Source of the DNA: Hysterangium stoloniferum
Taxonomy: Eukaryota; Basidiomycota; Agaricomycetes; Hysterangiales; Hysterangiaceae
NCBI GenBank assembly: GCA_015178975.1
Contig: WHVD01000106.1
Location: forward strand, 1-64,000
Direction of reading: 5' to 3'
Length of the DNA: 64,000 nucleotides
Shown: piece after piece, positions 1 through 64,000 of the stretch
Layout of the letters: each line of letters begins with the position of its first letter
Numbering within the stretch: position 1 is the first letter of the stretch
Program-made: the position numbers and the translations under genes
Notes under the pieces: model-generated
What the model saw: the letters and a program-made list of their open reading frames with translations, nothing else
Database searches by the model: none
Told to the model about the DNA's origin: nothing

Positions 1-299
1 CTTCCTTCCTTCTTATGGATATCCTTTGAAGCTGTGTGGGCAGGTCTGAAACTAGACCATTCCAATGTGGTGTGGAAGTGGGATGAATCAGCCAATGGTG
101 TCACTTGGTGGTAGGCACATGCCGTCAATATGAGATGAATATATATACTAATTTTTCCAACATACAAAGCCCCATCATGGTCGGGGACGCAAAATGCAAC
201 CAGGACAGAAGGTGCAAGTCTCCTTGGGATTTTGTGTATCACTATATTTGTTCAAGGCCCTTTAGCCGCTGGGTAAAGGAACATGGTCCGAGTACGTGA
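1..299 (+). CDS. 3' end of an unrecognised spliced gene
   Basis: Frame 1 is open from the window edge and reads a Trp-rich peptide (WISFEAVWAG...). Splicing out a GT-AG intron at about 111-169 joins it in frame to a second exon. The intron has a TACTAAT branch-like motif and an acceptor ending CAAAG. Exon 2 contains several Cys and Trp residues and ends with TGA at 297-299. The gene starts outside the window. I do not recognise the family. The intron length (59 nt) fits basidiomycete genes, which is the main reason to believe the model. Confidence 0.4.
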
Positions 300-491
300 G
301 CCCTCATAAGTGGGAAGCTGAGTATGATTTCCATGGCGAATTGAGGTTGACGAGAAAGATCTATTCGAACTTGATATATTGATGCCCTGCCCTGCCAATC
401 TTGGTTCTAACCAATAGCCGTTTTAATTTTTTTATTACTGTAATTATTTTAGTTCTTTTTAATAGTTAGTTAATTATTCAAATTTCCTTAA

Positions 492-1904
492 ATGGACAGA
501 ACGACTCGACTCTTACAGATTATGCGTAGCCTCATAGAATGCCTCTCGCCCTTACGTCGTGTGCGCGGCGCCTCCCGTAGGCGAAAGCCAAAGCACATCA
601 TCGCCCTGCCCCGGCAATCCGGTCTCCTCCCGCGTTCCTCGAAAGCCATATCAACCACCGGACAAAATCTGCGGCTCTGCAAATATAACGGTACTATTTG
701 CAATGGCGAATTGCCATGCTCTCGCTGCTCAATGCATGGGACTCGATGTATTTCCCCTCAGTACCTGGACCAACACTACATTGCGCGTCCTGTCGCTGGC
801 TGAATATCAAGTGCGAGAAGGCACGCCCAAGTCTGGATTGTCTGCATTCGAGGAAAGAGTGTAGAGACAACGCACGCAAAGGGAAGGGCCAGAGCTTGAG
901 GGTGAAACAGGCTTGGGCTGGTTGTCGTGCGGACAAAGGCCCAGTGCAATGTTGAGTGCGTTTTTGTGTTCAGCTTGCTTCGTTAGCATATTCACACTTT
1001 ATTCTTTTTCACAGGCGGCCTTGCAAACATTGTGTGAAGAAGAAGATAGAGTGCATCGAGCCGTGTAGGACTTGTGGAGGCCGATGGCCGGATGCATGTC
1101 GTGTTGGGAGTCGTTTGGTGACACTCACCGTCACTATCAGGAGAGTCCAGCGGAAGCATCGAGGAGCTCATCTATACAAGGTACCATTTGGGCTGCACTA
1201 TTTAATGTATAGTTCTCATTGCTGGACTTGACCACTAGACAGAGCCACAGCCTCGTCGCCGTCGCCACCTCCAGAGTCCCCTGTATCCTATTCGCGTCAA
1301 AGCCCCCATAAACACACAACTGCATGGGCTCCTGACCGTGATTCATACAATAGGGGTTCGCAGGGTGCGTTTCACGCTGCTTATTAGCTTATTAGTTTCA
1401 TTCTTCATAATGAACTGAAAATTAGGTCACAATCCGCGTACTCGCACACCGTCCCCATCATCCCCCACATTCCTGAAAACAGCGCTATCTATCTCAGCTA
1501 CATTCTACATCCCTTCGTGATCTCAAGGCAATGGCGCATATGGCCTGTCCCACTTTGGACGCACACCATATGCATTTTTACTCAGAAGGTAAGATATTCC
1601 ATGCTCACTATACTCTACTTGTCGTTGCTAACCCCCATTAGAGTACGAAACGTTTCCTGGATCGCCGATGCCGCCATTGTCACCGCATCCTCTTCAAGTG
1701 CCGACTACCGCCTCCCTTTATCACACAACCCCACATCCTGTTGAGGCGTGCTCGTACTCAGAGAGTATGTTGTACTTAGCTGACTATTATTTTCTCTCAT
1801 GGGTGAGCTGCCAATTAGGTGACGCACAGTGTCCTGTGTCGCCGGTATGCTGTTATCTGTCCCAAAGGTGGCATTCTGACTCGTATTATACCTCAAGGGT
1901 GTGA
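492..1904 (+). CDS. Zn2Cys6-like Cys-rich protein with several cluster halves
   Basis: This spliced gene reads through several exons. Cys spacing typical of the fungal Zn2Cys6 (Gal4-type) DNA-binding cluster appears repeatedly: PCSRC-x6-C near 715-750, CASCR-x5-C followed by LDC-x6-C near 790-860, and PCKHC-x6-C near 1018-1050 followed at once by PCRTC. The second cluster lacks one expected Cys: an AGT Ser codon sits where a TGT would complete CxxC. Downstream exons are rich in Ser and Pro (SPSPPP, PLSPHP), as in transcription-factor tails. Candidate introns are about 956-1016, 1181-1238, 1362-1424, 1592-1642 and 1764-1818. The last exon ends with TGA at 1902-1904. The frame between about 1085 and 1100 is not resolved by an ordinary intron, so the copy may be damaged. 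The start at 492 is uncertain. A nuclear DNA-binding role is inferred from the cluster only. Confidence 0.5.
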
Positions 1905-2009
1905 CATGAATCTGCGCCTGCTCTCAGCACATTTCATATGGGCCTGGTGCTCCCCCGCTTAGCTTACAGAGACCATATGATGTCATGTTGAGTGGTACAC
2001 TTCGTATCT

Positions 2010-3629
2010 TTTTTATTTCCCTGGATGTGGGACACCAAACCAAGTTGCTCCAATAACATTTGTCTCTTACTGTGAAGGCCATTTTGGAATGTGAGTCCCA
2101 TCTTGTTCTTTTTGCTTGTGAATTCCTGTGCTAACTATGACTTTGATCTTTCTTTCCGTAGTTTGTCAATGCAGGGCATCTGTACTAGCGCCCACTTGGT
2201 GGAAAGAAATTGAAAGTCTGCCTCCTCAAAGTCAGGGATGTTCCTGGCAGGTAAGATCCTCTCACTGACTTACATCTTTGGGAGCTTATGATGACTTTGG
2301 TATGTCTCAATCCTAGATTAGCCTTTCTATACATTTAAGATTCATCTTCCTTTCCAGAAAGATACCTCTCACAACTTGTTCTTCAAGTACCTTCCCCATA
2401 CCATTTTGGCTAGTGACCCAGTTTTCTACACCAGTATTTTTAGTATCGAATTCTGGAAGCAGCAGCCTCAAGATATGCAATTCATTAATGTGCTACAGAC
2501 AAAAGCTGCAGAGTCCAAGATGGGATGAGGTGTGTCACTTCTTTTGGAGTTTTGTGGTCGTGTAATGGATGGGATTGAGGAAGAGTTGAGATCTAACTCT
2601 AAATCCAGGAGTCAAGTTGGACTCGGCTCATATAAAGGGTACACAAGCCTCCCCAAGGGTAACCCCACAAACTGGCTTTTCTTGATGCTTCTAACGGACC
2701 GTATACTGTGGGCACATTCCCAAGGCCCCTTGGAGCTCTCCATCCCATCCACATTCAAATTACATCAGCATCCACATAGTAACAAGTATGACCGCAATGG
2801 TGTGGGGGGGATGCCTGTGTCCAAGTCTATGAGGGAGCTGTATCTGGGCTATGATGATGCTGTGGCAAAAGCCTTACTCGGCTGCTTTTTCTCTTCTATA
2901 AGTCAGTCGGACAGTTTACCCCCAACTGGGATCTGGATCTGTCCAAAGGGCTAACATTAACGGAAAATATCTCAAACACCAGTCACTCTCCTCCCAGTGA
3001 AGAAGGGGTCTATAAGTTGCATGGCAACTTGATAAAGCACAGTATCTGACTAGGTGCTCATGCCCACCTGACAAAATCACTTGCAAATGTTTTTTGGTTG
3101 GCATCCTCAGAAAAGTTTTTATTAATGGTATGTCCCCTCAAAGCATGCTTTGTGCAACTTAGGTCTAGATTTAATATTTATTTATCCGCAGTCATTTGAC
3201 AGCAAATATGTGCAGAATTTGAAGGAGTGGTGGTTGTGAGTGTGTCAACTTTCCAATTTTTTCCCTTATCTAATTGGGTACCATCTTAGGGAACTTAATG
3301 AGCCCACAGGGGTTAATGACTGGTTTAAAGCACTGTTAGAGTCTGAGCCATCGTTCAAACATGAGGTCTGGAAATTCCCCATTTGCATGGCATTGGCCCA
3401 TAACCCAATGTTTGTATTGGATGAACAATGTCGCCTAGAGCATTGGCAGAGGCCCAATCATGGGTTTGGAATGAGTAAGTTTGCTGCCGTGAGTCCTTTT
3501 CCTTGGTGCAATAACATTAAGCTGAAGGTTACTTCCTTAGCAAGCACTTTCCACACCCCAGACGAGGTCATACTTAACTCTGTGTGCCGAGTGCTGCATA
3601 TGGGCATTTGTGTCGGATATATTGGGTCA
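2010..3629 (+). pseudogene. Decayed multi-exon gene of unknown family, cut by an LTR
   Basis: A spliced reading joins an exon ending near 2090 to one at about 2162-2250 (CQCRASVLAPTWWKE...). A further intron (about 2251-2358) leads to a long open stretch. It carries an in-frame TGA at 2526-2528, which could once have been TGG, and reading changes frame near 2900. A last open segment (3240-3629) reads through ELNEPTGVNDWFKALLE and stops where an LTR begins at 3630. No domain was recognised. A short part of the second exon (CAATGCAGGGCATCTG) recurs near 10,950 and inverted near 18,200-18,270, which suggests a dispersed family. The gene appears truncated by the retroelement. Confidence 0.4.
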
Positions 3630-4961
3630 TGTTACGACTGTGTTGCGACCCCTTGCAAGCCGACGGCCCCCAATGGTATATCGTCGTATTATTTGTCTGT
3701 CTTCAATCAAGTCGACATCTCGGAAGCTGTTGGCGTCCCGATTCTGACGTATACCCTCCCAGTTATTCAAACCCGACTATGCCTTTTTTGTCTGGTTATG
3801 CTTTGATACGTCCCTTTCCATTATGATGATCCATTTTACACTATGTCTCACCTATGTCTATATATATATGTAACCCTCGAACTATTTCCTTTTACCATAG
3901 TCCCGCTCTCAGTTATCATCGGCCTCCGAACTAATCATAAACTTCCCGTTCCTAGTCAAGCTTATTGTTAATACCGTTTTCCACCTTTCTCCCCATTAGT
4001 ATTTTCTAGACGCCTGTTACTTGTATATGAACCCACTGTAGTTGTAGTTACTAGGCAATCAGAATATCGACTCAGAACATCCCCCTAGCTGTGAAGGATA
4101 AGTCATATAGGAGGTGCGGTTAAAGGCTCTAAGCCTTACTCCTTAACCGCTTTATAATCTCATTATTCTCTTTATGTTCTATATTTTTATTCTATTTCTA
4201 TATCTCATAAATACGGGTCAAACCCCCTTTATTTAGTTCGAGAGTCCATGTATGCTTGTGGGCACTCCCACCCACAAGAAGTATGCACATGTCACAGGTA
4301 GTAGTCACACGGATAAAACTTAGACACCTTTCAACCCCGACAACCATCACCTGCACACGCAAGTACTGGTTCGGGGCCTAGTCTGAAACTAGTCTTCGCT
4401 CTATCTCTCTTACTATATCTACAGTAACTACACTTCGCACTGAAACAGTCGAAGTCAGTTACTACCACTCGACTTGACTTCTACCTCTTGGTTCGCACAG
4501 TAAGAATATCCATCGTAGTTCACATTCTTAGAATATTCTCTCTCCCTCACAATATATACTTTCTCTCTGCTACTTGGCCATTAGTTCAGCTAGCTACGCA
4601 ATCGGACCGTACTGCAAGGTCGATCCGCTCTTGTAATTATTTACCGATTGCACCTTAAGGGTCAATCGTAATCTATACTTGATCACTTCAAACTACTAGT
4701 CGGTTGTATATTGTACTATCGTTAGTCGATAACGATCGCACATTGAGTAGTAAACTACCCGACCCTTTACACTAGCTCTATTATAAGTATCCCGCCGTCT
4801 GCATCCTTGGTCTTCGACCTCAGTCTCCAATCTTCACCCGCCTGAAATCTAAGGACATTCAATGTGAACTTGTGAGGGCACAGCACATAAGCTGAAGCCA
4901 AGTCCTTCTGTTTGGCCCCCATCGGTTACCCGTCATTTAGCCCATCAGTCAGTTCTTAACA
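3630..4961 (+). repeat. Long variant LTR (1,332 bp) of the TGTTACGAC family
   Basis: The first ~440 bp and last ~150 bp align by eye with the ~720-bp solo LTRs at 49,752-50,475 and 50,574-51,294, which lie in reverse orientation. The middle, about 4080-4815, is unrelated to the shorter ones and longer. The left flank is GGTCA. Confidence 0.7.
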
Positions 4962-5800
4962 GTATATTCTGATTTCACACTCGCATTTCACGACAACCAT
5001 GCCCCCGAGAAAGAAAGATGCCAAGCCAAGTGGTGAAGCAGAATCTTCCACTCTCAAGTCTCCTTTCCTGTATACAGCCCGAGTTATTTCAAGAACCCCA
5101 CAACCAGGAACCTCCAAAGAATCCCACATTGTGGAAATTACCGGTGATGCTGAAGAAGTTACTGAGGCAACCGAACCCAAAGCACCTGAAGGGGATAACA
5201 ATCAATCAGCTCCGGAACCCGAACCTGAGGATAATGACCAACCAGCACCTCAGGCCAGTGGTTCTAAAAAATCCACAAAACACAAACCGGCTCTCAATCC
5301 TGACGAAACATGGGAATTGTTCTCAGGTACCCTAGGATCCCTTAATGAATTCCTTAAAAACAATACAAAGGAAAAAGAACCTGGGCAAACCCAAGTCAAC
5401 AAACCCGAACCGTTTACCAGTTCAAACCCAAAGAAATTACTGACATTTCTTATGCAATGTCGATTCAACTTTCGGGACCGCCCAGCTGCCTTTGTGATGG
5501 ATGACCGAAAAGTAAACTTCGCACTCTCTTACCTCAAGGATTCCGCAGCAGCCTGGTTCGAACCCACATTCTCCAGCCTCACCTCAGAAGATCCCAATTG
5601 GCTTCACAATTGGGATGCTTTCGTTGAAGAACTCGAAACAAACTTTGGCCCTTACGATCAGACCGGTGATGCCGAGACCGTGCTTTCTAATCTCAAAATG
5701 AAAGACACCCAGTGCATCACCGATTACATTGTCCAGTTCAACAACCTCGCCGCGCATTGCGACTGGGGTGATTCGGCTCTCCATTACCAGTTTTACTCAG
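3630..5800 (+). mobile_element. Ty3/gypsy-like LTR retrotransposon remnant: left LTR plus gag
   Basis: A long LTR (3630-4961, ends TGTTA...TAACA) is followed 37 bp later by a gag-like reading frame that starts at 4999. The gag part reads as a charged Pro/Glu-rich N-terminus, then a retrotransposon-gag domain (about 5400-5790) with features such as AAAWFEP, DWDAFVEEL-like and QFNNLAAHCDW motifs. No protease, reverse transcriptase, integrase or right LTR follows. Homology is replaced at about 5800 by the Pro-rich repeats of the next locus. It is broken and old-looking, a fossil. The same LTR family appears as solo copies at 37-38 kb and 49.7-51.3 kb. Confidence 0.75.
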
Positions 5801-5810
5801 GCTATAACCA

Positions 5811-6189
5811 CTTCAGAGCCTCGACAGCAAAGAGCCGCAACACTTCCTTTGTCTACTCTCTTGGTATCATCTGTACCACAAGGGTTACCATTTTCTCCCA
5901 ACCAACCTGTTCCTCCTCTCCAAATCCTCCTCTCCCTAGTACTCCTTCCAGTCACCACCCTCACCTCATGTCTCTTCCTCATTCTCCCCTCCCCACAATG
6001 CTCCCTTTGTCTACTCTCCCAGTGTCGTCTACACCACATGGGTTACAATTTCCCCTGGAAGCTTCTCCCCACCAAACTATTCCTCCTCTCCAGCATCCTT
6101 CTCTCCCTGATACTCCTTCTTCCAATCACCCTCCCCTTGCATCTCCTCCTCCTCACCAACCTCCTCCTCCTTCCCATTCCTCTTCTCCT
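5811..6189 (+). repeat. Tandemly duplicated Pro/Ser-rich segment
   Basis: Two imperfect copies of a unit of roughly 180 bp lie back to back. Each starts with CTTTGTCTACTCTC and runs through a CCTCCTCTCCA-rich part. The coding strand reads Pro/Ser/Leu-rich peptides in more than one open frame. It probably belongs to the 5' part of the following JmjC-type locus or is simple-sequence expansion; which of the two is unresolved. Confidence 0.5.
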
Positions 6190-6376
6190 CCCCCCTCTCC
6201 ACATCTCTCCCCCTCTCCACATCTCTCCCCCCTCTCCACATCTCTCCCCCTCTCCACATCTCTCCCCCTCTCCACATCTCTCCCCCCTCTCCACATCTCT
6301 CCCCCCTCTCCACATCTCTCCCCCCTCTCCACATCTCTCCCCCCTCTCCACATCTCTCCCCCCTCTCCACATCTCT
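6190..6376 (+). repeat. Minisatellite, about 10 copies of an 18-20 bp unit
   Basis: The unit is CCCCTCTCCACATCTCTC with one or two extra C per copy. The changing C-run shifts frame between copies, so all frames stay open and long ORFs appear on both strands without meaning. Confidence 0.9.
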
Positions 6377-6379
6377 TCA

Positions 6380-8829
6380 GCCCTCTTCTCCAATCTTGAT
6401 AAGGAATCCGAGTCTTACCATCCTCTGGCTCTGTCTACTGATAACTTGGATGAGGAAGGTGACAACAACATTGGGGAGAGCAACAATAACAATAGGGAGG
6501 GTGAGAACAATCTCAAGGATGTCATCCTATCCACAGCCCAGGAAGATCAGCACCAAGGTAGACAATCTGGTGCAGGCCTCCCATCTACCATGCGCAATGT
6601 GGAATCTGGGGATGCACAGGAGGAGCAGCTACTACCTGAGCAGTTTCCAGGTCCTGATGGTGATTTACAGCTGCTTGAGTCACATCTTGGTAAAAGAAAG
6701 TGGGGTTAGTCTTCTTCCATTTTACCTTCATTTTTGGTGGCTTACATTCACTTTGATCAGATTTGGATCCCGAATCAGAACTCACTGCCCTCCCTGATGA
6801 TGATCAAAGCCCTGAACCCTGTAACAGCCAGGTGCCACCAATGGGTGACAGTCCAGAAGCTGTGGGGGGACTCCTGCCAAGGCCCAAGGTGCATCCATGG
6901 AAACACTTCCACCCCATACATCCTATTCTGTGCAAAAAAGAGTCCACCTCAATTGGGAACCATGCAGTGATGTGGTAGAGTTGTCACAAATCAAATTTCC
7001 TGTAAGTACATTCTCTGGTTGGGTTTTCACAAGAATGTTTTGTAACCATGTGGTCATTAGGTTCAAATGAAATCTGGTCAAAAACATGCCATTGAATCTT
7101 ACGTTTTCAAGACTTTTGTTAATGATGGAAATGACATTTACCAGGTTATAGATGCAGAATATGAACTGGAGTGGTTTAAAGGTTTGGTAAGCTCGGCCAT
7201 TGGCTCAGTTCTTCACATAGAGACTGATGTTTTATTTAACCTAGGAAAAGGATCTGGAAATTTTTTAAGATTTATATAACATTGCACAACCCCCCCACTT
7301 GTACAATCCTTGCACCATGTCGGACTTTTGAGTGATGAAGAAGAGCTGACCCCACTATCCTTGAAGAAATTGTCCATATTCTGCGACAGAGTGATCATGA
7401 TCCCCAATCCTGACCGTTGGCATGATTTCTTCCAGGATTGGGTCCATAAGAGTTTTGATATTCAACAGTTGGATTTACAGCAAGGGGTAGATATCCATAT
7501 GCAACGCAAGGTTCATGGTGAGTAATGGCTTCCAGTTCTGCAGTGGGATATTATACTTACACAGGAATTATAGCTCTTGACAGGTGTAACGAAATGGATT
7601 GTCAGTTTCAAATCTATCAAACCTCACTCCTCAAAGTGTTTGAAGAGAAGAGAAAGGCTGTGAATTTTCTGGATATTCCAATGGCAGTATCTATGTACAT
7701 GCCCAATATTTTACCATGAGTGTTCAAAGACCTGACACTTCTTTAGTCCCTTCTAATCGTGGGCTGGACATCATTCCAGCATGATTTCATATGATAGCTT
7801 GGCTGGGAATCATACTATGAATGGTGCAATGGGATTTCCACAATATGCAATTAGATGGAGGCTTTGTGCCACAGAGGGAGCCTTTTCAAGAGCACACATA
7901 GATGCCGGGAAATTTGCAACTTGGATCTGTATCGTACATGGCACAAAGCTATGGGTTGTTATGTCAGGTGACATTGCAGATACTTCACTGAGGAACCTGA
8001 ACTATAGGAAACGTAAATGGACCTACTATCTTTTGGAACCTGGGGACCAGTTGTGAGTGCCGGGAAAGGGAACATCCCTTCAGTTTCCTTTCCCCTGCAC
8101 TTTGGCTCTAATTTATATTTCCAGGTTCATGCCAGCGGGAACAATTCATGTGGTAATGACTTTGAATGACAGTTGGGTAGAAGGTGGCCATTTGTATGGG
8201 CGAAACTCTCTACATCTGTCTTTCTTAGCTGGCTTGCGTGAACATCGTCAGGGTCTCACAGATTGCAACAAGGAACATCCACATTCTGAATATATCTTGC
8301 ATGCACTCTTGAAGACATACTATGGAATATTCCTCTCCTATTTCCCTCACCAGAAGACAGGAGATGTATGCAGTCGTAAGTGGCACAAATTGAGTCCTGA
8401 TTCTCACCTGACTCTGTGGGATGGTGAACAGGGAATTCTGATCCTGTAGCATATGAAACTGTCTTGCATAATTGGCCTCCTCTAGAGCAGCTGGCCTATC
8501 TTCTTGTATTGACGGGGCATCCCCACCACTTTGAACCAGAGGCCAAAGAAGGGGACCCTTACCAGTGTTCTTCTACTCTCATCCCCACACGCAAAGTTTC
8601 ACTGAAGTGGATCTTTCACACTTTAAATTTCTGTCCTGAAATTTAGCAGGATGTACGTTGGATCGAGAATGAAATGGCTCAGTATTTGGATTTGAGGCGA
8701 GAAGAGACACTTGACAGCTTGTGTGATGCTGAGGGAGTACAGATTGCTCCAGATCGGATGGAGGTAGGTACATCCTTGTCAAGGTCAGATGAGGCACAAC
8801 TCCCTCCTCTCGAACTCACTCTACTGTAA
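6380..8829 (+). pseudogene. JmjC-domain (cupin dioxygenase-like) gene, probably decayed
   Basis: An acidic Asn/Glu-rich N-terminal exon ends at 6704, and an intron (6705-6760) leads to a second exon starting DLDPESEL. Later exons include NFLDIPM near 7670, then a JmjC-type core: a GAFSRAHIDAG stretch with the HxD metal pair near 7890, and GTKLWVV. An intron from about 8054 to 8125 is followed by LFMPAGTIHVV with the distal His near 8145, and VEGGHLYG near 8185. This order matches the JmjC proteins expanded in Agaricomycetes, which are 2-oxoglutarate/Fe(II) enzymes or relatives. Later exons (HNWPPLEQLAYLL near 8465, then WIENEMAQYLDL near 8665) end with a stop at 8827-8829. Frames change near an A6 run at about 6933 and again in the 7.7-7.8 kb part, so the copy may be non-functional. 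Gene limits on the left are uncertain. Confidence 0.6.
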
Positions 8830-11422
8830 CTAGTTGGGAACGTTCTGGGATGCTTCACCATCTTGATATATAGATACTCCATGTACTCACACTCAACCTT
8901 TACTGCCTACTGCCACCTTTATAACCTGTAAGGTGATTGTACCTTTTGAAATAATGTGACAATAGCTGGAGTTTGTGGGAAATAAGGACTCCCTTGGTGT
9001 CTTAATGGCCCTTTTCTCAATGAAATTCAATTCTAAATGAGCTACTTTGGGCACTCTGCTTTCACTGAAAACTAATCCACAAGCCAAATGCATGTAACTT
9101 GATGTTTCGATGTGAGAAGGATGATATTTTTGGGACGGAAAATCATCCAGCGTCCAAATGTCAAATGGGAATGTCAAATGAAGAGTGATGGTCTGTGCAG
9201 AGTGCTTTCAAATAGGGCTTAGGATGTAAGTGGATATTGATGAATAAGACTTATTCTGGGGGTCTCCCTGGGAGTTTCAGAATAGATGGACTGCTCAGAG
9301 TGTTTTTTTCAAAGTTGATGTATGATCAATGTGCTCTGTCAGGGTTCTGCTGGGCAAGTGAGAAAAGAAGAGGAGAATGTGTGTATATGAACGATGCAGG
9401 TGGGATGTTCAGATTGGCAGGATAATTCATGGTAAACAATGTTTGGATTATTTTATGTTGGGCAGGCACCCTATAAAAAGGAGGGTGATTAGAAAATGGG
9501 AATTTCTTTGAATTCAAAGAAGGGAAGTATGATTTTCGAGAATTGAGGGGATGTTGTTCAGACTGAAGTTTTTCTCATGAGAGAGCTGAAGGATGGCAGG
9601 GAAATAAAGAGTGTTTTTCATGAAATATTGAAATGTCAGTTCAACAATTTATACACACACATGCACACGTGCACATAAAATGTCTTTTTGCTCCAAATTA
9701 TACTAAAAAAGGTGTACCCTCCACCTCAGGGGGAAGGTGTTAGAATCCGTCAAATCTGTGTATACATGTATTTTTCTTTAGTTAGTGAATGTTGACGAAT
9801 CCTCTTTGGCCTATCATAGATGAGCTGCATACTGTCCTTTCCAAATTCCAAGAAAAACCTGTTCAGGAATGGGCTGGCTCAATCCCTGAGCCTGTATGAC
9901 ACTTTCTTGAACGTACTCAAGTCATCAATCAGTATTGAGCTCCAAGCCAAGAGGCATCCATTCCATCCAGATGATTCTAGTCATCCAAAACAATACAAAC
10001 ACAGTCATACTTCTGTTTTAATTGCTGGCACTGGCCCCTGGAACAGCAGGTTGGGACCCCAGGATTAGGCCTCTTGATTATCGTAACTGTGATACAGACC
10101 ACTGGGTTGAGCAGAACCATGAGCAGTGATACAAGTTATTACCTTCTCCCTTTCTGAACAATTTCTCCTTTCTAAATTCTAAAACTGTCTCCATTTGTAA
10201 CTGTTGGAACATGTAGTTCCCAACCCTGAGTACCCATATATATATATCCACAGTCCTTATTCATCCCTTTTGTTCTGTCTATGCTGAAAGAGTGTGGCCG
10301 ACAGAGGTGCAGCAAAATTGACCGCCAAGGCAAACGTTCAATGATTATGAGGTAATTTTTTCCCATTGGATAAGTATGATAAGTATTGAGTAGCACATTG
10401 TGCCATTCTATCAAGGCATTAAGTGAGTTTGCAATTTTCCCCTATGTGAGTGTCACAACCCAGGTTAAATTTACTACCGGACTCATGGATTTTGAGGAAG
10501 ATTCCATGGGCCTGTTTTTCCTATTGCAAAACCAGCCCTCTTCTTCTTTGAGACCAGCCATTGAATGAGGACATTGTTGACACAAGGGTATATGCAGTGG
10601 ACATTTTAGCCTTACTAAGCTACTCTACCCCTATAGGACTCACAAGTGCCATCACCTTAAGATTATTACTGAATGGCCAAAAGTCCAACAGAAATTGGAC
10701 ATCAAATTACTTGGAATGTTTTTCAGTAATCTCACACTCTTTTACATGAATTGTATTAATTAAATATCCCAAAATTCATTCCACATCTGTTACATTGTGG
10801 CTGTAAAGCCATTGTTTGACCTTGAAATTTTGAAACATAGTATATAATCATACAGAAAATTGCACCAATCAATCGCCTTTTATCAAGTACCATCAATTGG
10901 TCAGGTCCAAGTGCCATTAGAGCTTCATGGCACACCCCTGAGATGGGCATCAATGCAGGGCATCTGCCCCTGTACTATCACCCAATTTCTAAATATACCA
11001 TGTGCATTCTCTTTTTCTGCATCTAGCCACCACCCATCTCTTCTAAGTATATCCTGGTATCAGCCTTATCAATAAGGTTACTTGCATATTTGGTAATCGA
11101 AACAACATACACTTCTACAGGATAGCAAGGGTGTGACACAAATTAAGCAACCAGGAAACTCTTATTTAAACATTCTGAGCCAATTTGATCAAAAAACTTG
11201 ATATTAATCGCATAGTTTTAATTCTCTTCTGTGAGTTACTTTGACTGGAAAGGGGGCATCCTAGCTTTCAGTGAATTGACCATTGAACCAATATAACATT
11301 CCACAACATCCCATTGCACAGCTACATCACCCTTCCAGCACACCATGCATTCCAATAATCATCGGTCTGAGTTATTGTCAGAGAGAGTGAGGTATTGGCG
11401 AATATAGTCCAATTGCGAAGAA
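8830..11422. other. Gene-poor stretch
   Basis: No convincing gene. Short ORFs (9820-10068, 10561-10749, 10860-11075) resemble nothing I know. A 60-bp piece near 10,925-10,995 (GAGATGGGCATCAATGCAGGGCATCTG region) is also present inverted at about 18,200-18,270. There are short CA-rich and TATA-rich tracts at about 9650-9675 and 10,240-10,250. Confidence 0.5.
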
Positions 11423-11698
11423 TTGTGTTTTGTGAAACACTCAATAATCAGTGTACATAGGCCTGCAAACTACTGCCAGTGCTTAAGATATCAAGAGAGA
11501 GCTAGGAGTACCTTTGAGGGGATGTTTATGGAGGAAAAGGATGAATATAATATATATATTACAGACCTACTTGATTATACCCATAGAATAAGGAGATTTG
11601 AAAAATTGAGCCAAGGGATTCCAAGTTCCATATTAGTGGAAGAAAACGAATTGGAAAATCAAAACAACGAATCTATTGAAATCTACAAAAATTACTGA
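11423..11698 (+). CDS. Small unrecognised ORF, weak
   Basis: A 91-codon frame is rich in Glu, Asn and Tyr. Part of it (GAAAAGGATGAATATAATAT) recurs in a diverged form near 16,045-16,075, where the frame is not kept. That suggests a dispersed repeat rather than a gene. No domain is visible. Confidence 0.15.
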   Translation: MCFVKHSIISVHRPANYCQCLRYQERARSTFEGMFMEEKDEYNIYITDLLDYTHRIRRFEKLSQGIPSSILVEENELENQNNESIEIYKNY

Positions 11699-12175
11699 TG
11701 AGTGACTTTGCCCAAAAATAAATAGTGTCAGAATATGCAGGTGTTATCCAAAGAATAATTTACCTTGGTCATCTGAAGAGTTCTATCTCATTGGAGTTAA
11801 TAGCTCATGTTGATATCTATAAGTTCCTGACCTGACAGGTATTTTTAGTCATAGGCTGGAGCATGTCTAATCAGAAAATCTAAGCATACATACATACATG
11901 GGAAGAGGAATACTCAAAACTGACCAACCTGCCCAAACTCTGAAAACAATCCCATCCAGATTAAGTTTAACAGTTTTGTTATCCCATTCTAGGTGCTTAA
12001 AACAATACTATTGTGTATAAGAGTCGATAGCAATCATACATGTGTATACTTCTCCACCACCATAGCACAAGGGGGCATATAGGGCCTTTCTTGCCCAGTA
12101 GGATTTGCGGGAATAATCCCACGGCTCACTACCAGCCAGTCCTCAGGGTGGCCACCTTGGATACCTTCACCTTGC
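11699..12175. other. No feature seen
   Basis: AT-rich intergenic DNA with a short CATA run near 11,886-11,900. I see no gene. Confidence 0.4.
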
Positions 12176-12472
12176 CTATCTACACCCTGTCCATTCACAA
12201 TTCCTGGTTTCCTTTCTAGGTTCTTGATACACTTCCAGTTGTTGATTCCATACCTTCATCAAATTGTGGTATTGCTGATCTTTTAGAGCCCCAGAGCTAA
12301 TACAATTCCAAATCACATCCCACTTCATAACACATCCATATCTTTCATTAAAGTCTAATCTGCAAATCTTGCTGTACTCTGGGACAAGCATCCACACTTT
12401 TATTTTTCCCAGTTTTGCCATTTTTCTAGATTCTGGAGATTCTGTCCCAGTGTTCAAAACCAGCATCCCCAC
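12176..12472 (-). CDS. Unrecognised 98-codon ORF
   Basis: The composition is protein-like (several Trp, Lys/Glu-rich; MKWDVIWNCISSGALK inside). No intron partners or known family were found. It could be an exon of a lost gene, since the flanks on both sides are non-coding. Confidence 0.25.
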   Translation of the reverse strand: MGMLVLNTGTESPESRKMAKLGKIKVWMLVPEYSKICRLDFNERYGCVMKWDVIWNCISSGALKDQQYHNLMKVWNQQLEVYQEPRKETRNCEWTGCR

Positions 12473-13417
12473 TCATTGTTTTTTTGCATGGAAAAATTTT
12501 TTTATGATGGATCATATTTTGTTACTCTGCCTGTCCTGATAAGCTTCGCTTCACGTCTCCCTCTTACATCTTACCATAGTCTTACCTCTATTTTTACCAC
12601 TTTATCCTCCCACTCATCACCACATTCCCAAACAAACCGGACACCAAAAATTACCTCAGTTCCTTTTCTTTTTTGAGGGCTTTATTCACACATTTATCAA
12701 ATAATTTGTGCATGGTGCATTCACAAATATAGCACAGGGTTTCCATCAAAATACAGCAGGTGCTTGAATAATCAACCCAAGCAATAGGGAGAAATATAAC
12801 CAGGTCATTACTGCAATGGACAATAGAAATTTAGCAAGTTTTGATCTGTATAATATAGATCTCGCCCCTTCAGCTATCATGCCTATTCCTCTCTGTGACT
12901 CCATTTTGCTGTGACAACTGCAGGGCCCCCATCACAATTGAACTGTACAGCACATCCTCTTCCCTTCCTTATACACCACCTTGACCCAACAATATGTCCC
13001 TCCCCCACTGTCCCAGAGGCTCTAACTGTACTGTCTTGCACTGGATGAACAGACCACTCCCACTTTCAAATCCTTCCAGGCAATGTCCCTGAGTTAGCGG
13101 GCTGCCAGTAGGTAAAGTCTTCCAGTCATTCTTAATATTTTCTATGCTGACATGCATAAAGTGCTAGTCTTTCAATTGACATACTCAAAAATGTTATTAA
13201 CATCACATGTTGCTGAAGTCTGATTTATTTTGCCTGTATTTCAAGTGTAATCTAACATCCAAAACCAAGGGACAATACAAATCAGAGAAGAATTTCATCT
13301 GCAAGCAATCATAATGCATGATAAGCTACCACCAGTGCGAATACATTAAAAGTTTGAATGATCCCTAAAGCTCAGTGTTGAAAATATCATCAAATACCTG
13401 AAAGGTAAGGTGTCCAT
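12473..13417. other. No gene seen
   Basis: AT-rich intergenic sequence downstream of the FunK1 gene. Only short ORFs without recognisable features occur. Confidence 0.4.
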
Positions 13418-15718
13418 TTAAAGTTTCATGATCGAATGATGGCACAGGTAAACTGGGTGCCAATTTTCCAGATCCAGATCATGGTAAGCACGTTCATTGC
13501 AACCTCTAAGAATAGCCCCATGCATAGAGGTAAGGTGCCCTTTCAAGGAAGTGAATTGGGGGGTGAATGTGGGAAGTGATTCGGAAATAAAGAGGGCCTT
13601 CCTCACCCTTAGGCTATTGCCACCTAATGTTAACCATTCCTCTAGTGGTGTATTGTCGATTTCTTTACCGTCCTGATAACGAGCTGTGAAAAACGTCAAG
13701 ACATGAAAAAATGACTCGAGGTCATGCTGGTACAAGTGCTTGACAGGTGAACTTGGGTCCATCAAATCAATGGACATAAAAGGCCGCGTTTCCATTCGTC
13801 ACTTCGATTCTGGATGGTTTTCCGTCCCATCCACATAGCATGCCATATCGAAATCATTTAAAACACCAAAAATCTCATCCTTTTCACGTCGAAACATCAA
13901 GTTCCCAAGACTGATGTCACGATGAAGGATTTTTGGCATTCTGTATAACCAATCATGGGCTACAATTCCACGTCAGGAAATATATGGCATGTGTTATGAA
14001 ACAACCAACTCACCCTTCAAGGTTTGATGAAACACATCCTTTACTTGCCTGGCATCCTTCAGCTCTGAAAGGGGAAAAAGCTCATTTTGAAGAAGAATCC
14101 TCAATTCCCGAAGCTCATACTTATTGGGCTCCTTTGAATTCAAAAACGTAACGATTCGGCAATGAGCATCCTTTGTATTGGGGGGGAAGGTGTGGGAATA
14201 TAAAATCCTAGGAAGATGCTTTTGAACCCAATAATGCTTCGATGAGAGGAGGTGATGTCAAGTGCCCAGTAGATATATATCCATTCTGGTGTTCTTTTCT
14301 GACTTGGCCAGCTGACTTTGAGAATGGTGACAGTGGACCAAGATGTGGCATCAACTCTGAAAACCGATGTGCCACACCCGATTAATGCATGTTGGCGAAA
14401 GATAATCTTTTGCACAGTGACTGTGCGGTCATCTGGGAGTTGCAGTTTTTCTCCAACAAACAGCCTTGTGAAAGGCTGCCTAGCATGGTTGTGTTTTGTT
14501 TTGAGAAAGGGGGATATAAATTTTGGGGTGATTTCAGTTGCAAGACTGTGCCCTCAGGGATCCAGCCTACTGTATGCTATTAGCATTCCAACAAATTTCG
14601 TCCTATCTGTAATAAAGTCCAGTGGTTGCGATCGGATGGTCAGGCCATTATCATAATATTGAAGTTGAATTTTAAAATCGGTAATCAAATAACTGATGAT
14701 ATGATTCAGTAGATTCCCATTCGAGAACATCTCGAGTGCATAACTGGTGGACTGCAGATCACTCTCATCAATTTCAATACCAACCTTGGTCCTTTTTGAC
14801 ACTTGCTCCGAATTGCTAGACGAAGACCGCTTCTTCTGAGACTCAGAGCTATATAGTTTCATGTCTTGATCCTTTTCTTGTGTGTCCCTCATTGTGGCCG
14901 TTCTTGTACTGTGACGACTAGGAAGGAGTAAGTTGTTTGACTTTGAATTAGATGAACTAGCTCTCACTGGGATCTGCTCTTCACTGGGAGTGTTTGTTTT
15001 ACTAGTCAATTCTATGTACTTGCACAGGTCAGGAAGTGTTTGGTTCACTAGTCGATTCTACTCAGACAGGTCAGGATAGACTTACCTGTCTTAGAAGAAA
15101 GTTTCCTGGATCCCTTGGACTTCAGGTATTCTGTGAGGCTTTTCACAGCCAGCTTGAATTCCCAGAAATCTAACACCTCGCCCCAGTGGAAGGCATCAAT
15201 CCATTCTGGCCCATTCTTTGACAAGTTATCGGGTTCATTCTTCCTCCTTGGCCAAATGCCTTTGTAAGCACCCCCAATACATCCGGCTTACGTGCAGCAT
15301 ACGATCCCCAGATCAGGCTTCCATCATTGCGACACAGCCGTCTATCTTTCAACCCTATTTCATCAAAGCCATAGTTGACCATTTCTGAAAAAGGAGCATA
15401 ACGCTCAGATTCATCAGAGACTGGCTCACTGTACTTGTCCATGAGCTTTTTGAAGTGTTTGGTCTCAATGATTCTGTCCGCTTGTGCCATGCCCTCTGGG
15501 TCACGTTTGAAGTTAAGGATGTGTTCTAAAAATTCTTCAAGCTCGATTGTGGCACAATTCTGGAGATCTTCCCGAAGATATGGATAGTAATCCAACACTT
15601 TATTCTTTATATGGAAAGCTGAATTACTTCCAGACCCTCGGCTGAGGGGCGTGTTGTGTATGGAGGGACTCAGAGCCTTGGTCTGTGAGGGAGGTGTTAT
15701 AGGTCTTGTGCAGGCCAT
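13418..15718 (-). CDS. FunK1-type fungal protein kinase (copy 1)
   Basis: This is a multi-exon minus-strand gene. I place the start at the Met codon 15718-15716, because FunK1 proteins typically begin with a short Pro-rich stretch, then an IHNTPLS-like and a GSNSAF-like motif, both seen here. Exon 1 continues to about 15,240 (SEMVNYGFDEIGL, ARKPDVLGVL). The frame then shifts without an obvious intron before WIDAFHWGEVLDFWEFKLA, so either a tiny intron or a 1-nt change lies near 15,240. After an intron of about 65 nt starting near 15,082, a Ser-rich linker leads to SYALEMFSNG. Next come FRQHALIG...TILKVSWPS (about 14,405-14,300), the catalytic HRDISLGNLMF near 13,910, and DFDMA in the place of DFG near 13,850. 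The C-terminal part reads ETRPFMSIDL and HDLESFFHVL, with a stop at 13,418-13,420. FunK1 kinases are a fungal expansion of unknown substrates. Possible damage near 15,240 and in the 14.0-14.2 kb part leaves function uncertain. Confidence 0.75.
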
Positions 15719-15751
15719 GATAGTTGACAAGGTGTGGTGTGGTATATACAT

Positions 15752-16889
15752 ACACCTCAGACTTCAGACTTTAAAAAATGGCATCTGAGCTTAATTGCCC
15801 AAACTACATAAAAATCTAAATTTGCTCAAACAAATGCCCAGCCCCTCCTAATGATTCACATCAAATGATCAAATCAGTAGACATTGTCATGGCCCAGAGA
15901 GTGATGCAAGTAGCTGTGAAGGCTATGACCAAAATGCAGGGGGGTTTGGGTGCAGAGGTTTGGTTTTAATGATGATTGGGAGGATGCTTAAAGATATCAA
16001 AGTGAGGAGGAGTCCATTTGAGGAGATGCTGATGGGATGTTGTTATGAAGGAAAAGATGAATATAATATATATTATAGTGGGCCTGTCCACTTCCCTAAT
16101 TTCATACATAAAATACATACAAGGGGGGGTAGACATATAATTTGGTGGAAGGGGTTTTTGGATAAACCCTAATTTGTGGGAAAAAAGATGGATTTTTTGT
16201 GTGCATGTGTGGAAATAATACATATATATAATATAATATAATATACAATATTTGGAGACTTCAAAAGACTGAGATGAGACGTCTTGAAAGTGAACTGCTT
16301 TTGGAGTGTGTGCCGGATTTCCTGAAGAGGATCTACCTGCAAATTCTTCCTACTTTTCATCAGGAAAGCAGTAAGAATCACTCCCTGTAAGCTAAGTGTT
16401 ATGTATTTTTAGGTTTTTTCCATTTTTTAAAACCAATTCCCCTAACAAATTGCGAAAACGAATATTTAAATGTAATTATATTGCGGTGATAAAATTGTAC
16501 AATATTTGCTTGATTTATCCTGAATTTGTACAATTTATTTTGTATTTTTATCCTGTAAATTGAGCAAGTTATTGAAATTCTACCTTTTATTCTTTTTTGA
16601 TTAATATGTCAGCAACTCAGCACTTATTCACAATGCACGAGTAATCATGTGATATTCACATGACATTTCAAACTCCGACGCCGACAAAACATGATGTGAA
16701 ATAATCACGCATAATCAAGGCAATATATATATTTATATTATTATAATAAAATAAAATATTTATATCATTATAATAAAATATTATATTTATAACTAACTAA
16801 AAATAAATATAATAATTATAATAATATAAAGCTGGCCACCTGTGTTTATTATACGGCACGCAGGAAACTCGTCACAACAAGTGACAGTT
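15752..16889. other. AT-rich intergenic region
   Basis: Upstream of the FunK1 gene. It holds a degenerate relative of the 11.5-kb repeat (about 15,985-16,075), a TA-rich run near 16,222-16,250, and an ATAAAATATTTATATTATTATAAT-type low-complexity stretch near 16,722-16,830. No gene was recognised. Confidence 0.5.
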
Positions 16890-17041
16890 GTCACAAGGGC
16901 GCGGGATGGTCACAGAGGTGCGGGATGGTCACAGAGGCACGGGATGGTCACAGAGGTGCGCAACGGTCACAGAGGCGCGCAACAGTCACAGAGGCATGTA
17001 ACGGTCACAGAGGCACGCAACGGTCACACAGGCGTGCGATA
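16890..17041 (+). repeat. Minisatellite, 8 copies of 19 bp
   Basis: Eight exact-length units begin GTCACAGAGG and end with a GCGCAACG-like variable part. The array ends one partial unit (GTCACAACG) before the LTR-like unit at 17,051. Confidence 0.9.
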
Positions 17042-17050
17042 GTCACAACG

Positions 17051-18024
17051 TGTGATGTAGGTACTAATAATAGATAGAATATTGTAGAATATTCTATAAG
17101 ATTCCAGAAAGTTCTATTATGCCAAGAATATTCTATAGTGTCTTAGAAGTAGTTAGAACCTTCCACAATGCTCTAGAAAATTCTAGAAAATTCTAAATGA
17201 CATCATTCCTTCCAGAATGACATCATTCAATCTTCTAGAATCTTCTAAATGTCTCAGACCAAAATGTATATAAGGAGCTCAGCTCCAGCCTTGAATAACA
17301 TATCTTCTTACTACACTTTATCAGCCACATCAGTGTGCCACTGCAGCAAGCAGTTATTGCACCCCTAGTTGGGCTGTTGGATAAATATATACAAACACTT
17401 AGTCACCTCTAGTTGAGCTGATAACCTAAGTTAACTCAGGATTCCTTTGTCACCTCTTGTTGAGCTTCTGACAATAATCCTACCAATCAGGATTCTCAGT
17501 CACCTCTTGTTGAGTAATTTGACTTTAATCCTACAATCAGGATTCCCTGCCACCTCTTGTTGAGCTTCTGGTATTAATCCTTTATACTATAGTCACCTCT
17601 TAATTGAGTACTGATTATTAGTTTTTCTTTACATTGTTATTTGTAGTCTAAAACCTCAGTCACCTCTTGTTGAGTAATTTGATTGATTATTACATTACAA
17701 ATAATCCCTGTTCCCTTGCTCATTTATTGTGAATCAGTAAAGCATATTCACATAAATAAATACTGAGAATATCCTTGCAAGATCCTAAGACTACATTAAG
17801 ATCTCAATAAGTTAGTATCACAGTAGACCTTGTAGGTTAGTGTAAATAAAGCATATATTAGCCAAATAGTGTTTTATTCTATATCTAATCTTTTGACCTG
17901 TGTTTATAAATATTTTTACTGTTTGATAAATAGTATAAAATATATATAAACTAGCTAGTATTGAAGTTAAATATAGCTTCGGAATCAGTAAATTGTTATT
18001 CTTATTTTACTAGTTGTTGTCACA
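17051..18024 (+). mobile_element. LTR-like unit (about 974 bp), candidate solo LTR
   Basis: The unit begins TGTGATG and ends TTGTCACA, giving short inverted TGTGA/TCACA ends. It contains a TATATAAGGAGC promoter-like box near 17,268. No coding region or second LTR was found, and the flanks (ACAACG versus GAAAAA) show no target duplication. The call therefore rests on the ends and the promoter-like box only. Family unknown; fossil. Confidence 0.4.
17355..17675 (+). repeat. Interspersed tandem motif inside the LTR-like unit
   Basis: A motif close to GTCACCTCTTGTTGAG occurs six times, plus one degenerate copy, at spacings of about 45-65 bp. Intervening sequence repeats partly (AATCCTACCAATCAGGATT-like). 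Confidence 0.75.
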
Positions 18025-18689
18025 GAAAAAGAACAAGCTTGCACAAGCAGCTCTCAAAACCTTCTTTGCGAAGTAGGGTGCATATATTCAAGTAAACTTT
18101 CTAAGTCTATTTAGGCTGCCACTGATTAATATCAAATACTCAAATTATTTTACCTTGCAGTGAATTGAGTATTTGCACATTTTGATAGAGCATTGGACTC
18201 CTTTTTCGGATATTTAGAAATTGGGCACTAGTATGGGGACAGATGCCCTGCATTGATGCCCATCTCAGAGGTGATTCATTTTCTAGAGTGGCATTGCGAC
18301 TTCACAGGGCTAAGTCCTAATTTTTGCTGGAAAAAAAAAAGACAGGTAAAAGTTATGTGATGTATATATGTAGGCATGTATCTAAATAATAAATACATAT
18401 ATATATATAATATAGAAAGAGTAGGCATATAATTTTGATGGGTTCTAGGCAGTAATGCAGTGACATCATATGGGCCTGGTGCTCTTGGGAGGGGCACTGC
18501 CTTCCTTACATAATGCAAAGTGGCTTGTAAGACTTTCCTCTCTGGTGTTCATTGGTGAGTTTGGGCAAGCAAATAGACTCTATTGCATCACCACCACTCT
18601 TTTTGCACAACCAGAAATAAATCTGGCCATGCTCAAGCCAAATGGTTAAGTGAGATGAAGGTCCAGCAGACTGGGAGGTTGAGCGGTGG
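18025..18689. other. Region with a dispersed repeat piece
   Basis: At about 18,200-18,270 lies an inverted copy of the 10,925-10,995 piece. There is an A-run near 18,331-18,340 and a TA-rich tract near 18,395-18,415. No gene was seen. Confidence 0.4.
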
Positions 18690-18990
18690 GAACGGCCCAA
18701 TGAAGCCAAGCAGAGAGGTTAATAATGCATGTGCAGGAGGACTCAATGTAAAGTTTGTAGGCGTCACTGCGCCAGCGCCCTATAAGTTGAATTTTGTAGT
18801 CAGTAAACCCTGCTTCAGCAGTGAAAGAAGCTGCGCCACTCTGAAAGAAGTGACCCACGCAGGTGGTAGGATTGAAACCAGCAGTGTGGAGGAGGGATCG
18901 GAGAGAAGACACGAAGAGAGAATACTGGAGGGGTCCAACATCATTGCAAAATAGGGGTGAATTAAGAGGACATGGGTTTTTGGAGCTTGT
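18690..18990 (-). mobile_element. Tyrosine-recombinase domain remnant (Crypton/DIRS-like)
   Basis: On the minus strand a reading frame carries the C-terminal signature of fungal tyrosine recombinases: SLRSLLHTAGF, then GAASFTAEAGF, then LIGRWRSDAYKLYIE, then LHWAVP. This motif order is characteristic of element-encoded recombinases common in basidiomycetes. Only this terminal part is present, so it is a broken fossil. The reading frame runs straight into the tandem array to its right, so the array seems to have grown from the recombinase-flanking sequence. Whether the source was a Crypton DNA element or a DIRS-like retroelement cannot be told from this piece. Confidence 0.6.
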
Positions 18991-19705
18991 CAGGGGACGA
19001 ATCAATGAGTCCAGCATCAGGTTGGAGGAGCAGTGGCTTGATGATGCCAAGGTAGTATAAATAGATTGCAGTGGACAGTCAAAGGCTGTCAAGGGGACGA
19101 GTCAGTATGTCCAGCCTCAGATTTGAGGAGCAGCGGCTCGATGTTCATTGTAGCTGTAATGAATCTAAGTGGACAATCGAAGATTGTCAAGGGACGAGTG
19201 TGTCCAGGGTAGGGTTTGAGGAGCAGCGGCTCAGAGCTAATGGTAGCAGTAATGAATTTAAGAGGACAGTCAAAGACTGTCAAGGAACAAATGTGTCCAG
19301 CATGGGGATTGAGGAGCAGTGGCTCAGTGCTAATTAGAAGCAGCAATGAATTTAAGCAGACAGTCAAAGACTGTCAAGGGACAAATGCGCCCAGCTGAAT
19401 TGAGGAGCAACGGCTCAGTGCTAATGGTAGCAGTAATGAATTTAAGATGACTGTCAAGGGACAGGACAAGTGTGTCCAGTATGGGGGAGCAGCAGCTCAG
19501 TGCTAATGGTAGCGGCAATACATTTAAGTGGACAGTTGAAGATGAGACAAGTGTGTCCAGCATGGGGTTTGGAGAAACAACGACTCGGTGCTAATCGTAG
19601 CAGTAATGAAATGAAGTGGACCATTGAAGACTGTCTAGACAAATTAGTGTGTCCAGGATTGTGTTTGAGGAGCAGCTCGGAGTAATGAATTTCAGTATAC
19701 GAGGA
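18990..19705 (-). repeat. Tandem array, about 8 units of 72-99 bp
   Basis: Each unit starts GTCAAGGGACRA and contains GTGTCCAGCATGGG, GAGGAGCAGCGGCTC and GCTAATGGTAGCAGTAATGAA. Unit starts are near 18,990, 19,089, 19,187, 19,280, 19,374, 19,454, 19,542 and 19,633. Minus-strand frames stay open across several units and give a repeated peptide (FDCPLKFITATIS), but with no sign of a gene start. Confidence 0.85.
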
Positions 19706-20179
19706 CTCAATAGGGATAGGAATACAAAATTGGATGGAGGGGCCTAGCCCAAGATAGAGCAATACAATGTGTGAGTTAGATGAGACTGTTGGTGATTGGG
19801 ATAGCGATAACTGGATAGAATCTGTATCATATGATCCCGACATTAAGATACAATCAATGACATGGCCAAAGAATGAAACGGGTATGGGAATAGGACAGCA
19901 CGCACGCATGGAATGTTGGGATCTGGGATAGATGGTCTCTTCAGGCAAAGTTGGTGCAGACAGAAGGGGCATCGTGCACCAGACATGAGAGGCTGCACAG
20001 AACAAATGGCATTTGACCTTTCCTGCGTAATGTAGGTGTGCGTTCTCAAGGAGCTTGAGCCTGCTTGAAAGGTTTGAAGACTTGCAAAAATATAAACAGA
20101 ACTCGAAGTCTTTGAAGATTATCGAATGTGGAATTGAGACGAGACAAGATGGAGAGTGTGGAACTAGGAATTGCCTGTG
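19706..20179. other. No gene seen
   Basis: Unique sequence between the tandem array and a LINE. A minus-strand ORF that crosses this region (20,263-19,454) only links the two and has no recognisable domain. Confidence 0.4.
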
Positions 20180-20194
20180 ACAGACAACATGTGA

Positions 20195-21066
20195 GCTGTG
20201 CTGACAACACTCCTTGCCGACATACCTGACGCTAAGCACCTGCTCTTCCTCTCTGACAACCAAGCTGTGCTAAAATCCATCGATGATGTTTCAGACCACC
20301 CCAGCCAGTGCGCCTCCATCATCTTTCGAAAGCATATTGACAATTTCCTAACCAACCCCTCCCATGATGTCTCCCTCTCCTGGGTCCCAGGCCACAATGG
20401 CTTCCAAGGCAATGAGGAGGCCGACTCCCTTGCAAAGGAAGCGGTCAACCTGTGCCCCCCCATCCTGCACTCCACAGTTTCCTGGGCCTTGGAACGTGCA
20501 AAAGTGCACTCCCTAAAACTCTGGTGCCAGGATTGGCTCCACCTCCCCCACACCAACCTCGCTGCCGTTGGACTCCACAAACCCCCTGCCCTCAAACTGG
20601 CCAAGTTCCACAAAGAATACGGGGGCCCCCACCATGTCCACACATGCATCATCCAAACCATCACTGGCCATGGATTTCTCGGCACCTACTACCACTGCTT
20701 CCTCCCTGACCTCCCCACCACCTGCCCCTGTGGCGAAACCGACATGCAATCTCACCTCCACATCCTTTCCAAGTGCCCCCTTTACGAGGAGCACTGCCAT
20801 CTCCTCCAGGCCGCCTCTCAAGACTTGTCACTCCCCATCATCCTCGGCACACACAAGGGCCTTGAAGCCCTAGCTGACTTCATTGCCGCCTCAGATGCTT
20901 TCCAGAAGACTTAATCACCCCTGCCCTGCATTAGACCCTCCCACGTATCCCAACCCGCTGCATTCACATCCCACCTTTTATCCACCGACCGTTAGGGTAG
21001 TTCTCTCCCCAACCACTATGTATCTTTGTTATGTGATGCGGTATATAAATGTATTAAAAAAAAAAA
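20195..21066 (+). mobile_element. 5'-truncated LINE with poly-A tail and target duplication
   Basis: The insertion begins inside an RNase H domain and ends in a 3' UTR (ATGCGGTATATAAATGTATT) and an A-run at 21,056-21,067. A 15-bp direct repeat flanks it, ACAGACAACAtGTGA at 20,180-20,194 and ACAGACAACAcGTGA at 21,067-21,081, with one mismatch. This is the expected product of target-primed reverse transcription with 5' truncation. The same 3' end occurs inverted at 45,491-45,957. Confidence 0.9.
20198..20914 (+). CDS. LINE ORF2 C-terminus: RNase H and CCHC-like motif
   Basis: An open frame of 238 codons reads the RNase H part LFLSDNQAVLKSIDD (catalytic Asp in SDNQA) and WVPGHNGFQGNEEAD. Near the C-terminus lies a CPCG-x8-H-x4-C zinc-type motif. 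It ends SDAFQKT then TAA. The N-terminal endonuclease, reverse transcriptase and first half of RNase H are absent, so this is the tail of a longer protein. The frame is open to its natural stop, so the copy is probably fairly young. It has no start codon of its own that would be expected to be used. Confidence 0.8.
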   Translation: MLTTLLADIPDAKHLLFLSDNQAVLKSIDDVSDHPSQCASIIFRKHIDNFLTNPSHDVSLSWVPGHNGFQGNEEADSLAKEAVNLCPPILHSTVSWALERAKVHSLKLWCQDWLHLPHTNLAAVGLHKPPALKLAKFHKEYGGPHHVHTCIIQTITGHGFLGTYYHCFLPDLPTTCPCGETDMQSHLHILSKCPLYEEHCHLLQAASQDLSLPIILGTHKGLEALADFIAASDAFQKT

Positions 21067-21184
21067 ACAGACAACACGTGACATACACTTGTTTGATCAC
21101 CTTGCTTTAACACTCGATGCTGAAGAACACGATACCGCCTCATGATTTCCGCCCGAAAACACCACCGTCTCAAGATGTCCTACC

Positions 21185-22886
21185 ATGGATCCTACCAAGT
21201 TGGGTGCCACCCCCATTCTAAAGAAGGAATCAACATCACAGGTGTATTCTTCCTGGCATGTAGGGAGAGATGAAAGGATCACCACAATGTTGCATGAAAT
21301 ATCTGGGCGAGTAGTCGGACCCATCAGAGTAGAGGATTTCTTGAATGAATATCTCCCTAAGGTTCCCGAACCCTGTCCAAAGTGTACCACCGAAACAGGG
21401 CAAAAACATAGAACTTTCAGTGCATCTAAAAGCGAGTTTGCCATGTATAAGCCCTGGGTACGTTATTTTGTTGTGCCTTTTGGTTCATTGGAATTTATTT
21501 AGGATATAAATTGATTTCGTTGCAAAGTTTTGTCCTAACCTTGAACTCGTGGACGCTCACAACACACCTGTGGTGGACTTGGGAGGGAAACAAGTCAAGC
21601 CAGACATACAAATCTATTCTGCCAATTGCAGGCGATCGGGCCTATCAGATATGACACAGACAGAAATGATTGTTGAATTTAAATTCACCCCTGAGGATGA
21701 CACATTCAAAGATAATCGACCCAGTTTCTTCAAGCATAGTTCCAACACTGCACATGATACACTGGGTCAGATTACATTATATGCGACGGCACACCAAGCT
21801 GCACAATTCTGGACACATGTCTTCCTTGTCCTTGTCTTCCCCAAATATGCGAGATTCATGCACTGGGATCGCAGTGGGGTCATCGTAACGGAAGAAGTCT
21901 CTTTTTCAAATCCCTCCTATATCGAGTTCTTCTGGCAGTTCAATCATGTGAAACCTGATGTATGTGGTATGGATACTACAGCCACAGAGTTTCCACACAA
22001 CCACCCCATCGTGGCAAAGGCTAAAAGGTCGCTTGGTGTCGAGGACGTTGACTGACTGTTTCAGGTTAAACTTGATGCAAAAGGTGACACTTATGTATTT
22101 TATTGTCCTACGTACATGGCTGTTGGATCCCCCCTTGGCCGCTCGACTCATGTTTTCAAGGCCTACTGCATCGAAACTGGGAAGTTGGTCCTTCTCAAAG
22201 ATACATGGAGGGTCGTTTCAGCTAGTCAGATCCCCAAACATATAATATATGAGAAGCTGAAGAAACAGGGTGTGAGGAATATCTGCATGTGCAAGGAGGG
22301 ATGTGATGTGTTGGATCAGGTTATGAAGATGCAGGATTCGTCAATGGCAAGACACACTTCTTCGCCATTGAGGTTATTGCGGCACTATTGACTGGTTCTG
22401 AATGAAATTGGAAGGTCTCTAACTGATTTTGGGAATACAAAAGAGATGGTGACTGCAGTGAGAGACGCCATCATAGGTATGTATGTCGGTCTCTTAATGG
22501 AATTGGGGCTGACTCATTTTCGACAGCACATGGGGACACTTATGACAAGGCTAAAATTCTTCACAGAGATATCAGCTCAGGAAATATTCTTATCACTGAG
22601 ACTGGGGGTGGATTGTTAATTGACTGGGATCTTTGCAAAAAGCTTCAAGATATATATGAAGGACAAGGACACATTGAAAGGACTGTGAGTACCTCCCGCA
22701 CTGTGAAAATGGTATGGGGAATTCTGAAGATTTGTTTGACATTTTATTATCTGGTTCTGTGATGGACAGGGTACTTGGCAATTCATGGCTGCTCGGTTGC
22801 TAGTGATTCCCACCGACGGGGAGGGAGCAGTGATCCCTGATCGGGCGGATGACTTGGAGTCCTTCCTCTCCAGCATATGGTTTTAA
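21185..22886 (+). CDS. FunK1-type fungal protein kinase (copy 2), 3' end lost
   Basis: Exon 1 (21,185-21,457) starts MDPTKLGATP and ends YKPW. An intron (21,458-21,527) has a GTACGT donor. Exon 2 starts FCPNLELV and contains IVEFKFTPEDD and GQITLYATAHQAAQFWTHVF, the N-terminal region of FunK1 proteins. A TGA at 22,052-22,054 is probably intronic, in a phase-0 intron ending TTTCAG at 22,063. The next exon reads GRSTHVFKAY, LVLLKDTWR and LKKQGVRNI, the ATP-lobe part. After another intron (near 22,476-22,526) comes the catalytic HRDISSGNILI and LLIDWDLCKK, with DWD in place of DFG. A last intron (near 22,684-22,770) precedes GTWQFMAARLL and DDLESFLSSIWF, then TAA at 22,884-22,886. FunK1 proteins normally continue well past DDLESF. 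Here the frame ends exactly where Helitron sequence starts, so the C-terminus is missing. Confidence 0.75.
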
Positions 22887-24245
22887 ATATTCCACAGGAT
22901 AGACTTCTGCCTCCATGTCACCCTCTGCAGTGTCAGCACTGTGGTAGATATGACTCTCCAGGGAATCTATTCAGAAGTTCTGAATTAATTTCTTCCACAT
23001 CTGAATTTCTAGGACACAGAATAGCACAGTCTAAGAAGTCTCCATCTTGCTAATCTCTTTGGTCTCTATCCACATTGATGTCTGGATATATCTCAGCAAT
23101 TAGGTCAGACATTTCTGGACCATAGATCATATGAGGATAGATATCCATCTTATGATCCAAAGGCAAATCCTTTCCATGGCCTACATCTAAGAGCCACTGA
23201 GAAAACTGATCACTGTGATCAACCCACATATTCTTTTCAAGAAAAGTACCTTGACATGGTTCCAGAGTTGAGATTTTTGAATACATTCATCAATAATCTG
23301 TTCGTTAGAGGCACATTGTACAACAGGCAAAGTCTGCTGGAAGTCACCTTACCAGGCAACAGGAATGCCTCCAAAGGGGAGAGTATCTTTGTCTAATACA
23401 TTCCTTAGAGTTTTGTTGACTGCCTCACATATGAAATATGATTGCATTGGAACTTCATCCCAGATGATGAGGCATACTTGTGTCATGAGCTCTGCCTTTT
23501 CTGAGCCCTTTTTGATGTGACATGAGGAGTCCTTCTCACAGGGAACAGGAATTAAAGCATGCTATGAGAGGTGCGACCACTTTCAGAATCATTGATGCAA
23601 TTCCAGATGAGGTGACACAAAGGACAATGTAGCCTTTGGCATGACATGCATGTGCAAGAGTATTCCATACAAAGGACTTGCCAGTGCCCCCTGGCCCATT
23701 GACAAAGAACATTTTGCCCTCCTACTGCTCAACAACTGCCTTGATGATAGTGTCAAAAGCAACTTGTTGTTCAGGATTGAACTTTTCAAGATTGGCCTGG
23801 GCACTGGCATGCTCATGGTCAATATTATAATACATCTGACCCCTAATGAGACCATTGCCAATGAACTGATCCCAATTCTCAGTGATTTGTGGCATGGTTG
23901 GATAGAGTGAATGAGACTTTCCAGAATAGTAGAGGATTTTATCAATCTCATAGAGACCAAAGTCATAAATTGTATAAGGTGCTGCACTGTCAATGTTATA
24001 TGTAACCCTCAGGATCTAGTCCAAATCATCACAGATAAATTCTTTGAACTCATTCCAGAGTTCTTGGGAGGACATGGTCAAAATGATGACAAACAACCTG
24101 TGACGTTGAAGGCCAGGCTGTATGCAACTGGCTTCTCTGAGGCACATGTTCCCCTGGCAATAATCTTCAAGCAAACCACATGCAACACAGGCTTGTTGAA
24201 ATGTGGGATGGGCCTATTTGTCCCCATTTTGGAAATGGAAAGAAT
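22880..24245 (-). mobile_element. Helitron Pif1-like helicase remnant
   Basis: On the minus strand, pieces in several frames give the helicase motifs in order: Walker A GPGGTGKSFVWNT near 23,700, TSSGIASM near 23,620, Walker B WDEVPMQ near 23,470, GDFQQTLPVV near 23,345, then WLLDVGHGKDLPLD near 23,190 and LCPRNSDVEEINSELLN near 22,985. It ends at about 22,887 with YPVEYLK. This is the RepHel helicase of Helitrons. Multiple stops and frame changes make it non-functional. The expected C-terminal motifs after YPVE are absent because the sequence abuts the FunK1 gene. No Rep domain and no CTRR-type end were recognised. Confidence 0.8.
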
Positions 24246-24500
24246 CTAGTGTGCCTCTTTATTGTATCTTTATTATATCTATGTTTGGCCATCTAGCCAC
24301 ACTTGTTATATTATTCATTGCTTTTGTCTCTGTTGCCTGTTTGCATATTTTGTATTTCCATGAAATGTGTTCTGTCAGTTGCCTACTGTTCCTATTTGTC
24401 CCCATTTTAGAAATACAATAAATTTAGCATGCTCCTTCATTATACCTTTATTGTATCTACATTTGGTAGTTTAGCCACATTTTTATATTATTTGTCATTT
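24222..24500. repeat. Two-copy direct repeat, unit about 180 bp
   Basis: CCCCATTTTGGAAATGGAA...TAGCCACACTTGT near 24,222-24,310 is repeated in diverged form near 24,402-24,490 (CCCCATTTTAGAAATACAA...TAGCCACATTT). Confidence 0.6.
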
Positions 24501-25278
24501 TAACTGTATGACAACTACTGGCCAATATGAGATATGATCAAGTTACATTTGAAGTATACATCAGGAATCTATTGGAAACAAGGGGAAACCTTTCACAAGG
24601 CAGTTTGGAATCATGGAACTCTAGTAAATTAGTATCAAATCATGTATAGTACACTGAATAGACAATCCAACAAACAGGCAACAGAGACTTATTGACAACT
24701 GGATAATGCTTTTTTGTCTTCCAATACAGGTATGAGGATCATGAGTGGACAATAATAGATTATCTAACACTTACCAAGGCACAAATTGCATTAATGTCAG
24801 CAGGTTTCTGTTTCTTGTAACTTTGCGTGGTATCCAGTGTATCATTTGCTTTATTCTTCACAAATCACTAGAAAGGGCTAGGTGGCAGGAAGTAAGTGTA
24901 CAATGCTTGCTGAAACTCACAGTGACATTCTCTAGTAGATCAGGACTCCAGCCACACAGTTCACTCTCAACACTGTACCCACTAGAGTTAGGATGTCCAG
25001 GTTCACCCTGTGGTTTGGGAATCTTGTTATTGTTTCATTTTCCAAGGGTTCCAAGGGTTCCATTGTCTTCATTGTCTCGATCATCATTTTCTATCACATC
25101 ATCCAATTCTTTGTCTTGTGAATCTATATCTGAATGCATATCCAATTCAATTGATGTCAGCATTCCATCATTGTCCCATTCTTCAGCAAAATCAATGTGA
25201 GGTGTAATTACTAGTCAGCAACCTGAAGCCTTCAATGGTTGGAACTCGATCCAGGAGGTGATGAGTGGTAGATGTCGA
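24501..25278. other. No clear gene
   Basis: A plus-strand ORF (24,745-25,200) is probably a shadow. The minus strand reads an Asp/Glu-rich stretch (ELDDVIENDDRDNEDN) that could be an exon of a decayed protein, perhaps Helitron-associated. I cannot name it. Confidence 0.35.
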
Positions 25279-26552
25279 TGTAAGGTATCCGGCTATTTAC
25301 TCTCTCAAATAATTAACAAGCGTTGACACGGCAAGGGATTCAAGAAATAAACAAATAAAGGTCCAGTAATTTAAATACTGATAGATTAATTAGCTGCGCT
25401 ATTAAGCTTAAACAACTAAAGTCAATATTTGTTTGGTCTCTTGACAAATTCAGATGAACTTGTAGTGACGTGCTCTACGAAAGTTAAGTTCTCTTTGAGA
25501 ATAAAGGTTCGGGAGCTGAATGTATGCGCAATAAGTTGGCGGAAACTTGTCGTAAGCCTTCGCTTTCTTGTAGCCTTTTAGTTTACTATTTATAAAGATT
25601 TAACAAGCTGTTAAATAATTTATAAATAGAGAGATTGTCCGAGAGTCGAATATCCAAGCGTTTGTTTAAAGATCGATTAACTGTGCTGTTAAAATGGGCT
25701 CTTGAATAACCTAAACGGGCAGGGATTTCAGTAATGAGAATTTAGATTTACTTAAGTGATTAGTAAGCCTAAAGGTTTTCCGGGAAGCTGAGGGAACTTA
25801 GATGAATTAGCTAAGTTCAAGAGTTGCTGAGAAAGAGTTCAAAATGCTGCAAGTGTAGGTGCTTGCAGTTAGTAAATCAGACTAAGGCTATTTTTTGTCC
25901 TTAGGATGATTAGATAAGCTTATGAGCTGGTGCTGTTGATAGTAGTAAAGTAGTTGTTATTTATTCAGTGATTTAGGCCTCCTTTTATACATGTAGAGAT
26001 TTTTTCTTAATAATAGCTAAATAACTAATTAGGAAATTATTGGAAGCTTCTAAAAGTTTCTATAATTCCGCTATGATGTCATAGCTATCACCCGACTCGA
26101 AGATCCGAACCGAAGATCCGAACCGGTCGAGTCAGAGAATAAACCCGAGATGGCCGAGGGTGGAAGCAAAATAAGCCGTGGCGCCGAAACGGAAATAAAC
26201 GCGGCCGGGCGGCTGCGAAAACTACTCGCGATGATTTGTAAACACGTCGTGACGTCGTCGTCACGTGATGTCACGTGATCGCGCGATAATAATGCGCATA
26301 TATGTACTAATATAATATAATAAAAACCCGGTCTCTCGAAATCAGATAACCCGGCTTTATTATACTTATATTTCGACCGCTCTAGGCTTCGATTACATAA
26401 TATGATGTCATTCGAAGCTTTGAGTATTCGAAGTTAAAAGGAAAATAGCCTAATTCTTGAATTAATAAATAAAATAAAATAGAATAAAATAAATTGAAAT
26501 AAATTCTGGAAAATTAAGGGAAAATTCGTGAATATATACTAGATACATCACA
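25279..26552 (-). repeat. LTR, 3' of the gypsy element
   Basis: TGTAAGG...CATCACA, 1,274 bp. The LTR is AT-rich except for a sharp GC- and CpG-rich patch at about 26,088-26,290. The patch includes the doubled GAAGATCCGAACC and two TCACGTGA sites. Confidence 0.95.
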
Positions 26553-26670
26553 AAATCCCCTCTTCCTTTTGACTGAGTTATACTCAATCGCTTTCCGAGA
26601 ATTTAATACTTATTCTAAAATACACGAATAATTCAGTAATCATAGTCAGGCTTTTCTTCTTCCATGTCGA

Positions 26671-29600
26671 TCATTGAAGAAGAAGCCGTCGCAACATTAC
26701 TGGGCGGAGAAAAGTTGGAAGAAATGTTAGAGTCGGAAGATGTTGATTGGGAAGACGACGTGAGGTTATGATTGCTTGAAGCACCAATTCAACATGGTTT
26801 AAATGATCTTCAAAGGTCTTTGAAAAGATTACAATGTCATCAATATAAACCAAGGTGAATATCCATAAGAAGGGTGCCAAAACATTTTGCATGACTCTTT
26901 GAAACACAGCTGGTCCATTGCGAAATCCAAATGGCATTTTTAAGAATTGATAAAGACCTCGATGTGTCCTGAAGGCTGTCTTCTCCTTATCTCTAGATGC
27001 CATTTCTAACTGTGTAAAACCTGCTAGTGCATCCAGAGTTGATAGCCATTGTGATCCAGATAATGCTTGCAGAATATCATCTTGACGTGGTAATGGAAAT
27101 TCATCCGGGATGACTTGTGCATTGAGTTGACGATAGTCTATAACCATTCTAGGCTTGGACTGACGATATGTTATGAATGCTGGAGCACCCCATGGACTCT
27201 GAGAAGGTTCGATTACTTTCAGCTTAATCCACTTGTCCATCTGTTCATCTATAACTCCTCTGCTCTTGGGTGAAGCAAAGAATGGAGGCATTGATATTTC
27301 TCTAGCTCCTTCTCGTAAATTGATTTCCACCTTTGCAGGATAATGTCCAAGTCTTCCATCTAATCCAAATGCAAGACGATTCTTCCAGAGTGTTGACTTC
27401 AACTGTTTCTTTTGCTCCAGAGATAAGTCCTTGCTAATGTCTATCTCTTCAAAGAACTTATCGGAGCTAATGTCTTCAGGGGGTGGTTCTGCAGTTTTGG
27501 GCCCACCTTCTGATTCTCCTTCAACATTTGGTTCGTCAATTGAGTTGTATTTAGGATTCAAGAGTTGATTGGCAATACTCTTAACTAGATAGGCATGAGC
27601 ACTTAAGTTGTTAAGTTGTTCTTCACTTAAATGCTCATGACTATCCAACCAAGATTCAGGATTATGTGAATAGCCTAGTATTTGACCTTCATGTATATGC
27701 ACTGGAAAACTCGAAAAGTTCGAAACATATAAGTGTGGATTCTTCCGAGTGATGATAGAATCGGGTGCTGCATAAAAGTCTTGATCACCTCGATTGGATA
27801 AGATAATCTTCTCAATATATGCTATGTCTGACTTCTCGGGAAAGGTCAGTGACACAGGAACTGCACTGATTGACTCTGGAGATATAGTAATACCAATGAC
27901 AGATCGCACAGAATTATCAGTTTCTCTGTTTTGAAGTGTCTTCTTGACTCGTTTGTTCTTTCGATGGGCCTTGAATTTTGCAGTCAGGTCTGAAAGCTTG
28001 GGAGTTACTTTAACTTGAAATGCTTGACCCTTTTCATCCTGCAACATTGGCCCAATAGAGTTTTCGACTTTGATAGATCTTCCACTTGAACCAAAATTCA
28101 AAGTTGAACCCTCTTCTCCTCGGATGACTGAGATTGCATACTGATCTGCAAAGTCATTTCCAATGATAAAAGGAGTAGTCATTCCTTTGACTACATAAGC
28201 CTCAATGACTAACTCCACTGGTCCCTCATCTGTGTCAAAGTAGACGGGCAATGAAACGAATCCTGATATAGTTGATGCTCCAGTTACTTGAATCAGATTG
28301 ACTCGCTGTCCATTCTTGATCTTTGGAGGATTATCAAGTCGAGATAAGGTAGAGTGTGATATCAATGAAATGTCTGCACCCGAGTCTACAATGATCTTAG
28401 TTGGATTCTGGCCATAACATCCTAGCCATCCTTTGGCCGAAGTGGCTTGTGCTCCAAGGAATGCACATCCAGGAGGCCTGGCCATTAGTTTGGGTAAGGA
28501 AAAGATTTCTTTCTTCGTTGAATTGGCCAGTTTTATAATATAGTTTTTGACATTGAAAATTCCATTAAGCATTTTGCGTTGAAGCTTTTGCTCAGAAGCC
28601 TTTTGATGTATAGGAGTGTTGTTAGGAAATGAGTGTTCAATCTCTAATCCCCTCTGTATAGACTGAGGTTCTAAAGACTGGCTGTTTGGACTTGAATCCA
28701 GATTAACAGCTCTGCATACATTGAAAGCTTCACAAGTATTTGAATCGGAGGAGTCAGAATCAAGGTTGATTAAATTCCCTGACTCTGAGGATTCCTGTAT
28801 TGACTGATGGGAGTCTTCATCCTCTGAGGAACAATTGTAGTACAGTTCATCGTATTCTAATTGAGCTTGAACATCTTCATCAGTTTGGCTAGCAAAATTG
28901 GCCCTAACATTTTTCGTTCCCTTCCGAGAGTACTTGCAGTCATAGTCCCAGTGCTTTGGACTGCCACAGTGTCGACAGGGCCTAGCCTTCTTGGATTCCG
29001 GAGTATTCCCCTTAGAGACAATAGAGTCATCCCTTGGGAACTGAGGTTTTCCGATATTGGGACTCCAACCTATTAAGTTCGACCTTGCAAACCGGAATTG
29101 ATTACGATTTGAAGAAGGACCCTTTGATTGGCGAATTGACTGTTCAACTTGCTTCAGGCGCCTTTCAATTGAAGAGTCCTGTGATCCGAAAGGAGAGTGT
29201 TGAAGTGCTTGTTCATGATGTTTGATGGCAGTAGCAAACTCGCGCAAGGTTCTACATCGATGTGTATCCAAAATTGTAGACCAAAATTCAGGTGCACCAT
29301 TCATTACTTCCATCATCATTTCAGAGTCTGATAATCGATAGACCATACTCAAGAGCTCTGATTTGCGTATGAAGTAAGTCGTTGGTGATTCGCTTGAATG
29401 ACCTGATTCTCGGTAGCTTGCTTTGTTGGCTCGGCCCTTTTGACGATCAAGCCAGGACCGGTTCATGTAATACACACAAATGGCTCGTCTCAAAGTACTC
29501 CAAGAAGCTGTAATTTCACGACGATAATCGGTGGGCAATGACCAGAACCATAAGTCTGCATCCTTCTCAAGTCTTAAAGGTACTAGTTGTCCTAGTTGCT

Positions 29601-31269
29601 TGAAAATGTAGTTACTTTGTTCCGACAAGTTATTGATCTTGAAAATCCATTTTGACAATGTATCAGGATCACCATCCCACTTAGGAATGATTTCGGGTTT
29701 CAGTTTCAAGTCGAAATGTGCTTCTTGAATGCCTTTAGAGTTTGTAAAGTCAAGTGGCTTGCCTTTTCCACGGTTCAGATTATTGAAGTCTTTAGGACCA
29801 CCTGGATCATAGGGGTCATCATCTCCACCACCTGGAGGACCTCCTCCATAAGGAAGATTTCGATTTTCAAAGAAACTTGGCCTGATTGGTCTCCGATATG
29901 AAGTACGTCTATCTCTGTCAGGGTCATGAGGGAAATGATGTCCACTGTTGTTTCGGTCAGGGGGCTCTTTAGGAGGTTCGTAAGGAGGATCTCCCGAAGC
30001 TACTTGAGTATGAGGCAATGAACTCCTCTTCTCCATAGTCCTTCTTTCTTGAGGATCTTGAAGTAGCTCTGATAGTCTCCTAGATTCTGACATATATGCA
30101 GGCAAGTCATTGTATGGTGAAGTGATACTTGAATGTGGACTGAATAGTTCTTCAGATGCCTTCTTTTTAGCATCTTGAAATCCATGTTCTTCAAACAAAG
30201 GTACACTTCGCTTGGTTTCATGCTGTATAATATTAGAATCAACTTCATCTCCTTGTGCAGCTTGACTTTTGTGATTTGAAGGTGCCTCTGGAGGTGGCAA
30301 TTCAAATCTAATTTCGCTTGTGAGCTGCTTCGGAGTTGAGTGAATGATTTCTAAAGGTTGGTCACTGGTTGGTAATGGAGAGGGTGTTTGCCTAATCCCC
30401 TCAGATCTGATCCTGGGGGAGGAAGCCACAGGCTGTGGTGCTTGAGTCGTTCCCATAGGCATCAGAGCATCATGTGAATATAGATAGGCAAGTGTATTCT
30501 CCACTTCCTCACGGTAAAGGACTGAGATGACTTCAAAATCACCCTGGCCCCAAGCTTCATGAGGATCATTATTTGGTCCCCAGATAGGAACATTTGGAAT
30601 AGGTAAGCCCTTGGCTTCTAATAGTGGAGAAGCTGTCTGAATATGTTCAAGGAGTATATCAGACAGTATCTCATAGCAGCCAGGGTCAATGTAATAGCCT
30701 GCCTGATCTGCAGGTAAATTCCTATTCTCTTCACTGGGTACTCCAACTAACAAGTCCTTCATCAAATAGAGAGCATGGGTTGCCACCCTTTCTGCAGGAA
30801 TTGGCAAAGGCATTGAAGGAAGCCTATCTTCTTTTGGAATATATTTAGTACCAATCTTTAGAATAACATCTCTTCTAGCCTTATCCTCAAATGAAGGCTC
30901 ATACAACCTCCTCAATTGGATTGTGCTGGGATAGAGATGGGTAAGATCACCTGGTCTTGCTCTGTCACTTCTCGGTTGGTGCTTTTGAGGTGTACCAGAG
31001 AAGCTAAGGACAGGACTGTCTGGAATGGTGACATTAAGATGGCGGAATGCTTTTGGGGTAATGGGTCTGTTAGGAGAAATAGATCTCTCCCGTTCGGGTT
31101 GTATACTTGATGTTTTTGACATGATAGGATTGTTGCGGCTCCTACCAAAGGTGTATCGAATACTAAGAGGTGGTAGAAGAGTAGGTGTATTCGAAGGAGG
31201 AATGGGTGTTATAGGAATATAGGGAGTAATGTATTGATTCGAGGAAAGCTGTTGTAACTTGGTAGTCAC
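26671..31269 (-). CDS. Gag-protease-reverse transcriptase frame of the gypsy element
   Basis: A single 1,532-codon frame. The N-terminal ~500 residues are Pro/Ser-rich and basic. A gag domain follows (RKSELLSMVYRLS and similar), then a CCHC zinc knuckle CRHCGSPKHWDYDC near 28,950. The aspartic protease motif is IIVDSGADISLIS near 28,390. Reverse transcriptase blocks run from WGAPAFITYRQSKPRMVIDY to FLKMPFGFRNGPAVFQ and the catalytic VYIDDIVIFS near 26,830. Gag and pol are in one frame. The recognisable protein ends after the reverse transcriptase palm. Treated as a fossil; no host role is inferred. Confidence 0.9.
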   Translation of the reverse strand: MTTKLQQLSSNQYITPYIPITPIPPSNTPTLLPPLSIRYTFGRSRNNPIMSKTSSIQPERERSISPNRPITPKAFRHLNVTIPDSPVLSFSGTPQKHQPRSDRARPGDLTHLYPSTIQLRRLYEPSFEDKARRDVILKIGTKYIPKEDRLPSMPLPIPAERVATHALYLMKDLLVGVPSEENRNLPADQAGYYIDPGCYEILSDILLEHIQTASPLLEAKGLPIPNVPIWGPNNDPHEAWGQGDFEVISVLYREEVENTLAYLYSHDALMPMGTTQAPQPVASSPRIRSEGIRQTPSPLPTSDQPLEIIHSTPKQLTSEIRFELPPPEAPSNHKSQAAQGDEVDSNIIQHETKRSVPLFEEHGFQDAKKKASEELFSPHSSITSPYNDLPAYMSESRRLSELLQDPQERRTMEKRSSLPHTQVASGDPPYEPPKEPPDRNNSGHHFPHDPDRDRRTSYRRPIRPSFFENRNLPYGGGPPGGGDDDPYDPGGPKDFNNLNRGKGKPLDFTNSKGIQEAHFDLKLKPEIIPKWDGDPDTLSKWIFKINNLSEQSNYIFKQLGQLVPLRLEKDADLWFWSLPTDYRREITASWSTLRRAICVYYMNRSWLDRQKGRANKASYRESGHSSESPTTYFIRKSELLSMVYRLSDSEMMMEVMNGAPEFWSTILDTHRCRTLREFATAIKHHEQALQHSPFGSQDSSIERRLKQVEQSIRQSKGPSSNRNQFRFARSNLIGWSPNIGKPQFPRDDSIVSKGNTPESKKARPCRHCGSPKHWDYDCKYSRKGTKNVRANFASQTDEDVQAQLEYDELYYNCSSEDEDSHQSIQESSESGNLINLDSDSSDSNTCEAFNVCRAVNLDSSPNSQSLEPQSIQRGLEIEHSFPNNTPIHQKASEQKLQRKMLNGIFNVKNYIIKLANSTKKEIFSLPKLMARPPGCAFLGAQATSAKGWLGCYGQNPTKIIVDSGADISLISHSTLSRLDNPPKIKNGQRVNLIQVTGASTISGFVSLPVYFDTDEGPVELVIEAYVVKGMTTPFIIGNDFADQYAISVIRGEEGSTLNFGSSGRSIKVENSIGPMLQDEKGQAFQVKVTPKLSDLTAKFKAHRKNKRVKKTLQNRETDNSVRSVIGITISPESISAVPVSLTFPEKSDIAYIEKIILSNRGDQDFYAAPDSIITRKNPHLYVSNFSSFPVHIHEGQILGYSHNPESWLDSHEHLSEEQLNNLSAHAYLVKSIANQLLNPKYNSIDEPNVEGESEGGPKTAEPPPEDISSDKFFEEIDISKDLSLEQKKQLKSTLWKNRLAFGLDGRLGHYPAKVEINLREGAREISMPPFFASPKSRGVIDEQMDKWIKLKVIEPSQSPWGAPAFITYRQSKPRMVIDYRQLNAQVIPDEFPLPRQDDILQALSGSQWLSTLDALAGFTQLEMASRDKEKTAFRTHRGLYQFLKMPFGFRNGPAVFQRVMQNVLAPFLWIFTLVYIDDIVIFSKTFEDHLNHVELVLQAIITSRRLPNQHLPTLTFLPTFLRPVMLRRLLLQ

Positions 31270-31397
31270 TTGATTTAACCTTGATTTAATTTCTTGTTGT
31301 TCGGGATGAAAGCCTTGATCCAGAATATAAGTGAATTACTGAAAGATTGCTGCAACGATAGATTGAAAGCAAGATTTCCCAGAACGTCCACCAATTT

Positions 31398-32671
31398 TGT
31401 AAGGTATCCGGCTATTTACTCTCTCAAATAATTAACAAGCGTTGACACGGCAAGGGATTCAAGAAATAAACAAATAAAGGTCCAGTAATTTAAATACTGA
31501 TAGATTAATTAGCTGCGCTATTAAGCTTAAACAACTAAAGTCAATATTTGTTTGGTCTCTTGACAAATTCAGATGAACTTGTAGTGACGTGCTCTACGAA
31601 AGTTAAGTTCTCTTTGAGAATAAAGGTTCGGGAGCTGAATGTATGCGCAATAAGTTGGCGGAAACTTGTCGTAAGCCTTCGCTTTCTTGTAGCCTTTTAG
31701 TTTACTATTTATAAAGATTTAACAAGCTGTTAAATAATTTATAAATAGAGAGATTGTCCGAGAGTCGAATATCCAAGCGTTTGTTTAAAGATCGATTAAC
31801 TGTGCTGTTAAAATGGGCTCTTGAATAACCTAAACGGGCAGGGATTTCAGTAATGAGAATTTAGATTTACTTAAGTGATTAGTAAGCCTAAAGGTTTTCC
31901 GGGAAGCTGAGGGAACTTAGATGAATTAGCTAAGTTCAAGAGTTGCTGAGAAAGAGTTCAAAATGCTGCAAGTGTAGGTGCTTGCAGTTAGTAAATCAGA
32001 CTAAGGCTATTTTTTGTCCTTAGGATGATTAGATAAGCTTATGAGCTGGTGCTGTTGATAGTAGTAAAGTAGTTGTTATTTATTCAGTGATTTAGGCCTC
32101 CTTTTATACATGTAGAGATTTTTTCTTAATAATAGCTAAATAACTAATTAGGAAATTATTGGAAGCTTCTAAAAGTTTCTATAATTCCGCTATGATGTCA
32201 TAGCTATCACCCGACTCGAAGATCCGAACCGAAGATCCGAACCGGTCGAGTCAGAGAATAAACCCGAGATGGCCGAGGGTGGAAGCAAAATAAGCCGTGG
32301 CGCCGAAACGGAAATAAACGCGGCCGGGCGGCTGCGAAAACTACTCGCGATGATTTGTAAACACGTCGTGACGTCGTCGTCACGTGATGTCACGTGATCG
32401 CGCGATAATAATGCGCATATATGTACTAATATAATATAATAAAAACCCGGTCTCTCGAAATCAGATAACCCGGCTTTATTATACTTATATTTCGACCGCT
32501 CTAGGCTTCGATTACATAATATGATGTCATTCGAAGCTTTGAGTATTCGAAGTTAAAAGGAAAATAGCCTAATTCTTGAATTAATAAATAAAATAAAATA
32601 GAATAAAATAAATTGAAATAAATTCTGGAAAATTAAGGGAAAATTCGTGAATATATACTAGATACATCACA
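31398..32671 (-). repeat. LTR, 5' of the gypsy element
   Basis: 1,274 bp and apparently identical to the left copy, including the CpG-rich patch (about 32,207-32,410). Confidence 0.95.
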
Positions 32672-32714
32672 GTCGAGCAATTGTGTGCTGTATGAATGGT
32701 AGCAACACTTAAAG

Positions 32715-32912
32715 GGACAAGAGTGTTTTGTTCCACTTCTGGTTCATCTTGAGTTAGTTGCATATGCAATGAGTACACACTGCACCAATATTGAGTAATA
32801 TGGAACAAGGAGAAGAGTGTTTTGTTCCATTTCTGATTCATCTTGAGTTAGATGCATACACGGTGAGTACAATTAACATGCTGCACCAATATTGAGTAAT
32901 ATGGAACAATAA
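32715..32912. repeat. Two-copy direct repeat, unit about 95 bp
   Basis: GAGTGTTTTGTTCCA...CACCAATATTGAGTAATATGGAACAA occurs twice in a row (about 32,722-32,810 and 32,815-32,910). It lies just outside the gypsy element, between it and the WD40 gene. Confidence 0.7.
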
Positions 32913-33003
32913 CCATATAATGGTTTAAGTAAAGCTGATTTAAAGGCAAAGGCAAAGACCTAGAGAACATATCAGAAACTCAAAATACAGGAGATATTCA
33001 TTG

Positions 33004-35007
33004 ATGGTGTCTGCCTTAGAAACATTCATATATTCCTTCTTGCCTGAGTTGGAGGATGTGAGCACCTTATGCCATGTTAGGGTTTCCTCATTTTAACTAA
33101 GCCAGCCAGCACTATGGGTTAGTTGCCTCTCTCAATGGACCTGGAGGACCTGTGAACGCCTTTGCATTCAACACTGGCTCTACCTTGCTGGCCAGCGGAG
33201 GTTTGTATATCCTAGTTTCATATAATTAACTGAAAAATGAAATGTCATCAGGAGATGATGAAGAAGTTCGAATATGGGACTTGAAGACACACACCCTTTT
33301 TCAGATGCTTGTTAACAATAATCAGTATTGGGGACAGATCACAACTATCAACTTTATCAACCAAGATGCCACACCTCCTGGAATAGAGTGGCTTTGTTTC
33401 ATAACTGGTTGTGGACAGTTTTTGGTGTATTGTCACAATCGCAAGGCAGTAAGTGGATAACTATTCCAATTATTGTGTTGTCTAATGCCGTGCAGTCAGA
33501 CTTCACCAAGTATATTCATCAAGAAAACCTTTCCCTTAATGATAGTATAGAAAGTTTTGCCTTTGATCCCTCAGCTCAACATTTGGCCATCACCAGCCAC
33601 TATGGGCAACTCAAAGTCTTTCAAGTTGATCATGCCCATCTCACTAAACTGTGGGAGGATTCACTCCCCGATGTAATTCCCCGAGCTGTCTCTTTCCCTG
33701 ATGAAGGAACTTCAGTGATTGTATATGTGATGGAAACAGGGATGATGTAAGTGTATACCTTAGTATCTATCAATAATACCAACAGCAGAATTGTAGTTCT
33801 TGTAAAGACACTGAAACAGCAACTGAGAAGTACAATCGTCCACTTAAATCAGCAATGTGAGTTGCCCTTTCACTCTTATCTTCCATCGTGTTTTTAAAAC
33901 TTTCTCAGTGGAAATGTTGATATTTGTGCTTCAAGTGGAAATGCTTTAATTGATAATATGGGTAATGGGTTTGACCTCTACCCTGCCAACCATACTACGC
34001 CAATGAGGACATTCAAAGTCCACACCCAGAAGAATTTTGTAAAAGCTGGTGTATTTGCTGAAAGGGGAAAAGCTGTTGTCTGTGGGAGCAACCATGGAAA
34101 GGCATATGTCTTTGGTATTGACAACAGAAAACTGCAACAAATTCTGAGGCACGGGGGTGCTGAACAGATGATTCAAGCAGTAGGGGCAAGAAACTATGTT
34201 GATGAGATCACAAAAGGTTTATTCACCAAATGCGCTAGGCAATGTCCTCCCAGAGTAGCCAAATTATTGTAACAGGTGCCTCCACAGGCAAATACAACAT
34301 TCGTCTCTGGAAAAAAAGGCTACCGGTAAATCTTCAAAGGCCATCACATTATAAAAATTAATTCTTACCATCAGACTCAACCTGTTCGGGTGGAACACAG
34401 ACGTCCCCAATGTTCCGACTTCCAGTTCCTCATGAACATTGTTGTAATATTACTCCTCACAATCTGGACTTCAAATGCATGGCTTCCACCTATAAAAGAA
34501 GTAAGCTTACATTAAACTCCATTGAATGGATTGTACTTATAGATACTAGCAATATGAGACATTCACTTCACGCATTTCCACCAATAACCCGGGTTATATT
34601 GAGACTATTCAGGCAATGATGCCACAGCACAGCGAGCCCTCCATGAATTTTATGGAACTGATCCATTCGATGGAGGATGACACCCTGCATAGGGTATTCA
34701 AGATGGAAATGGGTCCACAATTGACAGAGATGTACTCACAGGACATTGCAGAGAACACTAATTAGCTGGTAATTGTGATACCCTTATGTATATTATAGTA
34801 GTTGGATGGACTTGTGCAGACTTCTATTATATACCCTACTTTCAAGTCAGTCGGAAATTTGCAGGATGGAGACAGCCAATCTTCATGCAGTATGAGATGT
34901 CGCCAGCTAAGCGTGCCAAGGTAAACCCCAGACAGGCTCAGCTGCATGAGAGTATTACAGTGGTTACCCGGGAGCATTGTGTGCCTCGGGAGACGCAAGG
35001 CATCTAA
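33004..35007 (+). CDS. WD40-repeat protein gene
   Basis: Start ATG at 33,004. Exon 1 (33,004-33,057) reads MVSALETFIYSFLPELED. Exon 2 (33,110-33,200) reads GGPVNAFAFNTGSTLLASG. Exon 3 starts at 33,252 and completes a typical WD40 blade, GDDEEVRIWDL. Further exons carry SIESFAFDPSAQHLAITSH with LKVFQVDH (about 33,550-33,640), then the NFVKAGVFAERGKAVVCGS and GKAYVFGI blade (about 34,030-34,120). An exon near 34,250 gives IIVTGASTGKYNIRLWKK. Introns are 50-90 nt with standard ends. A last segment with a basic SPAKRAKVNPRQ stretch ends at 35,007. The protein would be a beta-propeller scaffold of unknown partner. The 3' half of the model (34.3-35.0 kb) is uncertain. Confidence 0.65.
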
Positions 35008-35610
35008 TATGATAGTGAGATAGCCTTGTAGATAGTATGCTACCTCGAACTTATTAAGTAATTAAGAGTTGTATTAAATCATAATTTGTGCCGAGTGCGC
35101 CATTCTAGAAGGTTAGAATGCGAGCTCATCGTCGTTGATGACAAGTGCAGCAGTGGAAACTGAGTGAGGGTGGTGATGCCCAGATACATCTCCCACAGCC
35201 TGAAAACCAGAAAGATACTTTTTCACCATCCAATGCATTACCATATGCGATGAGTAGTTGAAACACAAGATCTCATGTATTAGTGCTCAAGCGCATCCAC
35301 AAGAGTACTGTATGGGGAGCTACTAACTATTGGAGTGATAATGATATATATTACTTAGAACGTGATGCTTTCGAATAATTGTCTAGTCTGCACTTGCAAC
35401 AAAAGTCCTTAGGTCCTCTGATGGAGTCAAAACCGTAACCGTTCAGTCCCAGAATATCAACTATGAGATCTCAGATAGGTGACCTCAAGCTTAGTGACAG
35501 TAAGTATGATGGTGGGGTTAAATGCAACAAATTGCAACAATTTTATTGAAAGGGTGATTACTTTACAGTGGCCAAACATGAGGCTAGACATACCAAAGAT
35601 TTTTGATTTG
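35008..35610. other. No gene seen
   Basis: Unique sequence between the WD40 gene and the next minus-strand fragment. No repeats or open frames of note. Confidence 0.4.
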
Positions 35611-36240
35611 TTAGTCCAGTGATTGACAGGTGGGTGGGGCGCATATACGACAAAGTGAAAGAACAGAAATGTACTTCCCATGTCCGATTTCAACTGGGAG
35701 TTGTGCACAGTGTGATGATATCCGACCCGGCATCACAATTTCGAGATTATATAGCTGCATTTCCCATAGCTGAGCCTGAAGAATGGGATATTGGGAGAAT
35801 GGATTGTGATGGAGTGTTGCTGGTTTGTGACATTGAACGGCAAGATAAGTCTTGTTCGTTCCTTGTATTGACAATTCAATGATGTGTGCAACTTTAGCAG
35901 GAACAGGTTTTGCGTCATTTGCCGCCTTTATCATAATGCACGCATTGCCATGGTGCTTGGAAAATGTCGAATATGTGAGGCCACGGATGGAAAAATTCAA
36001 GAGGAAGTAACCAGAAGGCAGTGCCTTGATCTGGGAGTGCTGAAAGGCGAGACGCAGTTCTGTTGGAAGCAAACGCATAGTCCACTTTATAACCACCACA
36101 TACTGCACATCATTCTCATCCTCGAGAAGCACTCCCAGACTTTGAATGTCAGTCTGGAGGCTATCGTGTATTTGGGGATCAACAAGCTTGTGAAAAATAG
36201 ACTCGCAGTGCCGTATGACGTCAGGACATCCAGTTTTCAA
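35611..36240 (-). CDS. Fragment resembling the C-terminal region of a transposon-associated basidiomycete protein
   Basis: A 209-codon minus-strand frame reads in order YFLLNFSIRGLTYSTFSKHHGN, VPAKVAHIIEL, YLAVQCHKP, PFSQYPILQAQLW and VEIGHGKYISVLSLCR. This pattern recalls the C-terminal region found downstream of the transposase part in large KDZ/Plavaka-type basidiomycete proteins. That is recalled family knowledge, not a search result. The N-terminal bulk is absent, so it is a fragment. It is open throughout its length. Confidence 0.4.
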   Translation of the reverse strand: MKTGCPDVIRHCESIFHKLVDPQIHDSLQTDIQSLGVLLEDENDVQYVVVIKWTMRLLPTELRLAFQHSQIKALPSGYFLLNFSIRGLTYSTFSKHHGNACIMIKAANDAKPVPAKVAHIIELSIQGTNKTYLAVQCHKPATLHHNPFSQYPILQAQLWEMQLYNLEIVMPGRISSHCAQLPVEIGHGKYISVLSLCRICAPPTCQSLD

Positions 36241-36542
36241 TAATATCCCACGAAGATGGGCTGATCGTGTGTAAGCACAAGCAATTGATTCTTCAAGTTC
36301 TCCTTAAGCATAGTATCAGTTCTACTTGCAAGGACCAGTAACAACTAATTATACTGTAAGTAGGCATTGGCGTGGGTGGCAGAAATAGTGTGAGATGTAG
36401 CAATGACAACTGCTGAGGCCAATGACATTGTCAATTCGAGGATTTTCTGGCACTGAACTGAATGAGGATCATCACTGTTGACATAGCCCCACAGACGAAT
36501 GAGTGATTGGCCAGTCAAATCTACCTATCATGTCACGTGACA

Positions 36543-37905
36543 AGGCTCTCTTGTTCCGTGACCACCACCTGCCTCTGGGGTTGGGGCCCCCAGTGCTCAT
36601 GGTGAGAGGCAGAGAGGCAGATGACAGTGAACAGGTTTGGGGGCCTCTGAATTCACTGCTCTGTCAAAGTCGGCAGCCTTCAGCTGCACACCAGTGTTGT
36701 CTGTGGAATGTCACTGGGACCTACCAACTATGACTGCTGCCTGGCAGCGGTCTACCCTTCCTACCCACCCCCGACTCCAGCATTCACCTATGCACTAGCA
36801 ATGCAAGACTTCGGTGTCCCTGCAGCCCTTGTTGACACCTGCTAGCAGGCTCTCAGGTTTTTCTTGGGGCTTCGGCCCAAGGCCTCATGGCCTCAGCTCT
36901 ATACCATGTATATGTATATCTACATGCCCCCCCTTTGCTTACTAAAATCCCTTTCACGCACGTAGCTCACTCGGAACTTCATACCACCGTAGCATAGTTT
37001 CTCTGGGTGTTAGGATACACACACAAGGCGGGTCTCTGGAGAAACCCGCGGGATATCTGGTAGGACTTGGCTTCAGCTTATAGGCTGCGCCCTCGCTAGA
37101 TCATGTTGTCCAATTTCAGACAGGTGGACGGGAATCCCGGGGAGTCTGGGCAGGGGTCGTGGGTCGTGAGTCGTAAGTCAGAGGTCATGGGTCGTGAGTT
37201 GAGACTGGTGAGAGAGATAGATATGCTGGAGCCCATGGGCTCCAACTAGTGCAAGCAGTGTGAATCAAGTAGGGTTTTAGAGTGGAAAATGTATTAGATT
37301 ACTGGGGGGAATCTAAGCTAATTTTCTGACTGGATTGTATGTACAACATCTGCCAGTTTATATAGACTGTGGAGTGAATGACATACCAAATCCAGTAATT
37401 ATGAAATGAAACTAACAAAACATAAAACGGGAATAATAAACACCAAGTTTGGTGTTAGGAACGGGATGGAACAGAGTGGAGTCTGAATCATGACAAAGCA
37501 TAACCCATAACGGGAAACAAAGTGGGAGCAGAGTCCAAATCGTGACAGGTCATTTGACTAAAATGGGAACGGGGCTTGATTAGAGTGGTGACGGGATTCT
37601 GAGTGGGGTCTGGTGACTGATGTGTGGGACGAAGATGGACATAGACAGAGACGGAGTCCAGGGGAAGTCCGGTGACTGATATGTGTCGTAATGAGGTCGA
37701 ACGTAACAAGTCTTGACATATGGAGTCTGGGCGGGAATTCCTATAAACAGACATTTGGTGCATGTAGGGCATGATTGTGTACAGGTTAGTGCCCGGAGTC
37801 TGATGGGATTGTCTGGTCATAACACTGGGGGCCTTTTCACCCCCTACCCGCAGTTAGCCATTGTTGCTTGAAGCGGGATACAAATATATCAAAAAAAAAA
37901 AAAAA
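36543..37905 (+). mobile_element. LINE/SINE-like retroposon with poly-A tail, holding a solo LTR
   Basis: Flanked by the 11-bp repeat GTCACGTGACA (36,532-36,542 and 37,906-37,916) and ending in a 15-A run (37,891-37,905), preceded by AAGCGGGATACAAATATATC. Apart from the LTR at 37,008-37,824 and its target copy, the body is about 540 bp. It is not the same family as the 20-kb LINE, but the sequence just before the tail is similar. No convincing open frame is present, so autonomy cannot be judged. Confidence 0.7.
37008..37824 (-). mobile_element. Solo LTR (817 bp) nested in the retroposon
   Basis: Minus-strand ends TGTTATGACC...CTAACA with a 5-bp duplication CTGGG at 37,003-37,007 and 37,825-37,829. 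It shares GGACTTGGCTTCAGCTTAT and GCTGCGCCCTCGC with the solo LTRs at 50-51 kb, so it belongs to a related gypsy-type family. Fossil. Confidence 0.85.
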
Positions 37906-38250
37906 GTCACGTGACACGCATTTTGACATTTCTTCCATGGAAATTTTGATTGAATTTGCAATCATAAAATTGCAAGTAATGTGATTATCTCAACTTGAGT
38001 TTTCTCTGATAACATCCACAAGCGCTCCTCACTCCAAATCCCTGGGGAAATCTTGACCTCTAATAGAGGACCAACGGCCTTTCTTTATTGAGCACAAAAC
38101 TTTCTTGTTGATGACAAGAGTGCAGGCCTTGCTGTAGCTATTTAGGGAAAGGACTTTTACATAGAAAAAACTTTTTGAACAAAAAAAAAGAACGACATAC
38201 ATTGCCCTTGTTGGATTTCGAGCATCACACAAGCTTGAGTTCCTTTGTTC
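37906..38250 (-). repeat. Inverted partial copy of the 45.1-45.5 kb segment
   Basis: Reads, on the minus strand, like 45,140-45,490: shared GGAAAGAAAGGCCGTTGGTCC-type stretch, CTCTATTAGAGG, GTTATCAGAG and AAAACG(C)GT-type blocks. It includes the CACGTGA site at which retroposons inserted in both places. Confidence 0.7.
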
Positions 38251-38517
38251 CCTACTCCTATTGTCTCAATGTCCCCTTGTTTCACAGTCTCATTGTCTTC
38301 CTTATTTGGAATTCCATTGTCCTTGAGAGTTTATATATGTAGTTAGATGCGAATACATCACCTTGCACGATTGCGAGGGTCTTCTGCTACCTGAGTACAT
38401 GATAGAGACACACGTATTTTAACACAATCGCATGGCATACCCTCCATTCTCCTTTCGTGACATTCTAGAGGCTTGGTTCTAGTCTTAAAGGTTGCAGCAC
38501 CTTACTAGCTGTAGAAG

Positions 38518-38910
38518 GTGGGCGCAGTTCTGAAATACTGTAGAAGGGACATTGACATAGAATTTACACCTCGTTCCGCGATCCAGAAGGAGGGAAGCAC
38601 AGGTCCATCATCTTCAAATGACAAATTCTCATCAAAACCTCTGGAAATCCTCCCCAGTAGCCAAGAGGCTGAAGTGGAATTGCTTAATAACCTCGATATT
38701 GATTCAAGTGCCACATCCGACAAGACAAATCCCCCAGCAGCCTCTGCACAACCGTCCCCATCAAAAGGGGATGTAATTATCATCATTGCTGGTATCAAGG
38801 CTAACACTGATATTCAGGCTGCAACGCAGGCACAGCAGGAACAAAATCTGTCACTGTTAGTTTTAACAGATGATGGTAGTGATCTTGTTAGAGGTGCCGA
38901 AGATGGATAG
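38518..38910 (+). pseudogene. Partial copy I of the Ser/Pro-rich duplicated gene
   Basis: A 130-codon frame contains FTPRSAIQKEGSTGPSSSND, SQEAEVELL and AAATQAQQEQ-like blocks, homologous to 46,785-47,100 and 57,305-57,600. The 5' exons of the gene are missing here, so this copy is partial. The frame remains open further than in the other two copies. The product looks disordered and acidic. No known domain. Confidence 0.4.
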
Positions 38911-39227
38911 TCCTGAGTCGGATGAGTCGGGTTTGGAACTTGAGTTGGATGCCATTGTGAAAGGGTTTTCTGTTCATCTTTGAAAAACAAAAAGCATGCC
39001 AATCTAACAAACATGTACTACACAGACTGTCATCTACCACATCCACCCACACCAGCACATCTAAAGACGTTTAAGTATCTCAGCAGTTAAACGTTCACTA
39101 TATTATACAATACCTAAAGACGTTTAAGTACTAAATACATAGATAAGTTTTGCTTCGTGATGAGGCAATAGACATATCACTCACTCTCAGCGGTTAAGCA
39201 TTCACTGAGAGATTCACTAGCTATACT

Positions 39228-39580
39228 ATGATGCGTGTGAGGAAAAGCTTCTCGAACACGGCTGGAGATGGGAGCAAGGAGCCGTTAATGGATGACGAAG
39301 CCAGGGAGGTGCCGTTGGGCAAGGAGGATGCTGAGCCTGTTGGGATGATCTTGGAGGAATATAGGAGGAAGGAGAATGTCAGTGAGGTGGTGATGGAGAA
39401 TGGCTTTACGTTTTGGAGTGCGATTGACAGCGAGATGGTATGTTGTATTCTTTTTGTTACCTTGATGTTGGGATGCGACGATTGTTCTGGCAACAGGTTA
39501 ATAACGATCTGGTTGCATTCCTCCAAATGAAATCCGTCGGGGAAGACCATCTGTTTTTTATACTGTTAAATAGGTTCTGA
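39228..39580 (+). CDS. Small two-exon gene, unrecognised
   Basis: Exon 1 (39,228-39,437) starts MMRVRKSFSN and is Glu/Met-rich (GMILEEYRRKENVSEVV). An intron (39,438-39,496, GTATGT...ACAG) joins in phase 0 to exon 2, VNNDLVAFLQMKSVGEDHLF, with a stop at 39,578-39,580. The total is 97 residues. It is outside the blocks I could match to the other segmental copies. The clean splice signals and matching phase are the evidence. Function unknown. Confidence 0.45.
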
Positions 39581-39749
39581 AACGATAAAGGTATGTAGAT
39601 CCGCGGCTGATGTTAAAATATCTTTATGAAACTCGAGGTAGATTATCAGAAAGCATCTGCTCAAATTGACTGTGGAGTTGTCTTGAGCATCCCACCATCA
39701 ACTCGGCCGTTGGAATGGCTCTGCATGTCACGTATACTACTTACCTATT

Positions 39750-39947
39750 TCATAACATACAAAGGCTGTTGTCTTTGACAGCTTTATTTACCTCGAAGTC
39801 CAGTATCAAGTATCCTCCGAATCCCCTTCTATGAGGCTGGATCATGTTTGGACACCCGATTTTCTGTAATGTTTCCTTTATGCCCCGGTAGTCTTTGTTT
39901 AATGACGACTCGAATTTCGTCAGCATTTCGTGATTTTTCTTCAACAC
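39750..39947 (-). CDS. Short Lys/Glu-rich ORF, weak
   Basis: 65 codons, reading KFESSLNKDYRGIKETLQK and GGYLILDFEVNKAV. Protein-like composition, but no start context, introns or relatives recognised. It may be the last exon of a decayed minus-strand gene. Confidence 0.2.
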   Translation of the reverse strand: MLKKNHEMLTKFESSLNKDYRGIKETLQKIGCPNMIQPHRRGFGGYLILDFEVNKAVKDNSLCML

Positions 39948-40172
39948 TCCTTAGTGTTGACAACACTGGCAATTTTTCCTCGCTAGAGACACTGACTATA
40001 AATTGAATATACTGGTAGACTAATGCATGTCAAGGTGTCACATACCAAGCTCGATTTTATTTCGGGGGTGGCTTTGTAAAATAAAATAGTCTGCGCTGAT
40101 CTTTTACTGATCAAGGATGGGAAGCTCTTGCGCAAATAGCCGCTGCAAGCACCCCGAACTTCCATTGAAATT

Positions 40173-40560
40173 CTTGGTACGCTTGTCGTTCCCCCATGAA
40201 TGCTTCTATAAATCATTGGCGAGCTGTGCGTTCCTCTTTGAATACCGCTCTGAATTCTTCGCAAGCTCGTTCCTCCCTAAGTGCTCCTCTAAATGTTTTG
40301 CAAGGTCGGTGTTCGTCTCTGAATGCTTCCTCAAAAATTGGGCAAGCTTGATACTTCTTTCTGAATGCCCCTTTCATATCTTGGGAAGCTCGACGATTCT
40401 CTTTGAATGACGCTTTAAATTCTTGGCAAGGCCGTCCTTCCTGTCTGAATGCTCCTCTAGATTCTTGACAGGTCCACCGCTCTTTTCTGAATACTTCTTT
40501 AAATCTTTGGCAAGCCCACATCCGCCGCTCCTCCCTAAATGCTGCTTTAAATTCTTGGCA
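40173..40560 (-). repeat. 42-bp minisatellite, about 10 units, copy I
   Basis: Unit close to CTTGGCAAGCTCG...TCTGAATGCTCCTTTAAATT, average spacing 42.3 bp. Being a multiple of three, it keeps an open minus-strand frame (40,521-40,213) made of 14-residue repeats like CQEFKASFKENRRA. The same array occurs at about 47,590-47,810 with about 5 units and is almost collapsed near 58,105-58,140. Confidence 0.8.
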
Positions 40561-40660
40561 AGCTCATAGCTCCATGAGGATCATGAGGTGTTCCACATCG
40601 TCACAGTTGTTGGAGTATAAATGGGGAATGGGAACTTGTTTTCTGGCCTATGGTGGTGGA

Positions 40661-41791
40661 GGATGACAATGGTGGATAGTGGCCGCGGTGGATGGCAGTG
40701 AAGGTAGCAGTGGTGGCAATGATGACAGCGATAATGGTGATGGGTGGTGATATATTAGTGGTTGGTGGTGGAATAAGAGTATGGCAGAAATGCTCAGTGA
40801 ATGCAATGTATTAGTGGAAAGTATTCAGTGTGATTAGTATTTTAATGAATTGGTTTGAAGAGTAATATGAACTGAAATCAAGTGCAAAAATACGCAAAAT
40901 GTGACATCTGCCCTACTTAGATTCAATGCCTTAACTGCATCATGCAACAACCGCTTGACGACTGTAAATCAATGTTTGAACATTGTTACAAAGTGACCTT
41001 TGATGAAGTGCTTAGAGTGCTTCATTTAAGTGCGCTAACTTCCTACAACGTGGAACATCGTTGGACTTCATGAACACGTTGAAACTGCTGTCGCTTGACG
41101 GACCCCAGTAGCGGCGCTGGTACCAAATATATTAGCGGATTGCAAGAATGCATAGCATCAATTTAGCTTAGTACTACTGCAGTGATCAATGAATTGGCAT
41201 TAGAATTACTATTGAAATTACAAAAGCTTCAGTCATTTCCTCGGGTGGTGTGCTATGAACATTATCCCGGCAGAGCTCAACCTCAAGAACCTCGAATATT
41301 CACGTTGAGACGTACAATCTTCATAGAGACGCGAACGCTCCCGCCCAAGGAAGGAGTCTAGTCATTCATTATGAGTGTACAGATCATATGCAGTGAATAG
41401 CTTTCGAGGCCGAAGTTTCCTTTCAGTCTGATACAACTATTATATTTGCCTTTTATAATTACTGTGATGCGAATGGGATGCAATGGTACTACATGTAATG
41501 ACTGATAAACACCCTCTGGATAGCCTACTGTATTCTTCTCAAGTCTGGCTAGGTTCAGATTGAATTATGTGTAGGATTCCACACAATTTTGAGTGAGCGG
41601 GTGCTTTATAAATAAATAAATACACATATTCTTGCGACTCTACTAATATCCTGAATGCATCTATAGAAAAGTTAGTTGAGATGTGAAGTGTATCTAACGA
41701 TTTCTGGGGGCTTTTATTTTACTTCATCAAGTGTCATAAATATTTTTAATTGCATGGTCACTGATAATATTCAGCAGATAATCCCCTTACA
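40661..41791. other. Left part of the duplicated unit: GGT-rich tract and flank
   Basis: A GGTGGTGGCAATGATG-type imperfect tract (40,661-40,790) recurs at 48,740-48,850, 52,425-52,535 and 59,230-59,380. The following ~1 kb is the 3' flank of the DUF6533-type gene and is shared with 52.5-53.5 kb. No gene is apparent in it. Confidence 0.6.
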
Positions 41792-43281
41792 TTACTGTGC
41801 AGCAAGGCCTTCAAGCCTCCCACCAGAGGTTTCCTCACACCCCTCTGCGGAATGGACAGGGCTTCCTTCTTCATAATGTCCCCTCGAAATGAAATCTCCT
41901 ATATAATTATCTCCGACGTCCTCAATGAAAGAATGTCCAACACTGCGTACGGCCCCTCGGAAGGTAGTGAACCCGAGATTATTTGTCGTATTGATCACGG
42001 TACATGACGAGTTTAATTCTCGCAAATCGAGAAAGAAGCGGCAAACGAGAATGACGGATATGCTGCAGTTGCCATTAAGACGTCAGGTGAAATGCATGCA
42101 ATAAATACTTGCCAGCGCTCCAAGTCTGTGGCGAAGCCGTTAAATTGGGTCTGTATTCGATTTGGAATGAGTAGGTGTTAATGGAATTCACAGAGGATGA
42201 AAGATATTCACAGAAACAAACTTAGAAGAAATGTAGTGGTATCAGCTAAAAGGGGGAAAGGAGCGGCAATCCCAAACCTTATTTGTAATTAGGTCCTGTA
42301 AACTCCAGATGAAAATTACGCTGAGAAACCAAAATTAAAATTTATCAACTGAAGTCACGTTAATTTAGCACTGACGCAAATCGGATAACACCTGCGATTG
42401 ATATGGTCATATAAGAACACGTAGACTCAAATGCCGAGATGAATTACCTTGCTGCATAAGCAGATAGGTTATAGATCGTTTCCCCAATTCTTTAATTCCT
42501 CTTTGCAGCCTAATCGTGCCGATGGTGTGGAATAATGTGGTGAATACTATGAGCCCATCGAACGTAATTGCAAGAGCGCTTGTTGCCTCGTCTATAACGA
42601 TCATGTCAACTCGAGGTCTCCAGGCATATGCGAGCGACTTCTGTACTCCTGTTTAATGACATTAATACGCAATCGTGTGGTTATAGTTAAGTGAAACAAA
42701 CAGTTTTAAACTGCGAGAAACACATTCGTCACGGACTACAATGAGCTATCACACTGATGGGTATACCGATCCACACATTGCCAGTAAGTAAACACACCAC
42801 ACGGCAGGAGACTTCTTTAAGATATATGAACAAGATTGGAGTTAAGATATATTTGTTAGCCCTGCTTATAGCGTAAACCCTTGCAAGTAATATCCCTGAT
42901 ATCCCTCTTGGTTGAGTTATTCCAGAAAGTAAATGATAAATGGGTTAATCACCGTGTACACTAAGTGCCGCGACAGTTTCCAGAACATCAAAGGTGTGTA
43001 ATAGTGCATTACATGCTCTATGGCTAATCAGTACACAACTAACCTGAGGCTCAAATAGTACCACACACTATCAACTGGTTTAAGTCCAGGAACATTTTCA
43101 GGTCCATCCCATCACGCACCTCTAACGGTTCATCTGCTAAATGAATGGTGACAGCAAATATAAACACAAGTAGGTTCGAATATCGGGCGACGATGTACAG
43201 CACAGATGGTAGTCTGATCCTACTCTTCCATACGAACTGGATTTCCTCTGGAAGAGTCAAGAATGTATCATAACTAAGCAA
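41792..43281 (-). CDS. DUF6533-type multi-pass membrane protein (copy 1)
   Basis: Exon 1 begins at 43,281 (MLSYDTFLTLPEEIQFVWKS) and ends near 43,144 at a GTGCGT donor. The SYDTxLTLPEE...VWKS...LYIVARY pattern is the signature of the basidiomycete DUF6533 family. Exon 2 near 43,030-42,960 reads ISHRACNALLHTFDVLETVAAL. Exon 3 near 42,910-42,735 reads LLARVYAISRANKYILTPILF plus a hydrophobic stretch. Exon 4 near 42,640-42,450 reads ATSALAITFDGLIVFTTLFHT. The last exon (ISVILVCRFFLDLRELNSS...) stops at 41,792. Predicted helices and gene order of segments fit a 6-7 helix plasma-membrane protein. Function of the family is unknown. All introns are 50-130 nt. A near-identical copy lies at 53,564-55,063. 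Confidence 0.75.
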
Positions 43282-43538
43282 AACTGAGATGTCCGTCTAT
43301 ATAGTGTGGTAAACAACTGCGACTTTGTGTAGACAGACCCAGTGTTGCGAAATAGGTGTGAGTCAAGAGCTTACTGGAAACCTAAGTCAGTGTTGTGTGT
43401 GATGAAATGGCATAAAGGTAGTTACTCTGCAGTTGCTGCTTGAATTTCTGCCACGGATGCCATGTGAGATTTGGGTAAGTACCAGTGCTGGGTACTCTTA
43501 GCTGCTCAAGAAATTAGATTATTAGCATTCTCGGTGCA

Positions 43539-44594
43539 GTTGGAACGGACTAATCTCATTAGTCCGTGTTCTTTGTAATGGGAGTGTTTCCCTTTTAAGC
43601 TCCGCCATTGTGCAGTCAGCTCCCGCCGCCTTTTGTCTCCTGCCACCATCATCTGAGTGGCCGGCCCTCAAGGATTGCTCAGCCTTTCCTTGAGTAATTT
43701 TCTTTTTTCCTTGGAATCTCCACCCAGACACCGCTCTAGTTTTGGCACTGCCACTAGAGAGGTCCGTTCGTCCTTCCCAGCAGGGGGTTCGGAAAATGGG
43801 TGGCACAGATATCCTTCACCCTCTTGAAGTCCATCCTGCTTTTCTGTCAACCACTCCGGATCTTCGAACCATAATGGCTTATGCTATGACTTCGTCAACC
43901 CATCGCTGCCGATTGAACCATAATGACTTATCCTACACTATGCCGGCCGTGTCGGCCCTTTTGCTGCCTATGTTCCTATGATAATCCAGTGGCTCTTTGA
44001 AGAGACAGCTTTTCTGTCTTCCCTCTCCTCATCCTGGCAGGATCCTTCCACCACATTCGTTTGGCGACATTCGTGATATGTTCGCTCCCGGCCCTCCGTG
44101 CCTCCACTCCATTCTTCTTATGGGCTCGCTCATGTCCCCATCAGCATGTTTTGCGCAATGGAGCCTGCGGCCCCTGGATTCGCTTCCACCGGGGGTCCGC
44201 TCACCCAAACACGGACAGAGACAAAGATGGAACGGACTAATCTCATTAGTCCGTGTTCTTTGTAATGGGAGTGTTTCCCTTTTAAGCTCCGCCATTGTGC
44301 AGTCAGCTCCCGCCGCCTTTTGTCTCTTGCCACCATCATCTGAGTGGCCGGCCCTCAAGGATTGCTCAGCCTTTCCTTGAGTAATTTTCTTTTTCCCACC
44401 ATCCCACCCTTTCCTGCTCCTTTATTGCCCTAAAACTAGTAGTTTAGATTGAACTTTCATGTATTTACTGTTAGTTTGGCATGCTGTTGGGCTCGCTCAT
44501 GTCCCCATCAGCATGTTTTGCGCAATGGAGCCTGCGGCCCCTGGATTCGCTTCCACCGGGGGTCCGCTCACCCAAACACGGACAGAGACAAAGA
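43539..44594 (+). repeat. Composite insertion built of two repeated blocks (A-C-A-C)
   Basis: Block A (43,542-43,709 and 44,228-44,393) starts TGGAACGGACTAATCTCATT, holding the inverted CGGACTAAT/ATTAGTCCG, and ends GAGTAATTTTC. Block C (44,121-44,227 and 44,488-44,594) starts TGGGCTCGCTCATGTCC and ends GACAGAGACAAAGA. C1 and A2 are directly joined. The whole stretch is absent from the paralogous position at 55,320, so it entered after the segmental duplication. Family unknown. Confidence 0.7.
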
Positions 44595-45490
44595 ATATGT
44601 AGTATGATCGCAGGCGCTCAATGAGACGCAACTTTAGCCAGCTTGTGGCTTTAGATCATAATGACTTACGCAATTATGAATTGGAAGCACACGTTTGCAG
44701 CCATTTTCCATCTTCCATCTACTGTGTTCCATGCATGGCAAATCAGTATGATCATTTTCCATGTGGATGTACTGGGCACATTGTTGTGGAATAGAGTTGT
44801 AACTGTGGTAAAGCCATCTTGTACTAAGTATGTACCGTATACCACTCTGCATTAGGTCAACTCCCACGGAGAGAGCCGTCAAATGTTTGTCGCTCATACA
44901 CGTCATTAGAAGAGGCAGTCTGCAGAAGCGTTACACCCGGCTTTCCACCCACATCTTTTCCTCCCCGACGTCCACTGGGTGGGGACAACTCAATGAGTGA
45001 AATATGTATTACACCTAAGCAATTTTACTCCAGGCATGCTTGCGGGGAAAACCCTAGTATGTACTTTCTTCTGTAAATTGGACTCTCGAAAGACTAACGT
45101 TGTTTATTCGTTAAGGTCGGTTCTGCAAAGGAACGCAAATGGACACCGTAAGGGCGTTCAGAGCGGCGCATGTCGTCCTTATTTTTTGTTCAAACAAAGA
45201 AATTCTATGTAAAACGCCATTTCCCTCAATAGCTACAGGAAAGCCCGCACCCTTGTCCGTCGGCAAGAAAGGTTTTGCGCTGCTGGAAAGAAAGGCCGTT
45301 GGTCCTCTATTAGAGGCCAAGATTTCCCCGAAGGTTGGGGTGGGGAGCACTTGCGGATGTTATCAGAGGTAACAAGGTGGGATAATCGTTTTACTTGCAG
45401 ATCATACGTTTTATGATTGGAGGATCAACTGAATTCGATCGAAATTTCCGTGAAGGACAGCAGAGTCAAAACGCGTATCACGTGAAATAG
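44595..45490. other. Shared segment f of the duplicated unit
   Basis: Matches 55,321-56,420 with gaps. It contains open frames (45,139-45,372 plus; 44,906-44,634 minus) without domains. Part of it (45,140-45,490) is also present inverted at 37,906-38,250. I recognise no gene. Confidence 0.45.
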
Positions 45491-45957
45491 AATTTTTTTT
45501 TTTAATACATTTATATACCGCATCGCATAACTAAGATACATGGCGGTTGGGAGAAAAGTACCCTAATGGTAGGTGGGGGCAGCAGGATGTGTATGTAGCT
45601 GGTTGGTATGGGCAACAGGGTCGAATGTAGGGCGGGGAGGAGCAGGGATGATGGGCCGGTTATGCTTTCCGGAAAGCATCAGAGGCGGCGATGAACTCAG
45701 CTAGGGCTTCAAGGCCCTTGTAGGTGCCGAGGATAATGGGGAGTGATAGGTCTTGAGAGGCAGTGCGGAGGGTGTGGCGGTGCTCCTCGTGAAGGGGGCA
45801 CTAGGAAAGGATGTGGAGGCGGGACTGGATGTCTTCTGTGCCACAGGGACAGGAGGTGGGGAGGTCGGGGAGGAAACGTTGGTAGTAGGCGTCGCAGAAG
45901 CCGTGGCCCAAGTTGGCCTGGATGACGCATGTGTGGACGTGGCGAGGACCACCATAT
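45491..45957 (-). mobile_element. 5'-truncated LINE copy with tail and target duplication
   Basis: Minus orientation: the T-run at 45,493-45,503 is the poly-A tail. Upstream the minus strand reads EYGGPRHVHTCVIQ...CPCGTEDIQ...SDAFRKA, homologous to the end of the 20-kb LINE. The 13-bp TCACGTGAAATAG occurs at 45,478-45,490 and 45,958-45,970. One in-frame stop interrupts the peptide near 45,807, so this copy is older than the one at 20 kb. Confidence 0.9.
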
Positions 45958-46179
45958 TCACGTGAAATAGTAGGTTTGGTGGTCAGATTCACTTGAGTAC
46001 CGTGGACTAAAATCTTTTACCGAAGGGAATGTGTTCAACCTTACTAATATGCCCAAATTAGTGACGATCTTTCTTCACAGTCAAAGTCTTCTCACTCAAA
46101 GAGAACGACATGTGAGATGAGGAGTAGACTTTTCGCGGATCGCAAGTCCTCAGCAGCAGTCTTCTCTACCTCGTCGTCA

Positions 46180-46404
46180 TCTTTGTTGTCTTTAAAAAGC
46201 TGATATTAGAGGCCACACCACCATCGGCCGCGCTTCTCCAGCCATCCCCAATACCTCCAAACAACGCGTCCAGACCGGCCACGATGACATGCACCCTCTT
46301 CACAACGTTCAATAAAAAACGCAACAGCAGCTCGTCACCATCATATACTTCGGAGAATCCGACAACGACGTTGTACCATTTCCAAACATTCGCGTCTCAC
46401 CTTT
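46180..46404 (-). CDS. Conserved minus-strand exon candidate, copy II
   Basis: The minus strand reads VYDGDELLLRFLLNVVKR, VIVAGLDALFGGIGDGW and SAADGGVASNIS before a stop. The same peptide, with SLFEDDDG at its end, is read at 56,686-56,904. The amphipathic and hydrophobic pattern and conservation between copies look coding, but an overlapping plus-strand frame (46,284-46,532) is open as well. Start not resolved; family not recognised. Confidence 0.35.
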
Positions 46405-46516
46405 TAGGAGAAGCGAACAGTTTGAATCGTCCGTATCACGCTCGTTCTCACGGATCGCCGCGGGCTTTCGGGCATCCACGTTCCCCGCACCGACCCCTCT
46501 TGCCCAACTCCAGAAT

Positions 46517-47600
46517 TTGCAAGGTCTTTTAAAGTCAACCCAATCAAAAATTGGTGCGGTCGTTCCAACACCGTCAGCACCATCTCCACAATTACCGAAG
46601 AAGGCTGCAAGTACTAAGCGTCACGGCCCTAAACCCGCCCGACTTGGTCCTGCAGAGGCAAAACGTGCGGTGTATGCTCCCGATTATACCGCCGACGATG
46701 AAAAGATCCTATCGGCGCGAATAGAGCCTCGCCATGCCATGCAGACCCCGACCCAGATGCCAATGTGTTCTTGGATAATGGCATGGACGTAGACAGAGCA
46801 TTTACACCTCGTTCCGCGATCCAGCAGCAGGGAAGCACAGGTCCATCATCTTCAAATGACAAAGTCTCATCAAAACCGCTGGAAGTCCTCCGTAGCCAAG
46901 AGGCTGAAGTGGAATTGCTTATTAACCTCGATAATGATTCAAGTGCCACATCCGAAGAGACAAATCCCCTGCCAGCAGCCTCTGCACAGCTATCCCCATG
47001 TAAAGCGCAATTATTATTATTGGTGGTATCAAGGCTAACGCCGAGATTCAAGGTGCAACGCAGGCACAGCAGGAATGAAATTGTCACTGTTAGGTTTAAT
47101 GGATGATGGTAGTGACCGTTCTGGTGTGCCGAAGGTGGAAAGTTCTGAGTCGGATACCATTGTCAAAGGGTTAAACGCTAGGTGAGTTTTTCTGTTCATC
47201 TTTAATAAACAAAAAGCGTGCCGATCTAACAAGCATATACTACACAGACTGTCGTCTCCCACATCCCTCCATACCAGCACATTTAATGAAGTAAATACAC
47301 GACGGTCCATGCGCCATCCCCCCAACCGAGGTGTGAAAGTAGAATTATTCCGTGACGACTCCCCCAGCCCATCCACACCTAGAATCACATTCAAACCCAA
47401 ACCCAAAAGCAATGTCGCATGCCCGCTAGACATGTTCCTCGCAGAAAATCGTCGCGGAGAAGCCCGCAAGGCCGATGTCGAAGGAAAATGCGATCCAGTG
47501 GCGTGGACGGCTGAGGGGTCAGTCTCGGATGGGTCGGATATTTCGCTTCTGCGGAGAGAAACTGTGGAGAGGATAGAATGCATGCAAGCTCGATGTTTCT
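46517..47600 (+). CDS. Ser/Pro-rich gene of unknown function, copy II
   Basis: Frames linked by plausible introns read KKAASTKRHGPKPARLGPAEAKR, then RAFTPRSAIQQQGSTGPSSSND and EAEVELLINLDNDSS. After a good intron (GTGAGT...ACACAG, about 47,181-47,247) they read NRGVKVELFRDDSPSPSTP, FLAENRRGEARKADVEG and EGSVSDGSDISLLRRE. The protein would be basic then acidic and largely disordered. Frames change near 46,780 and near 47,030, so the copy may be damaged or have unrecognised introns. Homologous copies are at 38.5 kb (partial) and 57-58 kb. Confidence 0.4.
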
Positions 47601-47810
47601 CTTTGAATTGCCCTTTAAATTCTTGGCAAGGCTGTCCTTCCTGTCTGAATGCTCCTCTGGATTCTTGGCAAGTCCACCGCTCTTTTCCGAATGCTTCTTT
47701 AAATCCTTGGAAAGCCCACGCGCGCCACTCCTCTCTAAATGCCCCTTAAAATCTTGGCAACCTCATGGCTCCTTTCTAAACGTTCCTTTATTTTCTCGAC
47801 AAGCTCATTC
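47590..47810 (-). repeat. 42-bp minisatellite, about 5 units, copy II
   Basis: Same unit as at 40,173-40,560 (TTCTTGGCAAG...CTGAATGCTCCT). It lies just after the Ser/Pro-rich gene. Confidence 0.8.
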
Positions 47811-48036
47811 CTTCCCGAGTTGAGCACAACATCTAGTTTAACCACTTCAAGTGGTGAACCGAGGTATTGCTATACACACTCGATATTTGATTGTTGAGGA
47901 TCGGTTATCGTTAGAATGCCGAAATCTTTCGGATGAGATGTATTTGTAGTCATAGCGGGAGTCGGGCTAAATGCGGTTCCAAAGAAAATTTAGGACGTCT
48001 CAAGGCAAATAACATATCGAGGGTGGTGAGTGGTGG

Positions 48037-48061
48037 CGGGGGGGGGGGGGGGGGGGGGGGG
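48037..48061 (+). repeat. Poly-G tract
   Basis: An uninterrupted run of about 24 G. The paralogous place near 58,535-58,565 has only GGTGGTGGGAGGGGG. Confidence 0.95.
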
Positions 48062-49676
48062 TGGAAGCGACTTTCCAGATATATGCGCTCATGTAGAGTA
48101 TTAGCCCCAAGAACACCCTCGAGTCCGAATTTTAGACTCATCTTACTGTGACTCGTGCGTGCAGTACAGCCTTTGTGCACCATGACTTGGGCATTATATC
48201 AGATAACGGAATTCACAATAATGAAGAAGTACGTTTTGTATGCTTACGCTGCAAAGAGGATCCTGAAAATTGCAAAGCCATTGTGTCCTGTGCCCGCGTA
48301 TTACAATTCTGATATTTCGGACTCTATGGGATTACATGTGGCATCTGCCATGTGACTGCATGGAGTGGCAATGCTGAAGCAGTTGCGGTTGCAGTTTCAG
48401 GTGTAGGTATAGTGGGGATGTTGGTGTCAATGAAAATCATGAGGTGTTCCACATCGCCACGGTTGTTGCAGTATAAATGGAGGAGTGTAGGCCCATATGA
48501 GATGGGTATATGCATTTTGGAGAGACACCAGACTTGAATATTTGTGTTGGTGGTATTCAATGGTGGGGTCAATGCTGTTACAGAGTGAGTTTCATTTTGG
48601 TGTTCTATTAAATGGCATGGCCTAGCCTAGCATGGCTCATCACTCAGTGTGCTCAGCATCTGTACATTCCCATCCCCTAACTGCAAAATCCCACCCTCCC
48701 ATCAACCTCGAACTCTTCAGAACTTGTTTAGTGACATACTGTGATGGACAGTGACAGTGGTGGGTGGTGGCAGTGGGAGTGGTGGCAATGATGGCACAGA
48801 TAATTGTGATGTGTGGTGATGGATGATGGTGGTAGTTGGTGGTGGATTAAGAGTGCGTAGAAGTACCTGGTGGCCTGCTTTGCAGTGTATTAGTGGATGG
48901 AATTCAATGTATTTTGTATTTTAATGAATTGGCTTTCAAAGTAATATGAGCTGGAATTATGTGCAAAAATACACAAAAAGTGACACTGGTCCTACTTAGA
49001 TTCAGTGTCTTAAATGCATCATCCAACAACCGCTTAACGGCTTTAAATCAGAGTTTGAACACTGCTACAATGTGTTTCTCACCCTTAGATGAAGTGCCTA
49101 GACTGCTTCATTGAAGTGCACACTTCTTATAGTGTGGAACATTGTTGGACTTTATGAAACAAGTTGAAACTGCTGTCCCTTGACAGACCCTAGCAGTAGC
49201 AGCGCTAGCTGGCACAAATATACTACCCGATTGCAAGAATGTACAATATCAATTTAGCCTAGTACTACAGTGATCAGTCAATTGGATATCAACAGTTAAA
49301 GAATTACTATTGAAATCACAACAGCTTCAGTCATTTCCTGCAGTGATTTTCTGTGAGCATATATCCCTCTAGAGCTCAATCTCAAGAACATCAAATATTC
49401 ACTTTGGTCATCCTATTGTCATGAAGATGCTCCCGCTCCTGCTAAACAAGGAGTCTAGTCTAGTTATCCATTCTGAGTGAACAGATTTAGGAAAATTAGT
49501 CGACATCTGAACGGTACCTGACGATTTCTCTGGCCTTATATTTTACTTCATCAAGTGTCATAAATGTCTTTCATTCCATGGTCAGTGATAATATTTAGCA
49601 GATAGCCCCCTTAGATTACTGTGCAGCAAGGCCTTCAAGTCTCCCACCAGAGGTTCCCTCACACCCCTCTGCGGAA
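48062..49676. other. Duplicated flank with a piece of the DUF6533 3' end
   Basis: Contains ATGGGATTACATGTGGCATCTGC-type sequence shared with 58.8 kb, the GGT-rich tract (48,740-48,850), and the 3' flank of a DUF6533 copy. The last coding part (CTCCCACCAGAGGTTCC...) is near 49,640-49,676, where an LTR interrupts it. Confidence 0.5.
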
Positions 49677-49681
49677 TGGAA

Positions 49682-50555
49682 TGTTAGAATTAAGGCGCAG
49701 GTATGCATCAGTACATCGTGGACGCGAACAAAAAGCATTAGTATTACTAAGTGTTAAGAACTGAAAACTGACTAATGTCGGTGGCCAACAGGGACCGATC
49801 GGAAGGACTTGGCTTCAGCTTATGTGCTGCGCCCTCGCAAATATCTGTAGGGTGTCCTTAGATTTCGGGTGGGCGAAGACTTAATCCTAAAGAGCTCTTT
49901 TCAGCAAGATACCAATTGGAACTGAAGGACAAGTCGAGCATCGAGCCAAGGGGTCGGGGCCGGGAGTGGGCGAGCGCACGCGGAGGCGGATGGGGGGATT
50001 CTTAGTATGAGACTATTACAGGCGTATGAGGGTATTCTGAGTCGATATTCTGATTGCCTAGTAACTACAACTACAGCGGGTTCATATACAAGTAACAGGC
50101 GTCTAGAAAATACTAATGGGGAGAAGGGTGGAAAACGGTATTAACAATAAGCTTGACTAGGAACGGGAAGTTTATGATTAGTTCGGAGGCTGATGATAAC
50201 CGAGGGTGGAATTACAATAAAAGGAAATAGTTCAATGACTACAAATATAGATAGACATATGTGAAACATAAGGTTGAACGGATCAACATAATAAAGGGGA
50301 CATATCAAAAGTTTGACCAGACAATACGAGTTATTTTGACGTGGGTGTAAACAGAGTTTGATCTTCACGAAAACATACGTCAGCTTCGGGGCCGATGGTT
50401 TCCGAGATGGTGACTTGAAACGTTGATAAGTGGCGATAACCTCGGGACCGATAGGGTTGTGACACGGTCGTAACACTAAGCAGCTATACAGTAGTTACTT
50501 ATCTATTTACAAAAGAATGCAAGATTACTAACTAAATATATACAATATTTCAACA
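49682..50555. mobile_element. Small solo LTR (about 145 bp) split by a larger solo LTR
   Basis: Ends TGTTAGAATT...TTTCAACA; 5-bp duplication TGGAA at 49,677-49,681 and 50,556-50,560. Removing the inner LTR (49,752-50,475) and its extra CTAAG leaves about 145 bp. It sits in the last exon of a DUF6533 copy. Family unknown; older than the inner one. Fossil. Confidence 0.8.
49752..50475 (-). mobile_element. Solo LTR A (724 bp), TGTTACGAC family
   Basis: Duplication CTAAG at 49,747-49,751 and 50,476-50,480. Minus-strand start TGTTACGACCGTGTC, end TTCTTAACA. Roughly 95% similar by eye to solo LTR B. Related to the LTR at 3,630. Confidence 0.9.
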
Positions 50556-50573
50556 TGGAAAGGGATTTCCCCT

Positions 50574-51294
50574 TGTTAAGAACTAGAAACTGACTAATGT
50601 CGGTGGCCGACGGGGACCGATCGGAAGGACTTGGCTTCAGCTTATATGCTGCGCCCTCGCAAATATCCGTAGGTAGTCCTTAAATTTCGGGCGGGCGAAG
50701 ACTAATCCTAGTGAGTACCTTTCGGCGAGATACCGATCGGAATCGAAGGACAAGTCGAGCGTCGGGCCAAGGGGTCGGGGCCGGGAGTGGGCGAGCGCAC
50801 ACGAAGGCGGATGGGGGGATTCTTAGTATGAGACTGATACAGGTGTATGAGGGTATTCTGAGTCGATATTCTGATTGCCTAGTAACTACAATTACAGCGG
50901 GTTCATATACAAGTAACAGGCGTCTGGAAAATACTAATGGGGAGAAGGGCGGAACACGGTATTAACAATAAGCTTGACTAGGAACGGGAAGTTTATGATT
51001 AGTTCGGAGGCCGATGATAACCGAGAGCGGGATTACGGTAAAAGGAAATGGTTTGAGGACTACAAATATAGATAGACATATGCGAAACATAAGATTTGAA
51101 CGGATCAACATAATAAAGGGGACGTATCAAAGTTTGACCAGACAATACGAGTTATTTGACGTGGGCGTAAATGGAGTTTGATCTTCGCGAAACATTCGTC
51201 AGCTTCGGGGCCGATGGTTTCCGAGAGGATGACTTGGAACATTGACAAGTGGCGATAACCTCGGGGCCGATAGGGTTGCGACACGGTCGTAACA
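50574..51294 (-). mobile_element. Solo LTR B (721 bp), TGTTACGAC family
   Basis: Duplication CCCCT at 50,569-50,573 and 51,295-51,299. Same orientation as LTR A and only about 100 bp from it, but with its own target repeat. It is therefore an independent insertion and not the second end of one element. Confidence 0.9.
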
Positions 51295-52290
51295 CCCCTT
51301 CACAAAGTCCCCGCGAAATAAAATCCCCTACCTAATTATCTCCAATGTCCTCAATCAAAGCAAACCCGATACCGCAGACGGTCACCTGAGCACAACATTG
51401 TTCCTCATATTAATCGTGTTATATGATGAGTTTAATTCTTGCAGATTGAGAAAGAAGCGGCAAATGAGAAGGATGGATGTGCTGCACTTGAGATTAAGAA
51501 GTTGGGCGTAGTGTATGCGATAAACACTTGCCAGCTTTCGAAGTTTGCGCCCAAGTCTCTAAATGTGGCCTATATTTGGATGTGAGATGAGTACGTGGTA
51601 TAGAATTCTCAGGGGATAAAAGATATTCACTGAGACAAACTTAAAAAAGATGTGATAGTGGGAAAAAGGGAAAAAATGGTAATAATCCCAAACCTTATTC
51701 GTAATTAGGAGTTGTAAATTCCATATGAAAATTATGCTGACAAATAAAAATCAACATACTGAAGTCATGTTAATTTAGCACTAACACAAATTGGAGAACA
51801 CCTGCAATTAATATCATGAGGGTCATAAGAACATGTAACCTCAAACCCCGAGGTAAATTACCTTGTTGTACAAATATATAGGTTATAGATTGTTTCCCCA
51901 ATGCTCTAATACCTCTGTGTAGCCCAATCGGTGGAACAACGTGGTGAATAATATGAGCCCATCAAACGTAATTGTAAGAGCGGTTGTTGCTGACTCTATA
52001 ATGGTCATGTTAACTCGAGGTCTCCAGGTATATGCAATCAACTTTTGTACCCCTGTTTAATGATGTTAGTTAATACACAATCGCGTGGATCTCCCTGAGT
52101 AAAATGAACAGTCTGATGCTGGATCAAGAAATGCAATCTTCAAAGGCTAAGATAAGCTATGACACTCATGGGTATACCGGTCCACATATTGCCAATGGGT
52201 AAACATACCACACAGCAGGAGACTTCTCCAAGATATGTGAACAGGATTGGAGTCAAGAGGTATTTGTTATCCTTGCTTCTGGTCTTTTAA
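51295..52290 (-). pseudogene. DUF6533-type pseudogene (copy 2)
   Basis: Homologous to 41,880-42,850: the intron-exon pattern and parts of the ITFDGLILFTTLF exon are visible near 51,990-51,900. The 5' exons are missing because the next duplicated unit begins at about 52,280. The 3' exon is split off by the LTR cluster at 49.7-51.3 kb. Several small changes break the frames. Confidence 0.7.
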
Positions 52291-53563
52291 TTAATGGCAT
52301 AGTCTAGCATCATCTCATCACTCAGTGTCCTCAGCATATTTACATTCCCATCACCTAACTGCATAATCCCACTCCCAACAACCTCTGACTGCTCGGAAAT
52401 TGTTTACTAGCATATGGTGTTGACAATGGTGGATGGTGGCAGTGGTGGATGCCAGTGACGGTGGTAGTGGTGGCAATGATGACAGCGATAATGGTGATGG
52501 GTGGTGATATATTAGTGGTTGGTGGTGGAATAAGAGCATGGTAGAAATGCTCAGTGAATGCAATGTATTAGTGGAAAGTATTTAGTGTGATTAGTATTTT
52601 AATGAATTGGTTTGAAGAGTAATATGAACTGAAATCCAGTGCAAAAATACGCAGAAAGTGACATCTGACCTACTTAGATTCAATGCCTTAAATGCATCAT
52701 TGAACAACCGCTTAACGGCTTTAAATCAATGTTTGAGCACGGTTGCAAAGTGACCTTTGATGAAGTGCCTAGAGTGCTTCATTTAAGTGCACTAACTTCC
52801 TACAGCGTGGAACATTGTTGGACTTCATGAACACGTTGAAAATGCTGTCGCTTGACGGACCCCGAGTAGTAGCGGCGCCGGCACCAAATATATCAGCGGG
52901 TTGCAAGAATGCATAGCATCCATTTAGCCTAGTACTGTTGCAGTGATCAATCGATTGGAATTGTCGGTTAAAGAATTACTATTGAAATCACAAAAGCTTC
53001 AGTCATTTCCTCGGGTGGTGTGCTGTGAACATCATCCCGGCCGAGCTCAACCTCAGGAACCTCGAATATTCACGTTGAGACATCCAATCTTCATAGAGAC
53101 GCGAAGGCTCCCCCCTAAGGAAGGAGTCTAGTCATCCACTGTTCTGAGTGTACAGATCACATACAGTGAATAGCTTTTGAGGCTGAAGTTTCCTTTCAGT
53201 CTGATACAACTATTATGTTTGCCCTCTATAATTACTGTGATGCGAATGGGATGCAATGGTACTACATGTAATGACTGATATAAACCCTCTGGATAGTCTA
53301 CTGTATTCTTCTCAGTCTGGCTCAGTTCAGATTGATTTATGTGTATGATTCCACACAATTTTGAGTGAGCGGGTGCTTTATAAATAAATAAATACAAATA
53401 TTCGTGCGGGCCTACTAATATCTTGAATACATCTATAGGAAAATGAGTTGAGATGTGAACTGTATCCAACGATTTCTGGGGGCTTTTATTTTACTTCATC
53501 AAGTGTCATAAATATTTTTAATTGCATAGTCACTGATAATATTCAGCAGATAATCCCCTTACA

Positions 53564-55063
53564 TTACTGTGCAGAAAGGCCTTCAAGTCTCCCACCAGAG
53601 GTTTCTTCACACCTCTCTGCGGAATGGACAGGGCTTCCTCCTTCATAATGTCCCCTCGAAATGAAATCTCCTATATAATTATCTCCGACGTCCTCAATGA
53701 AAGAACGTCCAATACTGTGTACGGCTCCTCGGAAGGTAGTGAGCCCGAGATCATTCGTCATATTGATCACGTTACATAAGGAGTTGAATTCTCGCAGTTC
53801 GAGAAAGAAGCGGCAAACGAGAATGGTGGATATGCTGCAGTTGCCATTAAGACGTCAGGTGAAATGCATGCAATAAATACTTGCCAGCGCTCCAAGTCTG
53901 TGGCGAAGCCGTTAAATTGGGTCTGTATTCGATTTGGAATGAGTAGGTGTTAATGGAATTCACAGAGGATGAAAGATATTCACAGAAACAAACTTAGAAG
54001 AAATGTAGTAGTATCAGCTAAAAGGGGGAAAGGAGCGGCAATCCCAAACCTTATTTGTAATTAGGATCTGTAAATTCCAGATGAAAATTACGCTGAGAAA
54101 TCAAAATCAAAATTTTATCAACTAAAGTCATGTCAATTTAGCACTGACGCAAAGCGGAGAACACCTGGGATTGATATGGTCATATAAGAATACGTAGACT
54201 CAAACGCCGAGATAAATTACCTTGCTGCATAAGGAGATAGGTTATAGATTGTTTCCGCAATTCTTTAATACCTCTTTGCAGCCTAATCGTGTCGATGGTG
54301 TGGAACAATGTAGTGAATAATATGAGCCCATCGAACGTAATTGCAAGAGCGTTTGTTGCCGAGACTATAACAATCATGTCAACTCGAAATCTCCAGGCAT
54401 ATGCAATCGACTTCTATACCCCTGTTTAATGACGTTAATACACAGTCGCGTAGTTATAGCTAAGTGAAACAAACGGTTTGAAACTGGGCCCAGACATACA
54501 ATCTTCATGGACTATGATAAGCTATCACACTGATGTGTATACCGGTCCACACATTGGCAGTAAGTAAACACACCACATAGCAGGAGACTTCTCCAAGATA
54601 TGTGAACAAGATTGGAGTTAAGAGATATTTGTTAGCCCTGTTGATAGCGTAAATCCTTGCAAGTAATACCGCTGACAGCCCTCTTGGTTGAGTTATTTGA
54701 GAAAGTAAATGATAAATAAATAAATCACCGTGTACACTAAGTGCCGCGACAGTGTCCAGAACATAAAAGGTGTGTAATAGTGCATTACATGCTCTAGTTC
54801 TATGGCTAATCAGTAAACAACTAGCCTGAGGCTCAAATGGTACCACACACTATCAACTGCTGTAAGTCAAGGGATATTTTCAGGCCCATCCCATCACGCA
54901 CCTCTAATGGTTCATCTGCTAAATCAATGGTGACAGCAAATATAAACACAAGTAGGTGTGAATATCGGGCCATGATGTACAGCACAGATGCTAGTCTGAT
55001 CCTACTCTTCCATACGAACTGGATTTCCGCTGGAAGAGTCAAGAATGTATCATAACTAAACAA
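53564..55063 (-). CDS. DUF6533-type multi-pass membrane protein (copy 3)
   Basis: Same exon structure as copy 1. Exon 1 starts at 55,063 with MFSYDTFLTLPAEIQFVWKS and LYIMARYSHLLVFIFAV. Later exons are NALLHTFYVLDTVAALS (about 54,800-54,740), LLARIYAINRANKYLLTPILFTYL (about 54,680-54,560) and TNALAITFDGLILFTTLFHT (about 54,375-54,250). The last exon stops at 53,564. Residue changes relative to copy 1 are modest and the frames are kept, so both may be functional or recently so. The role of this membrane family is unknown. Confidence 0.7.
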
Positions 55064-55320
55064 AACTGAGATGCCCGTCTATATAGTGTGGTAAACAACT
55101 GCGACTTTGTTTAGACAGACCTAGTGCTGCGAAATCGGTGTAATCCCAGAGCTTACTAGAAACCTACGTCAGTGTTATGTGTGATGAAATGGCATAAAGG
55201 TCGTTACTCTGCAGTTGCTGCTTGAATTTCTGCCACGGATGCCATGGGAGATTTTGGCAAGTACCAGTGCTGGGTACTCTTAGCGGCTCAAGAAATTAGA
55301 TTATTAGCATTCTCGGTGCA

Positions 55321-56435
55321 CTATGTGTCATTATATCCAGTTTGCTAATATATATTAGTTGCAAATACTCTCATTGCGGGCGCTCGGTGAGAAGCAACTC
55401 TAAGCGGTCTGTCGCTTTGGCACATAGTAGCTTACGCAATTATGAATTGGACACAGGTTCACAGCTACCAGCTCCATCAGAACCTTGATAAGAGTACTCA
55501 TTTGAGTGCCAAGGAGTTCCGTCATATAGCAAATTACCATCACTTCATCATTACATAGTAAGCTGCCATCGTCCATCTTCCATGTACTGTTTACCATGGG
55601 GTGGCAAATCAGTATAATCATGCACCTCAACTATATAGTTATGGAGTAGAGTTGTAACTGTGGTAAACCCATCTTTTACTAAGTATGTACCCGTATACCA
55701 CTCTGCATCAGGTCAACTCCCACGGAGAGAGCCATCAGATGTTTGTCGCTCATACACGTCATCAGAAGAGGCAGTCTGCAGAAGCGTTACACCCGGCTTT
55801 CCACGTACATCTTTTTCATCTTCTTGGTCCCCCTCGTCATTCTTCTATTCTACTCCTCACCATCAACAGTCGTTCCAGACCCTGGGAAGAACAAATCTTT
55901 CTTGACATTTTTAACGTGCCACCTTTTTCGTCACTCTTATAATCTCGGGCAGATCTCTTGCAGCACGTCTCACGTGTACAAATGAAAAATCCTCTGGACC
56001 ATCTACTGTATTCTTGTCAGGTTTGACTGGGAGAATAATTTACTTGTATGATTTTATGCGTTTTTAGGTGACCACGTATTTGACGAATAATTAAACATAA
56101 ATATTCATATTAAGACTGGCGGTTTGATACAACTATTATATTTGCCCTCTATAATTACTGTGATTCGAATGGGATGCAATGATACTACATGCAACGACTG
56201 ATTTGTACCCTCTGGACCGTCTACTGTATTCTCCTCAGGTCTGACTAGGTTCAGATTGTTTTGCACTGCTGTAAAGAAAGGCCGTTGGTCCTCTATTAGA
56301 TGTCAATATTTTCCAGAAGATTTGGAGTGGGAAGCGCCTGCTATTATCAGAGGTAACGTCAAGGTGGATAATCACATTACTTGCAGATCATACGTTTTAT
56401 GATTGCAGGAAGGAAAGCGGAGTCAAAACGCGTTG
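55321..56435. other. Copy of segment f
   Basis: Shared with 44,595-45,470 but rearranged. It also contains a copy of the CTGTGATGCGAATGGGATGCAA stretch (near 56,160) otherwise found near 41,460 and 53,235. No gene was recognised; a hydrophobic ORF at 55,743-55,985 is probably chance. Confidence 0.4.
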
Positions 56436-56462
56436 CGATGCGGTATATAAATGTAATTTTAC
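56436..56462 (+). mobile_element. Tail-only LINE remnant
   Basis: GCGATGCGGTATATAAATGTA, the 3' end of the 20-kb LINE, sits between AAAACGCG and GTATCACGTGAC. Compared with 45,470-45,480, it is an extra insert at the paralogous site. Orientation is plus, opposite to the LINE at 45,491. Confidence 0.6.
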
Positions 56463-56685
56463 CCCCGTATCACGTGACACACTAGGTCCTGTAGTCAGAT
56501 GCGACCGGTCCAAGTACCATAAACTAAAATCTTTTACCAAAAGGCATATATTCAACGTTACTAATATACCCCAGTTAATAAAAATCTTTATTCAAAGTCA
56601 AAGTCTTCTCAATCAAAGGGAGCGACACGTGAGATGAGGAGTAGTAGACTTTTCGCGGATCGCAAGTCTTCAACCGCAGTATTCT

Positions 56686-56904
56686 CTACCCGTCGTCATC
56701 TTCAAAAAGGCTGATATTAGAGGCCACACCACCGTCCGCCGCGCTTTTCCAGCCATCCCCAATTCCTCCAAACAACGCATCCAAACCGACCACGATGACA
56801 TCCACCCTCTTCACAATGATCAATAAAGAACGCAACAGCAGCTCGTCACCATCATATACTCCGGAGAATCCCACGGCGACGTTGTACCATTTCGAAACAT
56901 TCAC
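56686..56904 (-). CDS. Conserved minus-strand exon candidate, copy III
   Basis: Reads NVSKWYNVAVGFSGVYDGDE, LLIIVKRVDVIVVGLDALFG and SAADGGVASNISLFEDDDG, then stop. Homologous to 46,180-46,404. No Met start in frame, so probably a terminal exon. Not recognised. Confidence 0.4.
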   Translation of the reverse strand: MNVSKWYNVAVGFSGVYDGDELLLRSLLIIVKRVDVIVVGLDALFGGIGDGWKSAADGGVASNISLFEDDDG

Positions 56905-58171
56905 GTCTCACCTTTTAGAAGAAGCGAACAGTTCGAATCCTCCGTATCACGCTCGTTCTCACGGATCGCCGCGGGCTTTCGGGCATCCACGTCCCCCGCA
57001 CCACCCCCTCTTGCCGAACTCCTGAATTTTCAAGGTCCTTTAAAGTCAACCCAATCAAAAATTGGTGCGGTCGTTCCAACACCGTTAGAACCATCTCCAC
57101 AGTTACCGAAGAAGGCTGCAAGTACTAAGCGTCACGGCCCTTCACCACCTAAACGCGTCCGACTTCGTCCTGCAGAGGCAAAACGTGCGGTGTATGCGCC
57201 CGATTATGACGCCGACGATGAAAATATCCTATTGGCACGAATAGAGCCTCGCCATGCCATGCAGACCCCGACCCAGATGCCAATGTGTTCTTGGATAATG
57301 GCATGGACGTAGACACAGAATTTACACCTCGTTCCACGATCCAGAAGTAGGTAAGCACAGGTCCGTCATCTTCAAATCACAAAGTCTTATCAAAACCTCT
57401 GGAAATCCTCCCTAGCCAAGAGGCTGAAGTGGAATTGCTTATTAACCTCGATAATGATTCAAGTGCCACATCCGAGGAGACAAATCCCCTGCCAACAGCC
57501 TCTGCACAGCCGTCCCCATGTACAGCGCGTGCAATTATTATCATCGCTGGTATCAAGGCTAACGCCGAGATTCAGGGTGCAACGCAGGCGCAGCAGGAAT
57601 GAAATTGTCACTGTTAGGTTTAACGGATGATGGTAGTGACCCTTCTGGTGTACCGAAGATGGAAAGTCCTGAGTCAGATACCATTGTCAACGGGTTAAAC
57701 GCTAGGTGAGTTTTTCTGTTCATCTTTAATAAACAAAAAGCGTGCCGATCTAACGAGCATATACTACACAGACTGTCGTCTCCCACATCCCCCCATACCA
57801 GCACATCCAATGAAGTAAATACACGACGGTCCATGAGCCATCCCCCCAACCGAGGTGTGAAAGTAGAATTATTCCGTGACGACTCCCCCAGCCCATCCAC
57901 ACCTGGAATCACATTCAAACCCAAATAGCAAAGCAACGTTGCATGCCCGCTAGACATGTTCCTTACAGACAATCGTCGCGGAGAAGCCCGCAAGGCCGGT
58001 GTCGAAGGAAAATGCGATCCAGTGGCGTGGACGGCTGAGGCGTCAGTCTCGGATGGGTCGGATATTCCGCTTCTGCGGAGAGAAAGTGTGGAGATCATAG
58101 AATGCATACAAGCTCGATCTTCCTTATCAATTCTTGCAAGTGCGAGTTTTGATAATAGGCCTTTGCTGTGA
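56795..58171 (+). pseudogene. Ser/Pro-rich gene, copy III
   Basis: Blocks homologous to copy II: KHKPAR-like region near 57,130, TPRS region near 57,320 with a stop early in the frame, EAEVELLINLDNDSS near 57,425, then an intron (about 57,705-57,773) and DDSPSPSTPGITFKP, FLTDNRRGEARKAGVEG and ASVSDGSDIPLLRRES. More stops than copy II, so probably decayed. Confidence 0.4.
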
Positions 58172-59744
58172 CCACTAGGGTCTCAGAAAATTGATTCCTG
58201 TGTTCAGTATAACTGTCGTAGCCAAAACTCAAGATCGTCCCCTGCCCTATCATAAGGCAAAGAATTACGCAGCCATATTCTGCCCTTGTATCCTACAAGA
58301 TTTTACTGGATGTCCATCTACGCTGTGGATGAAAATGATGTCACCGTCAGAAGTTATAACCACTTCAAATGGTGAACCGAGGTATCGCTATACACACGAT
58401 ATTTGATTGTTTAGGATCGGTTATCGTTAGAATGCCGAAATCTTTCGGATGAGATGTATTTGTAGTCATAGCGGGAGTCAGGCTAAAGGCGGTTCCAAAG
58501 AAAATTTAGGACGTCTCAAGGCAAATAACATATCGAGGGTGGTGGGTGGTGGTGGGAGGGGGAGATCGAGTTTCCAGATATATGCGCTTATGTAGAGTAT
58601 CAGCTCCAAGAGACGAGAACTCCCTCGAGTCCGGATTTTAGATTCATTTTACTGTGACTCGTGCAGTACAGCCTTTGTGCACCATGACTTGGGCATTATA
58701 TCAGAGAATGGGATTCACAATAATGAAGGAGTAAGTTTTGTATGCTTACGCTGCAAAGAGGATCCTGAAAATTGAAAAACCATTGTGTCCTGTGCCCATG
58801 TATTACAATTCTGACATTTCGGACTCTATGGGATTACATGTGGCATCTGCCATGTGACTGCATATCAGGAGTGACAATGCCGAAGCGGTTGCGGTTGCGG
58901 TTGCAGGTGTAGGTGTAGTGGGGATGTTGGTGTCAATGAAGATCATGAAGTGTTCCACATCGCCACGGTTGTTGCAGTATAAATGGAGGAGTGTAGGCCC
59001 ATATGAGGTGGGTATATGCGTTCTGGAGAGACACCAGACTTGAATATTTGTGTTGGTGGTATTCAATGGTGGGGTCAATGCTGTTACAGAGTGAGTTTCA
59101 TTTTGGTGTTCTAATAAATGGCATGACCTAGCCTAGCATGGCCTCATCACTCAGTGTGCTCAGCATCTGTACATTCCCATCCCCTAACTGCAAAATCCTA
59201 CCCTCCCATCAACCTCGGACTCTTCAGAACTTGTTTATGACATACTGTGATGGATGGGGGGAGTGGTGGATGGTGGCAGCGGTGGATTCCAGTGAAGGTG
59301 GCAGTGGGAGTGGTGGCAATGATGGCAGGGATAATGGTGATGGGTGGTGATGGATGATGGTGGTGGTTGGTGGTGGAATAAGAGTGCGTAGAAGTGCTCG
59401 GTGGCCTGCTTTCCAGTGTATTGGTGGATGGAATTCAATGTATTTAGTATTTTAATGAATTGGTTTGAAGAGTAATATGAGCTGGAATTATGTGCAAAAA
59501 TACACAAAAGTGACACTGGTCCTACTAAAATTCAGTGTCTTAAAATGCATCATCCAACAACTGCTTAATGGCTTTAAATCCGTTTGAATACTGTTACAAA
59601 GTGTTCATACCTTAGATAAAGTCTCTAGAGTGTTTTATTTTAAGTTCACTAACGTCGTACAGTGAAACATCGTTGGACACGCCGAAACTGCTATCCCTTG
59701 ACAGACCCTAGTAGTAGCGGCGCCGTCACCAAATATATTAGCAC
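58172..59744. other. Duplicated non-coding flank
   Basis: Shared with 47.8-49.0 kb, including the G-rich tract near 58,540 and the GGT-rich tract near 59,230-59,380. The duplicated sequence stops near 59,740, where a purine-rich minisatellite begins. No gene was seen. Confidence 0.5.
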
Positions 59745-60008
59745 AAATAGGAGGGTGATCAGAAGAGGGCGAGGTGAGAAAGAAAGGATACACGCACATC
59801 CTGCAGGAAAGAGAGCGGAGATCGATCAGAGGAAGACAAAGAAAGAAGGAAAGGGTTGACCCACCAACTTGTTAGATTATATAATACCAACCATTGTTCC
59901 AACTGGGACCATATGGTGTACAGCTCTGAGTTCAGTGTGTATATGATCTAATAGGAATGGCACTTAGGGTTATATCCTTAAGTACAGTGTAAGACCAAAC
60001 CTACCCAA

Positions 60009-60080
60009 GGTCAGATGGTGTAGTGGTTAACACCTTCGTTATGTAATCGAGAGATCCTGGGTTCAATCCCCAGTCTGGCT
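60009..60080 (+). ncRNA. tRNA-like module in the left LTR
   Basis: 72 nt folding as a cloverleaf: acceptor GGTCAGA with TCTGGCT (one G-U), D stem GTGT with ACAC, T arm CTGGG-TTCAATC-CCCAG. The anticodon stem has four pairs and a mismatch. The loop is TATGTAA, giving TGT (Thr) at the anticodon position, but position 33 is A and not U. A box TGGTGTAGTGG (60,016-60,026), B box GGTTCAATCCC (60,060-60,070), and a TTTT run at 60,086-60,089. Likely Pol III promoter; unlikely to be a translating tRNA. Confidence 0.75.
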
Positions 60081-60421
60081 ATTCATTTTCTACATTACTC
60101 ATGTTTTCTAACATGGTAGCAACTCCAAGGTTAACTTGGTTTGGCTGTATTTGTGTGTTTGGTATAGTGGACAAGTCTGGACGAAAAAGAGCCAGAGAGG
60201 ACCTATACTGGGCATATGATATAGTTAATACCCAAGATCGAACCTGGAGTGTAGAATGAACAATGCTGGCATTAAGGGGGTGTGTTAGATTATATAATAC
60301 CAACCATTGTTCCAACTGGGACCATATGGTGTACAGCTCTGAGTTCAGTGTGTATATGATCTAATAGGAATGGCACTTAGGGTTATATCCTTAAGTACAG
60401 TGTAAGACCAAACCTACCCAA

Positions 60422-60493
60422 GGTCAGATGGTGTAGTGGTTAACACCTTCGTTATGTAATCGAGAGATCCTGGGTTCAATCCCCAGTCTGGCT
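60422..60493 (+). ncRNA. tRNA-like module in the right LTR
   Basis: Same sequence as 60,009-60,080, displaced by 413 bp with the LTR. Confidence 0.75.
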
Positions 60494-61066
60494 ATTCATT
60501 TTCTACATTACTCATGTTTTCTAACACAACTGGGGGAAGGGGAGCGGAGGGGGATCAAAAGAGGACGAAGAGGGAAGGAAAGGATACACGCACTCGCTGG
60601 AGGAGGAGAGAAGTGGCCGGTCGGAGGACGAAGAAAGAGTGCAGGGTAGACGCACATCCTGGGGGAAAGATAGGAGGCCGATCAAAGGGGGACAAAAAGA
60701 GAAGGGCAGGGAAGACGCACCAACTGCAATAAAGAGAGTGGTACAATCAGAAGAGGACGAAGAGAAAAGGAAAGGATATACTCACATCCTGGAGAAATGA
60801 GAGAGGAGGACAATCGTGGGGGGATGAAGAAAGAAGGAAAGGAGACACACCAACTGGAGGAAGGAGAGTCGAGGACGATTAGTAGAGAACGGGGAGAGGA
60901 AAGGGCACATGCACTTGCTAGAAGAAGGAGAGCGGAGGCCGATTAGCAGAGGCCGAAGAGAGGAGAGGGTAGACACACTCGCTGGAGGAAAGAGAAGAAG
61001 ATCCAAACCAATAGCTCATTGTAAGGGTTTTGTTGCACACATTTTTAAAGTTCAAAATGGGTCCTA

Positions 61067-61108
61067 GTCACATGACTTTGTTTATAAAGTTCAACAAAGT
61101 CATGTGAC
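61067..61108 (+). repeat. 16-bp inverted repeat with TATAAA loop
   Basis: GTCACATGACTTTGTT and AACAAAGTCATGTGAC pair perfectly around a 10-nt loop TATAAAGTTC. It lies between the transposon end and its gene, so it may be a promoter or transposase-binding site. Confidence 0.85.
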
Positions 61109-61173
61109 CACTCTTCCTCAATGTATATAAGATGAAAGCAACCAGTTGGAATCCCACAATCACCCTACTCACA

Positions 61174-62190
61174 ATGAAAAAGCTCTCCTCCAGCCAAATC
61201 CAACATATTCTTACTCTACTTGACTCTGGCATTTCTGGAGCTCAAATATGTTACCAAACTCATCTCAGCAGTGCCACCATCAGTCGTATTCACTCTGAGC
61301 ATCACCCTGACCTCCCCAAATGCTCTGGTGGCCATCCTACAAAGCTTACCACAGCCAATATTGCCTATGCTAGAAGAATAATTTGCATGGGGAAGATTGA
61401 TAATGCCACACAGGCAACCAAGAAACTTATAGACATCATCAACACTCCTATTACTTCACAAACAGTGCATTGCCACCTCAAAACCATAGGCATGAGGGCT
61501 GTGGTAAAGAGAAAAAGGCCACTTCTCAAACCTCATCATCGGAAATCTTGATTGGAGTTTGCAGAAAGGCATTTGGAATGGACCCTGGAGGACTGGAAGA
61601 GGGTCATATGGTCTGATGAGACTAATATTAATAGGCTGGGATCAGATGGAAGGAAATATGTGTGGAAAAATGTGGGTGAGGGGTTAAATGATAGGTTAGT
61701 AGAGGGAACAGTCAAGTTTGGAGGAGGAAACCTGATGATGTGGGGATGCATGGGCTGGGATGGGGTTGGGTTTGCAACTAAAATTGATGGGAGGATGGAT
61801 GCTGAGATTTATGTTGAGATCCTGGATGATGAACTCCAGCAAACCCTCAAATATTACAACAAAACAGTGGCTGACATTGTGTTTCAACAAGACAATGACC
61901 CCAAACACACCAGCAAAAAGGCCCAGAAATGGTTCACTGACCATGATGTTACAGTCATCAAGTGGCCTGCACAATCTCCTGACATGAATCCTATTGAACA
62001 TCTGTGGAATCATGTCAAAAAGAAGCTGGGGGAGTATGAACAGCCTGCAAATAGTGTTCATGAACTGTGGGAGAGGGTGCAGAAGGTGTGGGAAGAGATT
62101 CCAAAGGAGGAGTGTCAGACACTTATTGAGAGTATGCCTAGAAGACTTGCAGCAGTGATTAGAGCAAAGAGGGGCCATACTAAATACTAA
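61174..62190 (+). CDS. Tc1/mariner transposase (DD34E), one in-frame stop
   Basis: Cuts and pastes the element in the nucleus. The ATG at 61,174 is preferred over the in-frame ATG at 61,132, because a TATATAAG box ends at 61,130. Total 338 codons, the usual length. The N-terminal helix-turn-helix runs SSSQIQHILTLLDSGISGAQI with SSATISRIHSEH, followed by a second HTH (TSQTVHCHLKTIGMRAV). Catalytic residues: WSDET (first Asp, about 61,615), FQQDNDPKHTS (second Asp, about 61,893) and SPDMNPIEHLW (Glu), with 34 residues between the second Asp and the Glu. A TGA at 61,549-61,551 replaces what is likely an Arg codon (CGA) before LEFAERHLEW. That is a single C-to-T change. No other break was seen, so the copy is young but inactive. 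Confidence 0.85.
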
Positions 62191-62253
62191 TTTCTTGTAA
62201 TAATAGTCTCAAAATAGTGTGCAACAAAACCCTTACAATGAGCTATTGGTTTG

Positions 62254-63165
62254 TGTGTGATGTGGACTTACCAAATAAGGACATGGTCCCTTGTGGCTGT
62301 GCATTTCTGGAAGGTATGATGTTGAAGTATATTACATAATATTCCCAGCAATTTACAGAATTTATTTCTGGAGGAATAGCCATGTCTTTCAAAAAGTGCA
62401 AAATATTGTAAGGGTTTTGTTGCCTACTGTATGTATGTAACAATGGGTAAAGTTTTCACCATTCATCCACTCATAAAACCATAATATGAGACTAGAATGT
62501 TGTTAATAGTCTGTGTTTATCCATTTGACAAAACAAAGCCTGAATGCACTCAGAAGAAATTTCCTCCATGAAATGTATTATGAAGGATAAAATTAGAGCA
62601 ACTTCAAGAATGGTATGGCTTACACACACACAGGTTGGAGGATCCCTAATAACAGAGTGTGAGGACGATGAGGACAAATGGAAGGAGAGTAATAGATTAG
62701 AAACTTACAAAGGCTCGCAATCTCTGAAAAGGATTCTTTTTGTAAAGATTTGGCCAATATGTAAGTGGAAGAAAGAGTTCATCGTTCTCAACGATACTCT
62801 TGCAACTATAGAGACGATCGGTTAGGCTGGGCAGCAGAGGTGGATTTGCCATTTCGGCAATTTGAGACAGAAGGGCAATGGCAAATTCTAACCGAAACTT
62901 TTTCATGCCCGACTAGATGCCCTTGAGGATGCAAGCGATAATATTGTTCTCCAACATGTCCACTTGTCCTCAAGAGATGTAGGTCTGCTGGTTGTACAAC
63001 AAATATTCTTGGTTGACGATTGGTTAGGAGACTGTGAGGAAGAAGATGGCTGGGTATGAGGAGGGAGCTGTGATCGATTCGACATGATAGTGGTGGGCAG
63101 GAAGGTCACGTGACCCCCACCAATAGACCCCACCAACAACCCACCATCATTCACTGCCTTGCCTC
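62254..63165. other. Flank of the transposon, no clear gene
   Basis: Contains the extra TIR core at about 62,405-62,423 and a Lys/Glu-rich ORF (62,544-62,825; IRATSRMVWLTHTQVGG) without known relatives. There is also a GGTCACGTGACC palindrome near 63,105-63,116. Confidence 0.4.
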
Positions 63166-63170
63166 CCTGT

Positions 63171-63299
63171 TGTTAGATTGAGTAATGCTAGCAGTGCTTT
63201 CCCAGGGTCAGGTGGTGTAATGGTTAACACCCCTGCTATATATACAGAGGCCCTGGGTTCAATCCCCAGTCTGGCCATTCATTTTCTACACTTTTAACA
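63171..63299 (+). mobile_element. Solo LTR (129 bp) of the tRNA-like LTR group
   Basis: Begins TGTTAGATTG, ends TTTTAACA; duplication CCTGT at 63,166-63,170 and 63,300-63,304. It is much shorter than the 244-bp LTR. Shared are the first ~9 bp, the tRNA-like module, ATTCATTTTCTACA and the end. A relic of a second family member. Confidence 0.85.
63206..63276 (+). ncRNA. tRNA-like module in the solo LTR
   Basis: 71 nt: acceptor GGTCAGG with TCTGGCC, D stem GTGT/ACAC, T arm CTGGG-TTCAATC-CCCAG, degenerate anticodon stem with loop TATATAT. A box TGGTGTAATGG (63,213-63,223), B box GGTTCAATCCC (63,256-63,266), TTTT at 63,282-63,285. Confidence 0.7.
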
Positions 63300-63304
63300 C
63301 CTGT

Positions 63305-64000
63305 CCAGCACCAAAGTTGAATGCATCTTCACATACTATGCCCCACCATATTCCTGCTGCCCTTCATAGGGAATCCATCTCATGAAAGGTATCCCTGGAG
63401 CTTTCTCCACCCCTGAAGAATGCACCACTTTCCTCAGGACACTCAGGTCTACCATCCACGAGGCCAACCTATTATTATTATTATTATTCACAAGTAGATC
63501 TGAGTAGACCCGTCCTCCCTCATCATTTACACTGATGGCTCCTGCCACAAAGGACATGGCAACTCATGCTGTACTGGTGCTGGCTACTCCATCCACCACC
63601 TTGGTGCCCCCATCCGAAAGGATCAAATCAGCCTGGGCAAATGGGCAGGCATCTACAATGCTGAGATGCTTGCCCTAGCAAGCGCCTGTGCTGCCTTGCC
63701 TGTCATCACCCCTGACCTTCCTGAAATCAAGCACTTCCTATTTTTCTCCGACAACCAAGCCACTCTGAAGTCCATTGATGACCTCTCAGACCACCCTTCC
63801 CAGGATGCTTCCATTATATTCTGGAAACACATTGACACATTACAATCTGACCCTTCCTGCCACATCTCCCTCTCCTGGATCCCTGGGCACCACAGCTTCC
63901 ATGGCAACAAGGAGTCCAATGCCCTTGCAAAAGAGGCAGTCAACTTCCACCCTCCCCTCCTCCATTCCACCACCTCTTGGGCCCTGGAGCATGCGAAAGT
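63305..64000 (+). mobile_element. LINE with RNase H region, continuing past the window
   Basis: From about 63,516 an open frame reads RNase H: IYTDGSCHKGHGN (first catalytic Asp, 63,534-63,536), NAEMLALASACAAL (Glu), FFSDNQATLKSIDD (Asp) and WIPGHHSFHGNKESN. It is close to the 20-kb LINE protein (SIDDxSDHPSQ, HSTxSWALE). Upstream sequence (63,305-63,490) is probably the linker before RNase H but carries an ATT repeat (63,470-63,488) and no continuous frame. The left limit is unclear. Confidence 0.8.

Follow-up and report, generated by a model that had tools for sequence, protein, structure and literature searches.

How does a retroelement of 657 bp with no coding capacity come to carry a tRNA-like gene in each of its terminal repeats, and by what would such an element be transcribed? 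The question is raised by a locus in the first 64,000 nucleotides of a contig of Hysterangium stoloniferum (WHVD01000106.1), the stretch analysed here and referred to as the window. The pair of LTRs with tRNA-like modules, noticed in a preliminary description of this DNA, is confirmed. The element is very probably a Helenus-type TRIM (TRIMp3), that is, a miniature LTR retrotransposon without coding capacity, in which each LTR bears a predicted Pol III promoter derived from a tRNA. The structural reading is strengthened by a second, solo LTR and by the pattern of differences between the two LTR forms. The fungal protein kinase family PF17667 has two matches in the window, one at 31.4 bits (cut-off 24.1) and one just below the cut-off at 23.8 bits, and these matches, like the retroelements present, are consistent with fungal DNA, probably that of a basidiomycete.

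Architecture and insertion of the element

The element (59870–60526) consists of two 244-bp LTRs on the plus strand, at 59870–60113 and 60283–60526, around a 169-bp internal region (60114–60282). By repeat and sequence comparison the LTRs are 100% identical over their 244 bp, as the preliminary description had indicated, and each starts with TGTTAGA and finishes with TCTAACA, giving the TG...CA ends also described there. At the 5' edge of the internal region, adjoining the LTR, stands TGGTAGCAAC (60114–60123, plus strand), the sequence starting with TGG that had been likened to a primer site and that is kept here as a candidate primer-binding site. The 3' edge of the internal region, abutting the 3' LTR, reads AAGGGGGTG. 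A polypurine tract had also been reported; it is present but short, being just AAGGGGG ahead of the 3' LTR (60274–60280, plus strand). The longest stop-free stretches measure 70 codons on the plus strand and 93 codons on the minus strand, leaving the element without coding capacity. The motif TATATA occurs at LTR position 9 (59878), and AATAAA and ATTAAA, both sought in the element, are absent from it.

The element is flanked on both sides by CAACT (59865–59869 and 60527–60531), in agreement with the preliminary description; as a measure of chance, identical 5-mers with the spacing of the element occur at 98 of 63323 window positions. The insertion lies within a degenerate tandem array (59750 to about 61000) whose units recur about every 64 bp. 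When both flanks are joined with a single CAACT, their alignment to neighbouring array units spans the junction, with one of six such alignments stopping short of it. The array units at 60718 and 60848 contain CACCAACTG unbroken, which amounts to an empty site with CAACT once, and two further units carry CACATCCTG and CACTTGCTA at the junction point. Because two neighbouring units are uninterrupted and contain CAACT once, the 657 bp and one copy of CAACT were added to a pre-existing array unit.

Other mobile and duplicated DNA lies nearby. A Tc1/mariner-like transposon (61004–62253), 0.5 kb downstream of the TRIM, has 43-bp inverted ends that are 97.7% alike and two adjoining frames matching HTH and DDE_3. 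Upstream, the region 40631–59742 holds diverged large duplications, namely 40631–43538 and 52395–55320 (91.5%), 45948–47600 and 56461–58124 (90.2%), and 47835–49205 and 58352–59723 (87.4%), the last of which stops about 150 bp before the TRIM.

Putative promoter signals in the long and short LTRs

A covariance or tRNA search of the LTR had been proposed with the preliminary description, and both kinds of search return a tRNA-like module in each LTR on the plus strand (60009–60081 and 60422–60494). Each module matches the Rfam tRNA model RF00005 at 49 bits (gathering threshold 29; E 1.9e-7 for 64 kb), and ARAGORN assigns both to Thr with the anticodon TGT. The modules are 73 nt long, one more than the cloverleaf first described. 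The A and B boxes described inside each LTR are found by motif search on the plus strand as a box A-like TGGTGTAGTGG (60016–60026, copy at 60429) and a box B GGTTCAATCCC (60060–60070, copy at 60473), which are spaced 44 nt from start to start. Downstream of the module are two T4 runs that could act as weak Pol III terminators (60086–60089 and 60104–60107, plus strand; copies at 60499 and 60517). These four are the only runs of at least four T in the element, all of them in the LTRs downstream of the modules, so that the reported T-run is present but just four T long. In the Rfam alignment the acceptor and T stems are intact, and the previously noted A at position 33 and unpaired base of the anticodon stem appear as an A and a closing U-U mismatch. 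The body of the module may resemble tRNA-Val, and its anticodon reads UGU.

A BLAST search of the window with the long LTR finds a match at 63201–63290 (84.6% over 91 columns). The match belongs to a related solo LTR of 129 bp (63171–63299, plus strand) with the borders TGTTAGATT...TTTTAACA and with CCTGT on each side (63166–63170 and 63300–63304); identical 5-mers with the spacing of the solo LTR occur at 68 of 63851 positions. In the window a single complete element is accompanied by one related solo LTR, and each has its own target duplication, of the distinct kind that the preliminary description asked for among copies: CAACT for the one and CCTGT for the other. The module of the solo LTR (63206–63277, plus strand) scores 40.3 bits against RF00005 in a separate Rfam search and is unlisted in the faster-filter scan of the 64 kb. 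ARAGORN calls it Tyr(ATA). Its minimum-energy fold differs from a cloverleaf, and compared with shuffled sequences both this module and that of the long LTR fold unremarkably for their composition (z -1.40 and -1.86), which speaks against a conserved tRNA fold. Each of the three ARAGORN calls in the window thus falls in an LTR of this sort, a warning that LTRs of the kind are taken for tRNA genes by tRNA-finding programs.

The solo and long LTRs have in common their ends, the module, the T-run and the 3' flank TTCATTTTCTACA, and share little upstream, where 35 nt precede the module in the solo LTR versus 139 in the long LTR. The presence of two LTR forms in one window indicates which parts are kept, namely the ends, the module and the T-run. 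Over the module and 3' flank, the two forms differ at 13 of 86 positions, one being a gap. Ten of these differences fall among the 23 positions of the anticodon arm and variable region, and three among the other 63 (2/25 in the 5' part with box A, 1/25 in the T arm and 3' acceptor strand, and 0/13 in the 3' flank). The clustering gives a Fisher p of 5.5e-5 for classes drawn post hoc on two sequences, and it describes a pattern and is not a rate test.

Proposed transcription and priming

In the proposed scheme, TFIIIC would bind the A and B boxes of the 5' LTR, and Pol III would start about 18–20 nt upstream of box A (PMC4937561), which corresponds to 59996–59998. The polymerase would pass the weak T4 runs of the 5' LTR, cross the internal region and terminate at the copies of these runs in the 3' LTR. 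The resulting RNA would be about 0.5 kb long with the tRNA-like module at both of its ends (R). T4 tracts terminate weakly in budding yeast (PMC9278858), where read-through transcripts arise from many tRNA genes (PMC4937561), which by analogy makes a partial read-through of the T4 runs in the 5' LTR plausible. The scheme has a problem in that the RNA would have to escape trimming at its tRNA-like ends, whose acceptor and T arms are well preserved. Minus-strand synthesis would then be primed at TGGTAGCAAC by a host tRNA, perhaps initiator Met through its 3' end, and the plus strand would be primed from the purine tract. Gag, reverse transcriptase and integrase would be supplied by an autonomous LTR retrotransposon, which by the rule for fungal Helenus would be of the Copia type, the type to which mobilization of Helenus in fungi is attributed (Kojima, 2024; PMC10886601). 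The internal hairpin described below is perhaps the RNA feature that the autonomous partner recognizes.

The promoter can also be read in other ways. A pair of genuine host tRNA-Thr genes, produced by local (tandem) duplication, might be mistaken for LTRs, and the Thr(TGT) assignment made twice by ARAGORN and the intact acceptor and T stems are what such genes would display; the idea is hardly credible and is rejected on the TG...CA ends, the target duplication, the uninterrupted neighbouring units that serve as empty sites and the related solo LTR elsewhere, to which the A at position 33 and the mismatched anticodon stem can be added. It is unlikely, though less far-fetched, that the element is an ordinary Pol II-driven TRIM transcribed from the TATATA at 59878, whose LTR has picked up a SINE or tRNA gene as a passenger. 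This reading can draw on the location of that motif at LTR position 9 and on the published main text, in which Pol III function is considered likely, yet is not experimentally validated for any Helenus (Kojima, 2024; PMC10886601). Against it, the solo LTR retains the ends, the module and the 3' flank but hardly any of the long LTR's upstream region, and the differences between the two forms avoid the box regions. The same start rule would place the Pol III start of the solo LTR at LTR position 23–25, so that not much space is left within that LTR for a promoter further upstream.

Very improbable is a further reading, in which the tRNA-like RNA encoded by the LTR is the element's own primer for reverse transcription. 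TGGTAGC, with which the internal region opens, does complement the 3' end of the tRNA-like sequence plus CCA, but the pairing ends after these 7 nt and three of them fall to the universal CCA, whereas a host initiator tRNA ending in GTTGCTACCA (an assumed end) would pair over 10 nt. According to the main text of Kojima (2024; PMC10886601), complementarity of this kind was not found in Helenus. Of the earlier suggestion that the module is kept for transcription or priming and not for decoding, the transcription part gains support from the solo LTR and the difference pattern, and the self-priming part is weak, given a complementarity of 7 nt. A search for initiator-Met tRNA in the contaminant contigs returned 0 hits. 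A literature search for TGGTAGCAAC gave, among the matches listed, none on retrotransposons as judged by title. The same sequence occurs a second time in the window, at 32697, where it is preceded by GAA and by no LTR end, and this occurrence is treated as chance.

A Helenus-type TRIM, the reading preferred here, needs an autonomous partner. All 48 stop-to-stop frames that reach 120 aa in the window were compared with Pfam, and none has a Copia-type match. The window does contain a Gypsy-type LTR retrotransposon on the minus strand (25279–32671), with two identical 1274-bp LTRs, GTCGA on both sides and a 1554-aa stop-to-stop frame that matches reverse transcriptase and, weakly, aspartyl protease. 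It was rejected as a partner of the TRIM, because its internal region begins with AAATTGGTGG and neither LTR ends nor primer site are shared. Further retroelement remains in the window include two diverged copies of an RNase H region (20234–20505 and 63729–64000; 71.7% over 272 bp), the former with an RNase_H match and the latter running off the window end, and a frame of a Retrotrans_gag protein that includes ten copies of a 19-bp tandem repeat (6188–6376).

A predicted RNA hairpin between the LTRs

Most of the internal region is filled by a predicted RNA hairpin of the sense strand (60122–60250, plus strand), and folding of the whole region predicts 56 pairs, including 11 G.U. The sense strand of 60114–60282 reaches -59.1 kcal/mol (z -4.86), a value equalled by 0 of 200 shuffles; the antisense strand reaches -30.6 kcal/mol (z -0.87), with 39 of 200 shuffles as good. 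Taken alone, 60114–60250 gives a z of -6.31 or -5.34, varying with the shuffle set. As a yardstick, the window was tiled with 137-nt windows on both strands with 30 shuffles each (at least one of them gave no value), and 3 of 984 reach z -5.34, so that the hairpin is rare in the window and not unique. The raw energy of the hairpin is attained by 3 of 2556 windows. When the two arms are aligned on the sense strand with both kinds of wobble scored alike, the alignment contains 40 Watson-Crick, 10 G.U and 1 A.C columns, 6 other mismatches and 9 gap columns, and the excess of G.U over A.C has a one-sided p of 0.006. Elsewhere in the window, 17161–17297 has a z below -5 on both strands, as a DNA-level inverted repeat does, unlike the one-stranded hairpin of the TRIM.

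The hairpin may possibly be a decayed DNA inverted repeat without RNA function, an explanation that deserves serious consideration given that the tiled windows hold a few cases of equal z and equal raw energy. The unremarkable folding of the antisense strand weighs against it, as does the skew of 10 G.U to 1 A.C, which is expected under upkeep at the RNA level but not if an inverted repeat decays neutrally. From these folding models we infer that the hairpin may be a cis-acting RNA signal, and it offers a concrete and testable candidate. A more speculative extension, put forward tentatively, is that the element represents a minimal parasitic design, in which the LTR is reducible to integrase ends and a tRNA-type promoter, as in the 129-bp form, and the internal region to a primer site, a purine tract and one RNA-level hairpin. 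The hairpin would then be a packaging or dimerization signal for a foreign Gag, and so would act in cis to let a Pol III-driven TRIM capture its partner in spite of lacking LTR similarity.

Comparison with Helenus and other known systems

The preliminary description knew of no fungal family of this kind, but such families are on record: TRIMs that bear tRNA sequences have been named Helenus and include 113 families in Pucciniales as well as families in the Agaricomycetes. The group is known from Agaricus bisporus, Coprinopsis cinerea and Amylostereum areolatum, and beyond fungi from several animal phyla and the lycophyte Selaginella; its members have a PBS and a PPT and, in fungi, 5-bp duplications (Kojima, 2024; PMC10886601). 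In the record available, one other work, a meeting report, cites the group. Literature searches on tRNA-bearing TRIMs, on agaricomycete TRIMs and on basidiomycete elements of tRNA origin gave no second fungal description among the matches listed, judged by titles and the starts of abstracts. At the DNA level the element had no match in plasmids or phages, and exact patterns of the tRNA-like module had 0 matches in viral_contigs and 0 in genome_contigs; by description the collections cover viruses, bacteria, archaea and plasmids, so these negatives have little bearing on fungi.

The element is like Helenus in its TRIM form (657 bp, with LTRs of 244 and a non-coding internal region of 169), in the tRNA-derived sequence of each LTR (two Rfam tRNA matches) and in its 5-bp target duplications, which fungal families share. 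Most Helenus families have box B as GGTTC and box A with YGG, and the element has GGTTCAATCCC and an TGGTGTAGTGG that ends in TGG. Solo LTRs with duplications and a degenerate tRNA that is unlikely to decode are further common points. The candidate PBS at one LTR edge and the candidate PPT near the other have a form suited to such sites. The element differs in that its box A lacks TRGCY, a feature of most families that is not defining, and reads TGGTG. In fungal Helenus the majority of primer sites correspond to the anticodon loop and several use the tRNA 3' end (Kojima, 2024; PMC10886601); with a candidate that starts with TGG, the element departs from most fungal families and would group with the users of the 3' end. 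It also differs in its long internal RNA hairpin, for which a word search of the main text of Kojima (2024; PMC10886601) with hairpin, stem and packaging gave no match. On sequence features, the element is probably a new Helenus family, the comparison being one to which the Helenus consensus sequences (supplement and Repbase) are external, so that identity with a named family is possible. Helenus, a group that received its name in 2024, would thus probably gain a family, the kind itself having already been described.

Helenus has been compared with the plant TRIM Cassandra, whose transcript begins within the 5S sequence carried by the 5' LTR and terminates within its counterpart in the 3' LTR (Kojima, 2024; PMC10886601). 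The element described here would resemble Cassandra in having a Pol III promoter in each LTR and an RNA that spans from the promoter of the 5' LTR to the terminator of the 3' LTR, and differs from it in that Cassandra carries a 5S rRNA gene and belongs to plants, whereas this element has a tRNA-like module. With Ajax, a TRIM of nemerteans, it shares 5-bp duplications and would share an LTR promoter derived from a small RNA, whereas Ajax is 5S-derived and found in animals. An Rfam scan of the window at gathering thresholds, which would list the 5S rRNA-derived sequence typical of Cassandra and Ajax, gives tRNA only. Finally, tRNA-derived SINEs (SINE2) are likewise short, mobile and non-coding and have a Pol III promoter of tRNA origin, but they lack LTRs and are mobilized by a non-LTR element. 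The present element, by contrast, is bounded by two identical LTRs ending in TG/CA, is flanked by 5-bp duplications and includes a PBS candidate as well as a purine tract.
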